From Stappia sp. TSB10P1A (GTDB lineage: Bacteria > Pseudomonadota > Alphaproteobacteria > Rhizobiales > Stappiaceae): 64,000 bases of DNA. Shown piece by piece: positions 1 to 64,000 of this stretch. The stretch lies in contig NZ_FYAU01000051.1 in the NCBI RefSeq assembly GCF_900185725.1, positions 1 to 64,000 on the forward strand. Reading direction: 5' to 3'. A program made the translations under genes and the position numbers. How positions within the stretch are numbered: position 1 is the stretch's first letter; the number at the start of each line of letters is the position of its first letter. Under the pieces are notes generated by a model, which saw only the letters and a program-made list of their open reading frames with translations, had not been told where the DNA came from and made no database searches.

Positions 1-69
1 GAAGTGAAACGCCCCAGCGCCAATGGTACTGCGTCTCAAGACGTGGGAGAGTCGGTCGCCGCCAGGCCC
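1..69 (+). rRNA. rrf: 5S ribosomal RNA, 3' part (cut by window edge)
   Basis: The first bases (GAAGTGAAACGCC, then AGCGCCAATGGTACTGCG, then GGGAGAGT and the terminal GCCAGGCC) match the second half of a bacterial 5S rRNA in order and spacing. This is the loop B/helix III region through to the 3' strand of helix I. The 5' roughly 50 nt lie outside the window, so the 16S-23S-5S operon reads into the window from the left on the plus strand. The exact 3' end is estimated from the expected helix I pairing. I see no tRNA after it. Confidence 0.9.
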
Positions 70-145
70 GCAAAGCGCAAAAAATCCCTACAAAACATAA
101 CAATATCATCGCGGGGTGGAGCAGCCCCGTTTCCACGGACCGCTG

Positions 146-874
146 ATGTCCGCTGATACGTCTCCGTTTGCCCTATTCGACAGCGTCACGCTCAAGCGTG
201 GCGCTTTTTGCGTTTTCCAGGGCCTCTCGCTGGTGCTTTCGGAGCGCCGCATCGCGCTTGTCGGGCTCAATGGCTCGGGGAAGAGTTCGCTGTTGCGCAT
301 GCTCAACGGCCTGCTGCTGCCGAATGACGGTGCGGTCACGGTGTTCGGCCTCGACAGCCGCAAGGACCAGCGCAAGCTGCCGCGCCATGTCGGCATGGTG
401 TTCCAGAATCCCGACCACCAGATGATCTTTCCCACCGTGCTGGAGGAACTGTCCTTCGCCCCGCGGCAACTGGGCGCGAGCCGCGCGGATGCGGACGCGC
501 TGGCGCGGGACCTGCTGGCCAGGAACGGCTGCGCCGACTGGGCGGAACGGCCGGTGGCCCTGCTGTCCGAAGGGCAGAAGCAACTGGTCTGCCTGCTGGC
601 GGTGAGCATCGCCTCTCCGCAATTGCTGCTGTGCGACGAGCCCTTCGCCGGCCTCGACCTGTCGCTGCGGCTGCATTTTTCCAGGCACATTGCCGCAAGT
701 CCCTCGCATGTGGTCATGGTCAGTCACGATCTGGAGGCCATTGCCGATTTCGAGCGGGCGATCTGGCTGGAAAAGGGGGCGGTGATGGCGGACGGAGCCC
801 CCCAAGACGTGCTGCCTCGATATCGCGCATTCGCCGCCTCGCGCGCCGCGCAGCTTACCGCGGCCGCCCTGTGA
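146..874 (+). CDS. bioM: Biotin ECF transporter ATPase BioM
   Basis: ABC ATPase of 242 aa that powers the energy-coupling-factor biotin importer with BioN and BioY at the inner membrane. Visible motifs are Walker A GLNGSGKSS (about residues 40-48), a Q-loop in VFQNPDHQ, signature LSEGQKQ and Walker B LLLCDEP followed by a switch SHD. The family alignment begins just after residue 6, so I chose ATG 146; a GTG at 116 would add ten residues. The stop overlaps the bioN GTG by 3 bp, which implies translational coupling. It starts only about 75 bp after the 5S rRNA. Confidence 0.92.
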   Translation: MSADTSPFALFDSVTLKRGAFCVFQGLSLVLSERRIALVGLNGSGKSSLLRMLNGLLLPNDGAVTVFGLDSRKDQRKLPRHVGMVFQNPDHQMIFPTVLEELSFAPRQLGASRADADALARDLLARNGCADWAERPVALLSEGQKQLVCLLAVSIASPQLLLCDEPFAGLDLSLRLHFSRHIAASPSHVVMVSHDLEAIADFERAIWLEKGAVMADGAPQDVLPRYRAFAASRAAQLTAAAL

Positions 875-1521
875 TCTCGGCCTATCTGCCCGGAACCACG
901 ATCCTGCACCGGATCGGCGCCGGCTGGAAGCTGATCGGCCTGCTGGCGACCTCCATGCTGCTGCTGCCCGTGGGCTCGCCGGTCGTCCTTGCCGGCGCGC
1001 TGGTGCTGGTGCTGGCGGTCCTCGCCTCGCTCGGGGCGGGGGCGGCGACCGTCCTCCGTTCCTTGAAGCCGCTGGCCGCCGTCGTTGTTTTCATCCTTCT
1101 CCTGCATGCGCTCTTCGGAACTCTGGACGCCGGGATCGTGGTTGCCCTGCGGCTGGCATCCTTGCTGCTGCTGGCGACGCTGATCACCCTGACCACCCGG
1201 CTTGACGACATGCTGGACGCCTTGACGCCGGTGCTGCGCCCGGCGGCGTTTTTCGGCCTTTCGGAGCGGCGGCTGGCGCTGGCGATCGCGCTGTCCATCC
1301 GGTTCACGCCGATGCTGATCGACGTGATGCACCAGCTCAACGAGGCCTATCGGGCACGATCCGGCCGTAACGGCCATGTCAGACTTGTTGCGCCGCTTTG
1401 CCTGCATGCTCTAAATGCCGCCGACCACATTGCCGAGGCGCTGGCTGCCCGCGGCGGTGCCGACGGCTGCCCACCGGAGGGCGGCGCGCCGAAGAAGGAC
1501 CGATCCGAGAATGACCGCTGA
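871..1521 (+). CDS. bioN: Biotin ECF transporter transmembrane protein BioN (EcfT)
   Basis: Membrane coupling (T) subunit of 216 aa. Several hydrophobic helices lie in the first 140 residues, and two Ala-Arg-Gly/Ser coupling motifs follow (AYRARSG and ALAARGG). In EcfT proteins these contact the ATPases. The GTG at 871 overlaps the bioM stop, and the 3' end overlaps bioY by 11 bp. The order bioM-bioN-bioY and the size fit the alphaproteobacterial BioMNY transporter. A longer reading frame upstream is just read-through inside bioM. Confidence 0.9.
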   Translation: MISAYLPGTTILHRIGAGWKLIGLLATSMLLLPVGSPVVLAGALVLVLAVLASLGAGAATVLRSLKPLAAVVVFILLLHALFGTLDAGIVVALRLASLLLLATLITLTTRLDDMLDALTPVLRPAAFFGLSERRLALAIALSIRFTPMLIDVMHQLNEAYRARSGRNGHVRLVAPLCLHALNAADHIAEALAARGGADGCPPEGGAPKKDRSENDR

Positions 1522-2071
1522 CCGTTCGCTCGTGCATATCGCCATTCATGTCGCGGTGATCTCCGCTCTCGGCTATTACCTGCCGGCCTTTACCACCCCC
1601 CTCACCGGCAGCGTCCCGATCACCGTCCAGAGCATGGGAATCATGCTGGCGGGGGTGATGCTTGGCCCGGTTCGGGGGGCGCTGGCCGTGCTGCTGTTCC
1701 TGCTGATCGTCGCGCTCGGCATGCCGTTGCTGTCGGGCGGGCGCGGCGGCATCGGCGTGTTCCTGTTGCCATCGGTCGGGTTTCTTGTCGGTTTTCCCGT
1801 GGCGGCCTTCGTCTGCGGCCTGATGATGCAGGCCCTGAAGCATCGCCCGGTGTTTCCCGCCGCGCTGCTCGCCTCGTTCGTGGGCGGGATTGTGGTCCTC
1901 TACCCGTTCGGCATTCTCGGGATTTCGGTCGTCGCCCAGAAGCCGCTGTTCGAATCCGCGGTCGGCGCGCTTATCTATCTGCCGGGCGACATGCTGAAGT
2001 GTCTCGCCACGGCCTTTGTCGCCACCACGATCGACCGGGGACGACCGGATGCGATTTTCCCTCGGCAATAG
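1511..2071 (+). CDS. bioY: Biotin transporter S component BioY
   Basis: Small integral membrane protein of 186 aa and the substrate-binding component for biotin. Almost the whole chain is hydrophobic. It has the usual BioY layout, including a PITVQSMG-like segment after helix 1 and a GGRGGIGVFLLPSVGF-like segment mid-protein. The ATG at 1511 lies inside the end of bioN, and the 3' end overlaps the next gene by 23 bp. No BioR-like palindrome (TTATnnATAA type) is visible upstream of the operon, so its regulation is not evident. Confidence 0.92.
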   Translation: MTADRSLVHIAIHVAVISALGYYLPAFTTPLTGSVPITVQSMGIMLAGVMLGPVRGALAVLLFLLIVALGMPLLSGGRGGIGVFLLPSVGFLVGFPVAAFVCGLMMQALKHRPVFPAALLASFVGGIVVLYPFGILGISVVAQKPLFESAVGALIYLPGDMLKCLATAFVATTIDRGRPDAIFPRQ

Positions 2072-3542
2072 CCCGGACGCCGCAGGGCGGTCCCATGTCG
2101 GGGCGACCCTGGACGCGCTGGCCGGCAAAGACCCCGACCGGGTGGCGGTGAGCGACGGCCGGGAGACGCTGACGCGATCGGAGCTTCTCCGCCGGGTGCA
2201 GGCCATGCAGGCCGGTCTTGCGTCGGCCAGGGCGCCGCAGCGCGTGCTGGTCGCGACCGCGGACGCGGTTCCCGCCCTTTGCCGTCTTCTGGCGGCGGCG
2301 CGCAGCGGCCGGGCCGCCGTTGTGGTCGACCCGGCACATCTGCAGCGCTACGGCGACGCCATCCGCGACACCTTGGCCCCCCTGATGCTGGAGTGGCCGG
2401 TCGCCCTGGAAAAAGATCGCCAGGGTAACGCCGGGGCCGGCGTGCCGGGCGAGCCATCGCCCCGGCCAGAGGCTCCGTTCTATATCGGCCTGACCTCCGG
2501 CTCGACAGGGCGCCCCAAGGCGTTCCAGCGGTCGCACCGGTCCTGGATCGAGAGCTTTCGGCTGGCGGGTGCGGCCTTCGCACTGGACGCGGACGAGCGG
2601 GTGTTCGTGCCGGGCGGGCTTGGGCATTCCCTGCATCTGTTCGGTGCGGCTCATGCCCTGCATCAGGGCTGGCGGGTGGACATTGCGCGCGGGTTTCAGC
2701 CCGCCGCCGTGATGCGGCGGATGCAGGCCGCCGGCAGCACGGTGCTGGTCGCGACGCCGACACAGTTGCGCCTGCTGGCGAGGGCGGGCGAGCGGGACGG
2801 TCTGCGCCTTGCCTGCCTGCGACGGATCCTGATCAGCGGCGCCAAGTGGCACGAACGCGACCGCGATCGCGTCGCCGCGGTCTTTCCGCAGGCCGAGTGC
2901 CACGAGTTCTACGGGACGTCCGAGACCAGTTTCATCAGTCATCGCGGCCCGGCGGATGCGTGCAGCGAGGGGGTTGGCCGTCCCTTTCCCGGTGTCGAGG
3001 TCGAGGTGCGCGGCGCCGGCGGGGACAGGCTTGCCGAGGGCATGGAGGGTGAGATCTGGGTGCGCAGCCCGCTGCTCTTCGATGGCTATGTCATGGGGGA
3101 TGAACCCATGACGCGCAGCGCCGATGGCTGGCTGACCGTGGGCGACCGGGGGCATCTCGACAGCGCCGGACGGCTGCATCTTGCCGGGCGCGGCGGTCGC
3201 ATGATCGTGACGTCCGGGCTCAACGTGTTTGCCGAGGAGATCGAGGCCGTGCTGATGGAGCATGCGGGCGTGCTGCAGGCCGCAGTGTTCGGCGTGGCGG
3301 ACGGGTTGCGCGGCGCGCGGATCGTCGCGGCGCTGCAGGCCGGAGCGGAGGTCGATCCCGGCGCGCTCCGCCGTCATTGTCTTTTGCGGCTGGAGCGGGC
3401 CAAGGTTCCGCTCAGGTTCCATATCCTGGACGACTGGCCGCTGACGCCGGGCGGGAAATCCGATCTTCCGGCGATCGAGGCCGTGGTGTCGAAACGGGAG
3501 GAGGCCGCCGATGCCGGCGTTTCTCGTCGCCGCGAGACGTAG
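2049..3542 (+). CDS. AMP-forming acyl-CoA ligase in the biotin operon (YhfT-like)
   Basis: ANL-superfamily acyl-CoA synthetase of 497 aa. It carries the AMP-binding P-loop LTSGSTGRPK (about residue 148), the YGTSE motif (about 287) and the C-terminal hinge and ligase core around GLNVFAEEIE. The reaction expected is carboxylic acid + ATP + CoA to acyl-CoA; the substrate is unknown. The ATG at 2049 overlaps bioY, and the 3' end overlaps the thiolase by 32 bp, so it is part of the bioMNY transcription unit. The pairing recalls Bacillus subtilis yhfU(bioY)-yhfT-yhfS, where the same two enzyme types sit with bioY. Its role in biotin precursor or biotin side-chain metabolism is inference. Confidence 0.85.
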   Translation: MRFSLGNSPDAAGRSHVGATLDALAGKDPDRVAVSDGRETLTRSELLRRVQAMQAGLASARAPQRVLVATADAVPALCRLLAAARSGRAAVVVDPAHLQRYGDAIRDTLAPLMLEWPVALEKDRQGNAGAGVPGEPSPRPEAPFYIGLTSGSTGRPKAFQRSHRSWIESFRLAGAAFALDADERVFVPGGLGHSLHLFGAAHALHQGWRVDIARGFQPAAVMRRMQAAGSTVLVATPTQLRLLARAGERDGLRLACLRRILISGAKWHERDRDRVAAVFPQAECHEFYGTSETSFISHRGPADACSEGVGRPFPGVEVEVRGAGGDRLAEGMEGEIWVRSPLLFDGYVMGDEPMTRSADGWLTVGDRGHLDSAGRLHLAGRGGRMIVTSGLNVFAEEIEAVLMEHAGVLQAAVFGVADGLRGARIVAALQAGAEVDPGALRRHCLLRLERAKVPLRFHILDDWPLTPGGKSDLPAIEAVVSKREEAADAGVSRRRET

Positions 3543-4641
3543 CGCCGTCGCCCCGATGGGCGGGGCGTTCGCCGCGCTGGAGGTCGACGCGCTCGCGGCG
3601 CCGGTGCTGCGCGCCTGCCTGTCGGACGCAGGGGAGCCGCAGGTGGATGAGGTGCTGGCCGGCAATGCGCTCTATGGCGGCGGCAATCCCGCCCGCCGCG
3701 CCGCGCTGCTGGCCGGCCTGCCGGAGACCGTCCCGGCGCTGACGCTCGATCGTCAATGCTGTTCGGGGCTCGATGCGATCCTCCTCGCCGCGCGCCTGGT
3801 GGAGGCGGGGGCCGCGAATAGCGTGCTGGCCGGCGGGTTCGAGAGTTATTCCCGCGCGCCTTTGCGCCTGCGGCGGCCGATTGCGGCAGGCGAAACGCCC
3901 GTTGCCTATGACCGGCCGCCCTTCACGCCCTGGCCCGACCGCGATCCCGACATGCCGGACGCGGCGGCGCGCCTTGCCGCCTTGCGGGCGATCGACGAGG
4001 ACGCGCAAGCCGTTTTTTCCGTCGAGAGCCATGCCAGGGCGCAGGCCGCAGCCGACACGGGACGGTTCGCCGCCGAACTGGTGGAGATCGGCGGGCACTT
4101 GCGCGACAGCTACACCCGTCGCCTGACCCGCGAGACCTGCCGGCGGTCGCGCGTCCTTGCCGGAGAGCCGGGGTACCGGGTGCTCTCGGCGACGGCCGCC
4201 AGTTCGGCGGATGCCGCCGCCTTCGCGCTGGTCGTCTCGCACACCTGGCTTGAGAGCAGACCGTCGCTGCCGGCCTGCCGGATCCTTGCAGGCGCCGCCC
4301 TAGGGGGAGACCCCTGCCTGCCCGGCCTTGCGCCGGTCGCAGCGGCGCGAAAGCTGCTGTCCGCCAAGGCTGTCGATGCCGGGGGCCTTGCCGTCAGCGA
4401 GGTGATGGAGGCCTATGCGGTGCAGGCGATTGCCTGCATGACGGATCTCGGTCTCGATCCCGAACGGGTCAATCGCGGGGGAGGGGCGCTTGCCCGCGGC
4501 CATCCGATCGGCGCATCGGGAGCGATCCTTGCCGTGCGGCTGTTTCACGAGTTGCAGCGCGAGCCGCCGGGCAGTCTCGGGCTCGCCGCCATTGCGAGCG
4601 CCGGTGGCCTCGGCACGGCGCTCCTGTTGCAACGAATATAG
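3511..4641 (+). CDS. Thiolase-family protein in the biotin operon, second catalytic Cys absent
   Basis: Thiolase-fold protein of 376 aa. The nucleophile motif is RQCCSGLDA (Cys83) and the histidine motif is GHPIGASG (His331), both intact. The usual C-terminal CxGGGxG motif reads ASAGGLG, so the second catalytic cysteine is Ala362. The ATG at 3511 follows GGGAGGAGG and sits 32 bp inside the ligase gene. It is the last gene of the bio operon, convergent with the next gene across 9 bp. Without the base/acid cysteine, normal thiolysis or Claisen condensation may be altered. It could act as a decarboxylating-type ketosynthase or use another residue. Confidence 0.85.
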   Translation: MPAFLVAARRSAVAPMGGAFAALEVDALAAPVLRACLSDAGEPQVDEVLAGNALYGGGNPARRAALLAGLPETVPALTLDRQCCSGLDAILLAARLVEAGAANSVLAGGFESYSRAPLRLRRPIAAGETPVAYDRPPFTPWPDRDPDMPDAAARLAALRAIDEDAQAVFSVESHARAQAAADTGRFAAELVEIGGHLRDSYTRRLTRETCRRSRVLAGEPGYRVLSATAASSADAAAFALVVSHTWLESRPSLPACRILAGAALGGDPCLPGLAPVAAARKLLSAKAVDAGGLAVSEVMEAYAVQAIACMTDLGLDPERVNRGGGALARGHPIGASGAILAVRLFHELQREPPGSLGLAAIASAGGLGTALLLQRI

Positions 4642-4650
4642 GCGGCGCTG

Positions 4651-6318
4651 TCAGCGCGGCGGATACCAGTAGCGGGCGTTCTCGTCGCCGCGCTGGATCA
4701 GCACGAACTGGTTGGCGAACACCCGGTAGCCATGGCTCCAGTTGCCGTCGGGCCAGCGCACCCGTATGACGGCGCGCTCGGCAACGCCCAGGCCGACATG
4801 CACGAATCCGGCTTGTCCGGATGCATGGCCGCCGCCGATGCCTATCTCGCGGGTCAGACTGCGGGCGCCGACGCGAATGCTCAGCTTGGCGCCGACGGCG
4901 TTGCGATTGGCGCCGTCCTGCGACAGGGCGACGGCAATCCAGTTGCCCAGCGGTTTCGGACGCCGGCCTTCGTCCTCGCGTCCAAGGTTGCGGAACAGGC
5001 TGACGGGAGCTTCCCGATTGACGACGACGAGGTCGAGCAGGCCGTCCATGTTGAAATCGGCAAGGCCGGCGCCGCGTCCGCGGCGGTCGAGTGCGATCCC
5101 CGCGCGGTCGCCCTGCTCGACGAAGCGGCCGTTCCATTGCTGGATCAGCAGGTTGTCCGGGTCGAAGGCGGCGAAATCGGGCATCGCCTCGACATTGCCC
5201 TTGGCGATGAACAGGTCCTGGAGCGTGTCGTTGTTGACGTCCTGGAACTCCGCGTGCCAGCCGGTCGAGGGGCGCATGTCCTCGCCCGTATAGGGGCGGT
5301 GCGCCGTCACCCCACGTTCGAAGGCAATGTCCCGGTAGACGGGCAGCAGGTCGTCGCCCTCCTGGTCGATGGTCTGCAGCTTGGTGTCGCCCATGCTGGT
5401 GAGGGCATATTCGGGCAGGCCGTCGCCATCGAGGTCGGTGCTGGCGATCCCCATGCCCCAGATCTTCAGGTGGCGCCATCCATCGCTGCGGCGATAGGGG
5501 CGGGGCGGCCGGCCGGGAGGCAGCGCCCAGAGCTGTTCCTCGCCGCCGCGATAGTAGTGACGGTCGTTGGAAATGCGCAGCGCCGGTTCCCCGGAGCGAT
5601 TCCAGTCGGTGAACAGCATCGACAGGCTGCAATAGCCGGGCGTGAGGACAAAGCTCTCGGAATAGTCCGGTGCCTCACCAGCGCGGGGACGGTGCAGGAC
5701 GTTGTCGTCGCAGGTTCCCCAGGGCGAGCCGGGGGCGCTGCGGTCGACATAGTTGCCGAAGGCGAGGGTTGGGAAAGCCAGGTCCTTCTCGAACACCGCG
5801 GCAAAGCCGGTCGTCCAACCGCGGCCGCCATTGAACGAGAAGCGGCGATTGGCAGGCTCGAAGCGACAGTCGCCGATGCCGCGCAGCACCTGGTTCTCGC
5901 CGACCCTCAGCAGAACCAGATCCATTATCCCGTCATTGTCGATATCGAGCGGATAGGCTCCGGTGACATTTTCGAGCAGCCTTTCGGGAATGCCGGTCTC
6001 GACCGGCTCGAAGGCGAGCGGACCTCCCGTCGCGGACCTGTTCCGGTAGAGGACCGAAGGTGTGTCGCCGCCGGCAAGAAACAGGTCGGGGCGGCGGTCG
6101 CCGTCGCAGTCGAGGATCGCCGCGCCGCCGCCGACGAAATACTCCCAAGGGCCGGTATAGCTGTGGTCGATGCCGGCGGGTTTCGCCTCCTCGACAAAGA
6201 CCGGCACGGGAGCGGGGGCCTCGTCGGCGAAGCCGGTCTGCGGTGCCTGGAGCCCGCCCAGCAGGGCGAGTGCAAGGGCCGCCCAAGCGGGGCGTAGCGC
6301 GGTGCCACGGCGCCTCAT
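4651..6318 (-). CDS. Secreted FG-GAP/ASPIC-UnbV repeat protein (CRTAC1-like)
   Basis: Exported protein of 555 aa with a signal peptide in the first about 31 residues (MRRRG, hydrophobic core, then FADEAP). It contains a run of FG-GAP/VCBS-type blades with calcium-loop motifs such as DCDGDRRPD, DIDNDGIMD, DLDGDGLPE and DFNMDGLLD. An ASPIC/UnbV domain follows at the C terminus (GIGGGHASGQ and RVRWPDG). This predicts a beta-propeller in the periplasm or outside the cell; the ligand is unknown. Its ATG overlaps the stop of the upstream di-heme gene (ATGA), so the two are coupled and probably act together. Confidence 0.85.
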   Translation of the reverse strand: MRRRGTALRPAWAALALALLGGLQAPQTGFADEAPAPVPVFVEEAKPAGIDHSYTGPWEYFVGGGAAILDCDGDRRPDLFLAGGDTPSVLYRNRSATGGPLAFEPVETGIPERLLENVTGAYPLDIDNDGIMDLVLLRVGENQVLRGIGDCRFEPANRRFSFNGGRGWTTGFAAVFEKDLAFPTLAFGNYVDRSAPGSPWGTCDDNVLHRPRAGEAPDYSESFVLTPGYCSLSMLFTDWNRSGEPALRISNDRHYYRGGEEQLWALPPGRPPRPYRRSDGWRHLKIWGMGIASTDLDGDGLPEYALTSMGDTKLQTIDQEGDDLLPVYRDIAFERGVTAHRPYTGEDMRPSTGWHAEFQDVNNDTLQDLFIAKGNVEAMPDFAAFDPDNLLIQQWNGRFVEQGDRAGIALDRRGRGAGLADFNMDGLLDLVVVNREAPVSLFRNLGREDEGRRPKPLGNWIAVALSQDGANRNAVGAKLSIRVGARSLTREIGIGGGHASGQAGFVHVGLGVAERAVIRVRWPDGNWSHGYRVFANQFVLIQRGDENARYWYPPR

Positions 6319-7739
6319 CGCGGAATCTCCAGGGTGCGCAGGAAGGCGATGATCGCCTGACGGTCGTCGTCGGCAAGGGCTTCATAGGCTTCGCGGGCCG
6401 GCCGGGCCGCGCCCGCATGCGCGCGGATCACCTCGTCCAGCGATGTCAGGTCGGCGCGATGACCATAGGGCGCCGTCGAGCCGACGCCCCACAGCTCGGC
6501 CGTCAGGAAGACATCCCGGTCGACGAAGCGCTGGCCCAGCAACTCGTTGCCCAGGGTCGGATCGCGGGCATCGGCGATCCGGTGGCGCTTCAGGTCGCCA
6601 TAGAGCGGAACGAGGATGTTGCCCTCCGCATCCCGTGGCAGGGCCTTGACGAAGTCGAGCGCGGCAAGGTCAATCTCCAGCGGCGCCTCGACATCAGCCT
6701 CGCGCAGGGTTCCGGCCGTCTCGATCGGTCCCGGATCGCGGAACACCGCGGAGGCCAGCGGCAAGGCCGGGATATGGCAGGAAGTGCAGCCGATGTCGGC
6801 GAAGAGGTCCTCGCCGCGCTCGGAGGCCTGGCGCCAGGCATCCGGAAGATCGTCCTTGCGCGAGGGAGCGGGCAGGGTCGCCTGCCAGACGACCAGTGCG
6901 GTCACGTCGGCGGCGGAGATTTCGTCCTCGACCCCGTCCTCGTCGAAGTCGCGTGTGCCGGTCCATGTGGCGCCGAACCGCTCGACGGCCTGGATGCCGT
7001 GGTGATGGTTGAGCGCATTGACGGTGAACTGCCGCAGCGAGCCGAAGACGCCTTTCTGGGAGAACGGGCGCAGCACAAGGTCCGCGTCGATGCCGTCGAT
7101 GGCGGAGACATCGAGGCCGCCGTCGGGATCGGCGGCGATCCGGCCGAAGGAGACGCCCTTGGCGACGAGGTCGGCGATCGCCGGCGCGCCAGTTCGCCGT
7201 GCCGTTGCAAGAGCCTCGTCGCGCTGGCGTTGCAGATCGGCGGTCATCTCGCGCGCCAGCAGTTCGATCAGGCCGGCGCCCTGCAGGGCGGGCGAGCCGC
7301 GCTCGTTGGAGAACTGCGGGTCGATCGTGTCGAAGTCGGCGCTTTCGAAACCCTCCGACACGAAGACATTGGCGGTGAAGGAGGCGCCGCCGCCGATCAC
7401 GGGCTCGTGATGGCACGAGGCGCAGGCGCCGGCGTCGAGACCGGCAAGGCGCTGGAACCGCTGGGGCGGCGGGCGGCGGCGCTTGGTGGGAATGATGGCC
7501 TGGGTCGCCATCGGCCGGCCGGCGCCTTCCTCGACCAGAAACTGGCCGATGAACAGGCGCTCGCCGCGAGCGCGAAGGGCCTCGATGCGCTCCTGCATCG
7601 GCAGTCCCGCGACAGCTTCAAGATCGAGCGGGGTGCCGAGCACCCTCTCGCTCCAGGGCGGCAGATCGGACGCGCCCGCCGCCAGCGGAAAGGCGAGGGC
7701 TGCAAGAAGCGGGGCGGCAATACGTTTCCAGCACGGCAT
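6315..7739 (-). CDS. Di-heme cytochrome c peroxidase-like oxidoreductase (DUF1111 type)
   Basis: Periplasmic protein of 474 aa with a signal peptide ending near AGASDLP. It has two c-type heme sites, CASCH at residues 106-110 and CTSCH at 318-322. The spacing and overall length fit the di-heme oxidoreductase/putative peroxidase family (DUF1111) rather than the shorter CcpA. It starts 5 bp after the stop of the ROK repressor, with a GGGAGGA ribosome site lying in the end of that gene, so the repressor, this protein and the ASPIC/UnbV protein form one unit. The substrate is unknown. Confidence 0.82.
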   Translation of the reverse strand: MPCWKRIAAPLLAALAFPLAAGASDLPPWSERVLGTPLDLEAVAGLPMQERIEALRARGERLFIGQFLVEEGAGRPMATQAIIPTKRRRPPPQRFQRLAGLDAGACASCHHEPVIGGGASFTANVFVSEGFESADFDTIDPQFSNERGSPALQGAGLIELLAREMTADLQRQRDEALATARRTGAPAIADLVAKGVSFGRIAADPDGGLDVSAIDGIDADLVLRPFSQKGVFGSLRQFTVNALNHHHGIQAVERFGATWTGTRDFDEDGVEDEISAADVTALVVWQATLPAPSRKDDLPDAWRQASERGEDLFADIGCTSCHIPALPLASAVFRDPGPIETAGTLREADVEAPLEIDLAALDFVKALPRDAEGNILVPLYGDLKRHRIADARDPTLGNELLGQRFVDRDVFLTAELWGVGSTAPYGHRADLTSLDEVIRAHAGAARPAREAYEALADDDRQAIIAFLRTLEIPR

Positions 7740-7744
7740 CCAGC

Positions 7745-8998
7745 CTATCCTCCCAGCATCTCCCTCTGATTGCCGTACCCCGTCTCGGAGAAGACCTCCG
7801 TATCGAGGGCGTGCAGCGCGCGGGCAACGGTGCCGCGAAGGATGAGATCTTCCTCCCAGGCAATGGCTTCGATCTCGACGCTGCCGCGCAGGTCGCTGAC
7901 AAGCCCCTCCTCCAGGGCTGTGAGCGCCGCCGCTTCCATCAGCGGATAGGCGTCGGCTGCAGCTCCCGTGACGACGATGCGGCGAGGGTCGAGCGTGGCG
8001 ATCACCCGTGCGAAGGCATAGCCGAGCGCTGTTCCGCCGGCATGAAAGGCCTCAAGCGTGCCGGGGTCGCCGGCGCGGGCGGCGGCGATCAACTCGCGGA
8101 TCGTCTCCCGGCCGACCGGCAGGCAGGCTGGCGGCGTCTGCAGGTCGAGGCCTCTGGCATGGCGCAGCAGGGCGTAGTCGCCGAGATAGGCTTCCAGGCA
8201 GCCACGCCGGCCGCATCGACACAGCGCGCCTCCCGGAATGTGATTGGCATGGCCGATCTCCGCGGCCGCCCCGGTCTCGCCGACGAAGAGGCGGTCGTTG
8301 ATGAACAGGCCCATGCCGACGCCGTAATCGACGAAGAGGACGGCGAACGTGCCGCCATAGCGCTGCGGGTCGCTGCGGTGCAGGGCCTCGGCGATCATGT
8401 TGGTGTCGTTGGACAGCAGGCAGGGTACGCCGAACGCCCGGGCGAGGGGGCCGACGATCTGGACATGGCGCACGGCGAAGGCCGGCGACCAGGCCACCGT
8501 GCCGGCGCTGTCGTCGACGACGCCTTGAGAGGCGAGGGCGATGAACGAGGGCGCCACCCCGCCGGTGCGGGCGATGAAGGCCCGCAGGCTGTCGATCAGG
8601 ATTTCGCTGAAGCCATCGGCGGTCACGGAGGTGCTGTCGAAACCGGCGACATCGCGCCCGACGAGCCGGCCGGCGTAATCGGCGAGGGCCATCTCGATGG
8701 TGTTCACCGACAGCTTGACCGCCAGCACCCGCGCCGCCGGACCATGCAGCGCCAGAAGGCTGCGGGGACGGCCCCTTGCGCCCTTCTCGCGCTCGCGCTG
8801 GCAGTCGTCCTCGACGCCGGCGACGAGGCCTTCGGAGATCAGGTCGGAGGTGATCGAGGTGACTGTGGCCGGGCTGAGCCGGGTAATGCGTCCAAGATCT
8901 ATGCGCGCCTGAGGTCCGTTGCGCCGAAGCGCCTGCAAGACAACCGAGCGGTTCTGGCGCCGTATCTGATCGCGGTCGGCCTTCTGCGTCATGCCCAT
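7745..8998 (-). CDS. ROK-family transcriptional repressor (XylR-like)
   Basis: About 417 aa. It has an N-terminal winged helix-turn-helix (IDLGRITRLSPATVTS) followed by a ROK/NagC sugar-kinase-like domain with the zinc motif CRCGRRGCLEAYLG. It is divergent from xylFHG, so xylose is the likely inducer and the palindrome at 9146-9168 the likely operator. Start codons at 9031, 8998 and 8992 are all possible; none has a clear Shine-Dalgarno and the conserved part begins near QIRRQN. It heads a minus-strand unit with the di-heme and ASPIC/UnbV genes, which is unusual for a xylose repressor. Confidence 0.85.
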   Translation of the reverse strand: MGMTQKADRDQIRRQNRSVVLQALRRNGPQARIDLGRITRLSPATVTSITSDLISEGLVAGVEDDCQREREKGARGRPRSLLALHGPAARVLAVKLSVNTIEMALADYAGRLVGRDVAGFDSTSVTADGFSEILIDSLRAFIARTGGVAPSFIALASQGVVDDSAGTVAWSPAFAVRHVQIVGPLARAFGVPCLLSNDTNMIAEALHRSDPQRYGGTFAVLFVDYGVGMGLFINDRLFVGETGAAAEIGHANHIPGGALCRCGRRGCLEAYLGDYALLRHARGLDLQTPPACLPVGRETIRELIAAARAGDPGTLEAFHAGGTALGYAFARVIATLDPRRIVVTGAAADAYPLMEAAALTALEEGLVSDLRGSVEIEAIAWEEDLILRGTVARALHALDTEVFSETGYGNQREMLGG

Positions 8999-9145
8999 AC
9001 CAGACTGTTCGTTTCCACCCTGATGGGACATGTGTCCGGAACGCGCCTCGGCAGAAACCGCAATTCACGCCGGCCGGGTGTTTTTGTCATGATCCCGGAG
9101 CCTCATCGAGAAACCATGTTGACAGGGGCGGTCGTTTGGAGCAAC

Positions 9146-9168
9146 TTTTTTTCGGACGTCGAAAAAAA
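9146..9168. promoter_or_regulatory. Perfect palindrome between xylR-like gene and xylF, likely repressor operator
   Basis: Seven T, then CG, a 5-nt centre GACGT, then CG and seven A form perfect 9-bp arms in the divergent intergenic space. A TTGACA hexamer at 9119-9124 lies just upstream and could be the -35 box of xylF. The position and symmetry fit an operator for the adjacent ROK repressor. No binding data are available, so the assignment is inferred from context. Confidence 0.65.
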
Positions 9169-9298
9169 TAAAATTTCGTCGGCGAACCGGAACGCGACCC
9201 CATCGGCCGGGAGGCACAACGCCGGGGTGTTCGTGTCAGCTACAAGATCCTTCGTTCCGCATTTGGGAGGAGCGGGGATAAATCGGAGGAAACACATC

Positions 9299-10333
9299 AT
9301 GAGCAGATTCTATCCGCTTCTCGCCGGAGCGCTCCTCATTTCGGTTGCGCTGCCGATGCAGGCGCAGGCGCAGGACATCACCGTCGGCGTGAGCTGGTCG
9401 AACTTCCAGGAAGAGCGCTGGAAGACCGATGAAGGGGCGATCAAGGCGGCGCTCGAGGCTGCCGGCGCGACCTATGTTTCCGCCGACGCCCAGTCCTCGT
9501 CCGCCAAGCAGCTCTCGGATGTCGAGGCGCTGATCGCGCAGGGCGTCGACGCGCTGATCATTCTCGCGCAGGATTCCCAGGCGATCGGCCCGGCCATCCA
9601 GGCGGCGGCCAACGAGGGCATTCCGGTGGTCGGCTATGACCGGCTGATCGAGGACGACCGCGCCTTCTATCTGACCTTCGACAATGTCGAGGTCGGCCGG
9701 ATGCAGGCCCGCGAGGTCCTGAAGCAGGCGCCGGAAGGCAATTACGTGATGATCAAGGGCTCGCCGACCGATCCCAACGCGGACTTCCTGCGTGGCGGTC
9801 AGCAGGAGGTCCTGCAGGAGGCGATCGACGGCGGCAAGATCAAGATCGTCGGCGAAGCCTATACGGACGCCTGGCTGCCGGCCAATGCCCAGCGGAACAT
9901 GGAGCAGATCCTCACCGCCAACAACAACAATGTGGATGCGGTCGTCGCCTCGAACGACGGAACCGCCGGCGGCGTCGTCGCGGCTCTCACCGCGCAGGGC
10001 ATGGAAGGCATCCCCGTTTCCGGCCAGGATGGCGACCATGCGGCTCTCAACCGGGTGGCCAAGGGCACCCAGACCGTTTCGGTGTGGAAGGACGCGCGCG
10101 AACTCGGCAAGGCGGCCGGCGAGATCGCCGTGGCGCTCGCCAAGGGCGGCACGATGGACAGCATCGAGGGCGCCGGCAAGTGGACCTCGCCCAGCGGCAC
10201 GGAACTGACCGCCCGCTTCCTGGCTCCGATCCCCGTCACCCGTGACAATCTGTCGGTGGTGGTCGATGCGGGCTGGATCACCAAGGATGCCCTTTGCCAG
10301 GGCGTCAGCGGCGGTCCGGCGCCCTGCAACTGA
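9299..10333 (+). CDS. xylF: D-xylose ABC transporter substrate-binding protein XylF
   Basis: Periplasmic sugar-binding protein of 344 aa with a signal peptide (MSRFYPLLAG, cleavage after AQAQ). The mature part starts DITVGVSWSNFQEERWKTD and has the ribose/xylose-binding fold. Features typical of XylF include the segments VVGYDRLIED, NDGTAGGVV and SGQDGDHAAL. A GGAGGAAA ribosome site precedes the ATG. It is first in xylF-xylH-xylG. The stem-loop after the stop probably stabilises the abundant xylF message. Confidence 0.93.
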   Translation: MSRFYPLLAGALLISVALPMQAQAQDITVGVSWSNFQEERWKTDEGAIKAALEAAGATYVSADAQSSSAKQLSDVEALIAQGVDALIILAQDSQAIGPAIQAAANEGIPVVGYDRLIEDDRAFYLTFDNVEVGRMQAREVLKQAPEGNYVMIKGSPTDPNADFLRGGQQEVLQEAIDGGKIKIVGEAYTDAWLPANAQRNMEQILTANNNNVDAVVASNDGTAGGVVAALTAQGMEGIPVSGQDGDHAALNRVAKGTQTVSVWKDARELGKAAGEIAVALAKGGTMDSIEGAGKWTSPSGTELTARFLAPIPVTRDNLSVVVDAGWITKDALCQGVSGGPAPCN

Positions 10334-10356
10334 GCCTGAACCCAGAGCAGAGCAAG

Positions 10357-10386
10357 GCCCTGTCCCGATTCCGGTCGGGGCAGGGC
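10357..10386 (+). promoter_or_regulatory. Stem-loop between xylF and xylH
   Basis: A 12-bp stem, GCCCTGTCCCGA with TCGGGGCAGGGC (one G-U pair), has a 6-nt loop. There is no T-run after it and xylH follows in the same direction. It is better read as a 3' stabiliser or partial attenuator for xylF mRNA, common after binding-protein genes, than as a full terminator. Confidence 0.6.
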
Positions 10387-10457
10387 GGGCCGAGGATGGC
10401 TGACATCCGGCCCCGAGGCGATGCGTGAGGCGCGCGCCTCCAAGCGGGAGCTTTTCT

Positions 10458-11753
10458 ATGTCTGATACCGCAGTGTCCGGGCAGAAGGCGCCGGCGAACA
10501 GGTCATTTTTTTCCGCGCTGCAGATCGACACGCGCCTGCTCGGAATGATCGGCGCGTTCGTCGCCCTGTGCCTGGTGTTCAATGTGTTCACCGGCGGCAA
10601 TTTCCTGACGCCGCGCAACATCTTCAACCTGACGATCCAGACGGTCTCCGTCGCCATCATGGCGACCGGCATGGTGTTCGTCATCGTCACCCGCCATATC
10701 GACCTGTCCGTCGGGTCGCTGCTGGCGACCGTGGCGGCGGTCATGGCCATCGTTCAGACCCAGATCCTGCCGGGGGTCTTCGGCTTGCAGCTCGGGCATC
10801 CGGCGATCTGGATCCTGGCGATCCTCGCCGGTGTGGTGGTCGGCACGGTGATCGGCGCCTTCCAGGGCGTTCTGATCGGCTATCTCGGCATTCCCGCCTT
10901 CATCGTCACGCTCGGCGGGTTGCTGGTCTGGCGCAATGCGGCCTGGTTCATCACCGACGGCCAGACGATCGGGCCGCTCGATGCGCGGTTCACGATGATC
11001 GGCGGCATCGGCGGCACGCTGGGGGTCACATGGTCGTGGATCTTCGCCGTGCTGGCGGTGGTCGCGGCGCTGGCGCTGCAGGTCTCCGCGCGGCGGCGCA
11101 AGCAGAAGCACGGCTTCCCGGTCAAGCCGATCTGGGCGGAGGCGGCGCTCGGCGCCATCGTCGCGGGCGCCATCGTCGGGTTCATTGCGATCCTCAACGC
11201 CTATCAGGTGCCCGCGCGGGTGCTGCAGCGCGATTTCGCCGCGCGCGGCCTGGAGGTGCCGGAGGGCTATACCGCAGGCTACGGGCTGCCTTATTCGGTG
11301 CTGCTGCTGATCGTCGTCGCCGTCTGCATGACGGTGGTGGCCCGGCGGACGCGGCTCGGGCGCTACATCTTCGCGGCGGGCGGCAACCCGGACGCGGCCG
11401 AGCTGTCGGGCATCAACACGCGCCTGCTGACGGTCAAGATCTTCGCGATCATGGGCGGGCTTTGCGCCCTGTCGGCGGCAGTGGCATCCGCCCGCCTCGG
11501 CTTTTCCACCAATGATATCGGCACGCTGGACGAATTGCGCGTGATCGCGGCTGCCGTGATCGGCGGCACGGCGCTGTCCGGCGGCATCGGCACCATCTAT
11601 GGCGCCATTCTCGGTGCGCTGATCATGCAATCGCTGCAGTCCGGCATGGCGATGGTCGGCGTCGACGCACCGCTGCAGAACATCGTCGTCGGCGTTGTGC
11701 TGGTCGTGGCGGTGCTCGTCGATATCCTCTATCGCAAGCGGACGGGAGACTGA
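10458..11753 (+). CDS. xylH: D-xylose ABC transporter permease XylH
   Basis: Membrane permease of 431 aa in the BPD_transp_2 (RbsC/XylH) family. Many helices are visible, with the conserved segments ATGMVFVIVTRHIDLSVGS, TLGGLLVWRNAAW, GGNPDAAELSGIN and AAVIGGTALSGGIGT. The length and the extra central hydrophilic region fit XylH rather than RbsC. The ATG at 10458 is 7 nt after GGGAG. It ends 3 bp before xylG. Confidence 0.93.
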   Translation: MSDTAVSGQKAPANRSFFSALQIDTRLLGMIGAFVALCLVFNVFTGGNFLTPRNIFNLTIQTVSVAIMATGMVFVIVTRHIDLSVGSLLATVAAVMAIVQTQILPGVFGLQLGHPAIWILAILAGVVVGTVIGAFQGVLIGYLGIPAFIVTLGGLLVWRNAAWFITDGQTIGPLDARFTMIGGIGGTLGVTWSWIFAVLAVVAALALQVSARRRKQKHGFPVKPIWAEAALGAIVAGAIVGFIAILNAYQVPARVLQRDFAARGLEVPEGYTAGYGLPYSVLLLIVVAVCMTVVARRTRLGRYIFAAGGNPDAAELSGINTRLLTVKIFAIMGGLCALSAAVASARLGFSTNDIGTLDELRVIAAAVIGGTALSGGIGTIYGAILGALIMQSLQSGMAMVGVDAPLQNIVVGVVLVVAVLVDILYRKRTGD

Positions 11754-11756
11754 GCC

Positions 11757-12545
11757 ATGGCAACGCCCCTCGTACAGATGAAGGACATCTGCATTTCCTT
11801 CGGCGGCGTGCATGCGGTCGATCATGTCGATGTCGACCTTTACCCGGGCGAAGTGGTCGGGTTGCTCGGCCACAACGGCGCCGGCAAGTCGACCCTGATC
11901 AAGGTCCTGTCGGGGGCCTACCGCGCCGACAGCGGCGAGATCCTGATCGACGGCAAACCGGCGACGATCAACAGTCCGCGGGACGCGCGCAACCTCAATA
12001 TCGAGACGATCTATCAGACGCTGGCGCTGGCCGACAATCTGGACGCCGCCTCGAACCTGTTCCTCGGGCGCGAAATCGTGACCCCTCTCGGTTTCGTCGA
12101 CGACGATGCGATGGAGGCCGAGACCCGCAAGATCCTCAGCCGGCTCAATCCGAACTTCCGCAAGTTCAAGGCGCCGGTGAAGGCCCTGTCCGGCGGGCAG
12201 CGGCAATCGGTGGCGATTGCCCGGGCGGTCTATTTCAACGCCCGGATCCTGATCATGGACGAGCCGACGGCGGCGCTTGGCGTCCATGAGACGCAGATGG
12301 TTTCCGACCTCATCAAGGAGCTCAAGAAGCAGGGGCTCGGCATCTTCCTCATCAGCCACGACATTCATGATGTGTTCGATCTGGCCGACAGGCTCGTGGT
12401 GATGAAGAACGGCAAGCTGGTCGGGAGCGCCCGCACGCAGGACGTCACCAAGGACGAGGTGCTGGGAATGATCATCCTCGGAAAATGTCCGGACGGCGCC
12501 GTTCCCGGCCCCGGCGCGTTCATGGATGCCTCCACCGCCGCGTGA
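11757..12545 (+). CDS. xylG: Sugar ABC transporter ATPase, single domain (XylG role)
   Basis: One ABC domain of 262 aa. Walker [10 protein letters not shown] is at 38-46, signature LSGGQRQ at 144-150, Walker B ILIMDE at 164-169, followed by SHD. Enterobacterial XylG has two fused ATPase domains of about 500 aa. This protein is complete with only one, as in FrcA-type transporters of rhizobia, and would work as a homodimer. It is last in the xylFHG operon. Confidence 0.88.
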
Positions 12546-12627
12546 TGCGGTGCGGCAAGGCGGTTGGACGGCAGGCTTTTTCCGGTCGGGACTTCTCATC
12601 GGGAGCGAGTTCCCTTAGGCTTTGCGC

Positions 12628-13383
12628 ATGAACGCGCCGCCGCCCGTTTCCGATGACATGGCCCTGTTTCTGGATTTCGACGGAACGCTTGTCGAGATTG
12701 CCAGGACACCCGGCGCGGTCGAGGCGAGCGGAGCGATGATCGCGTGTCTGGAAGGGATCGTCGCCCATCTCGGCGGCGCCCTGGCGATTGTCAGCGGCCG
12801 ACCCATCCATGAGATCGACCACCATCTCGCGCCGTTGCGGCTTCCCTGCGCCGGTCTGCACGGACTTGAGACCCGGCTGCATCCGGACGACGAGATCGAA
12901 CGCGCGCCGATCGGCCCGGAGATCGAGGCGCTGAAGGCAGCGCTTGCCGGCAGCGGGTTGCTCGGGCGCGGCGTTTCCATCGAGGACAAGGGCGCGGCCA
13001 TCGCCGTTCACTACCGGATCGCCCCGGACTGCGAAGATGCGGTCGTGGAGGTGATGCAAGCGGCCGTCGCCGAGCTTCCCGACCTGCATCTCGTCCGCGG
13101 CAAGATGGTGGTGGAGGCCAAGCCCGCCTATCGCGACAAGGGCTGGGCGGTCGGAGCCTTCATGGATCTTGCTCCCTTTCGCGGGCGGACCCCGGTCTTC
13201 GTCGGCGATGACGTGACCGACGAGGACGGGATCCGCGCGGCCGAAGCCGTGGGCGGCTTCGGGGTGAAGGTGGGAACCGCCGAGAGCCTCGCCCGGTTTC
13301 GTGTCAGCGACGTGGCCGGTGTGCGCGACTGGCTGGCCCTCGGCCTTCCGGCAAAGGCACTGGCAAGGACACGATCTTCATGA
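12628..13383 (+). CDS. otsB: Trehalose-6-phosphate phosphatase OtsB
   Basis: HAD-superfamily phosphatase of 251 aa that converts trehalose 6-phosphate to trehalose. Motif I DFDGTL lies near residue 16, the second motif region is IVSGRP, and the C-terminal motif is GDDVTDEDG. ATG 12628 is preferred; an in-frame TTG lies two codons earlier. Its stop overlaps the ATG of the GH15 gene (ATGA), which starts a trehalose operon with otsA at the end. Confidence 0.92.
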   Translation: MNAPPPVSDDMALFLDFDGTLVEIARTPGAVEASGAMIACLEGIVAHLGGALAIVSGRPIHEIDHHLAPLRLPCAGLHGLETRLHPDDEIERAPIGPEIEALKAALAGSGLLGRGVSIEDKGAAIAVHYRIAPDCEDAVVEVMQAAVAELPDLHLVRGKMVVEAKPAYRDKGWAVGAFMDLAPFRGRTPVFVGDDVTDEDGIRAAEAVGGFGVKVGTAESLARFRVSDVAGVRDWLALGLPAKALARTRSS

Positions 13384-15176
13384 CGTTCGATCGCAAGGCT
13401 TCCCTCAATCTCGCGCTGGTCGGCAATTGCTCGATCACGGCACTGATCGACAGGATGGCGCGGGTGGTCTGGCTGTGCCTGCCACGGTTCGATGGTGATC
13501 CTGTCTTCCATGGGCTGCTCGGCACCTGCAGCGACGAAAGGGACGGCCTGTTCGCCATCGAACTGGAAAATGCCAGCCGCAGCGAGCAGTCCTATCTGGA
13601 AAACACCGCCATCGTGGTGACGCGGATCTTCGACGACGCCGGCAATGCCATCGAGATCACCGACTGCGCGCCGCGCTTCCAGACCAAGGGGCGGATGTTC
13701 CGTCCGACGGCGCTCGTCCGGCGGGTACGGCCGATCTCCGGCCATCCGAGAATTCGCGTCCGGTGCCGACCGCGCTTCGACTACGGCGCACGCGCGCCGG
13801 AGGTGACCTACGGCTCCAATCACATGCGCTTCGTCGACAACGGCCAGACCGTGCGCCTGACGACGAACGCCTCGATCACCTATGTGCGCGACGAGACGCC
13901 GTTTCTGCTGGACGGCCCTGTCTCCTTCTATTTCGGGCCCGACGAGAGCCTGACGCATCACCCCGAAACCCTGTGCCGGGAGTTCGAGGAAGAGACCGCA
14001 TTGCATTGGCGGATGTGGACCCGCCGCCTCGGCCTGCCCCTCGACTATCAGGAGGCGGTGATCCGCGCCGCGATCACGCTGAAACTGTGCACCTATGAGG
14101 AAACCGGCGCGATCATCGCGGCGGTAACGACCTCGATTCCCGAAGCCGCCAACAGCGGGCGAACCTGGGATTACCGCTATTGCTGGCTGCGCGACGCGTT
14201 TTTCGTGGTGCGGGCTCTGAACTCGCTCTCCGAGATGGAGACGATGGAGAACTATCTCCGTTACATCAACAACATCGCCTCGATGACCGGTGGCGGTCAC
14301 GTGCAGCCGCTCTACGGGATCGCGCTGGAGGAGCGGCTGATCGAGCGGACGGTCGATCTGCCTGGGTATCGGGGAATGGGGCCGGTCAGGGTCGGCAATC
14401 AGGCCTATGAGCATTTCCAGCACGACGTCTATGGCAACATCGTGCTTGGCGCCTCGCAGGCGTTTTTCGACAAGCGTCTCCTGCGGCAGCCCGGCGTCGA
14501 CGATTTCGAACGGCTGGAGGTGATCGGCGAGCGTGCCTTTGCCATGCACGACCAGCCCGATGCCGGTCTGTGGGAGCTGCGCACGCGCGCCCGGGTCCAT
14601 ACCTCGTCCTCGCTGATGTGCTGGGCGGCGTGCGACCGGCTGGCCAAGATCGCCCGTCAGTTCGACCGGCAGGAACGGGCGCTGTTCTGGCAGGACCGCG
14701 CCGATACCATCCGCTCGGCGATCCTGTCGCGGGGATGGAATGCCGACACCAACGCTTTCGTCGAAAGCTTCGAGGGACGCGATCTGGACGCCAGCCTGCT
14801 GCTGATTGCCGAGGTCGGTTTCCTGCCGCCGCAGGATCCGCGTTTCATCGCGACAGTGGAACGCATCGGCGCGACCCTTCGCCGTGGCAAGCATCTCTTC
14901 CGCTATCACGCGGCCGACGATTTCGGCGCGCCGGAGAACGCCTTCAATATCTGCACCTTCTGGTACATCGACGCCCTGGCGCGGATCGGCCGCAAGGAGG
15001 AGGCCTGCGAGATCTACGAGACGATGCTGGCCTGCCGCAACCATGTCGGCCTGCTCTCGGAGGACACCGACCCGGCAACCGGTGAAATGTGGGGCAACTT
15101 TCCGCAAACCTATTCGATGGTCGGGATCATCAATTGCGCCACCCGGCTGTCCGCGGGGTGGGAGAGCCTCGTCTGA
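13380..15176 (+). CDS. Glycoside hydrolase family 15 protein (trehalase/glucoamylase-like)
   Basis: Cytoplasmic enzyme of 598 aa (no signal peptide). It shows family GH15 hallmarks: NSGRTWDYRYCWLRDA in the first third of the catalytic domain, a CWAACDRL helix, and the C-terminal EDTDPATGEMWGNFPQ and YSMVG segments. It is coupled to otsB by a 4-bp overlap and is followed by otsA. GH15 enzymes of this type include bacterial trehalases and glucoamylases, and the location between otsB and otsA favours trehalose or a related alpha-glucan as substrate. Which one cannot be told from the sequence. Confidence 0.85.
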   Translation: MTFDRKASLNLALVGNCSITALIDRMARVVWLCLPRFDGDPVFHGLLGTCSDERDGLFAIELENASRSEQSYLENTAIVVTRIFDDAGNAIEITDCAPRFQTKGRMFRPTALVRRVRPISGHPRIRVRCRPRFDYGARAPEVTYGSNHMRFVDNGQTVRLTTNASITYVRDETPFLLDGPVSFYFGPDESLTHHPETLCREFEEETALHWRMWTRRLGLPLDYQEAVIRAAITLKLCTYEETGAIIAAVTTSIPEAANSGRTWDYRYCWLRDAFFVVRALNSLSEMETMENYLRYINNIASMTGGGHVQPLYGIALEERLIERTVDLPGYRGMGPVRVGNQAYEHFQHDVYGNIVLGASQAFFDKRLLRQPGVDDFERLEVIGERAFAMHDQPDAGLWELRTRARVHTSSSLMCWAACDRLAKIARQFDRQERALFWQDRADTIRSAILSRGWNADTNAFVESFEGRDLDASLLLIAEVGFLPPQDPRFIATVERIGATLRRGKHLFRYHAADDFGAPENAFNICTFWYIDALARIGRKEEACEIYETMLACRNHVGLLSEDTDPATGEMWGNFPQTYSMVGIINCATRLSAGWESLV

Positions 15177-15288
15177 CACGTGCGCCCGGGGCCCCCGCCA
15201 ACGGGTTCCACGATCGATGACGGTGCTGTCCGGGCGCTTTCGCCGCTCGGCGCCGAGGCACTCGCCGCGCAACACCACGGAGAACCCA

Positions 15289-16671
15289 ATGTCCAGACTC
15301 GTCGTCGTTTCCAACCGTGTCGGTCCGCTCAAGGATACCGGCCGGGCTGGCGGTCTGGCGGTGGCGCTGGTCGATGCCCTGAGCGAGACGGGGGGACTGT
15401 GGTTCGGCTGGAGCGGCGAGATCTCCGAGGAGGGAACCTTCGGCACCCTCAAAGAGGGCGGCGGCACGCGCAAGGTGGCGATGGCGACGGTCGACATGGC
15501 CCAGGCCGATTACGACGAGTTCTATGCCGGCTATGCCAATCGCACGCTCTGGCCGGTGCTGCATTATCGCCTCGACCTTGCGGTTTTCGACCGACGTTTC
15601 GAGGACGGCTATCGGCGGGTCAACGAGCGCTTCGCGACGCGTCTGCGTCCGCTGCTTCAGGCCGACGACATCATCTGGGTGCATGACTACCATTTCCTGC
15701 CCTTCGCGGCGGAGCTGCGGGCGATGGATATCGGCAATCCGATCGGGTTCTTCCTGCACATTCCCTTCCCGGCCCCGGAAATTCTGGCTGGCCTGCCCAA
15801 CGCAGAAAGGCTGGTGCGGCGAATGCTGGCCTATGACGTGATCGGCTTCCAGACGCGAAGGGATGCTGCCAATTTCCGCCGCTTCGCGGTGGAAGAGCTT
15901 GGAGCCGTCGAACGTGACGGGGGCGCGCTGGAGGTCGGCGGCGGCACGGTGATCGCCCGCGCCTTTCCCATCGGCATCGATGCGGCCGGCTTTGCCCGGC
16001 AGGCGACGACGCCGGAAGCGCGGCGCAACACCGCGCGCATGGAGAAGCTGCTGGCGGGGCGCCAGCAGATCATCGGTGTCGACCGGATCGATTATTCCAA
16101 GGGCCTGCCGGAGCGGTTTCGCGCCTTCGGTCGCTTGCTTGAGGACTATCCAGAGAACCGGGGCAGGGTGAGCCTGATGCAGGTGGCGCCGCCGTCCCGC
16201 GCCGAACTGGACGCCTATGCGGAAATCCGCCGCGAGCTCGAGGAGTTGACGGGGAACATCAACGGGCGTTTCGCCGATGTCGACTGGACGCCGATCCGCT
16301 ACATGACCCGGTCCTTCACCCGGCGGGCGCTCGCCGGGATCTATCGCGCGAGCCGCGTCGCGCTGGTGACGCCGCTGCGGGACGGCATGAACCTGGTGGC
16401 CAAGGAGTATGTCGCGGCGCAGCGGGCGGAGGATCCGGGCGTGGTGGTGCTGTCGCGCTTCGCGGGGGCGGCGGAGGACATGCCGGAGGCGCTGATCGTC
16501 AATCCGCATTCGGCGGAAGGGGTGGCATCGAGCCTGCAGACGGCGCTCAACATGCCGCTGGAGGAGCGCCGCTCGCGCTGGCAGGCGCTCTATGAGCGCA
16601 TCTGCCAACACGATGCGGCGGCCTGGGCCGGCTCGTTCCTGGAGACCTTGCGCCGCCGTGCGACCATCTGA
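15289..16671 (+). CDS. otsA: Trehalose-6-phosphate synthase OtsA
   Basis: GT20 enzyme of 460 aa that joins UDP-glucose and glucose 6-phosphate. It starts [12 protein letters not shown] as OtsA proteins do. The conserved sites [45 protein letters not shown] and [12 protein letters not shown] are all present. A GGAG site precedes the ATG. A 112-bp gap separates it from the GH15 gene, without a visible terminator, so it is probably in the same operon. Confidence 0.95.
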
Positions 16672-16699
16672 CGGCGCAAGGCTTGACCGAAGCGGGAAA

Positions 16700-16722
16700 G
16701 GGGAGCGGGCCTGCCGCTCTCC
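16700..16722. terminator. Hairpin in the convergent otsA/hppD gap
   Basis: GGGGAGCGG and CCGCTCTCC form a 9-bp stem (one G-U pair) around a 5-nt loop between two convergent gene ends. There is no T-run on either strand, so its use as a terminator is a guess from position. Confidence 0.4.
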
Positions 16723-16749
16723 CAGAACCCCTCGCGGATCAGGCCATCG

Positions 16750-17862
16750 TCACTCGGCCGCGTCGACCTTGATCACGCCGCGGCGGATCTGATCCTCCTC
16801 GATCGACTCGAACAGGGCACGGAAGTTGCCCTCGCCGAAGCCCTCGTCGCCCTTGCGCTGGATAAACTCGAAGAAGATCGGCCCGATGACGGTCTTGGAG
16901 AAGATCTGCAGCAGGATCTTGGTCATGCCGCCGTTCACCACGCCTTCACCGTCGATCAGGATGCCGTGCTTTTTCATCCGTTCGATCGGCTCGTCATGAC
17001 CGTGCACACGGTCGCGCGACATCTCGTAATAGGTGTCGGGCGGGCCGGGCATGAATTTGAGGCCGTTGTCCGACAAGCGGTCGGTGGCGTCGTAGATATT
17101 GTCCGTGCCGACCGCGATGTGCTGGATGCCTTCGCCCTTGTACTTGCGCAGGTACTCGGCGATCTGGCTGGTCTCGTCCTTCGATTCGTTGAGCGGGATG
17201 CGGATCTTGCCGCAGGGCGAGGTGATCGCGCGGCTGACAAGGCCGGTGATGCGGCCGTCGATGTCGAAGAAGTGGATCTGCTTGAAGCCGAACAGGTCGC
17301 GGTAGAAGTCCCACCACTTGTCCATGTTGCCGCGATAGACATTGTGGGTCAGGTGGTCGAGATAGTAGAAGCCGACGCCTGCCGGGCGCGGATCGCGCTC
17401 GCCCAGCCACTCGAACTCGTCGTCATAGGCCGAGCCCTTGGCGCCATAGGTCTCGATGAAATAGAGCAGCGAGCCGCCGATGCCGACGATGGCCGGGACA
17501 TTGAGCGCCTTGTCGTCGCCGAGATAGGGCATCGCGCCCTTGCTCACCGCATGCTCGAACGCATGACGGGCGTCGACCACACGCCAGGCCATCGAGGGGG
17601 CGCAGGGGCCGTGCTCCTCGACGAAGCGCATCGCGTGCGAGCTGGGCTCCGCATTCAGCACATAGGTGATGTCGCCCTGACGGTAGAGGGTGATCGCCTT
17701 GCTCTTGTGCCGGGCCACGGGCATGTAGCCCATGCGGCGGAACAGGGCGTCGAGCTTGTCCGGCTCGGGATGGGAAAATTCGACGAACTCGAAGCCGTCC
17801 GTGCCGGCCGGGTTGTTTTCGTCGATCCGGGCGGGCGGAGCGTCGTGCGGAAACGGTCCCAT
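16750..17862 (-). CDS. hppD: 4-hydroxyphenylpyruvate dioxygenase HppD
   Basis: Non-heme iron dioxygenase of 370 aa that makes homogentisate in tyrosine breakdown. Iron ligands are visible by family alignment: His170 in LDHLTHNV, His248 in IQHIAVG and Glu332 in FFEFIQRKG. The C-terminal GFGEGNF motif is present. ATG 17862 has a strong GAGGAGGA site 6 nt upstream. It is divergent from an Lrp/AsnC regulator that probably controls it. No homogentisate dioxygenase gene is in the window. Confidence 0.95.
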   Translation of the reverse strand: MGPFPHDAPPARIDENNPAGTDGFEFVEFSHPEPDKLDALFRRMGYMPVARHKSKAITLYRQGDITYVLNAEPSSHAMRFVEEHGPCAPSMAWRVVDARHAFEHAVSKGAMPYLGDDKALNVPAIVGIGGSLLYFIETYGAKGSAYDDEFEWLGERDPRPAGVGFYYLDHLTHNVYRGNMDKWWDFYRDLFGFKQIHFFDIDGRITGLVSRAITSPCGKIRIPLNESKDETSQIAEYLRKYKGEGIQHIAVGTDNIYDATDRLSDNGLKFMPGPPDTYYEMSRDRVHGHDEPIERMKKHGILIDGEGVVNGGMTKILLQIFSKTVIGPIFFEFIQRKGDEGFGEGNFRALFESIEEDQIRRGVIKVDAAE

Positions 17863-17952
17863 GTTGTCCTCCTCTGGAACACGGTCTTGCAAGCTTCGCA
17901 CAGTATGCGGCCGGATTGATGCAAGGTGCGTGCATTTTGGGTGGCATATGAT

Positions 17953-17980
17953 CTATCTATGCATGAAACATGCATGATAG
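17953..17980. promoter_or_regulatory. Extended inverted repeat between hppD and the Lrp-type regulator
   Basis: The core is ATGCATG-AAA-CATGCAT (17959-17975). Outer arms CTATC (17953-17957) and GATAG (17976-17980) extend it with one unpaired base. It lies in the 136-bp divergent gap, next to the regulator's ribosome site, and is likely the operator for autoregulation and for hppD control. Confidence 0.6.
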
Positions 17981-17998
17981 CGATGGAGGTTGCACAGG

Positions 17999-18463
17999 TT
18001 GACGGATCTGGACTCTTTCGACATTCGCCTGCTCGCAAGCCTGCAGGACGATGCATCGGTCACCAACCAGCAACTGGGCGAGCGGATCGGCCTGTCGGCC
18101 TCGCAGGTCTCCCGGCGGCGGCAAAGGCTGGAAGAGGCGGGCGTCATCCGCCGCTACCGGGCCGATGTCGACGCGGCCGCGGTCGGCTTCAGCGTCGTTG
18201 CCTTCGTCGGCGTCGCACTCAATGCGCACAGCCGGCAGAACGCCCGCCGCTTTCGCGACCTGGTACGAGCTCTGCCGGAGGTCCAGGAGGCGCATGTGCT
18301 GACGGGCGACATGGACTACATGTTGAAGGTCGTGGTGGCGGATCTGGCCGCCCTCTCGCGTTTCATCAATGACGAGCTGCTGCCGCATGACGCGGTGCGC
18401 AATGTCCGCTCGTCCATCGCCATGGAGACTTTGAAGGACGACAATCGTCTGCCTTTCGCGTGA
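17999..18463 (+). CDS. Lrp/AsnC-family transcriptional regulator
   Basis: 154 aa with an N-terminal helix-turn-helix (NQQLGERIGLSASQVSRRRQRLE) and a C-terminal RAM ligand-binding domain (EVQEAHVLTGDMDYMLKV). I chose TTG 17999 because a GGAGG site ends 9 nt before it; a TTG at 17990 is too close to that site. It is divergent from hppD, so tyrosine, phenylalanine or their keto acids are plausible effectors. Such regulators bind palindromes like the one at 17953-17980. Confidence 0.88.
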   Translation: MTDLDSFDIRLLASLQDDASVTNQQLGERIGLSASQVSRRRQRLEEAGVIRRYRADVDAAAVGFSVVAFVGVALNAHSRQNARRFRDLVRALPEVQEAHVLTGDMDYMLKVVVADLAALSRFINDELLPHDAVRNVRSSIAMETLKDDNRLPFA

Positions 18464-18577
18464 CGGGCGAACTCCGCCGCTTGCGGCCGGCTCGGCGCCT
18501 TCCCATCTGCAGACAGGGCACGGCGATCCGCACGAAACTGCCCGAAGAGACCCGCTGACCGAGGAGTGAAGGCGACC

Positions 18578-19297
18578 ATGTTCGATGCGCGCAAACTGCT
18601 GGAGGAGTTTCTGGGGCCGACGGCCGGAACTTCGGGAGGCGGGCAAGGCGGCGGCGGGCCGGACGACCTTCTTCGGCGCGGCCAGGAGTATCTGCGGTCC
18701 AACTCGGGCAGCCTTGCCCGCGGGGCACTGGCCGGCGGCCTCGCGGGGCTTCTGCTCGGTACCAAGGGCGGTCGCAAGCTCGGCAAGACGGCGCTGACCT
18801 ATGGCGGCATGGCGCTGGTGGCGGGCCTCGCCTACAAGGCCTATCGCGACTATCGGGGAGAGGGCGCGACGCCGGCGCCGGTGCTGCCGCCGCCGGACGA
18901 GTCTCCGTTCTCGCCGACCAATCAGCCCGGCGGGGAGCAGGACTTCGCCCTGGTTCTGCTGACGGCGATGATCGCGGCGGCGAAAGCGGACGGGCATATC
19001 GATGCGGAGGAGCAGCGCAGGATCTTCGACAAGCTGGATACGCTGGCCCTCGACAGCGAGGCCAAGGCTTTCGTGATGGACGAGTTGCGGGCGCCGCTCG
19101 ACATCGAGCGGGTGGTCAGGGGTGCGAGGAGCCCGGAGGCCGCGCTGGAGATCTATGCCGCTTCGCGGCTTGCCATCGATCCGGATCATCCGGCGGAGCG
19201 TGCCTATCTGCAGATGCTTGCCGCTCGCCTCGGACTGGAGCCTGGCCTTGCCGAAGAGGTCGACAGGGCCGTTGCGGAGGTGAACGGCGCGTCCTGA
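18578..19297 (+). CDS. DUF533/TerB-like membrane-associated protein
   Basis: 239 aa. The N-terminal third is Gly-rich with a hydrophobic stretch (GALAGGLAGLLLGT and GGMALVAGLAYKAY) typical of DUF533 (YebE). A proline-rich linker leads to a TerB-like helical domain with the segment AAAKADGHIDAEEQ. An ATG at 18578 lies 11 nt after GAGGAG; a GTG at 18566 would add four residues. The function is unknown. It sits alone between the Lrp gene and a GMC gene, with no operon partner evident. Confidence 0.75.
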   Translation: MFDARKLLEEFLGPTAGTSGGGQGGGGPDDLLRRGQEYLRSNSGSLARGALAGGLAGLLLGTKGGRKLGKTALTYGGMALVAGLAYKAYRDYRGEGATPAPVLPPPDESPFSPTNQPGGEQDFALVLLTAMIAAAKADGHIDAEEQRRIFDKLDTLALDSEAKAFVMDELRAPLDIERVVRGARSPEAALEIYAASRLAIDPDHPAERAYLQMLAARLGLEPGLAEEVDRAVAEVNGAS

Positions 19298-19399
19298 CAC
19301 GGCCGGCGTCTTCTTCTCTCCCGGGTGGGTGTTCCCGCCTTGCCTTCGCTTGCGGCAGCGGGCATCGTTCCGCTCCACGGGGCTAGGCAGGGAGGAACC

Positions 19400-21007
19400 A
19401 TGCGCGACCTGGGGGAATGGGACTACGTGGTCGTCGGCGCGGGGTCGGCCGGATGTGTGCTGGCAAACCGCCTTTCGGCCGATCCGCAGGTCAAGGTCCT
19501 GCTGCTGGAAGCTGGCGGCAAGGACGATTACGTCTGGATCCACATTCCCGTCGGCTATCTCTACTGCATGGGCAATCCCCGGACCGACTGGGGCTTCAAG
19601 ACCGCGCCGGAGCCCGGCCTCAACGGCCGTTCGCTCGCCTATCCGCGCGGCCGCGTGCTCGGCGGCTGCTCGGCAATCAACGGCATGATCTACATGCGCG
19701 GCCAGGCGCGCGACTATGACGGCTGGCGCCAGATGGGGCTGGAGGGCTGGGGCTGGGACGATGTCCTGCCGCTGTTCCGGCGTGCCGAGGACCATTATCA
19801 ACTGTCCGACGACATGCATGGCCGGGGCGGCGAATGCCGGGTCGAGGAGCAGCGCCTGTCCTGGGCGATTCTCGATGCGGTGCGCGATGCCTGCGAGGAA
19901 GTCGGCATTCCGAAGATCGACGACTTCAACCGGGGAGACAATTTCGGCTCCTCCTACTTTCAGGTGACGCAGCGCGGCGGCATCCGCTGGACGGCGGCAA
20001 AGGGATTTCTCAAGCCCGTGGCCGACCGGCAGAACCTGCGGATCGTCACGGGCGCGCAGGTGACCCGGCTGGTGACCTCCGACGGGCGGGTGAGCGGTGT
20101 CGAGCTCACTGTCGACGGCACTCCGGCGCATGCCCGCGTTGCGGGCGAGCTGGTGCTGTCGGCCGGGGCCATCGGGTCACCGCAGATCCTCGAACTCTCC
20201 GGCATCGGCGATCCGGACGTGCTTGCCCGCCAGGGCATCAATGTGATCGCCGAAAGCCGTCAGGTGGGCAACAACCTGCAAGATCATCTGCAGATCCGCA
20301 CGATCTTCAAGGTCAGCGGGGCGGTCACGCTGAACCAGCTCGCCTCCAGCCTGTTCGGCAAGGCGAGGATCGCGATGCAATACGCGCTGTCGCGTTCCGG
20401 GCCGATGTCGATGGCCCCGTCGCAGCTCGGCGTGTTTGCCCGTTCCGATCCGTCTTTCGAGACTGCGAACATCGAGTATCACGTGCAGCCGCTGTCGCTG
20501 GACAGGTTCGGTGAGCCGCTGCACCCCTTCCCGGCGATCACCTTGAGCGTGTGCAATCTGCGCCCCGAAAGCCGGGGCAGCGTGCATGTTGCAAGCCGGG
20601 ATCCGCTGGCACATCCCGAGATCCGCCCGAACTACCTGTCCACGGCCGGCGATCGCAAGGTTGCTGCCGACAGCATCCGGCTGACGCGGCGTATCATGGC
20701 GACGGATGCCATGGCCCGGTTCTCGCCTGTCGAGCATCTGCCGGGTCCGCTGGTGCGCAGCGACGAGGACCTGGCGCGGGCGGCGGGCGATATCGGCACG
20801 ACGATCTTCCATCCGGTCGGCACCTGCCGGATGGGCGCGGATGAGGCGTCGGTCGTCGATGGGCGGTTGCGGTTGCGGGCCGTTGCCGGCGTTCGCGTTG
20901 CCGATGCCTCCGTCATGCCGGCGATCACCTCGGGCAACACGGCGGTGCCGACGATGATGATCGCCGAGAAGGCGGCGGAGATGATCCGCGCGGACCGGCG
21001 CGCCTGA
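19400..21007 (+). CDS. GMC-family FAD oxidoreductase (choline/alcohol dehydrogenase-like)
   Basis: 535 aa with the N-terminal FAD motif VVGAGSAGCVLANRL and the GMC signatures YPRGRVLGGCSAINGM and GAIGSPQILELSGIG. The C-terminal catalytic region carries FHPVGTCRMG and ITSGNTAVPTMMIAEKAA. ATG 19400 follows GGGAGG. Members oxidise alcohols such as choline, polyethylene glycol or sugars; the substrate cannot be told. BetB or other betaine genes are not adjacent. A double hairpin terminator follows. Confidence 0.88.
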   Translation: MRDLGEWDYVVVGAGSAGCVLANRLSADPQVKVLLLEAGGKDDYVWIHIPVGYLYCMGNPRTDWGFKTAPEPGLNGRSLAYPRGRVLGGCSAINGMIYMRGQARDYDGWRQMGLEGWGWDDVLPLFRRAEDHYQLSDDMHGRGGECRVEEQRLSWAILDAVRDACEEVGIPKIDDFNRGDNFGSSYFQVTQRGGIRWTAAKGFLKPVADRQNLRIVTGAQVTRLVTSDGRVSGVELTVDGTPAHARVAGELVLSAGAIGSPQILELSGIGDPDVLARQGINVIAESRQVGNNLQDHLQIRTIFKVSGAVTLNQLASSLFGKARIAMQYALSRSGPMSMAPSQLGVFARSDPSFETANIEYHVQPLSLDRFGEPLHPFPAITLSVCNLRPESRGSVHVASRDPLAHPEIRPNYLSTAGDRKVAADSIRLTRRIMATDAMARFSPVEHLPGPLVRSDEDLARAAGDIGTTIFHPVGTCRMGADEASVVDGRLRLRAVAGVRVADASVMPAITSGNTAVPTMMIAEKAAEMIRADRRA

Positions 21008-21098
21008 GCCTCGACGTTCTGGCCTGTTGCCCCGCGTCCGTGGAGGGGGCGGTGTCGATGGTTCGCTTGCGCTGCAGGAGCAGAGCCAAGCCTCAAAC

Positions 21099-21138
21099 GC
21101 AAAGACCCCGACGATGCCCTATCGCCAGGGTCTTTTGC
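21099..21138 (+). terminator. Rho-independent terminator after the GMC gene
   Basis: The arms GCAAAGACCC and GGGTCTTTTGC pair around an inner CGAT/ATCG segment, giving the A-rich/T-rich stem typical of intrinsic terminators in these bacteria. It lies 90 bp after the GMC stop on the plus strand. Confidence 0.75.
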
Positions 21139-21139
21139 G

Positions 21140-21166
21140 CGGGGGCGAGATCTGCTCTCGCCCCCG
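21140..21166. terminator. Second strong hairpin, convergent GMC/SCP2 gap
   Basis: A perfect 11-bp stem, CGGGGGCGAGA with TCTCGCCCCCG, has a 5-nt loop directly after the first hairpin and 12 bp from the stop of the minus-strand SCP2 gene. It lacks a clear T-run. It may serve the minus-strand gene or act together with the upstream terminator. Confidence 0.55.
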
Positions 21167-21178
21167 TGTGCGGCTGCT

Positions 21179-21460
21179 TCAGACGATGCTGCCGAGCTTC
21201 ATGGCGACGCCCATGTCGCCGGCAACCTTGATCTTGCCGGTCATGAAGGCGGTGGTCGGATTGAGGTTGCCGGCAAGCAGCTCGGCGAGATTGGCCTGCG
21301 AGATCGAGATCGTGCAATCGGCGTCCTTGTCCTCGTTGGAGACGCTCGCCCCCTCCACATAAATCACCCCGGCATCGCCGCAGTTGAACTTCACGCTGTC
21401 GGAAATGCCGCCGCCGGCCACCTTGCCGCGAATGGTCTGCGTCAGTTCGTCCATCGTCAT
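21179..21460 (-). CDS. SCP2 sterol-binding domain protein, small
   Basis: 93 aa and a single SCP2-type lipid-binding domain (ISDSVKFNCGDAGVIYVEG, LLAGNLNPTTAFMTGKIKVAGDMGVAMKL). The GKIKVxGDMG segment is diagnostic. ATG 21460 has an AGGAGGA site. A stand-alone SCP2 protein probably binds fatty acyl-CoA or other lipids. It is single, with terminators on its 3' side. Confidence 0.85.
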   Translation of the reverse strand: MTMDELTQTIRGKVAGGGISDSVKFNCGDAGVIYVEGASVSNEDKDADCTISISQANLAELLAGNLNPTTAFMTGKIKVAGDMGVAMKLGSIV

Positions 21461-21578
21461 GCTGTATCCTCCTGTCGACGGTTCGTCCGGTGCCTGCACA
21501 CAAGCATGACGCTTACGTAATCGTCAAGATGTAACGAGAGACTGGAACCTCTCCGCTGCCGCCGAGCGGTCCGATCGT

Positions 21579-23378
21579 TCAGTGGTTGTCGCGCGGCAGC
21601 CCCTTGGTGGCGGCGATGTCACGATAATTGACGGCCGGCTTCAGGACCATGCCCCTGTCGAACTGGTCGACGATGCCGCGCTGGATCTCCTGCCAGGGGG
21701 TCTGGTGCTCGGGAAAGGCAAAGCCGCCAGATGCGGCAAGCTCCGCCCGTCGCCGCTCCAGTTCCGTCTCGTCGATGAGGATATCGGCGGTGCATTTGCG
21801 CAGGTCGATGCGCACGCGGTCGCCGGTTTTCAGCAACGCGAGGCCGCCGCCGGCCGCCGCTTCCGGCGAGGCATTGAGGATCGAGGCCGAACCGGAGGTG
21901 CCCGATTGCCGCCCGTCGCCGATGCAGGGCATCGCGTGGATGCCGCGCTTGATGAGGGCTGCGGGCGGCTGCATGTTCACCACCTCGGCGCCGCCCGGAT
22001 AGCCGATCGGGCCGGTGCCGCGGATGAACAGCAGGCAATGCTCGTCGATCTGAAGGTCCGGATCGTCGATGCGGCGGTGATAGTCCTCGGGTCCCTCGAA
22101 GACGATGGCGCGGCCCTCAAAGGCGTCGGGGTCGTCGGGATTGGAGAGATAGCGGTCGCGGAACTCCTTCGAGATCACGCTGGTCTTCATGATCGCGCTG
22201 TCGAAGAGGTTGCCCTTCAGGTTCAGGAAGCCCGCCTTGTCGATCAGCGGATCGCTTACCGGCCGGATGACCCGCGTATCGAGGTTCTCCGCCTCACGGC
22301 AGTTGTCGCCGAGGCTCTTGCCGTTGACGGTCAGCGTCTGCGGGTGTGGCAGGCGGTTCGCCTTCATCAACTCGCCGATGACCGCCGGCACGCCGCCGGC
22401 ATGGTGATAATCCTCGCCGAGATACTCGCCGGCCGGCTGCATGTTGACGATCAGCGGAACGTCGTGGCCGAGCCGCTGCCAGTCGTCATTGTCGAGCGGC
22501 ACGCCGAGATGCCGGGCAATGGCGTTCAGGTGGATCGGCGCGTTGGTCGAGCCGCCGATGGCCGAGTTGACGACGATGGCGTTCTCGAAGGCTTCGCGGG
22601 TCATGATGTCGGCGGGCTTCAGGTCCTCCCAGACCATGTCGACGATCCTGAGGCCCGTCTGGTAGGCGAGTTGTGCGCGCTCGCGATAGGTGGCGGGAAT
22701 GGCCGCCCCGCCGGGAAGCTGCATGCCGAGGGCCTCGGCCAGCGAGTTCATCGTCGTCGCCGTGCCCATCGTGTTGCAGTAGCCGACGGAGGGGGCCGAG
22801 GAGGCGACGAGGTCCATGAAGCCGGCATAGTCGATCTCGCCGGCCGCCAGCATCTCTCGCGCTTTCCAGACGATGGTGCCGGAGCCGGTCCGCTCGCCCC
22901 GGTGCCAGCCATTGAGCATCGGCCCGACCGACAGCGCGATGGCCGGAATGTTGACGGTCGCCGCGGCCATCAGGCAGGCGGGCGTGGTCTTGTCGCAGCC
23001 GATGGTCAGTACCACGCCGTCGATCGGATAGCCGTAAAGCAGTTCCACCAGGCCGAGATAGGCGAGGTTGCGGTCGAGCGAGGCGGTCGGCCGCTTGCCG
23101 GTCTCCTGGATCGGGTGAACTGGAAACTCGAAACAGATGCCGCCGGCCTCGCGGATGCCCTCGCGCACCCGCTTGGCCAGTTCGATGTGGTGGCGGTTGC
23201 AGGGCGACAGGTCGGATCCCGTCTGGGCAATTCCGATGATCGGCTTGCCGGACTGCAATTCCTCCCGCGTCAGCCCGTAGTTCAGGTAGCGCTCGATATA
23301 GAGCGCCGTCATGCCCGGATCGTCCGGATTGTCGAACCAGGCGCGGGAACGAAGGGTCTTGGGATCTCTGGTTCTCAT
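21579..23378 (-). CDS. xylD: IlvD/Edd-family sugar-acid dehydratase, XylD-like
   Basis: 599 aa. Iron-sulfur dehydratase with cysteines in [17 protein letters not shown] and GYCNTMGTA, and the C-terminal [20 protein letters not shown] segment. The overall sequence, including [21 protein letters not shown] and the PRDNH-like end, resembles Caulobacter XylD (xylonate dehydratase) more than IlvD or Edd. This would feed xylonate into the Weimberg/Dahms route, consistent with xylFHG 9 kb away. Arabinonate or another aldonate is the main alternative. ATG 23378 has a GGAGA site. Confidence 0.8.
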
Positions 23379-23451
23379 GCCGGTCTCCGGTGGCGTGTGG
23401 CTACCTATTTGTAATACAATAATCGCCGGATCAATGCCGAGCCCGATGTTT

Positions 23452-25704
23452 TCAGCCGTCTTTCGCCCGCCAGCGGCGCAACAGCGCGGCATTGGTCACC
23501 ACCGAGACCGAGGACAGGGCCATCGCCGCACCGGCCAGCGCCGGCGTGAGCAGGCCGAACGCTGCCAGCGGAATGCCGACGACATTGTAGATGAAGGCCC
23601 AGAACAGGTTCTGGCGGATCTTGCGAACCGTGGCACGCGAGATGTCGATGGCGTCGGCGACGAGATCCGGGCGGGCGCGCATCAAGGTGACGCCGGCGGT
23701 TTCCATCGCCACTTCCGTGCCGCTGCCCATGGCGATGCCGACGCTGGCTGCGGCAAGGGCGGGGGCGTCGTTGACACCGTCGCCGACCATGGCGACGGTG
23801 CGGCCCTTGCCCGTCAGTTCGGCGACCGTCTCGGCCTTGCCTTCGGGAGCCACGCCGGCAATGACCCGGGCGATACCGGCTTCCGCCGCGACCGCTTTTG
23901 CAACGGCTTCCGTGTCGCCGGTGAGCATCACCGTTTCGATCTTCATGTCGGCGAGCCGGCGCAGCGCGGTCGGCGTCTCGGCACGCAGGGTGTCGGCCAT
24001 GGCGATCACGCCGACCGCCCGGCCGGCAACGGCAATGCCGGCGCAGGTCTTTCCCTGGGCCTCGAACTCCCGGAAGATCTGCTGCACGAGGAAGGTGTCG
24101 ACCGCGTGGGTCTCGAGCAGCCGGCGATTGCCGATGAGGACCTGTTCGCCGGCAATGTCTGCGACGATTCCCTGGCCCGCGATGGCGCGGAACTGTCCGG
24201 GACGCGCAAGCTGGAGGCCGCGCTCGCGGGCGGCCGCGACGATGGCCCCGGCCAAAGGATGCTCGCTCGGCAACTGGGCGCTGGCGGCGATCAGCAGCAG
24301 TCGATCCGGATTGCCGTCGAAGGGGCGAATGTCGGTGACGGCCGGAGTGCCGCGGGTCAGGGTTCCGGTCTTGTCGAAGACGACGGTGTCGACGGAGTGC
24401 GCGGTCTCCAGCGCCTCGATGTCGCGGATCAGGATGCCGGCGCGGGCCGCCGCTCCGGTGCCGGCGACCAGCGCCGTCGGCGTGGCAAGGCCGAGCGCGC
24501 AGGGGCATGCGATCACAAGAACCGCCACGGTGGCGCCGATGGTTGCGTCAAGCCCCGCGCCCGAGAACCACCAGGCGGCGAAGGTTGCGAGCGCCACGAC
24601 GACGACGATCGGCACGAACACCGCCGACACCTGGTCCACCAGCTTCTGGACGGGGGCCTTGGAGCTCTGCGCGTTCTCGACGAGGCGAATGATCGCCGCG
24701 AGTTTGCTGTCGCCGGCGACGGCGGTCACTTCCACGGTGAGCGCGCCGGACCCGTTGATCGTGCCGCCGATCACCTGGTCGCCGGGCGTCTTCGCCACCG
24801 GCAGGCTTTCACCGGTCAGCAACGCCTCGTCCACCTCGCTTGCTCCCTCGCGGACCGTCCCGTCGACAGGCACGCGTTCCCCCGGGCGCACGAGGATGGT
24901 GTCGCCGGGAAACAGGCTCTCGACGGCAACGGTTTCGATGTCCTGGCCGGAAACAAGATGGGCGACCTGGGGCTTCAGCTCGCTCAAAGCACGGATGGCG
25001 GCGGTGGTCGTGCGCTTGGCGCGCATCTCCAGCAGCTTGCCGAACAGGATCAGGGTCAGGATGACCGCCGAGGCCTCGAAATAGAGATGGCCGGGTTCCT
25101 GCGGCCAGGCCAGCACGGTCAGGATCAGGCTGTAGCCATAGGCGGCTGTGGTGCCCAGAACCACCAGGACGTCCATATTCGCACCGCCGCCGGCAAGGGC
25201 TTTCCACGCCCCGACATAGAAGCGGCGGCCGACAAGGACCTGCACAAAACCGGCCAGGATCGCCTGAGCCCAGGCCGGTGGCATCAGCATCATGCCGAAG
25301 GGGGCTGCCGCCATCGAGGCGACCATGGGGGCGGACATCAGCGCGGAGAAGACCAGAAGCAGCAGGGTGCGCCGTTCGTCGCGGCGGGTGCGGGCGTCGG
25401 TCTCGTCCTGCCGGCGCTTCTCGTCCTGCCAGCCGGTCGAGCGCTCGCTGGCTGAATAGCCCGTCGCCTCGATGGCGGAGACGATGTCGCCGGTGGACAC
25501 GCTGCCATCCGTCTCGATCACCGCGGTTTCGAGCGGCAGGTTGACCGAGGCGCGCAGGATGCCGGGCTTGCGCCGCAGCACCTTCTCGACGCGCGCGGAG
25601 CAGGCGGCGCAGGTCATGCCGCCGATGTCGAGATGGACAAGGGCACGGGCGTCGGTCGCCGGCGCGGCGGCCATCGGGGCGATGTCGGGGGCGGCCTGGG
25701 TCAT
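23452..25704 (-). CDS. copA: Copper-translocating P-type ATPase CopA
   Basis: 750 aa P1B-ATPase for Cu(I) export. One N-terminal metal-binding domain carries GMTCAAC (Cys32 and Cys35). The transmembrane CPC motif is [12 protein letters not shown], the phosphorylation site DKTGTLTRG, the HP motif SEHPLAGA and the hinge [13 protein letters not shown] 25704 has a GGAGA site. A long-spacer promoter of the MerR/CueR type lies 66 bp upstream. No cueR or copZ gene is adjacent. Confidence 0.95.
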
Positions 25705-25769
25705 CCGCGTGTCTCCGTTGCGGGCGCCCGGCCGCTGGGAGGGCGGCGGCGCCGATGATCTCGACACCG

Positions 25770-25800
25770 GGTATAGGCCTTCCGGTCGCTGGAAGGTCAA
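25770..25800 (-). promoter_or_regulatory. MerR/CueR-type copper promoter of copA
   Basis: On the minus strand TTGACC (-35) and TATACC (-10) are separated by 19 bp. The spacer has the dyad CTTCC-N7-GGAAG. An overlong 19-bp spacer with an internal dyad is the hallmark of promoters opened by CueR-like activators. It is correctly placed and oriented for copA. Confidence 0.75.
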
Positions 25801-25807
25801 GGGGGCG

Positions 25808-26836
25808 TCAGGTGCGCCCTTCCTCGACCGCATGGCATGCCACGCCGGTACTGCCGATCTCCCGCAACAGCGGCAGATCCCGCTTGCAGCGGTCATTGGC
25901 CAAAGGGCAGCGGGGATGGAAGGCGCAGCCGCTCGGCGGATTGATCGGGTTGGGAATCTCGCCTTCCACCGGGCGCCGGGGCGTGCCCGTCATCTCCAGG
26001 TCCGGGATCGCGGCCAGCAGCATCCGGGTGTAGGGGTGGCGCGGATTGCGGAAGAGCTCCCGGCTCTCCGCCACCTCGACCAGGCGGCCGAGATACATGA
26101 CGCCGATGCGCCTGGCCATGTGGCGAACGACGGCGAGATCGTGACTGATGAACAGGTAGGTCAGTCCGAACTCGTCCTGCAGGTCGCGCATCAGGTTGAG
26201 GATCTGCGCCTGCACGGAGACGTCCAGCGCCGAGGTCGGCTCGTCGCAGACGAGGAACTCCGGCTTCGAGGCGAGCGCGCGGGCGATACAGATGCGCTGG
26301 CGTTGCCCGCCGGAAAACTCGTGCGGATACTTGGCGCCGTCGCGCGGATGCAGGCGCACCAGCTCGAGAAGTTCGCCGACGCGGGCCGCAATCGCGTCCT
26401 CGGAGCTTTCCAGGCGGAAGGCGCGGATCGGCTCGGCGATGATCCGGTCGACGCGCCAGCGCGGGTTGAGGCTGGCATAGGGGTCCTGGAAGATCATCTG
26501 GATGCGCCGCCGCAACTCGCGCATCTCCTGCCCCGCCTGGTGGCGGGACCGCATGTCGACGCCGTCGATGCGGATCTCGCCAGCGCTCGCCTCCAGAAGG
26601 CCCACCACCATCTTCGCGACCGTCGACTTGCCCGATCCGGATTCGCCGACGAGCGCGAATGTCTCGCCCTTGGAGATGGAGAAGGAGATATCCTGCGCGG
26701 CTTTCAGAAAGGCCCTGGGCGAGCGCTCCAGCACCCGGTTCAGCCAGGGCTTGGAGACATCGAAGGTGCGCGACAGGGAGCGGACCTCGACGACGGGACC
26801 CGTGTCCGCCACGGCGGGCTGCGCGGCTGTGCTCAT
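25808..26836 (-). CDS. Peptide-type ABC transporter ATPase (DppF/OppF-like)
   Basis: 342 aa with Walker [10 protein letters not shown], signature FSGGQRQR and Walker [13 protein letters not shown]. The C-terminal oligopeptide-transporter domain is Cys-rich ([14 protein letters not shown]). The Q-loop region [13 protein letters not shown] is typical of the F subunit. Its ATG overlaps the end of the DppD-like gene by 4 bp. It is the last gene of a five-gene transporter operon read leftward. Confidence 0.92.
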
Positions 26837-27819
26837 CGGCTTGCCTCTTCGCTCTCGAGCAGTTTCCAGCAGGCGGCCTGGCTTTCGCCGGCCGGAATGA
26901 GGTCAGGCCGCTCCACCCGGCAGCGGTCCATGGTCAGCGCGCAGCGCGGGTTGAAGGCGCAGCCGGTGGGAATGGAATCGAGCCGCGGCATCGAACCTGG
27001 GATCTGCGTCAGCCGGTCGTGATCGCCGGTGAGCGAGGGAATCGCGCCCATCAGGCCGATCGTGTACGGGTGGCTCGGCGACTTGATGACGTCCCTGACC
27101 GGCCCGATCTCGGCAATGCGGCCGGAATACATCACCGCCACCCGGTCGGCGGTCTCGGCGATGACGCCCATGTCGTGGGTGATCAGCATCACCGCCGTGC
27201 CGTGATCGCGGCAGACGCGCTGCAACAGGCGGATGATCTGCGACTGCACCGACACGTCGAGAGCGGTGGTCGGCTCGTCCGCGATCACCAGTTCCGGCTC
27301 GGCGCACAGGGCAAGGGCGATCACGACGCGCTGGCGCATGCCGCCGGAGAACTGGTGCGGATAGGCGGACAGGCGCTGTCCGGCCGCCGGGATTCCGACT
27401 TCCTCCAGCAGCGCCACTGCCCGGTCCCGCGCCTGCCGCTCGGAGACCGGCAGATGCGTCATGATCGTCTCGATGATCTGGTCGCCGATGGTGAAGAGCG
27501 GATTGAGGCTGGTCAGCGGGTCCTGGAACACCATGCCGATGCGCTTGCCGCGCAGCTTTCGCATCGCCGCCGGCGGCAGATTGTCGATACGCTCGCCCTT
27601 CAGGCGGATCTCGCCGCCGGCGATGCGGCCAGGCGGCTCGAGCAGGCCGATCACCGCGGTTCCGGTGAGCGACTTGCCCGCGCCGGATTCGCCGACGACG
27701 CCCAGCACCTCGCCTTCGCGCAGGTCGAAGGAGATGCCGTCGATCGCCGTCAGCACGCCGCGGCGGGACGGGAATTCGACCCTGAGGTCTTTCACGGAAA
27801 GGAGGGGTTGTCCGGTCAT
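26833..27819 (-). CDS. Peptide-type ABC transporter ATPase (DppD/OppD-like)
   Basis: 328 aa. Walker [23 protein letters not shown], signature FSGGMRQR and Walker [13 protein letters not shown] are visible, with the C-terminal [14 protein letters not shown] oligo_HPY region. Together with the next ATPase it would form the heterodimer driving the DppB/DppC permeases. It follows the DppC-like gene after 27 bp. Confidence 0.92.
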
Positions 27820-27846
27820 GATCCGCCGTCTTCGTCCGTGTTGATG

Positions 27847-28806
27847 TCAGCGCAGCTTCGGGTTCAAGGCATCGCGCAACCAGTCGCCGAGCAGGTTCAC
27901 CGCCAGCACCAGGATGGCGAGCGCGCAGCCGGGGAACATGGCGATCCACCATTCGCCCGAGAACAGGAAATCGTTGCCGATGCGCACCAGCGTCCCCAGC
28001 GAGGGCTGGGTGGGCGGAATGCCGACGCCGAGGAAAGACAGCGTCGCCTCGGTAATGACCGCAAGACCCAGGTTGATCGTCGCGATCACCAGCACCGGCC
28101 CGATGACGTTGGGCAGCACGTGGCGGATCATGATCAGGAAGGGCGGGATGCCGATCAGCCTTGCGGCCTGGACGTATTCCTTGTTGCGCTCCACCAGCGT
28201 CGAGCCGCGCACGGTGCGGGCGAACTGCACCCAGAAGGACAGCGCGATCGAAAAGACCAGGATCCAGAAGGCATAGCGTTCCCGGTCGAGATTGCCGACG
28301 AGGGCGCGGGCGACGCCGTCGACCAGCAGGGCGATCAGGATGGCGGGGAAGGTGAGCTGGACTTCGGCGATGCGCATAATGATGGCATCGACCTTGCCGC
28401 CGACATAGCCGGCGATCAGGCCGAGCAACACGCCGACGACGGCGGCGAAGAATACCGACAGGAAACCGACGGCGAGCGAGATGCGGGCACCGTAAAGGAT
28501 GCCGGAAAAGACGTCGCGGCCCTGGTCGTCGGTGCCGAGCAGATAGCTCGGATCATGATACTCCATGCCGATCGGCGGCAGCCGCGCATCGAGAATCGAG
28601 ATGGTGGCAAGGTCGAAGGGATTGTGCGGAGCAAGCCAGGGAGCGAAGGCGGCACCGATGATGAAAAGAAGCGTGATGAACGCCGACAGCACGGTCACCT
28701 TCGACCGCCAGAAGGAGTGGAAGATGTCGCTGTCGAGGACGCGGGCGATCCGGCCGGGAGCGGCCGGCTCTTGCCTGTCCGGCGTCTTGTCGGTGACGGT
28801 GGTCAT
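27847..28806 (-). CDS. Peptide-type ABC transporter permease (DppC-like)
   Basis: 319 aa with an N-terminal cytoplasmic stretch, a first helix (VLSAFITLLFIIGAAFAPWLAP), the periplasmic loop HDPSYLLGTDDQGRDVFS, and the inner-membrane EAA segment near AARLIGIPPFLIMIRHVLPN. The terminal GDWLRDALNPKLR is typical of the family. It lies 9 bp after the DppB-like gene in the same operon. Confidence 0.92.
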   Translation of the reverse strand: MTTVTDKTPDRQEPAAPGRIARVLDSDIFHSFWRSKVTVLSAFITLLFIIGAAFAPWLAPHNPFDLATISILDARLPPIGMEYHDPSYLLGTDDQGRDVFSGILYGARISLAVGFLSVFFAAVVGVLLGLIAGYVGGKVDAIIMRIAEVQLTFPAILIALLVDGVARALVGNLDRERYAFWILVFSIALSFWVQFARTVRGSTLVERNKEYVQAARLIGIPPFLIMIRHVLPNVIGPVLVIATINLGLAVITEATLSFLGVGIPPTQPSLGTLVRIGNDFLFSGEWWIAMFPGCALAILVLAVNLLGDWLRDALNPKLR

Positions 28807-28815
28807 CGTCGCCTC

Positions 28816-29793
28816 CTAATGGGCTGCACGCTCGACCCGCAGGCGCGGGTCGACGCGGAAATAGAGCAGATCGACGATCAGGTTGATGGTCACGAACAGG
28901 AAGGCGATCAGCATGAGGTAGGCCGCCATGATCGGGATATCGACATTCTGCACCGCCTGCAGGAACAGCAGGCCCATGCCCGGCCACTGGAACACCGTCT
29001 CGGTGATGATGGCGAAGGCGATGATCGAGCCGAGCTGCAGGCCGGTGATGGTAATCACCGGAACCAGCGTGTTCTTCAGCGCATGGCGGAAATTGATGCT
29101 GCGCTCCCGCAGGCCGCGTGCCCGGGCGAACTTGATGTAGTCCGTGCGGATCACCTCGAGCATTTCGGAACGGACGAGCCGCATGATCAGCGTCATCTGG
29201 AACAGGCCAAGGGTGATGGCCGGCAGGATCAGCGCCTTGATGCCGCTCCAGGTCAGAAGGCCGGTCGACCACCAGCCCAGTTGCACGACCCCGCCGCGCC
29301 CGAAACTCGGCAGCCATTGCAGGGTGACCGCGAAGACGAAGATCAGCAGGATGCCGATGAAGAAGGTCGGCAGCGAGATGCCGATCAGCGAGATCGACAG
29401 GAACAGCTTGGACAGCCAACTGTCGCGATGCAGGCCGGTATAGACGCCCATCGGGATGCCGACGAGCAGGGCAAGGACCGCTGAGACGAAGGACAGCTCC
29501 AGGGTCGCCGGCAGGCGGCGCCCGATCAGTTCGGCCACCGGCTGGCGAAACTGGTAGGAGGTGCCGAAATCGAACCGGGCGGCCTTGGTGATGAAGCGGC
29601 CGAACTGGACGAGGACCGGGTCGTTGAGGCCGAGACGCTCCCGCAGCGCCTCGCGCTGCTCGGGTGTCGTCTCGACGCCGACCATCTGGTTGACAGGGTC
29701 GCCGACGAAGCGGAACAGGGTGAACGAGATCAGGGCCACGACAAGCATGACCAAGACGGCCTGCAGGAGGCGGCGGATGGTGAAGGCGAGCAT
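28816..29793 (-). CDS. Peptide-type ABC transporter permease (DppB-like)
   Basis: 325 aa with the family start MLAFTIRRLLQAVLVMLVV and the FRFVGDPVNQM and REALRERLGLNDP segments. The EAA loop is KFARARGLRERSINFRHALKNTLVP, and the end is FRVDPRLR. It pairs with the DppC-like permease. The 164-bp gap before it contains a terminator-like attenuator that separates it from the binding-protein gene. Confidence 0.92.
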   Translation of the reverse strand: MLAFTIRRLLQAVLVMLVVALISFTLFRFVGDPVNQMVGVETTPEQREALRERLGLNDPVLVQFGRFITKAARFDFGTSYQFRQPVAELIGRRLPATLELSFVSAVLALLVGIPMGVYTGLHRDSWLSKLFLSISLIGISLPTFFIGILLIFVFAVTLQWLPSFGRGGVVQLGWWSTGLLTWSGIKALILPAITLGLFQMTLIMRLVRSEMLEVIRTDYIKFARARGLRERSINFRHALKNTLVPVITITGLQLGSIIAFAIITETVFQWPGMGLLFLQAVQNVDIPIMAAYLMLIAFLFVTINLIVDLLYFRVDPRLRVERAAH

Positions 29794-29900
29794 GGGGCCT
29801 CTGCGTCAGGTGCCTCGGCCTTTGGCCGTCGGTTCCGGTTTGGCTACGGCGATGGACCCGGTCAGCCGGGCCGATCCCGTGCGCCATCGGTCGGGTTTAC

Positions 29901-29937
29901 CGAAAAAGCTGCAGCCCGGAACAAGGGTCCGGGCTGC
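29901..29937 (-). terminator. Attenuating terminator between binding-protein and permease genes
   Basis: A perfect 10-bp stem, GCAGCCCGGA with TCCGGGCTGC, has a 7-nt loop and is followed on the minus strand by AGCTTTTT. It sits after the solute-binding protein gene and before the permeases, so it likely keeps the binding protein in excess by partial termination. Confidence 0.75.
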
Positions 29938-29957
29938 AGGACTGGCGGAGGCCGATG

Positions 29958-31541
29958 CTACTTCTTCACGACCCAGCGGTAGTGGAACTGATCGTCCGCG
30001 CGCTGTACGACGTCCACATTCTCGGCAACACCCCAGGCCAGGGCCTGCTGGTGCAGCGGGATGTGGGACACATCCTCGTGGACGATCGTATAGGCCTGGG
30101 CGATCAGCTCGTCGCGCGTGGTCGGGTCGTTCTCGACCAGGATCTGGGCCGACAACTCGTCCACCTTCGGATTGCAGTATCCGCCAAGGTTGAAGGGACC
30201 ACCCTTGCCCTTGTCGTCGCGGCAACCGGTGATGTTGGTCAGCACGTTCCAACTGTCGAAGGAGCCGGGCGTCCAGCCGAGCAGGTAGAACGAGGTATCA
30301 TAGCCGCCGGAGGCGAGCACCTTGGCGAAATACTGTGCCTTCGGCTGGGCGTTCAGCTCGACCTTGATGCCGACGCGGGCGAGGAAGGAGGCAACCGCCT
30401 GGCAGATCGCCTCATCGTTGACGTAGCGGTCGTTCGGGCAGTCCATGCCGACGGAGAAGCCGTCCGCATAGCCGGCCTCGGCAAGCAGGGCCTTGGAGGC
30501 TTCCGGGTCATAGGGATGGCGCGTGAACTCGCTCGCGCGCGAGTACTGGAACGGCGAGATGAGCAGGGCCGACGGGGTCGACAGGCCGCGCATGACCTTG
30601 TCGCGGATCGCGTCCATGTCGATGGCCTGGTAGAAGGCCTTGCGCACCCGCACGTCCTGGAACGGGTTCTTGCCCTTCACGCTGGAATAGAGCAGCTCGT
30701 CGCGCTTCTGGTCGAAGCCGAGGAAGATCGTGCGCAGTTCCGGCCCGGTCAGCGCCTTGGTCTGCGGGCTGTCCTCGACGCGCTTGATGTCCTGCACCGG
30801 GATCGGGAACACCATGTCGAGCTCGCCGGACAGGAGAGCCGCAACGCGGGTCGCGTCGGATCCGATCGGCGTGAACTCGACCTTCTCGATGTTGCCGGCG
30901 ACCTTGTCCCACCAGTCTTCGTTCTTCTCGAAGGTGGTTCTCACGCCCGGCTCGTGGCTGACCAGCTTGTAGGAACCGGTGCCGTTGGCGTGCAGCGAGG
31001 CGTGATTCGGGGTCGTGTCGGAGGCCGAGGTGACCTTGGTCGCGTTGTTCTCCTCGGTCCACTCCTTGTCCATGATGTACCAGGTGTCCCATTCGTAGTG
31101 GAGAATGGGATTCGGCCCGGTCAGCACGAAGTCGACGGTGTGGTCGTCGACCTTCTCGACCTTCACGTCGGCGCCGATGCGGGTGGTGAGGTCGGAGCCT
31201 TCCGAGCGCACGCGCTCGGCGGAGAAGACCACGTCGTCGGCCGTGAAGTCATTGCCGTTGTGGAACTTGACGCCCTTGCGCAGATAGAAGCGCCAGCGGG
31301 TCGGTTCGAGAACCTCCCAGCGCTCGGCGAGAGCCGGTTCGATGGTGAGGTCGGGCGCCCGCCGGGTCAGTCCCTCGTAGACATTGCCGAGCGTGCCGAG
31401 CGTGAATGTCTCGTTCAGCGAGTAGGGATCGAGCTGGTTCAAGGTGCCCTGGAAGGCATAGCGGAGTGTCTCCGCCGACGCGGCCGTCCCCATCAGCGAT
31501 GCGATGAGTGCTGCCGTCGCGAGTGTCGTTTTGATGCGCAT
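29958..31541 (-). CDS. ABC transporter substrate-binding protein, family 5 (peptide-type)
   Basis: 527 aa periplasmic SBP_bac_5 protein with a signal peptide (MRIKTTLATAALIASLMGTAAS, then AETLRYAF). Family segments include TLGNVYEGLTRRAPD, PALAERWEVLEPTRWRFYLRKGVKFHNG and PDLNVY-like later regions. It provides specificity for the downstream dppBCDF-like genes. Ligands of this family range from peptides to amides and sugars. The upstream M20 hydrolase hints at an N-acylated compound or peptide. Confidence 0.92.
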   Translation of the reverse strand: MRIKTTLATAALIASLMGTAASAETLRYAFQGTLNQLDPYSLNETFTLGTLGNVYEGLTRRAPDLTIEPALAERWEVLEPTRWRFYLRKGVKFHNGNDFTADDVVFSAERVRSEGSDLTTRIGADVKVEKVDDHTVDFVLTGPNPILHYEWDTWYIMDKEWTEENNATKVTSASDTTPNHASLHANGTGSYKLVSHEPGVRTTFEKNEDWWDKVAGNIEKVEFTPIGSDATRVAALLSGELDMVFPIPVQDIKRVEDSPQTKALTGPELRTIFLGFDQKRDELLYSSVKGKNPFQDVRVRKAFYQAIDMDAIRDKVMRGLSTPSALLISPFQYSRASEFTRHPYDPEASKALLAEAGYADGFSVGMDCPNDRYVNDEAICQAVASFLARVGIKVELNAQPKAQYFAKVLASGGYDTSFYLLGWTPGSFDSWNVLTNITGCRDDKGKGGPFNLGGYCNPKVDELSAQILVENDPTTRDELIAQAYTIVHEDVSHIPLHQQALAWGVAENVDVVQRADDQFHYRWVVKK

Positions 31542-31848
31542 GGTCCCCTCATGACTTTGTCGTTTTGTCGGATGCCCCGTTTATCGGATGCCCTGTCTGT
31601 GGACCGGTGCATCCGGTCCTATCCGACAGACCGCGTTGATGCGGTTCACAAGCCTGCATCTAAGCAATGTCGAAAGCGACAGTCCAGCACGCGCTGGGCG
31701 CGAAAGAGAGGAATTGCGGAAGTCGCGACGGAAGCACCATCCCGAGCCCGCGCCATTCCTTGTGCAAGGCTTGCCGTGCACGCCTTGCACAAGCATCGGG
31801 CGCCTGTGGATGACCTGAACGTTCGCAGGCAGCCCTGTCCAGGTTGAC
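31542..31848. promoter_or_regulatory. 307-bp regulatory gap upstream of the peptide-type transporter
   Basis: No gene is visible. The stretch holds a direct repeat TCGGATGCCC (31568-31577 and 31584-31593, period 16). It also holds a perfect inverted repeat GGACCGG-TGCAT-CCGGTCC (31601-31619) and a longer one at 31759-31793. The transporter's minus-strand promoter should lie close to the direct repeats, which sit 27-52 bp upstream of the binding-protein ATG. Confidence 0.5.
31759..31793. repeat. Perfect 12-bp inverted repeat after argE-like gene
   Basis: The arms CTTGTGCAAGGC and GCCTTGCACAAG flank an 11-nt centre that itself contains GTGCAC. It lies 56 bp beyond the stop of the M20 hydrolase gene on the minus strand. 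No T-run follows on that strand, so it may be an operator or an mRNA 3' structure rather than an intrinsic terminator. Confidence 0.7.
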
Positions 31849-33009
31849 CTAACGGCACATGTCGGCGATGAGCCGCGACACGAATCCGTCCGCTGCGACG
31901 ATCTCCGCCGTCTCGATGTATTCGTCGGGCTGATGGGCCTGGTCGATCGAACCGGGACCGCAGACGACCGCGGAAATGCCGCGTTCCTGAAACTGTCCGG
32001 CCTCGGTGCCATAGACCACCATGTGCCGGCCGTTGTCGCCGGTAAGCCGGCGGGCAAGCGCTTCGGCCGGCCCGTCCTGCTCCTCGCTGAGGGCGGGAGC
32101 GTAGGCGAGCTTCTCGACGGTCACCCCCGTGTCGGCGTGGACGGCGCGCATGCCCGGCTCGACCTCGGTGCGGATGAAGGTCTCCAGCCGTTCGAGCCAG
32201 GCTTCCAGCGTGTCTCCGGGGACAGTGCGGATGTCGCAGAAGAAGGAGCAGGAGCGCGAGACGATATTGGCTGCCGTGCCGCCCTCGATCACGCCGCAAT
32301 GCAGGGTCGTGAAAGGCGGGTCCATGGCAAGGGCCGGATCGGCGGCCCGCTGATTCTCGCGGGTGCGGTCATCGAGCCAGGAGATGATGCGGGCGGCATT
32401 GGCGATGGCCGAGACGCCGCGGTCCCACTGGCTGGAGTGAACCGAGTGGCCGCGCACGGTCACACGGATGACCGCTGTTCCCTTATGCGCGGTGATGACG
32501 CGCATGTTGCTGGGTTCGCCGACCACGACCATCGACGGCTTGGGGCCGGAGCGCAGCATCGAATCGATCATCGGAGGTGCGCCGATGCAGCCCACTTCCT
32601 CGTCGTAGGACAGGGCGATGTGGATGGGACGGGTCAACGGTGCGGCGACCATCTGCGGCACGGCTGCCAGTGCCACGGCGGCGAAGCCCTTCATGTCGCA
32701 GGTGCCGCGGCCATAGAGTCGGCCATCGGCCTCGCGCAGGACGAACGGGTCGCTGCTCCAGGCCTGTCCTTCGACAGGTACGACGTCGGTGTGGGCGGAC
32801 AGCGCCACGCCCCCGTCCTTGTGCGGGCCGATCACGGCGTGCAGCGCGGCCTTGGTGCCGGTGGCGTCGGGCACGCGCCGCGCGGCGATGCCGTGCTCCG
32901 CCAGATAGGTTTCGACGAAATCGATGAGATCGAGATTGCTGTTGGAGGAGACCGTCGGAAAGGCAACGAGACGGGCAAGCATTTCCTGGGAAGAATACTG
33001 TCGCGACAT
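31849..33009 (-). CDS. argE: M20 metallohydrolase, acetylornithine deacetylase-like (ArgE)
   Basis: 386 aa with the dinuclear metal motifs SAHTDVVP, GRGTCDMKG, SYDEEVGC and a final His in CGPGSIDQAHQPDEY. The VRGHSVHSSQ segment belongs to the dimerisation domain. The sequence looks like alphaproteobacterial ArgE, which removes acetyl from N-acetylornithine. A broader N-acyl-amino-acid amidohydrolase is possible because it stands next to a peptide-type transporter. It starts 14 bp after the cyclase gene, probably in one transcript. Confidence 0.85.
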   Translation of the reverse strand: MSRQYSSQEMLARLVAFPTVSSNSNLDLIDFVETYLAEHGIAARRVPDATGTKAALHAVIGPHKDGGVALSAHTDVVPVEGQAWSSDPFVLREADGRLYGRGTCDMKGFAAVALAAVPQMVAAPLTRPIHIALSYDEEVGCIGAPPMIDSMLRSGPKPSMVVVGEPSNMRVITAHKGTAVIRVTVRGHSVHSSQWDRGVSAIANAARIISWLDDRTRENQRAADPALAMDPPFTTLHCGVIEGGTAANIVSRSCSFFCDIRTVPGDTLEAWLERLETFIRTEVEPGMRAVHADTGVTVEKLAYAPALSEEQDGPAEALARRLTGDNGRHMVVYGTEAGQFQERGISAVVCGPGSIDQAHQPDEYIETAEIVAADGFVSRLIADMCR

Positions 33010-33023
33010 GGGGGAGACCTGAT

Positions 33024-34727
33024 TCAGGCGGGAGGGGAGCTGTGTCCGGTCAGAGTATCGACCAGGCAGGCCGGCGGGTCGAGAGCGAAAACGTCGAGCG
33101 GTTCGCGCCGCCCCCTGACCGCGATCTCGGTTTTCCCGGCAATGTTGCAGGTGTAGCCGGCGGCCTCCAGCACGGCGCTCGAGACGACGAGGCTGTGTCC
33201 CAGTTCTTTCGTCGCCGTCTCCAGCCGGCTTGCGATGTTGACGACGTCGCCAAGCGCGGTGATCCGGGCGCTGGCACCGTTGCCGCTTACCGCGCCGATG
33301 CGCCCCAGGATCACCGCGCCGGCGTGCAGGCCCATCCCGACCCTGAGCGGCGCGTTCAGTTGCGGTCCCAGTTCGACGTTGAGGCGCTCCATGGTTTCGG
33401 CGATGGCGTTTGTCGCTGCGAGCGCGTTGCGACAGCCGGCCTGCAGCCCGTCCTTCATGCCGAAGATCGCCATGACACCGTCGCCGATGAACTTGTCGAC
33501 ATAGCCGCCGCAGGCTTCGACCGCCTTGGCGGTCTCGCCGAGATAACGGTTAAGGAGGAAGACAACGTCGTAGGAAAGCCGGTGCTCGGCAAGGCCGGTG
33601 AAGTTCCGCAGGTCGACGAACAGGATCGCCGCCGGCTGTTCGACGCCCCAGTGATAGGCATCGCCGTCCGATCCGGCGACGCGTGCTGCGCCGCTTGCCG
33701 GTACCAGGGGCTGGACCTTGAGGGGCGCTTGCGGCCGAACCTGGCACGCAAGGCGAATGTCCTCGCCTGCGCTGATGCGGGCGAGCACCTTCGCTTCGGT
33801 CGCGGACGGGGCGGGTAACGTGTCGAGGCCGTCGAGAATGCGGGTCCGGCAGGTCGAGCAGCGGGCGCGGCCACCGCAGACATCGGCATGGGGGATGCCG
33901 TTCATCTTGCTGATTTCCAGCAGGGTCGGACCGGGGGCGACCCTCACCAGCCGGTCGCCCGGATAGGTGATCTCGATGGTCTTGCGCGGGCGGCGCAGCA
34001 GCGCGCGAACCGCAATGGCGACGAGGGCCATCGCGACCAGTGCATAGAAGCCGTTGCGCAGCGCGGCGATCAGCGGATCCGACCAGACGGCCATCTCCGG
34101 CGTCAGAGGAAAGGGCGGGTTTTCTGTCAGGCGAAGACGTCGGGCCGCGTCGATCCAGCCCCAGGAGGCGAGAACGGGGACGAGCAGGGCGACGGCGAAA
34201 AGGGCGGGCTTGAATGGACCGTAGCCCGGCTTCGGGCGCAGCCAGAAATGCAGACCGATCATGCCGTGCAGCCAGACCAGCAGCATCAGCAGGGTCTGGT
34301 TGAAGACGAGGCCGGGCCACAGGACGCTGAGCACGTTGCGGTAGCTGTCCTCATAGCCGAATCGGTGGGCCAGACCGGCGGTGCCGATGGCATGGGGAAT
34401 GAGCAGGAAGGGGATCGCCAGTCCCAGCAGCAATTGTGCCCATTGCCATGGCGGCAGGCGCAGGCTCCGCCGGCGGGCGGTCTTCCACAGGGCGAGGGCG
34501 ACATGCACAAGAAGGGCGGAGAGCAGCAGGATTTCGCCGGGCGGGCTGCGCCACAGGGCTATGAAAACCAGTCGCCCGGTCTCCATCGCCTCGATCGACC
34601 AGATGCCGAGCATGTGATTGAGGAAGTGGCTGAACGCGAAGGCGAGCAGAACGAGGCCGCTGGCCAGCCGCAGCCCCTGCCGGATTCCTTGCCCGTCCGC
34701 GGATGCGGGCGTCTTTCTCTGTGCCAT
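33024..34727 (-). CDS. Membrane class III adenylate cyclase with [2Fe-2S] domain (CyaC-like)
   Basis: 567 aa with three parts. Residues 20-245 form about six helices with several membrane histidines (His34, 38, 75, 112, 154, 160), as in di-heme anchors. Residues 250-335 form a plant-type ferredoxin domain with Cys284, Cys290, Cys293 and Cys328. A class III cyclase domain begins near 365, with metal Asp372 (FVDLRNFT) and Asp416 (FIGDGVMAIFG). The anchor recalls Sinorhizobium CyaC, described as a quinone-responsive di-heme cyclase. The product, presumably cAMP, would respond to respiratory redox state. ATG 34727 was chosen; 34754 is possible. Confidence 0.85.
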   Translation of the reverse strand: MAQRKTPASADGQGIRQGLRLASGLVLLAFAFSHFLNHMLGIWSIEAMETGRLVFIALWRSPPGEILLLSALLVHVALALWKTARRRSLRLPPWQWAQLLLGLAIPFLLIPHAIGTAGLAHRFGYEDSYRNVLSVLWPGLVFNQTLLMLLVWLHGMIGLHFWLRPKPGYGPFKPALFAVALLVPVLASWGWIDAARRLRLTENPPFPLTPEMAVWSDPLIAALRNGFYALVAMALVAIAVRALLRRPRKTIEITYPGDRLVRVAPGPTLLEISKMNGIPHADVCGGRARCSTCRTRILDGLDTLPAPSATEAKVLARISAGEDIRLACQVRPQAPLKVQPLVPASGAARVAGSDGDAYHWGVEQPAAILFVDLRNFTGLAEHRLSYDVVFLLNRYLGETAKAVEACGGYVDKFIGDGVMAIFGMKDGLQAGCRNALAATNAIAETMERLNVELGPQLNAPLRVGMGLHAGAVILGRIGAVSGNGASARITALGDVVNIASRLETATKELGHSLVVSSAVLEAAGYTCNIAGKTEIAVRGRREPLDVFALDPPACLVDTLTGHSSPPA

Positions 34728-34870
34728 ACAAGCCGCCGTCCGCTCGTCCCGCATCTTGCGGGAAGGTCACGTCTTCAGGAGCCCGGCCTTGACGCTGCAA
34801 GTGCCGGTCGCCCATCCTGCGGCGACCCTTGGCGATCTCTCGCCAACCCCTCCTGTCAGGAACCCTGACC

Positions 34871-35218
34871 ATGGCCGCCATGCTCTACGGTATAGCCAAT
34901 TGCGACACGGTGAAGAAGGCTCGCCGGTTTCTCGACGAGAACGGCCTTGCCTACACCTTTCACGACTACAAGAAGGCCGGTATCGACGAAGGCCTGTTGC
35001 GGTCGTTCTTCCAGGCCTTCGGACGGGAAGCGGTGGTCAACACGCGCGGAACCACCTGGCGCAAGCTGCCCGACGAGACGAAAGCTCGAGCCGCCGGCGA
35101 CGCCGGAGCGCTCGCCGTGCTGCTGGACCATCCGTCCGCGATCAAGCGGCCGATCTATCACGATGGCGACCGCTGGCTGATCGGCTTCGATCCCGCGTCC
35201 TGGTCGACGCTGCGCTGA
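34871..35218 (+). CDS. ArsC-family reductase (YffB/Spx-like)
   Basis: 115 aa thioredoxin-fold protein starting MLYGIANCDTVKKARRFLDE. A single N-terminal cysteine sits in NCDT, and the C-terminal segment has IKRPIYHDGDRWLIGF. The Arg-containing IKRP site and short length place it with ArsC/YffB proteins. Lack of CXXC suggests a glutathione-dependent reductase rather than Spx. No arsenic genes are nearby, so arsenate reduction is not assumed. ATG 34871 or two codons later is possible. Confidence 0.85.
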   Translation: MAAMLYGIANCDTVKKARRFLDENGLAYTFHDYKKAGIDEGLLRSFFQAFGREAVVNTRGTTWRKLPDETKARAAGDAGALAVLLDHPSAIKRPIYHDGDRWLIGFDPASWSTLR

Positions 35219-35226
35219 AGTTCGCC

Positions 35227-36042
35227 TCAGGCTTCGCCATCCGGCGTCCACAGTCGGCCGAGATCGAAGGCGTGCATGTCTTTCAGCAATTCGACGAAAC
35301 CGCGCGCGGCATGGTCGAGCGAGGCCTCGCCCTTGGCGGCCGTGGCGGCTGAAGCGTTTCCGACCGTTCCGGCCGGGTTGAGGTCCTGCGCCTTCCAGCC
35401 GAACTGGGCCGGCCCATGGCCGCGCAGGTGCTTGAACTCGCGCAGGAAGTCGAGCTGGGTCGAGCGGAAGTCTTCTGCCTTGCGCATATGCACCAGATCC
35501 GGGCGCAGATAGAGCATCAGCGATGTCTCGATATCGCCGCCATGGATGCCATAGGTGAACTCCTCGTCCGGGAAGACACCGTGCGGCTGGCCGAAGCGCG
35601 ACCAGCCGGTCGCGGTGACCAGCATGTCGTGCTTCACCCGGAGTTCGCGCGCGACGATGTCGATCAGCGGCACGTTGCCGCCATGCGAGGTGACGAGGAC
35701 CAACTTGCGCACGCCGGCGCGGAACACGCTTTCGCCGATCTCGACCCAGGCACGGGTCGCCGTCTCCCAGGACAGCGTCAGCGTGCCCGGCGAGGAGATG
35801 TGCTCGTTGGACTTGCCGATGGCCTGAACGGGGAGGAACGTCGCCGGCACGTCGCGCGGCAGCAGTTCCAGCACGCGCGAGATCTGGCCTTCGGCAATGC
35901 AGGTGTCGGTGAAGACCGGCAGGTGCGGGCCGTGCTGCTCGATCGCCGCCACGGGCAGCACCGCGATCCACGACGAAGTGTCGGCATTGGCGAAGTCGAA
36001 GGCGGTCATCTCGTGCCAGAAGCGGCGGGGCAGGTCGGTCAT
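35227..36042 (-). CDS. Creatininase-family amidohydrolase
   Basis: 271 aa with the metal-binding motifs of the creatininase family: EQHGPHLPVFTD near residue 35, SHGGN mid-protein and GIHGGDIETS. Members hydrolyse creatinine to creatine or open related cyclic amides; others process formamidopyrimidine or peptide substrates. It lies in a minus-strand group with a deaminase and RidA, opposite a sigma-54-linked importer operon. This points to N-heterocycle breakdown. ATG 36042 has a GAGAG-like site. It is convergent with the ArsC-like gene across 8 bp. Confidence 0.85.
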   Translation of the reverse strand: MTDLPRRFWHEMTAFDFANADTSSWIAVLPVAAIEQHGPHLPVFTDTCIAEGQISRVLELLPRDVPATFLPVQAIGKSNEHISSPGTLTLSWETATRAWVEIGESVFRAGVRKLVLVTSHGGNVPLIDIVARELRVKHDMLVTATGWSRFGQPHGVFPDEEFTYGIHGGDIETSLMLYLRPDLVHMRKAEDFRSTQLDFLREFKHLRGHGPAQFGWKAQDLNPAGTVGNASAATAAKGEASLDHAARGFVELLKDMHAFDLGRLWTPDGEA

Positions 36043-36152
36043 GTCGTGCAGCTCTCGTTGGCGTGGCGGTCCTTGCCGCATGGAAGGGCCGAAGGCGGGG
36101 AGACCGGTCGCATCGCCCGGCCTCCTGTCATGTGGGCCCTGCGGGCCGGTCG

Positions 36153-37496
36153 TCAAAGCGCTTCGAGGAAGCGTTTCGCCGCGGCGCCGTGCTCGGCGCG
36201 CAGGCGTTCGATATCGATATGGACGGGACGGCCGTCGACCACCTTCCAGTCGCCGGCGACCATCACCCGGTTCGCCGTATGGGCGCCGCACAGGATCAGC
36301 GCGGCGAGCGGATCGCCGGCGCCGGAAAAACGCAACTCGTCCAGCCGGTAGAAGGCAAGATCGGCCTGCTTGCCGACGGCAATGGCGCCGAGATCCTTGC
36401 GCCCGAGGCAGCGGGCCGAGCCTTCCGTCGCCCAGCGATAGGTGTCGAAATGGGTCACCGACGCCGCGTCATAGGTCAGCCGGTTGATCATCAAGGCGTG
36501 GCGCAGGCTTTCCATCAGGTTGGAATTGTCGTTGGAGGCCGAACCGTCGACGCCGAGGCCGACCGGGCAGCCGGCGGCTTCCAACTCCTTCGTCCGGCAC
36601 TGGCCCGAAGCCAGCGTCATGTTGGAGGTCGGGCAGTGGCACACGCCGACGCAGGCATGGCCGAGGCGCCGCACCTCGTCGTCGTTGAAATGGATGCCAT
36701 GCGCCAGCCAGACGCGCTCGTTGAGCCAGCCGCATTCCTCCAGATAGTCGACGGGCCGGCACTGGAAGTGGTGCAGGCAGTAATCGTCCTCGTCGATGGT
36801 CTCGCCGAGATGCGTGTGCAGGCGGCAGTCGAAGCGCTCGGCCAGCGTCACGCTCTCGCGCATCAGCCGCTTGGTGACGGTGAAGGGCGCGCAAGGGGCA
36901 AGCGCCACCTGGATCATCGCGCCCTCGGACGTGTCGTGATAGCGCGACAGGACCCGTTCGCAGTCGGCAAGGATGGTGTCCTCGTCCTGCACGACCGTGT
37001 CGGGCGGCAGGCCGCCGTCCTTCTGGCTGAGGTTCATCGAGCCGCGCGTCACCGTCATGCGGATGCCGAGACGGGTGGCCTCCTCAACCTGGATGTCCAT
37101 GGCGTTCTCGAGGCCGGCCGGGAAGAGATAGTGATGGTCCGAGGCGGCGGTACAGCCCGACATCAGCAGCTCGGTCAGGGCAAGGCGGGTGCCGAGCCGG
37201 AAGGTCTCCGGCGTGACGTTCCTGGCCCAGATCGGGTAGAGCGCCTGGAGCCAGGGGAACAGTTCCTTGTTGATGGCGCTGGGATGGGCGCGCGTCAGCG
37301 TCTGGAAGAAGTGGTGATGGGTGTTGATCAGGCCGGGAATGACCACCTCGGACGAGGCGTCATGGGTCTCGTCCACCGGGCTTGACGGCTCCCTGCCGGC
37401 CGGTACGAGTTCGGTGATCCGGCCGTTTTCCACCACGATGCCGCGGGCGGCGTTGTCGGCAAGGATGGCGAGCGGGTCCTTGATCCACATGCGCAT
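36153..37496 (-). CDS. Amidohydrolase, 8-oxoguanine deaminase-like
   Basis: 447 aa. The TIM-barrel metal motifs are visible: INTHHHFFQTLTR after a beta-sandwich start, LHTHLGET, a third His in LAHGIHF, and Asp in GVDGSASND. The HHHFFQ and TSNMTLASGQCR segments and length match the 8-oxoguanine deaminase group (atzA/trzN-related). Expected reaction is 8-oxoguanine to urate plus ammonia. Related deaminases act on other aminopurines or pterins, so the substrate is tentative. It is 110 bp upstream of the creatininase-family gene. Confidence 0.85.
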   Translation of the reverse strand: MRMWIKDPLAILADNAARGIVVENGRITELVPAGREPSSPVDETHDASSEVVIPGLINTHHHFFQTLTRAHPSAINKELFPWLQALYPIWARNVTPETFRLGTRLALTELLMSGCTAASDHHYLFPAGLENAMDIQVEEATRLGIRMTVTRGSMNLSQKDGGLPPDTVVQDEDTILADCERVLSRYHDTSEGAMIQVALAPCAPFTVTKRLMRESVTLAERFDCRLHTHLGETIDEDDYCLHHFQCRPVDYLEECGWLNERVWLAHGIHFNDDEVRRLGHACVGVCHCPTSNMTLASGQCRTKELEAAGCPVGLGVDGSASNDNSNLMESLRHALMINRLTYDAASVTHFDTYRWATEGSARCLGRKDLGAIAVGKQADLAFYRLDELRFSGAGDPLAALILCGAHTANRVMVAGDWKVVDGRPVHIDIERLRAEHGAAAKRFLEAL

Positions 37497-37678
37497 GAAT
37501 GTGCGTCCTGTTGTCGGGTCGACCTGCAGGCTTGGATAGCGGCCCGAAGCCGCCCGAGTTCCGCACAGGGAAAAGGGTTGCGTGATTGGCGCCGGCCGAG
37601 AGTACCGTCCGGCGCAATTGCAAGCCTAGCAGAGGCGTCGAAGAGCCGGCAACGGGCTCCTGCTGCCGGCCTCGCGAA

Positions 37679-38071
37679 TCACCGCTCGGGTGCGGCGGCG
37701 ATCACTTCCACCTCGACAACGAATTCGGGTCTGGCGAATCCCGAGACGATCATCAGCGTCGAGGCGGGCGGGGGCGAACCGGTGAACTCGTCGCGTGCCT
37801 TCATGTAGCCGGCAAGGTGCTCGCGGCCCGTCACATAGGCGTTGATCCGCACCATGTCGGAAAATCCCATGCCGGCAGCCGCCAGGATGCGGCCGATATT
37901 CTCGAAGCACAGGCGGGTCTGACCTTCCACATCGGCCGGCACGGCGCCTTGCGAATCGATGCCGAGCTGACCGGAGCAGACGACCAGCCGGCGGCCCGCC
38001 GGGACTTCCACCGCGTGACTGTAGCGGGCAAAGGGCGGGGCCATGTCGGGCGGCGTGATTGCTCTGGTCAT
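37679..38071 (-). CDS. RidA-family protein
   Basis: 130 aa YjgF/YER057c/UK114-type protein with GRRLVVCSGQLGID, MGFSDMVRINAYVTG and PASTLMIVSGFARPEFVVEVE. The Arg corresponding to the imine-deaminase site is not secure from eye alignment alone (an ARPEF segment is present). ATG 38071 has an excellent AGGAGG site. It is first in the minus-strand group with the deaminase and creatininase-family genes. RidA paralogs in catabolic clusters often hydrolyse reactive imines or carbamates. Confidence 0.88.
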   Translation of the reverse strand: MTRAITPPDMAPPFARYSHAVEVPAGRRLVVCSGQLGIDSQGAVPADVEGQTRLCFENIGRILAAAGMGFSDMVRINAYVTGREHLAGYMKARDEFTGSPPPASTLMIVSGFARPEFVVEVEVIAAAPER

Positions 38072-38604
38072 CGGACCTCCTGGAGTTAGGCGGGGGCATC
38101 GGCCCTGTGCGAAGGCACCGGGCGGCTGCGCGCGTGGCTGGACAGGCATCCTAGCCGCGGCGCATTCCCAACGGAAATGCACCTTCGGATGTCATGCCGG
38201 GAAGCCCTGCCCATGATGAAATTTCCGGCGAAGGGGTCGGCCGCAATGCCGCTTTTTTGTGCGCGCAAGCTGGGTTAGTGTCTGCTGTCGATGCCATGAC
38301 GCGCCGCTTGCGGCGTTTGCCCTGGTTGATTTTGCGACTGTCCTTTCGGCGAAGGCTCCAAAAACGGTTCCGGCCCCTAAAGGATTGTCAAAATCGGCTG
38401 GTATCTCAGGGGGCGTGGCACGTCGATTGCTGTGCTTTGAGGAGATGGCTGCAATTTGAGCGTGGCTGATCCTCGATGGCCGATCATACTCGGTCAGCTC
38501 AGGCGGATCCCGCTCGCGGGGCGGGGATCGCCGCAAAAAGAACGGGACGGTGGCCCGACGCAGGCCGACGCGAACTTGGACCATTTCTGGAGGCGAACAG
38601 CATC
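38072..38604. promoter_or_regulatory. 533-bp divergent control region, RidA group / importer operon
   Basis: No convincing gene. The right side carries the sigma-54 promoter at 38416-38431 reading toward the importer operon, with about 160 nt of leader before its ATG. A small hairpin CGCCGC-TTG-CGGCG lies near 38302-38315. I looked for a clear NtrC or other enhancer palindrome and for known riboswitch features and found none I trust. Confidence 0.5.
38416..38431 (+). promoter_or_regulatory. Sigma-54 (RpoN) promoter
   Basis: TGGCACG-TCGA-TTGCT matches the sigma-54 consensus TGGCACG-N4-TTGCW exactly, with GG and GC separated by 10 bp. It reads toward the NMT1-type importer operon starting at 38605. 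Sigma-54 promoters need an enhancer-binding activator such as NtrC; none is encoded in the window. Confidence 0.82.
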
Positions 38605-39630
38605 ATGCGGACAGTATCGAAGAGCGCCCTGCTTGGAGGGGCGGCACTTGCGCTTGTTTCGGTTTCGGCAGGCGGGTCGCTTGCCCAGGAGGCGGTGACG
38701 TTCGGCACCAACTGGCTGGCCCAGGCCGAGCATGGTGGCTACTACCAAGCCGTTGCCGACGGCACCTACAAGGCCTGCGGCCTCGACGTCACCATCGTGA
38801 CCGGCGGACCGCAGGTGAACAACCGGGCGCTCATGCTCGCCGGCAAGATCGACTTCCTGATGGGCGGCAACATGCTGCAGGCGTTCTTCGCCTTGCGCGA
38901 GGGCATTCCGATCGTCGTGGTGGCCGCGGACTTCCAGAAGGAGCCGCAGATCATCCTGACGCATCCCGGCAAGTACGAGAGCTTCGAGGCAATGGCCGGT
39001 ACGGCGCCGCTGCTGATCGGCGACAACGGCTTTGCCTCTTACTATCAGTGGATGATCTCCGAATACGGCTTCACCGTCGAGCAGCGGCGTCCCTACACGT
39101 TCAACCCGGCGCCGTTCCTTGCCGACCCGGCGGCCGGCCAGCAGGGCTATGTCACCTCCGAACCCTTCGCCGTCGAGCGCGAGGGCGGTTTCGCTCCCGA
39201 CATCTATCTGATCGCCGACTACGGCTTCAGCACCTATGCCACCACCGTCGAGACCATGGCCGACACGGTCGCCAACCGTCCGGAGGTGGTGAAGTGCTTC
39301 GTCGAAGGGTCGGCGATCGGCTGGTACAACTATCTGTACGGCGACAATTCGGCGGCCAACGAGGCGATCAAGGCCGACAACCCGGAAATGTCCGACGAGC
39401 AGATTGCCTTCTCCATCGACAAGATGAAGGAGTTCGGCATCGTCGATTCCGGCGATACCGAGACGTTGGGCATCGGCGCTATGACCGACGAGCGGATGAC
39501 CGATTTCTACGACAAGATGGTCAAGGCGGGTGTGATCGAGGACGGCCTCGACATCAAGAAGACCTACACGCTCGACTTCGTGAACAAGGGTGTCGGCCTC
39601 GACATCAAGAAGAAGCTGACGGGGAACTGA
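38605..39630 (+). CDS. ABC transporter substrate-binding protein, NMT1/THI5-like
   Basis: 341 aa with a signal peptide (MRTVSKSALLGGAALALVSVSAGGSLAQ). The mature part starts VTFGTNWLAQAEHGGYYQA, typical of the NMT1/SsuA-like group that binds pyrimidine precursors, nitrate, sulfonates or similar small molecules. A TGGAGG site precedes ATG 38605. It is first in an operon with an ATPase, permease and amidohydrolase. By context the ligand is probably a pyrimidine, purine or related nitrogen ring. Confidence 0.88.
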   Translation: MRTVSKSALLGGAALALVSVSAGGSLAQEAVTFGTNWLAQAEHGGYYQAVADGTYKACGLDVTIVTGGPQVNNRALMLAGKIDFLMGGNMLQAFFALREGIPIVVVAADFQKEPQIILTHPGKYESFEAMAGTAPLLIGDNGFASYYQWMISEYGFTVEQRRPYTFNPAPFLADPAAGQQGYVTSEPFAVEREGGFAPDIYLIADYGFSTYATTVETMADTVANRPEVVKCFVEGSAIGWYNYLYGDNSAANEAIKADNPEMSDEQIAFSIDKMKEFGIVDSGDTETLGIGAMTDERMTDFYDKMVKAGVIEDGLDIKKTYTLDFVNKGVGLDIKKKLTGN

Positions 39631-39692
39631 CCAGCCTTGTCCACTCACGGAATGATCCGGCCGGCGCGGCCGGCAGTGTCGGGGGGCGCGCT

Positions 39693-40514
39693 ATGAGCGC
39701 CTCCTCTTCAGCACCCGCGGGGAGGGAGACCTCCCCGCGGACACCGATCGTCTCGCTGCAGCGGGTGTCGAAGACCTTCGCCAATGCCACGGTGGCGTTG
39801 AAGGACATGACGCTGGACATCAACAGCGGCGAGTTCGTCAGCCTGCTGGGCCCCTCCGGCTGCGGCAAGTCGACGGCCCTGCGCATTATCGCGGGACTTT
39901 CCAGCCCGACGGCGGGGCGGCTGCTGTGGCCGGACGAACGGCCGGGCGCGCGCGACCACGCCATCAGCTTCGTGTTCCAGGAGCCGACCCTGATGCCCTG
40001 GGCGACGGTGTTCGACAACGTTCACCTGCCGCTCAAGCTGAAGGGCAGTTCGGCCGAGACCTCCCGCACCGCCGTCATGGAGGCGCTGGAGATGGTCGGG
40101 CTGGAGAGGTTCGCCAGGAGCTACCCGCGCGAACTGTCCGGGGGCATGAAGATGCGGGTCTCCATCGCGCGGGCGCTGGTGACCAAGCCGCGCCTGCTGC
40201 TGATGGACGAGCCTTTCGCGGCGCTCGACGAGATCACCCGCTTCCGCCTCAACAACGACCTGCTGCGCCTGTGGGAGGAGTTCGGCTGGACGGTGATCTT
40301 CGTGACCCATTCGGTGTTCGAGAGCGTCTATCTCTCCAACCGGATCGTGGTCATGGCGGCGCGGCCCGGGCGGGTCGTGGCCGACCTTGCCGTGGATGCG
40401 CCCTATCCGCGGGACGAGACCTTCCGCACCTCGCATGTCTATTCGGACCATTGCCGGAATGCGTCCGAGGCGCTGCAGGCGGCGATGGCAAGCGAAGACG
40501 ACGATCACCATTGA
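39693..40514 (+). CDS. ABC transporter ATPase, SsuB/TauB-type
   Basis: 273 aa with Walker A GPSGCGKST, the Q-loop VFQEPTLMPW, signature LSGGMKMR, Walker B LLLMDEPFAALDE and switch THSVFES. This is the SsuB/TauB/NrtD group that pairs with NMT1-like binding proteins. ATG 39693 is 62 bp after the binding-protein stop. The C terminus ends in an acidic, His-containing EDDDHH tail. Confidence 0.92.
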   Translation: MSASSSAPAGRETSPRTPIVSLQRVSKTFANATVALKDMTLDINSGEFVSLLGPSGCGKSTALRIIAGLSSPTAGRLLWPDERPGARDHAISFVFQEPTLMPWATVFDNVHLPLKLKGSSAETSRTAVMEALEMVGLERFARSYPRELSGGMKMRVSIARALVTKPRLLLMDEPFAALDEITRFRLNNDLLRLWEEFGWTVIFVTHSVFESVYLSNRIVVMAARPGRVVADLAVDAPYPRDETFRTSHVYSDHCRNASEALQAAMASEDDDHH

Positions 40515-40577
40515 TCGGTGGGTCCGGAGTGCCCGGGCCTTCCGAGTTTCCTGCCGTACAGCCAGAGGACCGACCGC

Positions 40578-41453
40578 ATGACGGCCAACCTGGACACGAC
40601 TGCAAGCCGGAACGGAGCCGCGATGCCGACGGCCGACCCGGCGGAACTCGCCAAGGCCCGCCGCGAGCGGATCGACCGCACCGCGCGCTGGCTGTTGCCG
40701 GTCGTGGTCATGGTTGCCACCATTGCCCTGTGGCAGTGGTATGTCGTTGCCTACAAGGTGCCGCACTACATCCTGCCGGGCCCCGACCGGGTGGTGCAGG
40801 CGCTGGTCGCGGACTGGTCGACCCTTTGGCCGGCCCTCCTGATCACCATCGCGATCACGCTCGGGGCGCTGGTCATCGCCACCATCGGCGGCGTCGGGCT
40901 CGCGGTGCTCTTCGCCCAGTCGAAATGGGTTGAGATGTCCTTCTTTCCCTATGCGGTGATCCTGCAGGTGACGCCCGTGATCGTCATCGCGCCGCTGATC
41001 TTCATCTATGTCCCCTCGAAGATCGCCGGATTGCTGATCTGCGCCTGGATCGTTGCGTTCTTCCCGATCCTGTCGAACACGACGCTCGGCCTGAACTCCG
41101 CCGACCACAACCTGCGCAACCTGTTCCAGCTCTACGGTGCCACCCGCTGGCAGACGCTGCGCTATCTGCGCCTGCCCTCGGCGCTGCCCTATTTCCTCGG
41201 TGGCCTCAAGATCGCCGGCGGCCTGTCGCTGATCGGTGCCATCGTCGCGGAGTTCGTCGCAGGTACCGGGGGCCTCGGCTCCGGCCTTGCGTTCAAGATC
41301 CTCGAGGCGAGCTACCGGCTGAACATTCCGCGCATGTTCGCCGCGATCCTGCTGATCTCGGTCACCGGCATCATCATCTTCGCCAGCCTGAGCGTGCTGT
41401 CGCATCTCCTGCTGCGCCACTGGCACGAGAGCGCGATCAAGCGGGACACCTGA
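40578..41453 (+). CDS. ABC transporter permease, SsuC/TauC-type
   Basis: 291 aa with about six helices. The family pattern is PHYILPGPDRVVQALV after helix 1, an EAA-type loop FQLYGATRWQTLRYLRLPSALPYFLGGLKIAGGLSLIGAI read in part, and VAEFVAGTGGLG. ATG 40578 follows AGAGGA. It is 63 bp after the ATPase gene and 4 bp before the amidohydrolase. Confidence 0.9.
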   Translation: MTANLDTTASRNGAAMPTADPAELAKARRERIDRTARWLLPVVVMVATIALWQWYVVAYKVPHYILPGPDRVVQALVADWSTLWPALLITIAITLGALVIATIGGVGLAVLFAQSKWVEMSFFPYAVILQVTPVIVIAPLIFIYVPSKIAGLLICAWIVAFFPILSNTTLGLNSADHNLRNLFQLYGATRWQTLRYLRLPSALPYFLGGLKIAGGLSLIGAIVAEFVAGTGGLGSGLAFKILEASYRLNIPRMFAAILLISVTGIIIFASLSVLSHLLLRHWHESAIKRDT

Positions 41454-41457
41454 TGCA

Positions 41458-42777
41458 ATGACCCATGCCATGCCAGATGTTCCAGCAACCGGCAGGGTCC
41501 TGCTGGCCAATGCGACCCTGCCGAGCGCCGTCACCGGCGGCACGCTCAACCATCTCGGCGACGGCCTCGGCCGGGCCGACATCCAGATCGAGCATGGCGA
41601 GGTCACGGCCATCGCGCCGCCGGGCCTGTTGACAAGCCGCGAGGGGCTGGCGGTCGTCGATCTCGACGGCGGCCTGGTGCTGCCCGGTTTCGTCGACATG
41701 CACACCCATCTCGACAAGGGGCATATCTGGCCGCGCCGGCCCAATCCGGACGGGACCTTCGCCGGCGCACTCGAAGCGGTGAAGGCGGACCGGCCGGCAT
41801 GCTGGACGGCGGCGGATCTGCGCCGGCGCATGGAGTTCGCCCTGCGCTGCGCTCATGCCCATGGCACGGTGATGATCCGCACGCATCTCGACAGCATTCC
41901 GCCGCAGGAGGAGATCAGTTGGCCGCTCTTCGCCGAAATCCGGCAGGAGTGGGTGGATCGGATCGAACTGCAGGCCTCGGCCCTCTACGGCGTCGAGAGC
42001 CTGCTGATGCCCGGATTTCTCGATCAGATCGCCGATACGGTGTTGAAGACCGGCGGCACGCTCGGCGCGGTCACCTATATGGTCGAAGGGCTGGAAGGGC
42101 ATATCGATGCGCTGTTCCGCGCCGCCGCCGAGCGCGGGCTCGACCTTGATTTCCATGTGGACGAGACGGCGGACCCGGAGGCGCGCTCGCTTGCGATGAT
42201 CGCCGAGGGCGCGCTGCGCAACCGCTTCGGGGGACGGATCGTCTGCGGTCACTGCTGCTCGCTGGCGCGCCAGCCGGAGGACGAGGTCGACCGCACGCTC
42301 GATCTGGTGGCCGAGGCCGGGATCGGCGTCGTGTCGCTGCCGCTCTGCAACATGTATCTGATGGACCGTCAGGCCGGACGCACCCCGCGTTGGCGCGGCG
42401 TGACGCTGCTGCATGAAATGAAGGCGCGGGGCATTCCCGTCGCCGTCGCCTCCGACAACACGCGCGATCCGTTCTATGCCTATGGCGATCTCGACATGAT
42501 CGAGGTGTTCACGCAGGCGATCCGCACCCTGCATCTCGATCACCCGTCGGGAGACTGGATCCGCACGGTGACGACGACGCCCGCAAGCCTGCTCGGCGAC
42601 CCGACGCGCGGGCGGATCGACGCGGGCCTGCCTGCCGATCTGGTCCTGTTCCGGGCGAGGACCTGGAACGAACTCTGCGCCCGTCCGTCCGGTCCGCGCC
42701 AGGTCCTGCGGGCGGGCATTGCCCTTGACCGGACGCTGCCCGACTATCGAGACCTCGACGATCTGATGGAGCCTTGA
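41458..42777 (+). CDS. Cytosine deaminase-like amidohydrolase (CodA group)
   Basis: 439 aa. Metal-site motifs are DMHTHLDKGH, DFHVDETAD and CGHCCSLA, with the final Asp in VASDNTRDPF. This set and order are typical of cytosine deaminase/CodA and related isoguanine, creatinine or N-isopropylammelide hydrolases. It immediately follows the permease, so its substrate is probably what the importer brings in. The exact ring cannot be called from sequence. Confidence 0.85.
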   Translation: MTHAMPDVPATGRVLLANATLPSAVTGGTLNHLGDGLGRADIQIEHGEVTAIAPPGLLTSREGLAVVDLDGGLVLPGFVDMHTHLDKGHIWPRRPNPDGTFAGALEAVKADRPACWTAADLRRRMEFALRCAHAHGTVMIRTHLDSIPPQEEISWPLFAEIRQEWVDRIELQASALYGVESLLMPGFLDQIADTVLKTGGTLGAVTYMVEGLEGHIDALFRAAAERGLDLDFHVDETADPEARSLAMIAEGALRNRFGGRIVCGHCCSLARQPEDEVDRTLDLVAEAGIGVVSLPLCNMYLMDRQAGRTPRWRGVTLLHEMKARGIPVAVASDNTRDPFYAYGDLDMIEVFTQAIRTLHLDHPSGDWIRTVTTTPASLLGDPTRGRIDAGLPADLVLFRARTWNELCARPSGPRQVLRAGIALDRTLPDYRDLDDLMEP

Positions 42778-42780
42778 CGC

Positions 42781-44181
42781 ATGTATGACATCGCCGCGCT
42801 GAAGGCCGCCCTTGACGGGATGGCGATCGAGGACAATCCGCAGATCGTGCGGCAGAAGAGCCGTGATTTCTTCTGGTACTCGCCGGTGCTGAAGCGCCAA
42901 CTGGAGGACGTCACCGCCGATATCGTCGTCAGCGCCCGCAGCGAAGCGGACGTGATCCGCGTCCTGAAGGCCTGCTATGAACTCGACATTCCGGTGACGA
43001 CGCGCGGCGCCGGAACCGGCAATTACGGTCAGGCGATGCCGCTCTCCGGCGGCGTGGTGCTGAGCCTTGCCGAGATGAACGCCGTTCTGGAGACCGGCCG
43101 TGGCTTCGTGCGCGCCGAAGCGGGCGCGATCATGTCGGCCATTGATGACGCCGTGCGCCCGACGGGGCAGGAGTTGCGGATCCATCCCTCCACCTACCGG
43201 ACGGCAACGATCGGCGGCTTCATTGCCGGCGGCTCGGGCGGCATCGGCTCGATCAACTGGGGCGGACTCCGGGATTTCGGCAACATCCTCTCGCTGAAGG
43301 TCGTGACGATGGAGGCGGAGCCGCGGGTGCTGACGCTCTCCGGCGCCGACCTGCACAAGGTCAGCCATGCCTATGGCACCAACGGCATCATCACCGAGGT
43401 GAGCGTGCCGCTGACCGCCGCCTATGACTGGGTCGACGTGCTGGTCGGCTTCGACGATTTCGCGGGCGCGGCGCGCTATGCCAATGCGCTGGCCAATCAG
43501 GACGGCATCCTGACCAAGGAAATCGCTCCCATCGCGGCGCCGCTGCCGCATGACTATTTCCTGCGGCACCGCAAGTTCCTGCGCTCCGACCAGTCGGTTT
43601 GTGCCGTGATGGTGGCGCCCTTCGCGATGGATGCCTTCGATGCCTTCACCCGGCGCCAGGCGGGCGCGGGGATCCTCTACCGCTCGGATCTGGCGAGCGA
43701 GGAGGAGAGCAAGGGGCTGCCGCCGGTCTACGAACTGACCTGGAACCACACGACCCTGCGCGGCCTCAGGGTGGATCCGACGATCACCTATCTGCAGGTG
43801 CTCTACCCCTTCCCCGATCATGTGCAAAAGGCGGTGAAGCTTTCGCAGATGCTCGGCGACGAGGTGCCGGCGCATCTGGAATTCGTGCGCTTCGACGGCA
43901 AGATCACCTGCTTCGGCCTGCCGGTGGTGCGCTATACGACCGAGGAGCGGCTCAACGAGATCATCCGCATCCACGAGGATCTCGGCTGTCCGATCTTCAA
44001 TCCGCACCGCTACACGCTGGAAGAGGGCGGGATGAAGCAGACCGACGCGGTACAGCTTGCCTTCAAGGGGGAAGCGGATCCGAAGGGGCTGCTCAATCCG
44101 GGCAAGATGATCGCCTGGGAGAACCCGGATTTCGACTTCTCGGCCGAGCAGACCTTCCTGTTCCCCGGCCTGGCGCGATAG
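42781..44181 (+). CDS. FAD-linked oxidoreductase (PCMH/GlcD type)
   Basis: 466 aa with the FAD-binding PCMH domain in the N-terminal half: TTRGAGTGNYGQAMPLSGG, GGFIAGGSGGIGSINWGG and YGTNGIITEVSVPL. The C-terminal linked-oxidase end is LNPGKMIAW. Relatives oxidise 2-hydroxy acids such as glycolate or D-lactate. It lies 3 bp after the amidohydrolase, in the importer operon. It may oxidise a ring-opening product or, speculatively, a hydroxylated heterocycle. Confidence 0.85.
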   Translation: MYDIAALKAALDGMAIEDNPQIVRQKSRDFFWYSPVLKRQLEDVTADIVVSARSEADVIRVLKACYELDIPVTTRGAGTGNYGQAMPLSGGVVLSLAEMNAVLETGRGFVRAEAGAIMSAIDDAVRPTGQELRIHPSTYRTATIGGFIAGGSGGIGSINWGGLRDFGNILSLKVVTMEAEPRVLTLSGADLHKVSHAYGTNGIITEVSVPLTAAYDWVDVLVGFDDFAGAARYANALANQDGILTKEIAPIAAPLPHDYFLRHRKFLRSDQSVCAVMVAPFAMDAFDAFTRRQAGAGILYRSDLASEEESKGLPPVYELTWNHTTLRGLRVDPTITYLQVLYPFPDHVQKAVKLSQMLGDEVPAHLEFVRFDGKITCFGLPVVRYTTEERLNEIIRIHEDLGCPIFNPHRYTLEEGGMKQTDAVQLAFKGEADPKGLLNPGKMIAWENPDFDFSAEQTFLFPGLAR

Positions 44182-44191
44182 GCCGGATCGC

Positions 44192-44773
44192 ATGCGCGTG
44201 CTGCTGATCCATGCGCATCCGGTGGAGGAGAGCTTCTCCGCCGCGCTGAAGGACGAGGCCTTGCGGGTGCTCGTGGCCGCCGGCCATTCGGTCGAGGTCT
44301 GCGATCTCTATGCAAACGGCTTCGACCCGATCCTTAGCCGCGAGGAGCGGCTTTCCTATCACGATCTCGATCGCAACCGGGAACCGGTCGCGGACTATGT
44401 CGCTCAGGTGCTGCGGGCGGAGGCGATCATTCTCGTCTATCCGGTCTGGAATTTCGGCTTTCCGGCGATCTTGAAAGGGTATTTCGACCGGGTGTTCCTG
44501 CCGGGGGTCTCGTTCCGGATGCGGGAGGGCAAGGTGGTGCCCAACCTCCAGCATGTGCGCAGGCTTGTCGCGATCACCACCTATGGCGGCAGCCGGCTGC
44601 GGGCTTTCCTGGTCGGCGATCCGCCGCGCAAGCTGGTCTGCCGGGTGCTGCGTGCCCTGATCGCGCCGACCGGGCGGCTCTCCTATCTTGCGCTCTACGA
44701 TATGAACAGGATCGACGCGGCCGGCCGCTCGGCTTTCGTCGCACGCGTGACGGCGCAACTCGAGAGGCTTTGA
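44192..44773 (+). CDS. Flavodoxin-fold NAD(P)H oxidoreductase, copy 1
   Basis: 193 aa of the NQO1/KefF family: LLIHAHPVEESFSAALKD at the N terminus, ILVYPVWNFGFPAILKGYFDRVFLPG around the FMN site, and a YGG segment after it. It would be an FMN-dependent reductase passing electrons from NAD(P)H to a quinone-like or other small acceptor. It is 10 bp after the FAD oxidoreductase, and its stop overlaps the next paralog (TGATG). Confidence 0.85.
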   Translation: MRVLLIHAHPVEESFSAALKDEALRVLVAAGHSVEVCDLYANGFDPILSREERLSYHDLDRNREPVADYVAQVLRAEAIILVYPVWNFGFPAILKGYFDRVFLPGVSFRMREGKVVPNLQHVRRLVAITTYGGSRLRAFLVGDPPRKLVCRVLRALIAPTGRLSYLALYDMNRIDAAGRSAFVARVTAQLERL

Positions 44774-45360
44774 TGCGCGTTCTTGTGATCTTCAGCCACC
44801 CCGCATCGGACAGTTTCTCGGCGGCATTGTGCAAGACGGCCATGGAAACGCTCAACGCTGCCGGCCACGAGACGCGCCTTACCGACCTTTATGAGCAGGG
44901 CTTCGATCCCGTGATGCACGCGGGCGAATGGCGACGCTATGCCGATCCGGCCGTGAACCGGGATCCGGTTGCCGATCATGTCGACGACCTGCTGTGGGCG
45001 GAGGCGCTGCTGTTCATCTATCCGACCTGGTGGTACGGCCTGCCGGCGATGCTGAAGGGCTATCTCGACCGGGTCTGGATCCCGCATGTGACGTTCGATA
45101 TTCCCACCGAAACCAGCGGGACGCGGCCGCGCATGCAGCACATCCGCAAGATCGCCGTGGTGACGACCTGCGGCGCCTCCTGGCTAATCTCGAAGATTGT
45201 GGGCGAGCCGGGCCGCAAGACGGTGTTGCGCGGCATTCGGCTTCTGTGCCACCCGCTGTGCCGGGTCCGGTATCTCGCCCATTACAAGATGGATACGTCC
45301 ACTGCGGAGAGCCGCGCGCGCTATCTGGCAAAAGTGAAACGCTCGCTTGCGAGCTGGTAA
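44773..45360 (+). CDS. Flavodoxin-fold NAD(P)H oxidoreductase, copy 2
   Basis: 195 aa paralog of the preceding gene: VLVIFSHPASDSFSAALCKTAM, then LLFIYPTWWYGLPAMLKGYLDRVW and TTCGASWL. The two proteins align along their whole length, so the pair arose by tandem duplication and may form a heterodimer. ATG 44773 overlaps the previous stop. It ends the sigma-54-linked operon. The following 198 bp show no gene or clear terminator. Confidence 0.85.
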   Translation: MRVLVIFSHPASDSFSAALCKTAMETLNAAGHETRLTDLYEQGFDPVMHAGEWRRYADPAVNRDPVADHVDDLLWAEALLFIYPTWWYGLPAMLKGYLDRVWIPHVTFDIPTETSGTRPRMQHIRKIAVVTTCGASWLISKIVGEPGRKTVLRGIRLLCHPLCRVRYLAHYKMDTSTAESRARYLAKVKRSLASW

Positions 45361-45558
45361 GCCGTCTTGGGAGCCGGCGCGCCGCTCCGGGCGATGGCAC
45401 AGGTTGCTCGCCTTCGGACAATTCCTCTTTGATTCCCCACCGTTCAGGTCGCATTATGCAGGCGTGTGCCGTGCACCCGCTGCCCCGCATGCCGGGCAGG
45501 AACACGAGTTTCGTTCGCTGTCATCAAGCTTTCATTTGCCGGCATTAGAAGGCGAAAC

Positions 45559-46029
45559 ATGGCGTTCAATTACAAAAAGAGCGTGACGTTTCGCCTGGCG
45601 CAAACCGCCAAGGCCCATCGTTCGCGCGCAGGCATCCACCTCTCCCGGATCGGTCTTCATCCGGGCCAGGAAGCTGTGCTCAAGATCCTGTCCGAAAACG
45701 ACGGACAGACCATGAGCCAGCTCGCGGCCGTGCTTTCGGTGCAGCCGCCGACGGTCACCAAGATGGTGACCCGGCTCTCGGCTCAGGGTTTCCTGCGCCG
45801 GGCGGCCTCGGAAACCGACGGGCGTCTTGCCCGCGTCTTCCTCACGGACGAGGGCAGGGCGCTGGTCGAGACGGTCGACCGGTCGTGGAAGCGGCTGGAA
45901 CGGGAGGCGCTTGCCGGCCTCGACGAGAAAGACCGCAAGAAGCTGCGCAAGCTGCTTCGGCAGGTGGAAAAGAACCTCGGCTCGCGCATGGTCGAAGAGG
46001 TCGACCTGGAACTCGACGAAGTCGATTGA
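45559..46029 (+). CDS. MarR-family transcriptional regulator
   Basis: 156 aa with the winged helix SQLAAVLSVQPPTVTKMVTRLSAQGFLRR and the wing SETDGRLARVFLTDEGRAL. A C-terminal Lys/Glu-rich helix follows for dimerisation. ATG 45559 has an AGAAGG site 8 nt upstream. It is an orphan between the reductase pair and a DMT transporter in the same direction, so either neighbour could be its target. Confidence 0.88.
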   Translation: MAFNYKKSVTFRLAQTAKAHRSRAGIHLSRIGLHPGQEAVLKILSENDGQTMSQLAAVLSVQPPTVTKMVTRLSAQGFLRRAASETDGRLARVFLTDEGRALVETVDRSWKRLEREALAGLDEKDRKKLRKLLRQVEKNLGSRMVEEVDLELDEVD

Positions 46030-46290
46030 CGTGCCTGCCGGATGGGTGTGGTTGCTCCTGTCGTCTCCGCCGGAGAGGACTTGCTGTCGTTCGGGCATCC
46101 GCCTCGCCGATCTGCGCCTGCCGGTCGGCCGGGTTGCTCTCAGCGCATAGCCGGTGTGCAATTCCGCGACATGACAAGTCGCAAGATTCCCTGATCTAGT
46201 CTAATTAATAGGACAAATGCACGATTCCGGTCGTGATCGATGGAGTGCGCCGACCGACGGCCCCTGTCGACAGGCGAGTGAGGGCACATC

Positions 46291-47232
46291 TTGGATTCCT
46301 TGCAGCGGGCGGCCAGCGGCTGGGCCCGGCTCATCCCCGAGCGTTTCGTCGGCATCGCGCTGATCTGTTTCGCCTTTCTGTGTTTCTCCTGCCTCGACAC
46401 GACGGCCAAGTATCTCGGCCAGTTTCTGCCGACGGAGCAGGTCGTGTGGATGCGTTTCATGACGCATATCCTCTATGGCGTCCTGCTGTTCCGCCTTTGG
46501 CGGATGCCGCAGGTGCTGCATACGCGCCGCTGGGGACTGCAGATCCTGCGAGCCCTGTGCCTGCTTGGATCGACCGCCTTCAACTTCTTCGCGATCCGCT
46601 ACATGCAATTGGCCGAGACGGTGTCGATCATGTTCGCAGCGCCGTTCGTGGTGACGGCGCTGGCCGGGCCGCTGCTCAACGAATGGGCCGGCCTGCGCCG
46701 CTGGATCGCGATCATCGTCGGCTTCATCGGCGTCCTGGTGGTCACCCGTCCGGGCTTCGGCGAGATGCACTGGGCAGCGCTGCTGTCGGTCTGCTCGATG
46801 CTCTGCTACGCGATCTACGTGCTGACGACGCGCATGCTGACCCAGACCGATTCGCCCGTCGGCATGCTGATGATCTCGGCCATTGTCGCGGCCGCGGCGA
46901 TCTCGCCCTTCGGCATTTCCGCGTGGCAGACCCCGTCGAGCGTCTGGCACTGGGTGTTGCTGCTGTCGACCGGCGCCCTTGGCGGCATCGGCCATTTTGC
47001 CCTGATCCGAGCGCATATGCTGGCGCCCGCCCCGGTGCTGGCGCCTTTCATGTACACGCAGATCCTCTGGATGGTCGCGCTCGGCTATCTCGTCTTCGCC
47101 GACGTTCCGACCGTCTACACGGTGACCGGCGCATCCATCGTCACCGCCTCCGGCCTCTACATCCTCTATCGCGAGCGCAAGATCTCCCGTGCCGAGGTCG
47201 CCGCCGAGGCGGCCTCGCAGGGGCGGGGGTAG
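46291..47232 (+). CDS. EamA/DMT-family transporter, copy 1
   Basis: 313 aa with ten predicted helices and two EamA repeats (first part ending RPGFGEMHW, second ending SGLYILYRERK). The start is TTG 46291, 10 nt after a GAGTGAGGG stretch; there is no ATG in a better position. The upstream 261 bp hold no gene but include an AT-rich patch near 46195-46215 that may be the promoter. Substrates are unknown. It resembles the DMT protein at 58861-59787. Confidence 0.82.
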   Translation: MDSLQRAASGWARLIPERFVGIALICFAFLCFSCLDTTAKYLGQFLPTEQVVWMRFMTHILYGVLLFRLWRMPQVLHTRRWGLQILRALCLLGSTAFNFFAIRYMQLAETVSIMFAAPFVVTALAGPLLNEWAGLRRWIAIIVGFIGVLVVTRPGFGEMHWAALLSVCSMLCYAIYVLTTRMLTQTDSPVGMLMISAIVAAAAISPFGISAWQTPSSVWHWVLLLSTGALGGIGHFALIRAHMLAPAPVLAPFMYTQILWMVALGYLVFADVPTVYTVTGASIVTASGLYILYRERKISRAEVAAEAASQGRG

Positions 47233-47265
47233 GACATCTTGTGCGGCGACCGGCGATGGGTAATC

Positions 47266-47281
47266 CTTCAATCGATTAAGG
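47266..47281. promoter_or_regulatory. LacI-type operator-like palindrome
   Basis: A centre AATCGATT (47270-47277) with an imperfect outer dyad (CTTC and AAGG) lies 35 bp before the LacI-family gene. A central CG and this half-site pattern are usual for LacI-family operators, so autoregulation is plausible. Confidence 0.5.
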
Positions 47282-47315
47282 TCGCCGTTCGGCGGCCCGA
47301 ACCGAGGGGCGGAGC

Positions 47316-48452
47316 GTGAGCGACAGATCTTCGGGACGCCGGGGCCGCCCGAGCGCAACGGTGGCAGTGGTGCCGGCCGGTGAGGACAGCGGCAGCGCGA
47401 TTCTGCCCGCCCCCGCGCGTACACTGGTGCGGCGAATCACACTGGGCGACATGGCGGCGGAGCTGAAGGTGTCGACGGCGACGGTCTCGCTGGCCCTGCG
47501 CAATTCGCCGCTGGTTGCCTCCGAGACGCGTGAGCGCATCAAGGCGCATGCCCGCAGCGTCGGCTATATCTACAACCGCTCGGCCGCTGCCCTGCGCACG
47601 GCGCGCTCCAACATGGTCGGGATTGCGGTTCACGACATCCTCAATCCCTATTTCGCCGAAGTCTTCCGGGCGCTGGAGGATGAACTCGGGCGCGAGCAGC
47701 AGGTCGTGCTGATCTGCAATCATCGCGACGACGTGCGCCGCCAGCGCGGCTTTGTCGACAGCCTGCTGCAACACCGTATCGACGGGCTGGTGCTGTGCGC
47801 GTCCGTCGACACCACCGCCGCCGAGATCAACCAGTTGGTGGAGACCGGCATTCCGGTGACGCTGATCTGCCGCGACGTCGAGGGCGCGCGTGCGCCGGTG
47901 GTGCGCGGCGACGACGTTGCCGGCGGGCGGATGCTGACCGAGCATCTGATCGCGCAAGGCCACGAGCGGATCGCGATGGTCGGTGGCAGGCGGCGCAGTT
48001 CGGCCGGGCGCGACCGCAATCTCGGCTGGCGACAGGCGCTGGAGGAAGCCGGACTCGATCCGGCGGCGCAGGTCGACATTCCCGAACTGATGACCCAGGC
48101 GGACGGCCGCGAGGCAGTGCCGGCGCTGCTTGCCGCCCGTCCGCAGCCGACCGCCGTGTTCGGTTTCAACGATCTGATCGCCTTCGGCCTTACGGCGGCG
48201 CTGAAGCGAAGCGGCGTCGAGCCGGGCACGGGCATGGCGATCGGCGGGTATGACGATACCGATGGCGCCGCCGGCGGCTCGCCGTCGCTGACATCGGTAT
48301 GCAACAACCCGGCCCGGATCGGCCGCGAGGCCGCCGGCCTGATCCTGCGCCAGATCGGCGGGGAGACGGTCGGCGACGAGCGCCGCCTGATCGAACCGAG
48401 CCTCACCGTCCGCGAGAGCACGCCGCCACCGCGCGGGGGCCGGTCCGGCTGA
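47316..48452 (+). CDS. LacI-family transcriptional regulator
   Basis: 378 aa. A basic N-terminal extension of about 40 residues precedes the LacI helix-turn-helix TLGDMAAELKVSTATVSLALRN and hinge. The periplasmic-binding-like effector domain includes VGIAVHDILNPYFAEVFRALED and FGFNDLIAFGLTAALKR. GTG 47316 follows GGGGCGGAG. It stands 47 bp before a 2-hydroxyacid dehydrogenase gene and may regulate it in response to a sugar acid. Confidence 0.88.
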   Translation: MSDRSSGRRGRPSATVAVVPAGEDSGSAILPAPARTLVRRITLGDMAAELKVSTATVSLALRNSPLVASETRERIKAHARSVGYIYNRSAAALRTARSNMVGIAVHDILNPYFAEVFRALEDELGREQQVVLICNHRDDVRRQRGFVDSLLQHRIDGLVLCASVDTTAAEINQLVETGIPVTLICRDVEGARAPVVRGDDVAGGRMLTEHLIAQGHERIAMVGGRRRSSAGRDRNLGWRQALEEAGLDPAAQVDIPELMTQADGREAVPALLAARPQPTAVFGFNDLIAFGLTAALKRSGVEPGTGMAIGGYDDTDGAAGGSPSLTSVCNNPARIGREAAGLILRQIGGETVGDERRLIEPSLTVRESTPPPRGGRSG

Positions 48453-48499
48453 CCATATCCACCATCCGTCACATGCAATCTGACAGGGAGAGAGACACA

Positions 48500-49468
48500 A
48501 TGGCGCTGGCCGAAATCCTCATGCTCGGGCGGATGCTGCCGCTCGTGGAGACGAGCCTCGACAGGCACTTCACCGTCCACCGGGTGGCGGCGGGCGATGT
48601 CGCGGACCTGCCCGAGGATCTCTGCGCCCGGGTGCAGGCGGTGGCGGGCGGGGCACATGTGCCCGTCAATGCCGCGCTGATCGACCGCCTGCCGGCGCTG
48701 GAGATCGTCGCCAATTTCGGTGTCGGCTACGATTCCGTCGATGCTCGCCATTGCGCGACGAAGGGCATCTGCGTCACCAATACCCCCGACGTGCTGAGCG
48801 AGGAGGTTGCCGATACGGCGATGGCGCTGCTGCTGATGGCGGCGCGCGAACTGCCGGCGGCCGAGCGCTATCTGCGCGCTGGCCAATGGGTCGCCAAGGG
48901 TCCCTATCCGCTGACCCGCGCCACGCTGCGCGGGCGCAAGCTCGGCATCCTCGGCCTTGGCCGCATCGGCAAGGCGATTGCCGTGCGGGCCGAGGCGTTC
49001 GGGCTCGAGATCCACTATCACGGGCGCTCGCGCCAGCCGGACGTTGCCTATCACTATCACGAGACGCTGCTGGGCATGGCCGAAGCCTGCGACACGTTGA
49101 TGGTCGTGGCGCCCGGCGGCGCCGCAACGCGGGGCATCGTCAACGCCGAGGTGCTGAAGGCGCTGGGCTCCGAGGGCATCGTCGTGAACATCGGCCGCGG
49201 CACGGTCATCGACGAGCCGGCGCTGGTCGCGGCCCTGCAGGATGGCACCATCCTGTCTGCCGGCCTCGACGTGTTCGAGGACGAGCCGCGGGTGCCGCAG
49301 GCGCTCATCGACATGGAGCATGTCGTCCTGCTGCCGCATGTCGGATCTGCCTCGCAGCACACCCGCAACGCCATGGGGCAACTCGTCGTCGACAACCTTC
49401 TGTCCTGGTTCCGGGACGGCAAGCCGGTTACGCCCGTCGCCGAGACGCCTTTCGCCAGAAAGGTTTAA
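48500..49468 (+). CDS. D-isomer 2-hydroxyacid dehydrogenase
   Basis: 322 aa NAD(P)-dependent reductase of the GhrB/PdxB superfamily. The nucleotide loop is LGILGLGRIGKAIA. Catalytic Arg is in VNIGRGTVID, Glu in LDVFEDEP and His in LLPHVGSAS. ATG 48500 has an AGGGAG site. Likely substrates are glyoxylate, hydroxypyruvate or a sugar-derived 2-keto acid. It probably forms a unit with the LacI regulator. Confidence 0.9.
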   Translation: MALAEILMLGRMLPLVETSLDRHFTVHRVAAGDVADLPEDLCARVQAVAGGAHVPVNAALIDRLPALEIVANFGVGYDSVDARHCATKGICVTNTPDVLSEEVADTAMALLLMAARELPAAERYLRAGQWVAKGPYPLTRATLRGRKLGILGLGRIGKAIAVRAEAFGLEIHYHGRSRQPDVAYHYHETLLGMAEACDTLMVVAPGGAATRGIVNAEVLKALGSEGIVVNIGRGTVIDEPALVAALQDGTILSAGLDVFEDEPRVPQALIDMEHVVLLPHVGSASQHTRNAMGQLVVDNLLSWFRDGKPVTPVAETPFARKV

Positions 49469-49474
49469 TCAAGC

Positions 49475-49489
49475 TTAACGAAGCGTTAA
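49475..49489. promoter_or_regulatory. CtrA-box-like site TTAA-N7-TTAA
   Basis: TTAA-CGAAGCG-TTAA is an exact match to the CtrA consensus spacing and is also a perfect inverted repeat (TTAACG/CGTTAA). A third TTAA lies at 49465-49468. It sits between the hydroxyacid dehydrogenase and the protease-inhibitor gene, 126 bp before the latter. CtrA is the alphaproteobacterial cell-cycle and motility regulator. Functional use is not shown. Confidence 0.5.
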
Positions 49490-49614
49490 TCGGTTCAGTC
49501 GATCCTGTTCGTGTCGTGGTCGGGTGTGGTGGTCCGGATGGTACCGGTTTCCCCTCCGCGCCCCGGCTCTCCCGGATGCGCCACTTGCGCAAGGTCAGGA
49601 ACAGGATCGGGATC

Positions 49615-50055
49615 ATGGCGCTTTACATGCAACGGATCGGCGTTCTCGTCGCCGTCACGCTGTTCTCGCTGGTGTTCTTCGGCACCGGCCTGACGGGCGC
49701 GCAGCCGGTCGAGGCGCGCGTCGCCGGACAATGGCAGCTCATCGACGAGGTGTCGGGTGCGGTGTGCCGGCTTCATCTCAAGGCGGAGGAGGCAGGTGGC
49801 GCGTTTCCGCGCGATGCCTTCCGGGCCGACATGACCTCCTGCACGAGCCCGGTAGGGGGCGAGCTGCCGCAGCTTGGCTGGCGTGTGCCGCCGGAGGGCG
49901 GCATCGAGTTCGTCCTTGCCAATGGCAGCGTGCTCGCCGCCTTCGATGTGGGGGAGAGCGAGGGGCTCGCCTCGGTGGCGCCGGCCGGCGCCTTCCTGCT
50001 GCTGGTGCCCGAGCGGGCAGTGGCGCTGTCGGCGCTCATTCCGACAGCGCATTGA
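49615..50055 (+). CDS. AprI/Inh-type metalloprotease inhibitor, exported
   Basis: 146 aa with a signal peptide (about residues 8-30, ending QPVEA). The mature domain has VAGQWQLIDEVSGAVCRLHL and the second cysteine in MTSCTSP, giving the single disulfide and eight-stranded barrel of the Inh family. The family binds secreted serralysin-type proteases. No such protease is in the window. ATG 49615 follows AGGATCGGG. Confidence 0.75.
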   Translation: MALYMQRIGVLVAVTLFSLVFFGTGLTGAQPVEARVAGQWQLIDEVSGAVCRLHLKAEEAGGAFPRDAFRADMTSCTSPVGGELPQLGWRVPPEGGIEFVLANGSVLAAFDVGESEGLASVAPAGAFLLLVPERAVALSALIPTAH

Positions 50056-50073
50056 TCCGGCTCGCCTGGAGCT

Positions 50074-51252
50074 TTACCTGGCTCCGTTCGACAGGAACTC
50101 GTCCATGCGCTTCAGCGCGCGGGCGATGTTTTCGGCCGAATTGGCGTAGGACAGGCGGATATAACCCTCGCCAAGAATGCCGAAATCCGGTCCGCCGATC
50201 GTGGCAACACCGGTCTCCTCCAGCAGGGCGCTGGCCAGCGGCTTCGCCTTCCAGCCGGTCGCGGATATGTTGGGGAAGGCATAGAAGGCGCCCATCGGCG
50301 TGCGTGCGCTGACGCCGGGAAGGGCGTTCAGCCCGTCCACCACCAGCTTCCGGCGCTTGTCGAACTCGCGCATCATCTCGGCGACCGCGTCCTGCGGGCC
50401 TTCCAGCGCGGCAAGGCCGGCATACTGGGCCGGTGCGTTGACGCAGGACCAGCAGTTGACCGCCAGCTTGCGCGCCTTGTCGATCAGCGCCTGCGGCCAC
50501 ACCGCGTAGCCCATCCGCCAGCCGGTCATGGCATAGGTCTTCGACCAGCCGTCGAGCAGGATCAGCCGGTCGCGGATCGCCTCGAATTCCAGCAGCGAGG
50601 TGTGGACCGCCCCGTCATAGGTCATCTGGCCGTAGATCTCGTCCGACAGGATGGCAATGTCGGGCCGGTCCGCGAGCCCGGCCACCAGCTTCTCGATCTC
50701 GGCGCGCGGCGTCACGCCGCCGGTCGGGTTGGCGGGCGAGTTGAGGATGATCAGCCGGGTCTTCGGCGTCAGCAGGCCGAGCGTTTCCTCGGCCGAGAAG
50801 GCGAAATCGTTCTCTTCGCGGATCGGCACCGGCACCGGCGTCGCGCCGGTGAACTCGATCATCGAACGATAGATCGGGAAGCCGGGATCGGGGTAGAGGA
50901 TCTCGGCGCCCGGCTCGCCGAACATCAGGATCGCCATGAACATGGTGACCTTGCCGCCCGGCACGACGACGATCCTGTCGGGGTCGACCGCGACACCGGT
51001 GCGCTTCTCGACATCGGCGGCGACGGCTTCGCGCAGGGGCAGGATGCCGGTCGCCGGCGTATAGCCGTGATGGCCGTCGCGCAGCGCCTTCACCGCGGCT
51101 TCGACAATATGGTCCGGCGTGCGGAAATCGGGTTGGCCGATGCCCAGATTGATGATGTCCTTGCCCGTGCGGGCGAGTTCGGTGGCGCGCGCCAGCACGG
51201 CGAAGGCGTTTTCCTCGCCGATCCTGTTGAAGCCTTCGATGGTTTTCAGCAT
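50074..51252 (-). CDS. Class I/II pyridoxal-phosphate aminotransferase
   Basis: 392 aa. The PLP lysine is in DGWSKTYAMTGWRMGY. The substrate Arg is expected in the C-terminal YIRLSYAN segment, and ILNSPANPTGGV and LSDEIYGQM are the cofactor-binding motifs. ATG 51252 has a GGGAGGA site. It resembles aspartate/aromatic aminotransferases of the AspC-like 1-gamma group; the amino acid cannot be called. It is convergent with the protease inhibitor across 18 bp. Confidence 0.88.
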   Translation of the reverse strand: MLKTIEGFNRIGEENAFAVLARATELARTGKDIINLGIGQPDFRTPDHIVEAAVKALRDGHHGYTPATGILPLREAVAADVEKRTGVAVDPDRIVVVPGGKVTMFMAILMFGEPGAEILYPDPGFPIYRSMIEFTGATPVPVPIREENDFAFSAEETLGLLTPKTRLIILNSPANPTGGVTPRAEIEKLVAGLADRPDIAILSDEIYGQMTYDGAVHTSLLEFEAIRDRLILLDGWSKTYAMTGWRMGYAVWPQALIDKARKLAVNCWSCVNAPAQYAGLAALEGPQDAVAEMMREFDKRRKLVVDGLNALPGVSARTPMGAFYAFPNISATGWKAKPLASALLEETGVATIGGPDFGILGEGYIRLSYANSAENIARALKRMDEFLSNGAR

Positions 51253-51400
51253 GGGTCCTCCCGGTGCCGCGCGGCAATATCGCCACGTGGCATGGTCATG
51301 ATAGGGTTGTCGAGGCCCTTGATATCGTGGGCTCTGCCCTCGTGGAAGGGGATTGGCGGCGGGCAGGGTCGACCGTCTCATGGGATTTTCGGAGTTATAA

Positions 51401-51859
51401 GTGAGCAACGTCGCGCATCTGAACACACCCGTCGGCCTGCTCGAAATCGAGGCGGAGCGCGACGCCATTGTGCGCGTCGGCTGGGGGCGCCGGCGCGATC
51501 CCTCACCGACGCGGCTGCTGGAGGAGGCGCTGGATCAGCTTCGCCGGTATTTCGAGGGCAGCCTGACGCGGTTCGACCTGCCGCTGGCGCCCGCCGGCAA
51601 TGATTTCCAGCAGGCGGTGTTTCGCGAGCTGCTGGCCATTCCCTATGGCGAAACGCGCAGCTATGGCGATCTGGCGGCCCGGCTGTCCACCTATGGACAG
51701 CCGGTCGGCCAGGCCTGCGGCGCCAACCCGATCCCGGTGATCATTCCCTGCCACCGGGTGCTGTCGGCCAGCGGGCTCGGCGGCTATTCGGGTGAGGGCG
51801 GCAGCGAGACCAAGATCGCTCTTCTCAAACTCGAGGGCGGGTTTCCCTTCCTGCTGTAG
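51401..51859 (+). CDS. ogt: Methylated-DNA--protein-cysteine methyltransferase (Ogt)
   Basis: 152 aa suicide DNA-repair protein that removes O6-alkyl groups. The active-site motif IPCHRVL is present, with the recognition helix YGETRSYGDLAARL and the C-terminal GGYSGEGG loop. The N-terminal domain is short, as in the smaller Ogt-type proteins. GTG 51401 has a GGAG site 7 nt upstream. It is monocistronic and divergent from the aminotransferase. Confidence 0.92.
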   Translation: MSNVAHLNTPVGLLEIEAERDAIVRVGWGRRRDPSPTRLLEEALDQLRRYFEGSLTRFDLPLAPAGNDFQQAVFRELLAIPYGETRSYGDLAARLSTYGQPVGQACGANPIPVIIPCHRVLSASGLGGYSGEGGSETKIALLKLEGGFPFLL

Positions 51860-52003
51860 CCGTCTGCGGAGCGGTGTTGCGCGCCGCGCTTTGCCAAGGC
51901 GCGGAAAATTCGCTACTGCGATGGGTAACGCACCCCATATTCACGGGAACGCGCGGCAGGCGATCCTCGCCGGGCCGCGCCCAAGTCAGACATAGGCAAG
52001 CCC

Positions 52004-53083
52004 ATGACCCTATCCCAGGACAGCAAGATCCCCGTTACCGTGCTGACGGGCTATCTCGGCGCCGGCAAGACGACGCTGCTCAACCGTATTCTCAGCGAGA
52101 ACCACGGCACCCGCTATGCGGTGATCGTCAACGAGTTCGGCGAGATCGGCATCGACAACGAGTTGCTCGTCGAATCCGACGAGGAAATCTTCGAGATGAA
52201 CAACGGCTGCATCTGCTGCACCGTGCGCGGCGACCTGATCCGCACCGTCGAGAACCTGATGAAGCGCAAGGGCAGCTTCGACGCCATCGTGGTCGAGACC
52301 ACCGGCGTTGCCGATCCGGCCCCGGTCGCGCAGACCTTCTTCATGGACGAGGATGTACGCGCCAAGGCCAAGCTCGACGCGGTCGTCACCGTCGTCGACT
52401 GCCGCCACGTGCTGCAGCGGCTGGCCGACACGGAGGAGGCCGAGGACCAGATCGCCTTTGCCGACGTCATCCTGCTCAACAAGACCGACCTGGTGACCGC
52501 CGACGAGTTGAAGGCGGTGGAGAGCCGCATCCAGTCGATCAACCCGTATGCCAAGCTGATCCGCAGCGAGCGCTGCGCGGTGCCCCTGGACGAGGTGCTG
52601 AACCGGGGCGCCTTCGACCTGGAGCGGATCCTGTCGCTCGATCCGCATTTCCTGGAGGAGGCGGAGCACACGCATGAATGCGGGCCGGACTGCGACCACG
52701 ACCATCACCATCACGACGGCCATGACCATGACCATGACCACGATCACGGCCATGGTCATCACCACCATCATCACGACCATGACGCGCCGCATTCGGTGAA
52801 GAGCGTGTCGATGACGGCGGGAGAACTCGATCCGCAGGTCTTCTTCCGCTGGATCGGCGACATGACGCAGGTCAACGGGCCGAACATCCTGCGCCTCAAG
52901 GGCATCATCGCCTTCCGGGATGACCCGCAGCGTTATGTGGTGCAGGGCGTCCACATGATCCTGGAAGGCGACCATCAGCGCGACTGGAAGGACGGGGAGC
53001 CGCGCCTCAGCCGGCTGGTGGTAATCGGTCGAGAGCTCGATTTCGATGCGCTCGAGATCGCCTTCAAGGCCTGCGAGGCCTGA
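52004..53083 (+). CDS. CobW/COG0523 G3E GTPase with His-rich linker
   Basis: 359 aa metal-handling GTPase. Walker A is GYLGAGKTT, the metal site is NGCICC, and the nucleotide motifs VETTGVADP and NKTD are present. A CobW C-terminal domain follows. Between the domains (about residues 229-263) is a dense His/Asp tract after CGPDC, suited to binding several Zn, Co or Ni ions. I saw no Zur-type palindrome upstream. The next two genes follow closely in the same direction. Confidence 0.93.
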
Positions 53084-53088
53084 GCGAC

Positions 53089-54063
53089 ATGGTCTCGGTC
53101 GCTCCGCTTGACCTGAGCGGTTTCGTCGTGGCGGCTGCCTTCCTCAAGGGGCAGCCGGCCTTTGCCTCCGGCGATGGTGCCGTCCTTCTTCTCACCGATG
53201 CGGGCGAGCGTCGCATTCGCCTCCATGACGGCGGCTTGCTCGTCGCCTGCCGGACGCTGGAGGGCGATGCGCTGCTCTCCGGCGGTGACGACGGCACGGT
53301 GCGCCGGCTCGGCGCCGATGGCACTGTCGAGACGCTCGCCGAGATGCCGCGCAAATGGATCGACCTGCTTGCCGCCGGGCCGCAGGGCAGCCTCGCCTTC
53401 GGCTCGGGACGCAGTGCCATGGTTCGGCAGGCCGACGGCAGCGTGAAGGACTTTTCGCAAGCCCGCGCAGTCGGCGGGCTCGCCTTCGCGCCCAAGGGAC
53501 TGCGGCTCGCCATCGCCCGATATGACGGGGCAACGCTGCAATTCGTCAACACCGCCGCCGCACCTCAGCAGCTTGAGTGGAAGGGCGCGCACAAGGACGT
53601 CACATTCTCGCCGGACGGAAAGTATCTGGTGACGACCATGCAGGAGAACGCGCTGCATGGCTGGCGCCTCTCCGACGGGCAGGACATGCGGATGACCGGA
53701 TATCCCGGAAAGGTCCGTTCGATGAGCTGGTCGGCCAAGGGACGGTATCTTGCGACCTCCGGCGCCAATGCCGCGATCCTGTGGCCCTTCTTCGGCAAGA
53801 GCGGGCCGATGGGCCAGCAGCCGCTGCAACTTGGGGCTCGTGGCGACCAGATGGTGACGCGGGTCGCCTGCCATCCGGATGAGGATGTGGTGGCGATCGG
53901 CTATCAGGACGGGCTGGTGCTCTTTGCCCGGTTCTCCGACGGCGAGGAGTTGCTGGCCCGGCGACCGGGGGCGGGGGCGGTGAGCGCGCTGGCCTGGGAC
54001 GACGGCGGCACGCGGCTTGCCTTCGGCACGGAGGCGGGAGAAGCGGGATTGATCTCGCTTTAG
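53089..54063 (+). CDS. WD40-repeat protein, partner of CobW
   Basis: 324 aa predicted seven-bladed propeller without signal peptide. Weak WD-type repeats run through the chain (GGDDGTVRRLG, TFSPDGKYLVTT, SWSAKGRYLATSGAN, AWDDGGTRLAFG). It starts 5 bp after the cobW-like stop. This WD40 gene recurs next to COG0523 genes in alphaproteobacteria, from memory, which supports a joint role. The function is unknown; a scaffold for the GTPase and its target is a guess. Confidence 0.8.
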   Translation: MVSVAPLDLSGFVVAAAFLKGQPAFASGDGAVLLLTDAGERRIRLHDGGLLVACRTLEGDALLSGGDDGTVRRLGADGTVETLAEMPRKWIDLLAAGPQGSLAFGSGRSAMVRQADGSVKDFSQARAVGGLAFAPKGLRLAIARYDGATLQFVNTAAAPQQLEWKGAHKDVTFSPDGKYLVTTMQENALHGWRLSDGQDMRMTGYPGKVRSMSWSAKGRYLATSGANAAILWPFFGKSGPMGQQPLQLGARGDQMVTRVACHPDEDVVAIGYQDGLVLFARFSDGEELLARRPGAGAVSALAWDDGGTRLAFGTEAGEAGLISL

Positions 54064-54088
54064 GCGCAACGCAAGGGAGGGTCGGGAG

Positions 54089-54586
54089 ATGATCGCTCGC
54101 ACCATGGCGCTGGCCGCCGCGCTTCTTGGCGGCGTCACCACGTCCCAGCTTCCCGAGTTTGCCCAGCAATACCGCCAGCGTCTTGGCGGGGCCATCGATG
54201 CCCTGACCCAGGTGGTCGAGGAGTTTCGCGCCGACGCCGCGGCTCATGGCCTGACGGTGGGCGCGGCCATCGACAGGCTGGAGGGCTCCGCCGACCGGCT
54301 CGTCGCTGCCCAGGGCGAGCGGGCGCAGCGGGCACTTGACCGTCTCGATGGACTGAGGCGGCAGCAGGACGCCTTTCGCGAGGCGGGGCCGTTCGGCCGG
54401 CTCATCGTGATGGCCCGCGATCTCGATCCGCAGATTGCCAGCCGCGCCTTCGAGGATTTCGAGCCGGCGGTGCCGGCGACGATAGAGGGCGCGGTGGCCG
54501 CCGGTGGCGGTTTCCTGTCGGTGCTGTTCGGCGCCGGCCTCATCGGCCGGGCGGCGCGGCGGTTTCGCCGCCGGCGGAATGCCTGA
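54089..54586 (+). CDS. DUF2937-like small membrane protein
   Basis: 165 aa. An N-terminal hydrophobic segment is followed by SQLPEFAQQYRQRLGGAIDALTQVVEEFR, then a long amphipathic coiled-coil-like region. A C-terminal glycine-rich helix (AGGGFLSVLFGAGLIGRA) and basic tail end the protein. This layout fits DUF2937, whose function is unknown. GGGAGGGTCGGGAG precedes the ATG. It is 25 bp after the WD40 gene, so it may be co-transcribed. Confidence 0.72.
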   Translation: MIARTMALAAALLGGVTTSQLPEFAQQYRQRLGGAIDALTQVVEEFRADAAAHGLTVGAAIDRLEGSADRLVAAQGERAQRALDRLDGLRRQQDAFREAGPFGRLIVMARDLDPQIASRAFEDFEPAVPATIEGAVAAGGGFLSVLFGAGLIGRAARRFRRRRNA

Positions 54587-54616
54587 CGCAAGCGCGCGGG
54601 CAGAAGAGGGGACAGC

Positions 54617-55525
54617 ATGGACACGCTCAGCCGGATGCGCTGCTTCCTGAAGGTGGTGGATGCGGGCGGTTTTTCCGCTGCCGCGCGCGAACTCGGCCGC
54701 TCCAAGGCGCTGGTCTCGAAATATGTCGGCGAGCTGGAGGACGAACTTGGCGCAAGGCTGCTCAACCGTACCACCCGCCAGATCTCGATGACCGAGGTCG
54801 GCCACGCCTTCTACAAGGAGGCGAGCGATATCCTCACCCGCATCGACGACCTCAAGGCCTCTATCCAGAACACCCATCAGGAAGCCCGAGGCACCTTGCG
54901 GATCTCGGCCCCGCGCTCGATGGGCGACGATTTCCTCAATCCGGCGATCATGGCCTTTCTCGCCGCCGAGCCGCAGATTTCAGTCGACCTGCGGCTTGAA
55001 GACCGCTTCGTCGATCTTGTCGAGGAAGGGTTCGATGCGGCGATCCGGGTGGCGGAACTGACCGATTCCAGCCTGATCGCTCGCAAGCTTGCGCCGTTTC
55101 GCGGCGTGGTCTGCGCCTCGCCGGAGGCGATTGCCCGGTTCGGCCGACCGCAGCACCCGCAGGACCTGGCGAACCTGCCCTGCATCATCGACAACAATTA
55201 CCGGTTCCGGAACAACTGGCAGTTCCAGGTGGAGGGGGGGCGCATCAGCGTGCCGGTGAAGGGACGGGTGGAGGTCAACAGCGCAGAGGCAGCGCGCGCC
55301 GCGGCCGTCGCCGGTCTCGGCTTTCTGCGCATTCCCTATATCTTCGTGCACCGCGAGCTAGCGGACAGGCGCCTCGAACCGCTGCTGGAGGGGTTCCATC
55401 CAGAGGGGCAGGCGATCTATGTCGTCTACCCGCATCGGCGGCACCTGTCGGGCAAGGTGCGCGCCTTCGTCGATTTCATCGGCGAGTGGTTCGCCGAGCG
55501 GCGGCGGCAGGGCGAGGTCTGCTGA
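54617..55525 (+). CDS. LysR-family transcriptional regulator
   Basis: 302 aa with the N-terminal winged helix DTLSRMRCFLKVVDAGGFSAAARELGRSKALVSKYVGELEDELG (read in part) and a LysR substrate-binding domain. This is the common CbrR/DmlR-like subgroup that starts MDTLSRM. It follows the DUF2937 gene by 30 bp but is probably independent. It is convergent with leucine dehydrogenase, so its target is not evident. Confidence 0.9.
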   Translation: MDTLSRMRCFLKVVDAGGFSAAARELGRSKALVSKYVGELEDELGARLLNRTTRQISMTEVGHAFYKEASDILTRIDDLKASIQNTHQEARGTLRISAPRSMGDDFLNPAIMAFLAAEPQISVDLRLEDRFVDLVEEGFDAAIRVAELTDSSLIARKLAPFRGVVCASPEAIARFGRPQHPQDLANLPCIIDNNYRFRNNWQFQVEGGRISVPVKGRVEVNSAEAARAAAVAGLGFLRIPYIFVHRELADRRLEPLLEGFHPEGQAIYVVYPHRRHLSGKVRAFVDFIGEWFAERRRQGEVC

Positions 55526-55555
55526 ACCCGCGCCTGCCTGGTCCCGTGCCGCTGT

Positions 55556-56632
55556 TCAGGCGGCGGCCAACCGCTCCTCGGCCAGCGTGTCGGCCACCTT
55601 CTGCGTCGGCAGCGACAGGCGTTCGGCCCGCTCGAAGATACGCGTCAGCGTCCCGTCGATCGCCTCGACCTTCCGGCGAACCAGCGCATCGTCGCCGCCG
55701 GGCGTTGCCAGCGCGATGGAGATCACGCCGCCGGCATTGATGGCATAGTCCGGCGCATAGAGGATGCCGCGCTGGCGCAGGGCTTCGTCATGGCGTTCTT
55801 CGGCGAGCTGGTTGTTGGCGGCTCCCGCGACGATCCCGGCCCGGATCTGCGGGATCGTGTCGTCGTTGAGCCCGGCGCCAAGAGCACAGGGGGCGAAGAC
55901 GTCGACCTCGGCTGCATGGGCGCGATCGGCATCAATTGCCTCGGCGCCGAAGCGGGCAACGGCGTCTTCCAGGGTCGGCGTGTGGATGTCGGCGAGCACG
56001 AGACGCGCACCGGCACGGTGCAACTGTCCGGCGAGATCCATGCCGACATTGCCGAGGCCCTGGACGCAGACCCTGCGCCCCTCCAGGCTGTCGGAGCCGA
56101 AGCGGTGGCGCAGGGCCGCGCGGATGCCGCAGAAGACGCCGAGTGCGGTGTAGGGCGAGGGGTCGCCGAGTCCGGTCGCGCGGGTGCCGCGCACATGTTG
56201 GGTGCGGGTGGCGACGATTTCCATGTCGGGGGCGCTGATGCCGACATCCTCGGCGGTGACGTAGGTTCCGCCCAATCGGTCGACCTGGGCACCGAACGCG
56301 GCGAGCAGGTCCGGCGTCTTGGCGCTGCGCGCATCGCCGATGATCACGGCCTTGCCGCCGCCGAGGTCGAGCCCGGCGAGCGCGTTCTTGTAGGTCATGC
56401 CGCGCGACAGGCGCAGCGCGTCGGTCAGCGCCTCGGCGCTGTTGGCATAGGCCCACATGCGGCAGCCGCCGAGCGCCGGGCCGAGGCGGGTGTCGTGGAC
56501 GGCGATGATGGTGAACAGGCCGCTCGCGCGGTCATGGCCGAACACGACCTGCTCGTGGCCGCGAAATTCCGGATGATCGAACATGCCGTCCTCCATCGAC
56601 TGAAGCTTCCGGCTGATCACGGGGGCGTTCAT
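55556..56632 (-). CDS. ldh: Leucine/valine dehydrogenase (Glu/Leu/Phe/Val dehydrogenase family)
   Basis: 358 aa. Substrate-site segments GPALGGCRMW and GLDLGGGKAVI with the catalytic lysines are present, and the Rossmann loop is QGLGNVGMDLAG. The size fits leucine dehydrogenase (about 350-370 aa), not glutamate dehydrogenase. It would deaminate branched-chain amino acids to keto acids. ATG 56632 has a GAGGAGA site. The AT-rich stretch 56740-56830 upstream is likely its promoter. Confidence 0.88.
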   Translation of the reverse strand: MNAPVISRKLQSMEDGMFDHPEFRGHEQVVFGHDRASGLFTIIAVHDTRLGPALGGCRMWAYANSAEALTDALRLSRGMTYKNALAGLDLGGGKAVIIGDARSAKTPDLLAAFGAQVDRLGGTYVTAEDVGISAPDMEIVATRTQHVRGTRATGLGDPSPYTALGVFCGIRAALRHRFGSDSLEGRRVCVQGLGNVGMDLAGQLHRAGARLVLADIHTPTLEDAVARFGAEAIDADRAHAAEVDVFAPCALGAGLNDDTIPQIRAGIVAGAANNQLAEERHDEALRQRGILYAPDYAINAGGVISIALATPGGDDALVRRKVEAIDGTLTRIFERAERLSLPTQKVADTLAEERLAAA

Positions 56633-56989
56633 GACATGTCTCCTCGTGCCTCTCGGGGCACTGCGCATGGATGTCGACCGGGGCACATTGCCTCACCATG
56701 GGAGGCGGGGCCGCAGGACATCGTTCCTCTCTCCATGAGGAAAATATAGGCATCCTCTGCGGAAATTCGGTTTTTTCTGTTCGCGTCCAGACTTAAAAAA
56801 ACACGTTTTCATCCTTATCACCCGTAGTGTTGGGAAATTTCGTCTCGCCTGCCTCCCAGGGGGCGATGTCTCCGCGCGCCGCGCATGCCGGAAGATCCGA
56901 TGGGGCTGGTTGGGGACGCTGCCTTGCTGTCGCCGCGAAGTTTGCCAATATCGGCGTCACGGATTCGAAGATGAGGAGTGCCTCGGCGC
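56633..56989. promoter_or_regulatory. 357-bp divergent gap, leucine dehydrogenase / DUF1007
   Basis: No gene is supported. A distinctly AT-rich patch (about 56740-56830, with several A- and T-runs) stands out from the high-GC surroundings and reads as promoter DNA for the minus-strand dehydrogenase. A CTATATTTT-like -10 sits near 56745 on that strand. A weaker promoter for the plus-strand DUF1007 gene should lie to the right. No clear operator palindrome is visible. Confidence 0.4.
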
Positions 56990-57640
56990 ATGTGGAAGGC
57001 CGGAATGTTTGCCGCGGCCCTGACGGTCGGCCTTGCTGGCGCGGCCGGTGCTCACCCGCATGTCTTCGTCGAGTCGCGCGCTGAAGTGGTCTTCGATGAG
57101 GCCGGACGCCTGTCGGCAGTCCGCCATATCTGGCAGTTCGACGAAGCTTTCACCGCGTTCGCGGTGCAGGGGCTCGATGAGAACGGCGATGGCGAATTGT
57201 CCCGAGAGGAACTGCAGCCGCTTGCCGAGGTCAATGTGGAGTCGCTCGCCGAATACGACTTCTTCACGTTCCTGCACCACAACGGCACCGACATCGCCTT
57301 CGAGCCGCCGCACGAGTATTGGCTCGATTTCTATGGCGGCCGGCTGACGCTGTTCTTCACCCTGCCCTTGCGCGAGCCCCGAGTGGTGGACGCTTCGATG
57401 GTTGAGCTCGATGTCTTCGATCCGGCCTATTTCGTTGCCTTCGAGATGACGCCGGAGACGCCCTTCGTGCTGGTCGGGGCACCGCAGACCTGCACGCTCG
57501 ATTTCTCGCCGCCGCCGGATCTCGATCCTCAGACGGCGACCATGCTCGCCGCAATCCCGCAGAGCGAGCGGCAGTTGCCACCCGATCTGATGCAGATCAC
57601 CGAGACCCTCTCCAACTCGGCGAGGATCGGCTGCAAATGA
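56990..57640 (+). CDS. DUF1007-family exported protein, partner of NicO transporter
   Basis: 216 aa with a signal peptide (MWKAGMFAAALTVGLAGAAGA). The mature N terminus HPHVFVE is the DUF1007 hallmark and could bind a metal. An EF-hand-like loop DENGDGELSREEL lies near residue 60. ATG 56990 follows GAGGAG by 11 nt; a GTG at 56978 is possible. It is 10 bp before a Ni/Co transporter, a common pairing, so it is probably a periplasmic metal-binding partner. Confidence 0.82.
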   Translation: MWKAGMFAAALTVGLAGAAGAHPHVFVESRAEVVFDEAGRLSAVRHIWQFDEAFTAFAVQGLDENGDGELSREELQPLAEVNVESLAEYDFFTFLHHNGTDIAFEPPHEYWLDFYGGRLTLFFTLPLREPRVVDASMVELDVFDPAYFVAFEMTPETPFVLVGAPQTCTLDFSPPPDLDPQTATMLAAIPQSERQLPPDLMQITETLSNSARIGCK

Positions 57641-57650
57641 GGCATTTCCC

Positions 57651-58835
57651 GTGAAACTGTCGATGATCCGCAGCGCCCTGCCGGCCTCCTCGCCCGTGCC
57701 GCTCGCCCTTGTGCCGCTCGCCCTTGCGCTGGTCTGCCTTGCGCTGGCAGCCGGACCGGCGGTCGCCGCGCCCTCGCCCTTCGGTGTTGGCCTCGTTGAA
57801 CCGTCCTACGCGCCGGGAGGCATTCTCTCGGGTGTTTTCGGCTGGATCGCCCAGCAGCAAAAGGCCTTCTATACCTCGCTGACGGCGGCGATCAAGGCGA
57901 TGAAGGAGGACGGCAGCGCCGCTTGGTGGCTGATGGGGCTTTCCTTCCTCTATGGCGTCTTCCATGCCGCAGGACCGGGACACGGCAAGGCGGTGATCTC
58001 GTCCTATGTCCTTGCCAATGGCGAGACCCTGCGGCGCGGCATTCTGCTCTCCTTCGCGTCGGCTTTCGCCCAGGCGGTGACGGCGGTGGCGGTGATCGGC
58101 ATTGCGTCCGTGTTGCTGCGGATGACGGCGATCGCCATCACCGAGACGACCCGCTGGTTCGAGGTGGGATCCTATGCGGTGGTCGCGCTGCTCGGTGTCT
58201 ATCTCGTCTGGCGCAAGATCCTGCGGCCGCTGCTGACGCCGCGGCGACCGGCGGCGCTGGGCGCGCAGGCGGTGGTCGCCTGCGCCCATGATCACGGTCA
58301 CGATCATGGGCATTCGCACACCCACAGTCACAGTCATGATCACAGCCACAGCCACAGCCACAGCCACGGGCATCATCATGCCCATGCCCATGCTCATGCT
58401 GACGGGCACGGCCATGCGCATGCCCATCCTCACACGCATTCGCATGAGATGGGGGAGGTGTGCGGCAGTTGCGGCCATGTGCATGCGCCGCCGCCGTCGA
58501 TGCTGACAGGGGAGTTCTCCCTGACGCGGGCCTGGTCGGTGATCGTGGCCATCGGTCTGCGGCCGTGCACCGGCGCCCTGGTGGTGCTGGTCTTCGCGAT
58601 CTCGCAGGGTCTTGCCCTTGCGGGCGTCGCGGCGACCTTCGCCATGGCGGTGGGCACGGGCCTGACGGTGTCGCTGCTGGCGGTGATGGCGGTGGTCGCC
58701 AAGGAAGTGGCCCTGCGCAGCGTCGGAGGTCGCGCCGCCGCCCGCCTGCATGCCGGGATCGAGGGGTTCGCCGCCCTCGTCGTGCTCCTGCTCGGAACCT
58801 CGCTGTTGATTGCGGCTGTCGGCTGGGGCGGCTGA
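57651..58835 (+). CDS. RcnA/NicO-type nickel-cobalt transporter with His-rich loop
   Basis: 394 aa membrane protein. Helix motifs FLYGVFHAAGPGHGKAVISSY and GLRPCTGALVVLVFA are diagnostic of NicO/RcnA. A loop at about residues 211-267 is almost alternating His with Asp, Ser, Gly, Ala (roughly 30 His), followed by CGSCGHVH. RcnA exports Ni/Co, while other NicO members import; direction is open here. GTG 57651 has a GAGG site. It forms a unit with the DUF1007 gene. Confidence 0.9.
   Translation: MKLSMIRSALPASSPVPLALVPLALALVCLALAAGPAVAAPSPFGVGLVEPSYAPGGILSGVFGWIAQQQKAFYTSLTAAIKAMKEDGSAAWWLMGLSFLYGVFHAAGPGHGKAVISSYVLANGETLRRGILLSFASAFAQAVTAVAVIGIASVLLRMTAIAITETTRWFEVGSYAVVALLGVYLVWRKILRPLLTPRRPAALGAQAVVACAHDHGHDHGHSHTHSHSHDHSHSHSHSHGHHHAHAHAHADGHGHAHAHPHTHSHEMGEVCGSCGHVHAPPPSMLTGEFSLTRAWSVIVAIGLRPCTGALVVLVFAISQGLALAGVAATFAMAVGTGLTVSLLAVMAVVAKEVALRSVGGRAAARLHAGIEGFAALVVLLLGTSLLIAAVGWGG
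58284..58447 (+). repeat. CAC/CAT-rich low-complexity tract in the NicO gene
   Basis: Tandem 6-bp units (CACAGC, CATGCC and variants) encode the His-rich loop. It is an in-frame coding repeat prone to length change, not a CRISPR or intergenic repeat. A similar but shorter tract lies at 52690-52790 in the CobW gene and another at 61585-61655 in the nitrile hydratase alpha gene. Confidence 0.85.
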
Positions 58836-58860
58836 CGCCCGCCTTCGTTCCGTGGAACGT

Positions 58861-59787
58861 TCAGGCCTTGCCGCCGGCACCGGCCGTCGCTGCGCGCCGC
58901 CGCGCCGTCACCTGCTCCCGGTGGATGACATAGAGACCGGAGCCGGTCGTGAGCAGGATGCCGAGCGAGGCCAGCGTGTTGGGCAGGTCGGCGAAGATGA
59001 GCCAGCCGATCAGCGTCGCGAAGGGGATCTCCAGATACTGCATGGGGGCCAGCGTCGCCGCCGGAGCAAGCCGCAGCGACCAGGTCATCAGCAGGTGAGC
59101 GACGGTTCCCAGAACGCCGACGGCCGCAAGGAGCCACATGTCCCGACTTTCCAGCGCAACGAAGTCCAGTCCGGGCAGGCCGGCGCTCGAAAACACCAGC
59201 CAGGCGCTTCCCAGGATGAAGGTGGCGATGAGGCCGCTGACTGCTTGCAGGCTGATCGGGTCGGTGGCCTTGGCGATGCTGCGTGTCACCATCATGAACA
59301 GGGCGAAAGCAACGGCGACGCCGAGCGGCAGCAGGGCCGGGGCGCCGACGGCGGCGTAGTTGGGCTGGATCACCAGAAGGGCACCAGCAAAGCCGACGAT
59401 GCACGCCATCAGCCGATAGGGGCCGACCTGCTCGCCGAGGACGAACCGGCCAAGCAGGAGCATCAGGAACGGCATCACGAAGGCGATCGCGATGGCGTCG
59501 GCCAGCGGCAGGAACCGCAGCGAAGCAAACATCGCGGCGATGCCGAGAATGTGCAGGATGGTGCGCAGGACGGTCAGTTGCAGCAGGCGCAAAGGCATGC
59601 GCAGGCTGCCGCGCGCGAGCCAGACCACCGGGATCAGCAAGGCGGCCTGCAGCGCGAAGCGGACCAGAAGCAACTGCCCGAGCGGCACCGTCTCGCCGAG
59701 AACCTTGGCGACGGCGTCCCCGAGCGGGGCGAGAATGCAGAAACCGGTCATGAGCAGCATGCCGCTCAGAGGCCTGTCGTGGGTCAT
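58861..59787 (-). CDS. EamA/DMT-family transporter, copy 2
   Basis: 308 aa with ten predicted helices and two EamA repeats. Landmark segments are LADAIAIAFVMPFLMLLLG, MQYLEIPFATLIGWLIFADLPN and SGLYVIHRE. It is similar along its length to the DMT protein at 46291-47232. ATG 59787 has only a weak ribosome site. It is convergent with the NicO gene across 25 bp. The substrate is unknown. Confidence 0.82.
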   Translation of the reverse strand: MTHDRPLSGMLLMTGFCILAPLGDAVAKVLGETVPLGQLLLVRFALQAALLIPVVWLARGSLRMPLRLLQLTVLRTILHILGIAAMFASLRFLPLADAIAIAFVMPFLMLLLGRFVLGEQVGPYRLMACIVGFAGALLVIQPNYAAVGAPALLPLGVAVAFALFMMVTRSIAKATDPISLQAVSGLIATFILGSAWLVFSSAGLPGLDFVALESRDMWLLAAVGVLGTVAHLLMTWSLRLAPAATLAPMQYLEIPFATLIGWLIFADLPNTLASLGILLTTGSGLYVIHREQVTARRRAATAGAGGKA

Positions 59788-59948
59788 GGTCGCACAGTAA
59801 GCCACGGCGCAGCCCAAGGGAAGCGCAGGGGTTGTATCCGGTTGTATATAATCGGCAAATTTGCCGATGCCAAGCGCGGGCAGTCCTGACCTAGCCCGAC
59901 GGATTTGGCAAGCGGAGATCGCAAGAGGGCGGACGCGGGTGTGAAATG

Positions 59949-60347
59949 TCAGGCCGGGGGAACCGGCTCCCCGTCCCGTCCGAGCTCGATCGGCTCGCCG
60001 TGCGGCGTTGCGGCGGCGGCGCGCAGCCATGCCTCTTGCCGGGCGTCGATCCGCTCGTGCGAAGTCAGCGCCTTGCGCGTGATCATCGTCTCGAGCGCCA
60101 CCAGCCAATGCTCGTAATAGCTGTCGCCGCAGTCCGGATCGCCGCGCGACTGGGCCTCGCGGATCGCTTGCGACAGGGTCTGCGCCCATTCGCTCCAGGT
60201 GAACACGCCGCGCCCGTTGAGTTCCACGGCCAGCGCGAAGGCGCGCGCCTCCCAGGGCTCGCGGAACACCGGCTCGCCGTCTTTCTGAGGCAGGTTGTCC
60301 AGCGGCGGCAGCGGCGTTTGTCCGCCCGACGTTTCAGAGGGCTTCAA
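59949..60347 (-). CDS. Nitrile hydratase accessory protein (p14K-like)
   Basis: 132 aa with the segments GEPVFREPWEARAFALAVELNGRGVFTWSEWAQTL (read in part) and YYEHWLVALETMITRK, which resemble the N-terminal part of the beta subunit. In cobalt-type enzymes such a protein delivers metal to the alpha subunit by subunit swapping. The start is TTG 60347, 7 nt after GGGAG; it overlaps the beta gene by 14 bp. No ATG gives a better fit. It is last in alpha-beta-accessory order. Confidence 0.88.
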   Translation of the reverse strand: MKPSETSGGQTPLPPLDNLPQKDGEPVFREPWEARAFALAVELNGRGVFTWSEWAQTLSQAIREAQSRGDPDCGDSYYEHWLVALETMITRKALTSHERIDARQEAWLRAAAATPHGEPIELGRDGEPVPPA

Positions 60348-60993
60348 GATAGGGCTCCCACAGGTCGATGCGGACCTTGAGGGACGGATCTGTGCCTTCT
60401 CCCCAAAGTTCGGGTCCGTCAAAGACGATGCCGTAAAGCCAGGCGGGCTGTTCGCCCTTGCCGGCTGCATTGGTGTCGGGGAAGACGTGGATGCCATGCA
60501 CGGCCTCGATCACGCCGGCGCGCCCACGGCAGTAGCGCGGGATGCGGGTATGGCCGGTGGGGTGCATGTTGCGGGCACGCACGCGGTCGCCGACGGCAAA
60601 CCCTGCCGGCCGATCCCCCTCGCGCGCGCTCGGGCCGCCCCGGGCGAGAACCGGTGCCACATCGGCGGCGGCGAGCACACGCTTCACCGGGCGGCTCTGG
60701 CGCAGGCTGTGGCCGGCGGCGATCTCGTCGGGTCCGACAAGGTCGCGTTCCGCGAGCAGCCTTTCCAGCCCGGACAGCCAGATCTGGTAGTAGCTCGAGG
60801 CGAGGTAACGGGCCGGGTCCATGCTCTCGCGGGCATGGCGGGACATGTCGATGTTCCATTCGCCGGTCGCGCCCATCGCCAGCGTCAGCGCGAAGGCGCG
60901 CGGTTCCCAGTCCGCATGGAAGAGGGGCTTGACCGGCTCGGGCACCACCGCGCCGAACCCCATCATGCCGCCCAGGTCCTGTGCGCCGTTCAT
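60334..60993 (-). CDS. nthB: Nitrile hydratase beta subunit
   Basis: 219 aa, the usual size. It starts [14 protein letters not shown] as beta subunits do. The C-terminal SH3-like domain has [25 protein letters not shown] and [11 protein letters not shown]. It forms the heterodimer with the alpha subunit that hydrates nitriles to amides. ATG overlaps the alpha stop (ATGA). Confidence 0.95.
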
Positions 60994-61670
60994 CCTGCCT
61001 GTGCCTCCAGCTCTGCGGGCGTGAGCGCAAGCCCGGTGCCGATCATGCTGTCGCGGGTGACGAGGCGCGCCAGTTCCTCTTCGCTCCAGCCGACGGTGCC
61101 TTCGGGCCGGCGCGGCAGCACCAGGTAGCGGATTTCGGCGGTGGAGTCCCAGACGCGGATCTGCGTGTCGCCCGGCAGTTCGACACCGAAGTCCGCCAGC
61201 ACGCCGCGCGGGTCGCGCACCGCCTTGGCACGGTAGGGAGCGGACTTGTACCAGACCGGCGGCAGGCCGAGCACCGGCCACGGATAGCAGGAGCACAGGG
61301 TACAGACGACCATGTTGTGTTCACTGGCCGTGTTCTCCACCGCCACCATGTGTTCGCCCTGCCGGCCGATATAGCCCAGCGAATGGATGGCGCCCGTGGC
61401 ATCGCGCATCAGCCAGGCGTGAAACTCGGGATCGCTCCACGCCTTCGCCACCACACGGGCGCCGTTATGCGGACCGACCTGCGTCTCGTAGGTCTCGATC
61501 AGCACATCGAGGGCGGCCGGGTCGACATAGCCCTTCTCGATCAGGATCGATTCCAGGGCTCGCACGCGGGCATCGATCTGCGAAAGGTGCGAGCCGTGAT
61601 CATGGCCGTGCCCATGCCCGTGGTCATGCTCGCCGTGATGGTGGCCATGATGGCCGTTGCCGCCCGTCAT
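60990..61670 (-). CDS. nthA: Nitrile hydratase alpha subunit, cobalt type, His-rich N-terminal tail
   Basis: 226 aa. The metal site VCTLCSCY has Cys123, Cys126, Ser127 and Cys128; Thr rather than Ser after the first Cys marks the Co(III) class. The first about 28 residues carry 12 His alternating with Gly, Asp and Glu, an extension not usual for this subunit, suited to holding Co or Ni. The rest is a normal alpha chain. ATG 61670 is 44 bp after the PuuD-like gene. The beta gene overlaps the stop. No amidase gene is nearby. Confidence 0.94.
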
Positions 61671-61714
61671 CCTGCTGGACCTTTCCGTGTATCCTGTCCC
61701 GCCCTTCGGCGGTG

Positions 61715-62476
61715 TTATTCGGCCGCCTGCCGGGCGCCCTGGGTCTCCCGCAGCGCCGCGCCGAAGGCGGCGAACAGGCGCGAGGAGGCGGCGTCGCTGC
61801 CGACCCAGTATTCCGGGTGCCACTGGGTGGCGATGGCGAAGGAGGACGCCGCGTCGATCGAGACGGCCTCGATGGTGCCGTCGTCGGCGGTCGCTTCGAT
61901 GGTGAGGCCGGGCGCAAGCCGGCCGATCGCTTGGCGGTGCAGCGAATTGACGTCGATGCGGGCGTCGCCAAGGATCGCCGCAAGCTTGCCCTGCGGCACG
62001 ATCTCGACATGATGGGCAAGGGCGAAGCGGGCGTCCTGGGTCTCCCCTTCCGGGGCGCGGTGGTCGCGCCGCCCGGTCATCTCCTGCACCTCGCTGACCA
62101 AGGTGCCGCCGAGCGCCACGTTGAGCTCCTGCAATCCGCGGCAGATGGCGAAGACCGGCAGGCCTCGGGCGATGGCACGGCGGATCAGCGGCAGCGTCGT
62201 GGTGTCGCGGCGCCTGTCGAAGGGACCGTCCTGTTCGCGGGCTTCGGCGCCGTAGAAGACAGGGTGGACGTTGGAGCGCGAGCCGGTCAGCAGCACTCCG
62301 TCGACCCGGTCCAGCACCGCGTCGAGGTCGATCGCCGGGCCCATGGACGGCAGCAGCAGCGGCATCGCGCCGGCGCCCTGCACCAGCGCTTCCAGATAGG
62401 TGGACGGGGCGGCGTGCCAGGCATAGCCTTCGACTTCCTTGACGTCGCAACTGACAAGAACAACGGGGGCAGACAT
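61715..62476 (-). CDS. Gamma-glutamyl-GABA hydrolase-like class I glutamine amidotransferase (PuuD family)
   Basis: 253 aa Peptidase C26 protein. The nucleophile elbow is [11 protein letters not shown] (Cys), and His and Glu are in QWHPEYW. In PuuD this cleaves gamma-glutamyl-GABA in putrescine use. Here it lies just before nitrile hydratase in the same direction, so it may instead process gamma-glutamyl or amide intermediates. ATG 62476 has an AGGAG site. Confidence 0.87.
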
Positions 62477-62871
62477 TTGGGGGCTCCTGAAAGGGCTCCT
62501 GGGGGGATCCGGTCGCGGTCGGGTCGCACAGGGACGGGAAGACGAGACCGCGGCCCGAACGGTCGCGCCCGCATCGACTGCGGGCTCGACTGGGAGATTA
62601 GCGGAAGGCGCTGGCTTGTCCACCATCCGGCGAGATCTCCCGTCCGCGGCGGGGCGCGATTGGTCCGCACCCGCGGGCGCCGCGAAAATTCGCACCCGCA
62701 TGCCGGCCGGCCTTGTGTCCCAAGGGCATATGCGGTTTATATCGCTCTCAAAGTGCCTTTAGGAGAAGGGCACTTGGCAACGTCGGGCGGCATTGGCTGC
62801 CGACACCGGTTCGAGAATCGATCGTTCAGCGGGCAGTCGAGATCTCGATCAAATCCCAAGGGAGGGACTGC
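62477..62871. promoter_or_regulatory. 395-bp divergent gap, PuuD-like / TRAP binding protein
   Basis: No gene is supported. TTGTGT (62713-62718) and TTATAT (62737-62742) form a possible sigma-70 promoter with an 18-bp spacer toward the TRAP gene. A hairpin AAGTGCC-N11-GGCACTT follows at 62751-62775, in what would be the early leader. The PuuD side shows no convincing promoter. Confidence 0.4.
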
Positions 62872-63966
62872 ATGGATCGCCGTTCATTCATCACGAAGGC
62901 CGGCCTCGCCGGCGTTGGCGTGGGTGCCGCCACGCTCGCCGCTCCGGCCATTGCGCAGGGCAACCAGACCTGGCGCATGGTCACCACCTGGCCGAAGAAC
63001 TTTCCCGGCCTCGGCGTCGGCGCGCAGCGCCTTGCCGACCGCATCACCGCCGCGTCCGGCGGCCGGCTGACCGTGCAGGTCTACTCGGCCGGCGAACTGG
63101 TCCCACCGCTGCAGTCGCTCGACGCGGTGATCGACGGGTCGGCCGAGATGTCGCATGGCGCCGCCTATTACTGGCAGAACAAGAGCCAGGCGCTGTCCTT
63201 CTTCACCGGCGTTCCCTATGGCATGACCTCGCGCGAACTCGCCGCCTGGGTGCGCTATATGGGCGGCCAGGAAATCTGGGACGAGATCTACGACCAGTTC
63301 GGCGTGCAGGGCTTCCTGTCCGGCGACACCGGCACCCAGGCGGGCGGCTGGTTCCGCAACGAACTGACGAGCCTTGAGTCCGTCAAGGGCCTGCGCTTCC
63401 GGACCCCGGGTCTCGGCGGCCGCGTGTGGGAGAAGCTCGGCGCCACCGTCACCAACATGGCGGCGGGCGAGATCTTCCAGGCGCTGCAGTCGGGCACGCT
63501 GGACGCGGCCGAGTTCGTCGGCCCCTACAACGACCTGGCGCTCGGTTTCTACCAGATCTGCAAGAACTATTACTTCCCGAGCTTCATCGAGCCGGGTCTT
63601 GCAACGGAACTGGTCGTCTCCAAGGCGAAGTACCAGGCCCTGCCGAGCGACCTGCAGGCCATCGTCCGCGACGTCTGCCAGGCCGAATACGACCAGGTCG
63701 CCTCGGACTTCTATGCCAACGATCCGCGCGCGCTGAAGACGCTGGTCGAGCAGCATGGGGTGCAGGTGCGCGAGTTCCCGGCCGACATCATGGAAGCCGG
63801 CGCCAACGCGGCGATCGAGATCCTCGAAGGCCTGCGCAACTCCGACGATGCTCTCGTCAAGAAGACGACCGAGAGCTTCATCGAGTCGCTCAACATCATG
63901 CGCACCCGCACCGAAGGCACCGACGGCGCCTTCATCCAGGCGCGCAAGACCTACTTCAAGATCTGA
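62872..63966 (+). CDS. TRAP transporter solute-binding protein (DctP family, TakP-like)
   Basis: 364 aa. It has a twin-arginine type N terminus (MDRRSFITKAG) and cleavage near AIAQG. Segments GDTGTQAGGWFRNEL and AAEFVGPYNDLALGFYQICKNYYFP match the TakP group, which binds 2-keto acids or similar monocarboxylates with a metal ion. ATG 62872 has a GGGAGGGA site. The DctQ and DctM membrane subunits are expected just beyond the right edge. Confidence 0.92.
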   Translation: MDRRSFITKAGLAGVGVGAATLAAPAIAQGNQTWRMVTTWPKNFPGLGVGAQRLADRITAASGGRLTVQVYSAGELVPPLQSLDAVIDGSAEMSHGAAYYWQNKSQALSFFTGVPYGMTSRELAAWVRYMGGQEIWDEIYDQFGVQGFLSGDTGTQAGGWFRNELTSLESVKGLRFRTPGLGGRVWEKLGATVTNMAAGEIFQALQSGTLDAAEFVGPYNDLALGFYQICKNYYFPSFIEPGLATELVVSKAKYQALPSDLQAIVRDVCQAEYDQVASDFYANDPRALKTLVEQHGVQVREFPADIMEAGANAAIEILEGLRNSDDALVKKTTESFIESLNIMRTRTEGTDGAFIQARKTYFKI

Positions 63967-64000
63967 CGGCTGCCGACCGTCTCCGGACGGTCCCCGAAAA

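Follow-up and report, generated by a model that had tools for sequence, protein, structure and literature searches.

A conserved gene cluster with a sigma-54 promoter element in Stappia as a candidate route for pterin catabolism

What does a bacterium consume with a gene cluster that joins an ABC importer to two amidohydrolases, a flavoenzyme and a creatininase-family protein? The question is raised by the window, the whole stretch of 64,000 nucleotides from Stappia sp. TSB10P1A that was analysed here, in which the first-pass annotation had proposed two facing arms linked to sigma-54 and acting on some nitrogen heterocycle. When the ten proteins of the set were scanned with Pfam and NCBIfam profiles, each of the named genes was recovered as an open frame in or close to its stated position, in two facing arms. 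The reverse strand carries CRN, a creatininase-family hydrolase (35227..36042; PF02633, 243.6 bits), OGD, an amidohydrolase of the 8-oxoguanine deaminase subgroup (36153..37496; NCBIfam PRK08203, 652.7 bits against a cut-off of 532), and RID, a RidA-family imine/enamine deaminase (37679..38071; PF01042, 81.4 bits). On the forward strand lie SBP, an NMT1/THI5-type substrate-binding protein (38605..39630; PF09084), the ATPase (ATP, 39693..40514; PF00005) and permease (PER, 40578..41453, with an alternative upstream GTG start at 40518; PF00528) of the ABC transporter, the CodA-like amidohydrolase COD (P0007, 41458..42777; NCBIfam 'cytosine deaminase' PRK07583, 624.6 bits against a cut-off of 403), the FAD_binding_4 flavoenzyme FAD (42781..44181), and two flavodoxin-fold NAD(P)H oxidoreductases, FX1 (44192..44773) and FX2 (44773..45360), both PF02525 (Flavodoxin_2) and 45% identical to each other. 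The gaps of 3 bp between COD and FAD and 10 bp between FAD and FX1, and the single base shared by FX1 and FX2, make the arrangement operon-like. A MarR-family regulator follows at 45559..46029 on the same strand (PF01047).

FAD is encoded in 67 of the 199 sampled genomes of the order, about one third, and the neighbourhood was surveyed in 64 of these 67, counting one FAD row for each genome, the best, and omitting one short COD fragment row (G089:C350); the three genomes set aside, G171, G036 and G144, have FAD matches of 50, 45 and 39% identity. In 58 of the 64 genomes COD is no more than 3 kb away from FAD, in 51 RID lies within 12 kb of it, and all carry a CRN relative, which in 44 is likewise within 12 kb of FAD. 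Two of the six genomes that lack COD near FAD look like contig breaks, and in three of the 64 (G012, G097 and G060) no COD was found. A second survey took the best 80 of at least 589 loci, so near relatives are over-represented in it. Gene maps were built on tblastn, simple open reading frame calls being unreliable in L106-L125. SBP is found in 76 of these 80 loci, and among the 64 of them that span at least 20 kb the order SBP-ATP-PER-COD-FAD is kept in 61 and an FX gene is present in all. The MarR gene stands near the set in 15 of the same best 80 and is probably an accessory of it; copies 69-73% identical lie near CRN-OGD in L106 and L107 and near CRN-FAD in L120-L122.

Comparable sets occur in Rhodobacterales and in beta- and gammaproteobacteria, and in G445 (locus L128), a genome from another order of the same phylum, the set has RID directly after COD. 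The composition varies at the margins: one of the 15 regions outside the order (L126) has FAD, CRN and the importer without COD, COD relatives (44-54%) are also present at the FAD-less loci L099 and L102, and FX gave no match in the enterobacterial versions of the cluster. The co-occurrence of the arms is far beyond chance and rules out two arms that are neighbours by accident. The earlier proposal that the arms form one set with import, deamination and redox enzymes, conserved together across genomes, is therefore upheld.

The whole window was scanned for sigma-54 sites with the pattern TGGCNYN5TTGCW, allowing at most one mismatch, which gave 19 sites where 12.4 are expected by chance. The only mismatch-free site in the window, TGGCACGTCGATTGCT at 38416..38431 on the forward strand, is a -24/-12 promoter element 173 bases upstream of the start codon of SBP. 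A usable region upstream of SBP was available in 76 of the best 80 of at least 589 loci, and 41 of these 76 relatives score 11-12 of 12 on the sense strand and none on the antisense strand; among the same 76 regions, no site scoring 11 or more was seen in Rhizobium-type lineages. The linkage to sigma-54 that had been claimed for this locus thus holds, with an exact element before the operon that is conserved in relatives. From it we infer that the import/redox operon is transcribed from a sigma-54 promoter, which would fit nitrogen control, and a crude motif scan of the 64-kb window found no gene for a sigma-54 activator.

COD carries the label of a cytosine deaminase, and cytosine was among the substrates first suggested. 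The residues at CodA positions 61, 63, 214, 217, 246 and 313 are kept in all of the best 80 cluster relatives (of at least 589), and the metal ligands and catalytic Glu, His and Asp are kept in P0007 as well as in these 80. Three further CodA residues, Gln-156, Asp-314 and Trp-319, which we take to be its substrate contacts, are replaced: among the same 80 relatives the first position is Gly in 58, Pro in 18, Ala in two, Ser in one, Thr in one and Gln in none, and Asp-314 and Trp-319 have become Asn and Phe throughout. P0007 itself has Gly-178 and Asn-334 at the positions of Gln-156 and Asp-314. COD is not a cytosine deaminase, because these contact residues are absent, and cytosine is dropped as its substrate. 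Some of the CodA residue roles are stated in the available text of PMC6186785.

The relatives of COD suggest that it is probably a pterin deaminase. Arad3529 of Agrobacterium radiobacter K84 is reportedly such an enzyme, described in a study of 2013. According to the accessible part of PMC9513972, the pterin deaminase (PDA, EC 3.5.4.11) of Variovorax sp. F1, a protein of 399 residues, is 37.0% identical to Arad3529, deaminates folate and pteroate, and has downstream of its gene an 'endoribonuclease' gene, which we read as RidA. The COD of G445 shows 37.0% identity to the COD in the cluster of a Rhizobium rhizogenes genome, while the four further homologues found in that genome reach at most 28.3%; going by these matched percentages, obtained in another strain, Arad3529 may be the cluster COD. 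A COD match is present in 51 of 60 genomes of the genus to which the R. rhizogenes genome belongs, none of them named K84. The best Pfam family for P0007 is PF07969, in which pterin deaminase is placed by the part of PMC13081902 that is available.

The flavoenzyme points the same way. FAD is a close, full-length homologue of the protein in PDB 6v42, which it matches over residues 3-465 with 704 bits (E 6.5e-211) and 66.5% identity over 463 residues, and the title of 6v42 and 6v43 is, as we take it, that of a flavin oxygenase involved in folate catabolism. CRN belongs to the superfamily PF02633 and scores 86.7 bits against the 235 required by the creatininase equivalog TIGR04448, so it is rejected as a true creatininase and creatinine, another of the substrates first listed, is disfavoured. 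It is a probable cyclic-amide hydrolase, that is, a ring-opening enzyme.

The second amidohydrolase raises the most serious alternative, a purine-damage route in which OGD would convert 8-oxoguanine to urate, COD would act on an isoguanine-like aminopurine and the rest of the set would handle oxidised purines. OGD, which exceeds the PRK08203 '8-oxoguanine deaminase' cut-off, retains its catalytic residues and is 42% identical to 3hpa and 34.6% identical to 2paj. The latter is, we assume, an isoxanthopterin deaminase, and that function is rejected for OGD, which has Cys in place of the Thr of 2paj, as do 21 of 21 aligned relatives. Cys-202 and Asp-317-Gly-318, found in OGD and in all 21, correspond to the marks of 8-oxoguanine deaminases, an active-site Cys and a Gly after the metal Asp, that are given in the available text of PMC6186785. 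The genome also encodes the OHCU decarboxylase of the urate route, and OGD pairs with CRN in G027, G165, G137 and G148, in which FAD gave no match at the chosen threshold, and in G058 such a pair stands apart from the FAD cluster. However, the OHCU gene is on a different contig (C16), and OGD is within 12 kb of FAD in just 19 of the 64 FAD-bearing genomes and present in only 15 of the best 80 of at least 589 loci, so that it is missing from most clusters while COD, FAD, SBP and RID remain. OGD is a lineage-specific add-on outside the conserved core, and the pterin deaminase evidence suits COD better, which leaves the purine-damage route unlikely. OGD would then probably be a second deaminase acting on an oxidised pterin or a purine relative. 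Other clusters have second deaminases of a different kind: that of Klebsiella contains an additional deaminase 65.6% identical to 2paj, and the deaminases of the Rahnella cluster and of L141 are 87% and 50% (tblastn) identical to this Klebsiella enzyme.

A slightly less likely alternative is that the enzymes are merely pterin-like and serve another nitrogen heterocycle, natural or synthetic, such as an s-triazine, a hydantoin or an N-alkylated guanine. The amidohydrolase subgroups are promiscuous, with N2,N2-dimethylguanine and hydroxyatrazine among the substrates of relatives given in the available text of PMC13054789, and a Pseudomonas plasmid bearing atzD and atzE encodes an amidohydrolase to which COD is 37% identical. 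Yet the set spans several classes with a mostly related gene order and for that reason looks old, unlike a recent xenobiotic route. OGD was also rejected as a dimethylguanine hydrolase, since Ala-203 and Thr-206 stand, in a reading by spacing from the catalytic Glu rather than a scored test, where the group shown in that part of PMC13054789 has Gln and Asn. Detoxification or cofactor salvage of oxidised folates and pterins or of thiamine or flavin fragments, which the thiamine-precursor importers in the NMT1/THI5-type family of SBP and the fit of the paired NAD(P)H oxidoreductases and the MarR regulator to redox stress might favour over nitrogen scavenging, is improbable given that the sigma-54 element and the importer indicate nutrient use and that the C-N hydrolases and RidA would be expected to release ammonia.

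We consider it likely that the cluster serves the catabolism of pterins, that is, of folate-derived pteridines, for nitrogen. The analysis established which genes form the set and that they are conserved, together with the promoter element, the residues of the active sites and the relationships of the families, and from these we infer the substrate class, the order of steps and every reaction. The sigma-54 promoter would start the import/redox operon and the ABC importer would take up the pteridine. COD would then take off the 2-amino group, turning a pterin into the lumazine type, and FAD, supplied with reducing power by FX1 and FX2, would oxidise or oxygenate the deaminated pteridine. CRN would open the cyclic amide and RidA would hydrolyse the resulting imine or enamine, and in this lineage OGD would be the additional deaminase, with an oxidised pterin or a purine relative as its probable substrate. 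Of the original interpretation, the single conserved functional set has stood, cytosine and creatinine have not, an oxidised purine such as 8-oxoguanine may still apply to OGD alone, outside the core, and pterins and folate, the better candidate, were absent from its list. More tentatively, with a little less than an even chance, the cluster may be a complete, old and widespread route that runs through C2 deamination, flavin oxygenation, ring opening by CRN, RidA clean-up and tuning by second deaminases; tied to this, and held with the same reserve, is the idea that swappable second deaminases, 8-oxoguanine-deaminase-like or 2paj-like, adapt the pathway to oxidised pterins.

Most organisms synthesise folates and pterins, and to our knowledge the breakdown of the pteridine ring by bacteria is poorly described. 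The available text of PMC9513972 calls the environmental degradation of folic acid incompletely elucidated. In the open-licence papers searched, which are weak evidence of absence, we found no description of the whole route, nor of any step other than that of the deaminase and possibly that of the flavoenzyme; work so far seems to have reached no further than one or two initial steps, and the first-pass view that no described pathway has the full set is a fair one. If the proposal is true, the pteridine ring is broken by a set that, judged by FAD, occurs in roughly one in three sampled genomes of the order and also in other groups. The labels 'cytosine deaminase' and 'creatininase' are misleading for COD and CRN. 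The cluster may also bear on the fate of sulfonamides, as pterin-sulfamethoxazole conjugates in sludge are reported to lose an amino group by deamination before further transformation through steps that are unclear (PMC9686132, available text).

Among known systems, the Rut uracil pathway resembles the cluster in its logic: it scavenges nitrogen, is under nitrogen control and uses a flavoenzyme and a member of the RidA family. The RID of the cluster scores 25.9 bits, far short of the RutC cut-off of 169.1, and is rejected as RutC, and RutA- and RutB-type families are missing from the ten scanned proteins. To PDB 6v42/6v43, labelled 'FAD/FMN-containing dehydrogenase', FAD is closely homologous in sequence. 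E. coli CodA has its metal ligands and catalytic Glu, His and Asp in common with COD and differs in the three substituted contacts. The 8-oxoguanine deaminases of the 3hpa/7ww2 group share catalytic residues and the active-site Cys with OGD, which differs in having AHGI for AHCV next to the catalytic His and HCPT for HCPC, and in sitting in a pterin-type cluster. The isoxanthopterin deaminase 2paj has its near relative in the Klebsiella cluster, whereas the OGD of the window is distant from it. The Variovorax study, in its available text (PMC9513972), covers deamination and carboxypeptidase G rather than the rest of the cluster. Arad3529 and the Variovorax PDA are, like COD, CodA-like amidohydrolases, and the Variovorax gene has beside it the 'endoribonuclease' gene that we read as RidA.

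The facing genes on the two strands form a gene set that is real and conserved, and from its sequences it is most likely a pterin/folate catabolic cluster. Translation and family searches recovered every gene that the first-pass annotation had named. The minus strand carries a creatininase-family protein (CRN, 35227-36042), an amidohydrolase matching the 8-oxoguanine deaminase model (OGD, 36153-37496) and a RidA-family protein (RID, 37679-38071). Opposite them, on the plus strand, come an importer made up of an NMT1-type binding protein (SBP), an ATPase (ATP) and a permease (PER; together 38605-41453), a CodA-like amidohydrolase (COD, 41458-42777), a FAD_binding_4 enzyme (FAD, 42781-44181), two flavodoxin-fold reductases (FX1, 44192-44773, and FX2, 44773-45360) and a MarR gene (45559-46029). 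The window sits on contig C19 of a 5.13-Mb genome in which one FAD passes the threshold applied, and the closest named FAD matches among those listed are from Stappia (79-83% identity).

Loci were fetched around the best 80 of at least 589 FAD relatives, a sample in which near relatives are over-represented, and roles were counted in the 64 of at least 20 kb. SBP, ATP, PER, COD and an FX gene are present in 64/64, RID in 60, CRN in 55 and OGD in 15; all eight core roles occur together in 52, and the order SBP-ATP-PER-COD-FAD is kept in 61. A fairer sample is provided by 199 genomes of the Rhizobiales, where FAD occurs in 64 (leaving out three weaker matches), COD in 67 and both in 61, with a Fisher p of 3e-40 that is merely indicative because the genomes share kinship. 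In 58 of the 64 FAD-bearing genomes COD and FAD are no more than 3 kb apart, and COD, RID and CRN lie jointly within 12 kb in 41, which bears out conservation of the set across genomes; taken singly, RID is found within 12 kb in 51, CRN in 44 (anywhere in the genome, 64/64) and OGD in 19. FAD is present in 32/398 Pseudomonadota genomes, and its surroundings in all 13 FAD-bearing genomes outside the order (15 regions of 15.5-19.5 kb) contain COD in 14, RID in 12 and CRN in 11; one further CRN match is weak and distant. COD, RID, CRN, importer and FAD are co-located in Pantoea, Rahnella, Klebsiella, Comamonadaceae and Pseudosulfitobacter records.

Other genes adjoin the set in the window. A protein with 2Fe-2S and adenylate/guanylate cyclase domains (33024-34754, minus strand), possibly a linked regulator, has relatives of 53-68% identity in 3 of the best 80 loci (all Stappia) and 5/52 further loci, sometimes close to CRN (e.g. 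L114, L115). After the MarR gene come an EamA-type transporter and a LacI regulator (46291-48452, plus strand), whose relatives accompany the set in 14 and 12 of the best 80 loci, respectively, and also lie near an OGD-CRN pair in L106 and L107. Relatives of the family-5 solute-binding protein and M20-family peptidase/deacylase (29958-33009, minus strand) are rare near the set (3/80 and 1/80 of the best 80 loci).

The proposed sigma-54 link of the set is upheld by a -24/-12 element, TGGCACGTCGATTGCT (38416-38431), which is directed toward the SBP operon and is the sole exact pattern match in 64 kb, and by its sense-strand conservation. The best 80 loci include 76 relatives whose SBP upstream region could be used; 41 of these carry a sense-strand site with a score of 11 or 12 out of 12, beginning 57 to 164 bases ahead of the SBP start, and the antisense count is 0/76. 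In every one of the 41, no more than 1/50 shuffles of the relative's own region equalled the site score. The scanned SBP upstream regions of Rhizobium-type loci contain no site of score 11 or 12, and a LysR gene lies immediately 5' of SBP in both annotated Rhizobiaceae examples. The element would place the operon under sigma-54 control, and its expression may depend on nitrogen.

When aligned to E. coli CodA, COD shares the metal and catalytic positions, invariant in the 80/80 cluster CODs of the best 80 loci, but differs at Q156 (Q in 0/80), D314 (N in 80/80) and W319 (F in 80/80), and on these replacements the cytosine deaminase reading earlier considered for COD is rejected. By alignment, D314 is Asp315 of PMC6186785, which describes this Asp, adjoining the metal Asp, as critical for specificity. 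Outside the order, one genome (G445) has the order FX-COD-RID-CRN-SBP-ATP-PER-FAD, with RID adjoining COD. RidA proteins are often labelled 'endoribonuclease'. PMC9513972 reports that folate and pteroate are deaminated by a Variovorax enzyme sharing 37.0% identity with Arad3529 of A. radiobacter K84; downstream of it lies a conserved 'endoribonuclease' gene, which we read as encoding a RidA protein. In a Rhizobium rhizogenes genome, the cluster COD shares 37.0% identity with the G445 COD, and the four other homologues there share at most 28.3% with it; by this match in values, Arad3529 is likely, though not certainly, the COD of this cluster.

FAD matches PDB 6v42/6v43 over nearly its full length (E 6.5e-211, 66.5% identity), a deposition that we take to be a flavin oxygenase of folate catabolism; the entry is named in no paper found in the open-licence literature. 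L024, L042, L054, L056, L154, L155 and L156 have a second FAD paralogue (43-50% identity) close to CRN, and in most of them it shares a stretch with the COD-FAD pair. This arrangement suggests a branched pathway, and a fair guess would be that two branches run in parallel, each having its own deaminase and flavoenzyme, and converge at CRN.

The three enterobacterial versions of the cluster have no FX match and carry a PDR/VanB-type reductase. In the Klebsiella and Rahnella clusters, divergently oriented genes encode an additional SBP, an amidohydrolase and a 2-oxoglutarate oxygenase; the Klebsiella amidohydrolase is 65.6% identical to 2paj, presumably an isoxanthopterin deaminase, which after COD and FAD gives a third pointer to pterins. 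These versions (L105, a Klebsiella plasmid record, and L104, Rahnella) combine a 2paj-type deaminase with the PDR/VanB-type reductase. L141 (G171) holds, near CRN and a FAD paralogue, a relative that shares 50% identity with the Klebsiella amidohydrolase. An Agrobacterium plasmid record (L099), perhaps another related route, has a COD relative (44%) adjoining an ABC importer; a 2-oxoglutarate oxygenase beside it shares 59% identity with that of Klebsiella, and the locus has no FAD match.

OGD shares 42% identity with 3hpa and 34.6% with 2paj. Its active-site Cys, Gln, Glu, His and Asp are kept in 21/21 relatives, and a few positions near these residues are changed relative to 3hpa/7ww2. In 26/76 OGD-bearing genomes, four of them without FAD, CRN or RID is no more than 3.5 kb from OGD, which makes OGD-CRN a sub-module in its own right. 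The window genome encodes OHCU decarboxylase, and the urate route is therefore at least partly present, which makes conversion of 8-oxoguanine to urate a possible reaction for OGD.

In the proposed pterin/folate route, the importer would take up a pteridine, COD, with its catalytic residues in place, would deaminate it at C2 as its relatives suggest, and FAD, supported by FX, would oxidise or oxygenate the product. Judging by family chemistry, CRN would open the ring and RID would hydrolyse the imine, and OGD may perform a second deamination, of either an oxidised pterin or 8-oxoguanine. The first-pass annotation knew of no described pathway with this set, and likewise no account of the whole route was found in the open-licence literature searched. 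A 2013 study of Arad3529 reportedly suggested, from gene context, an undescribed pterin degradation pathway; the first enzyme of the route is already known, and perhaps the flavoenzyme as well.
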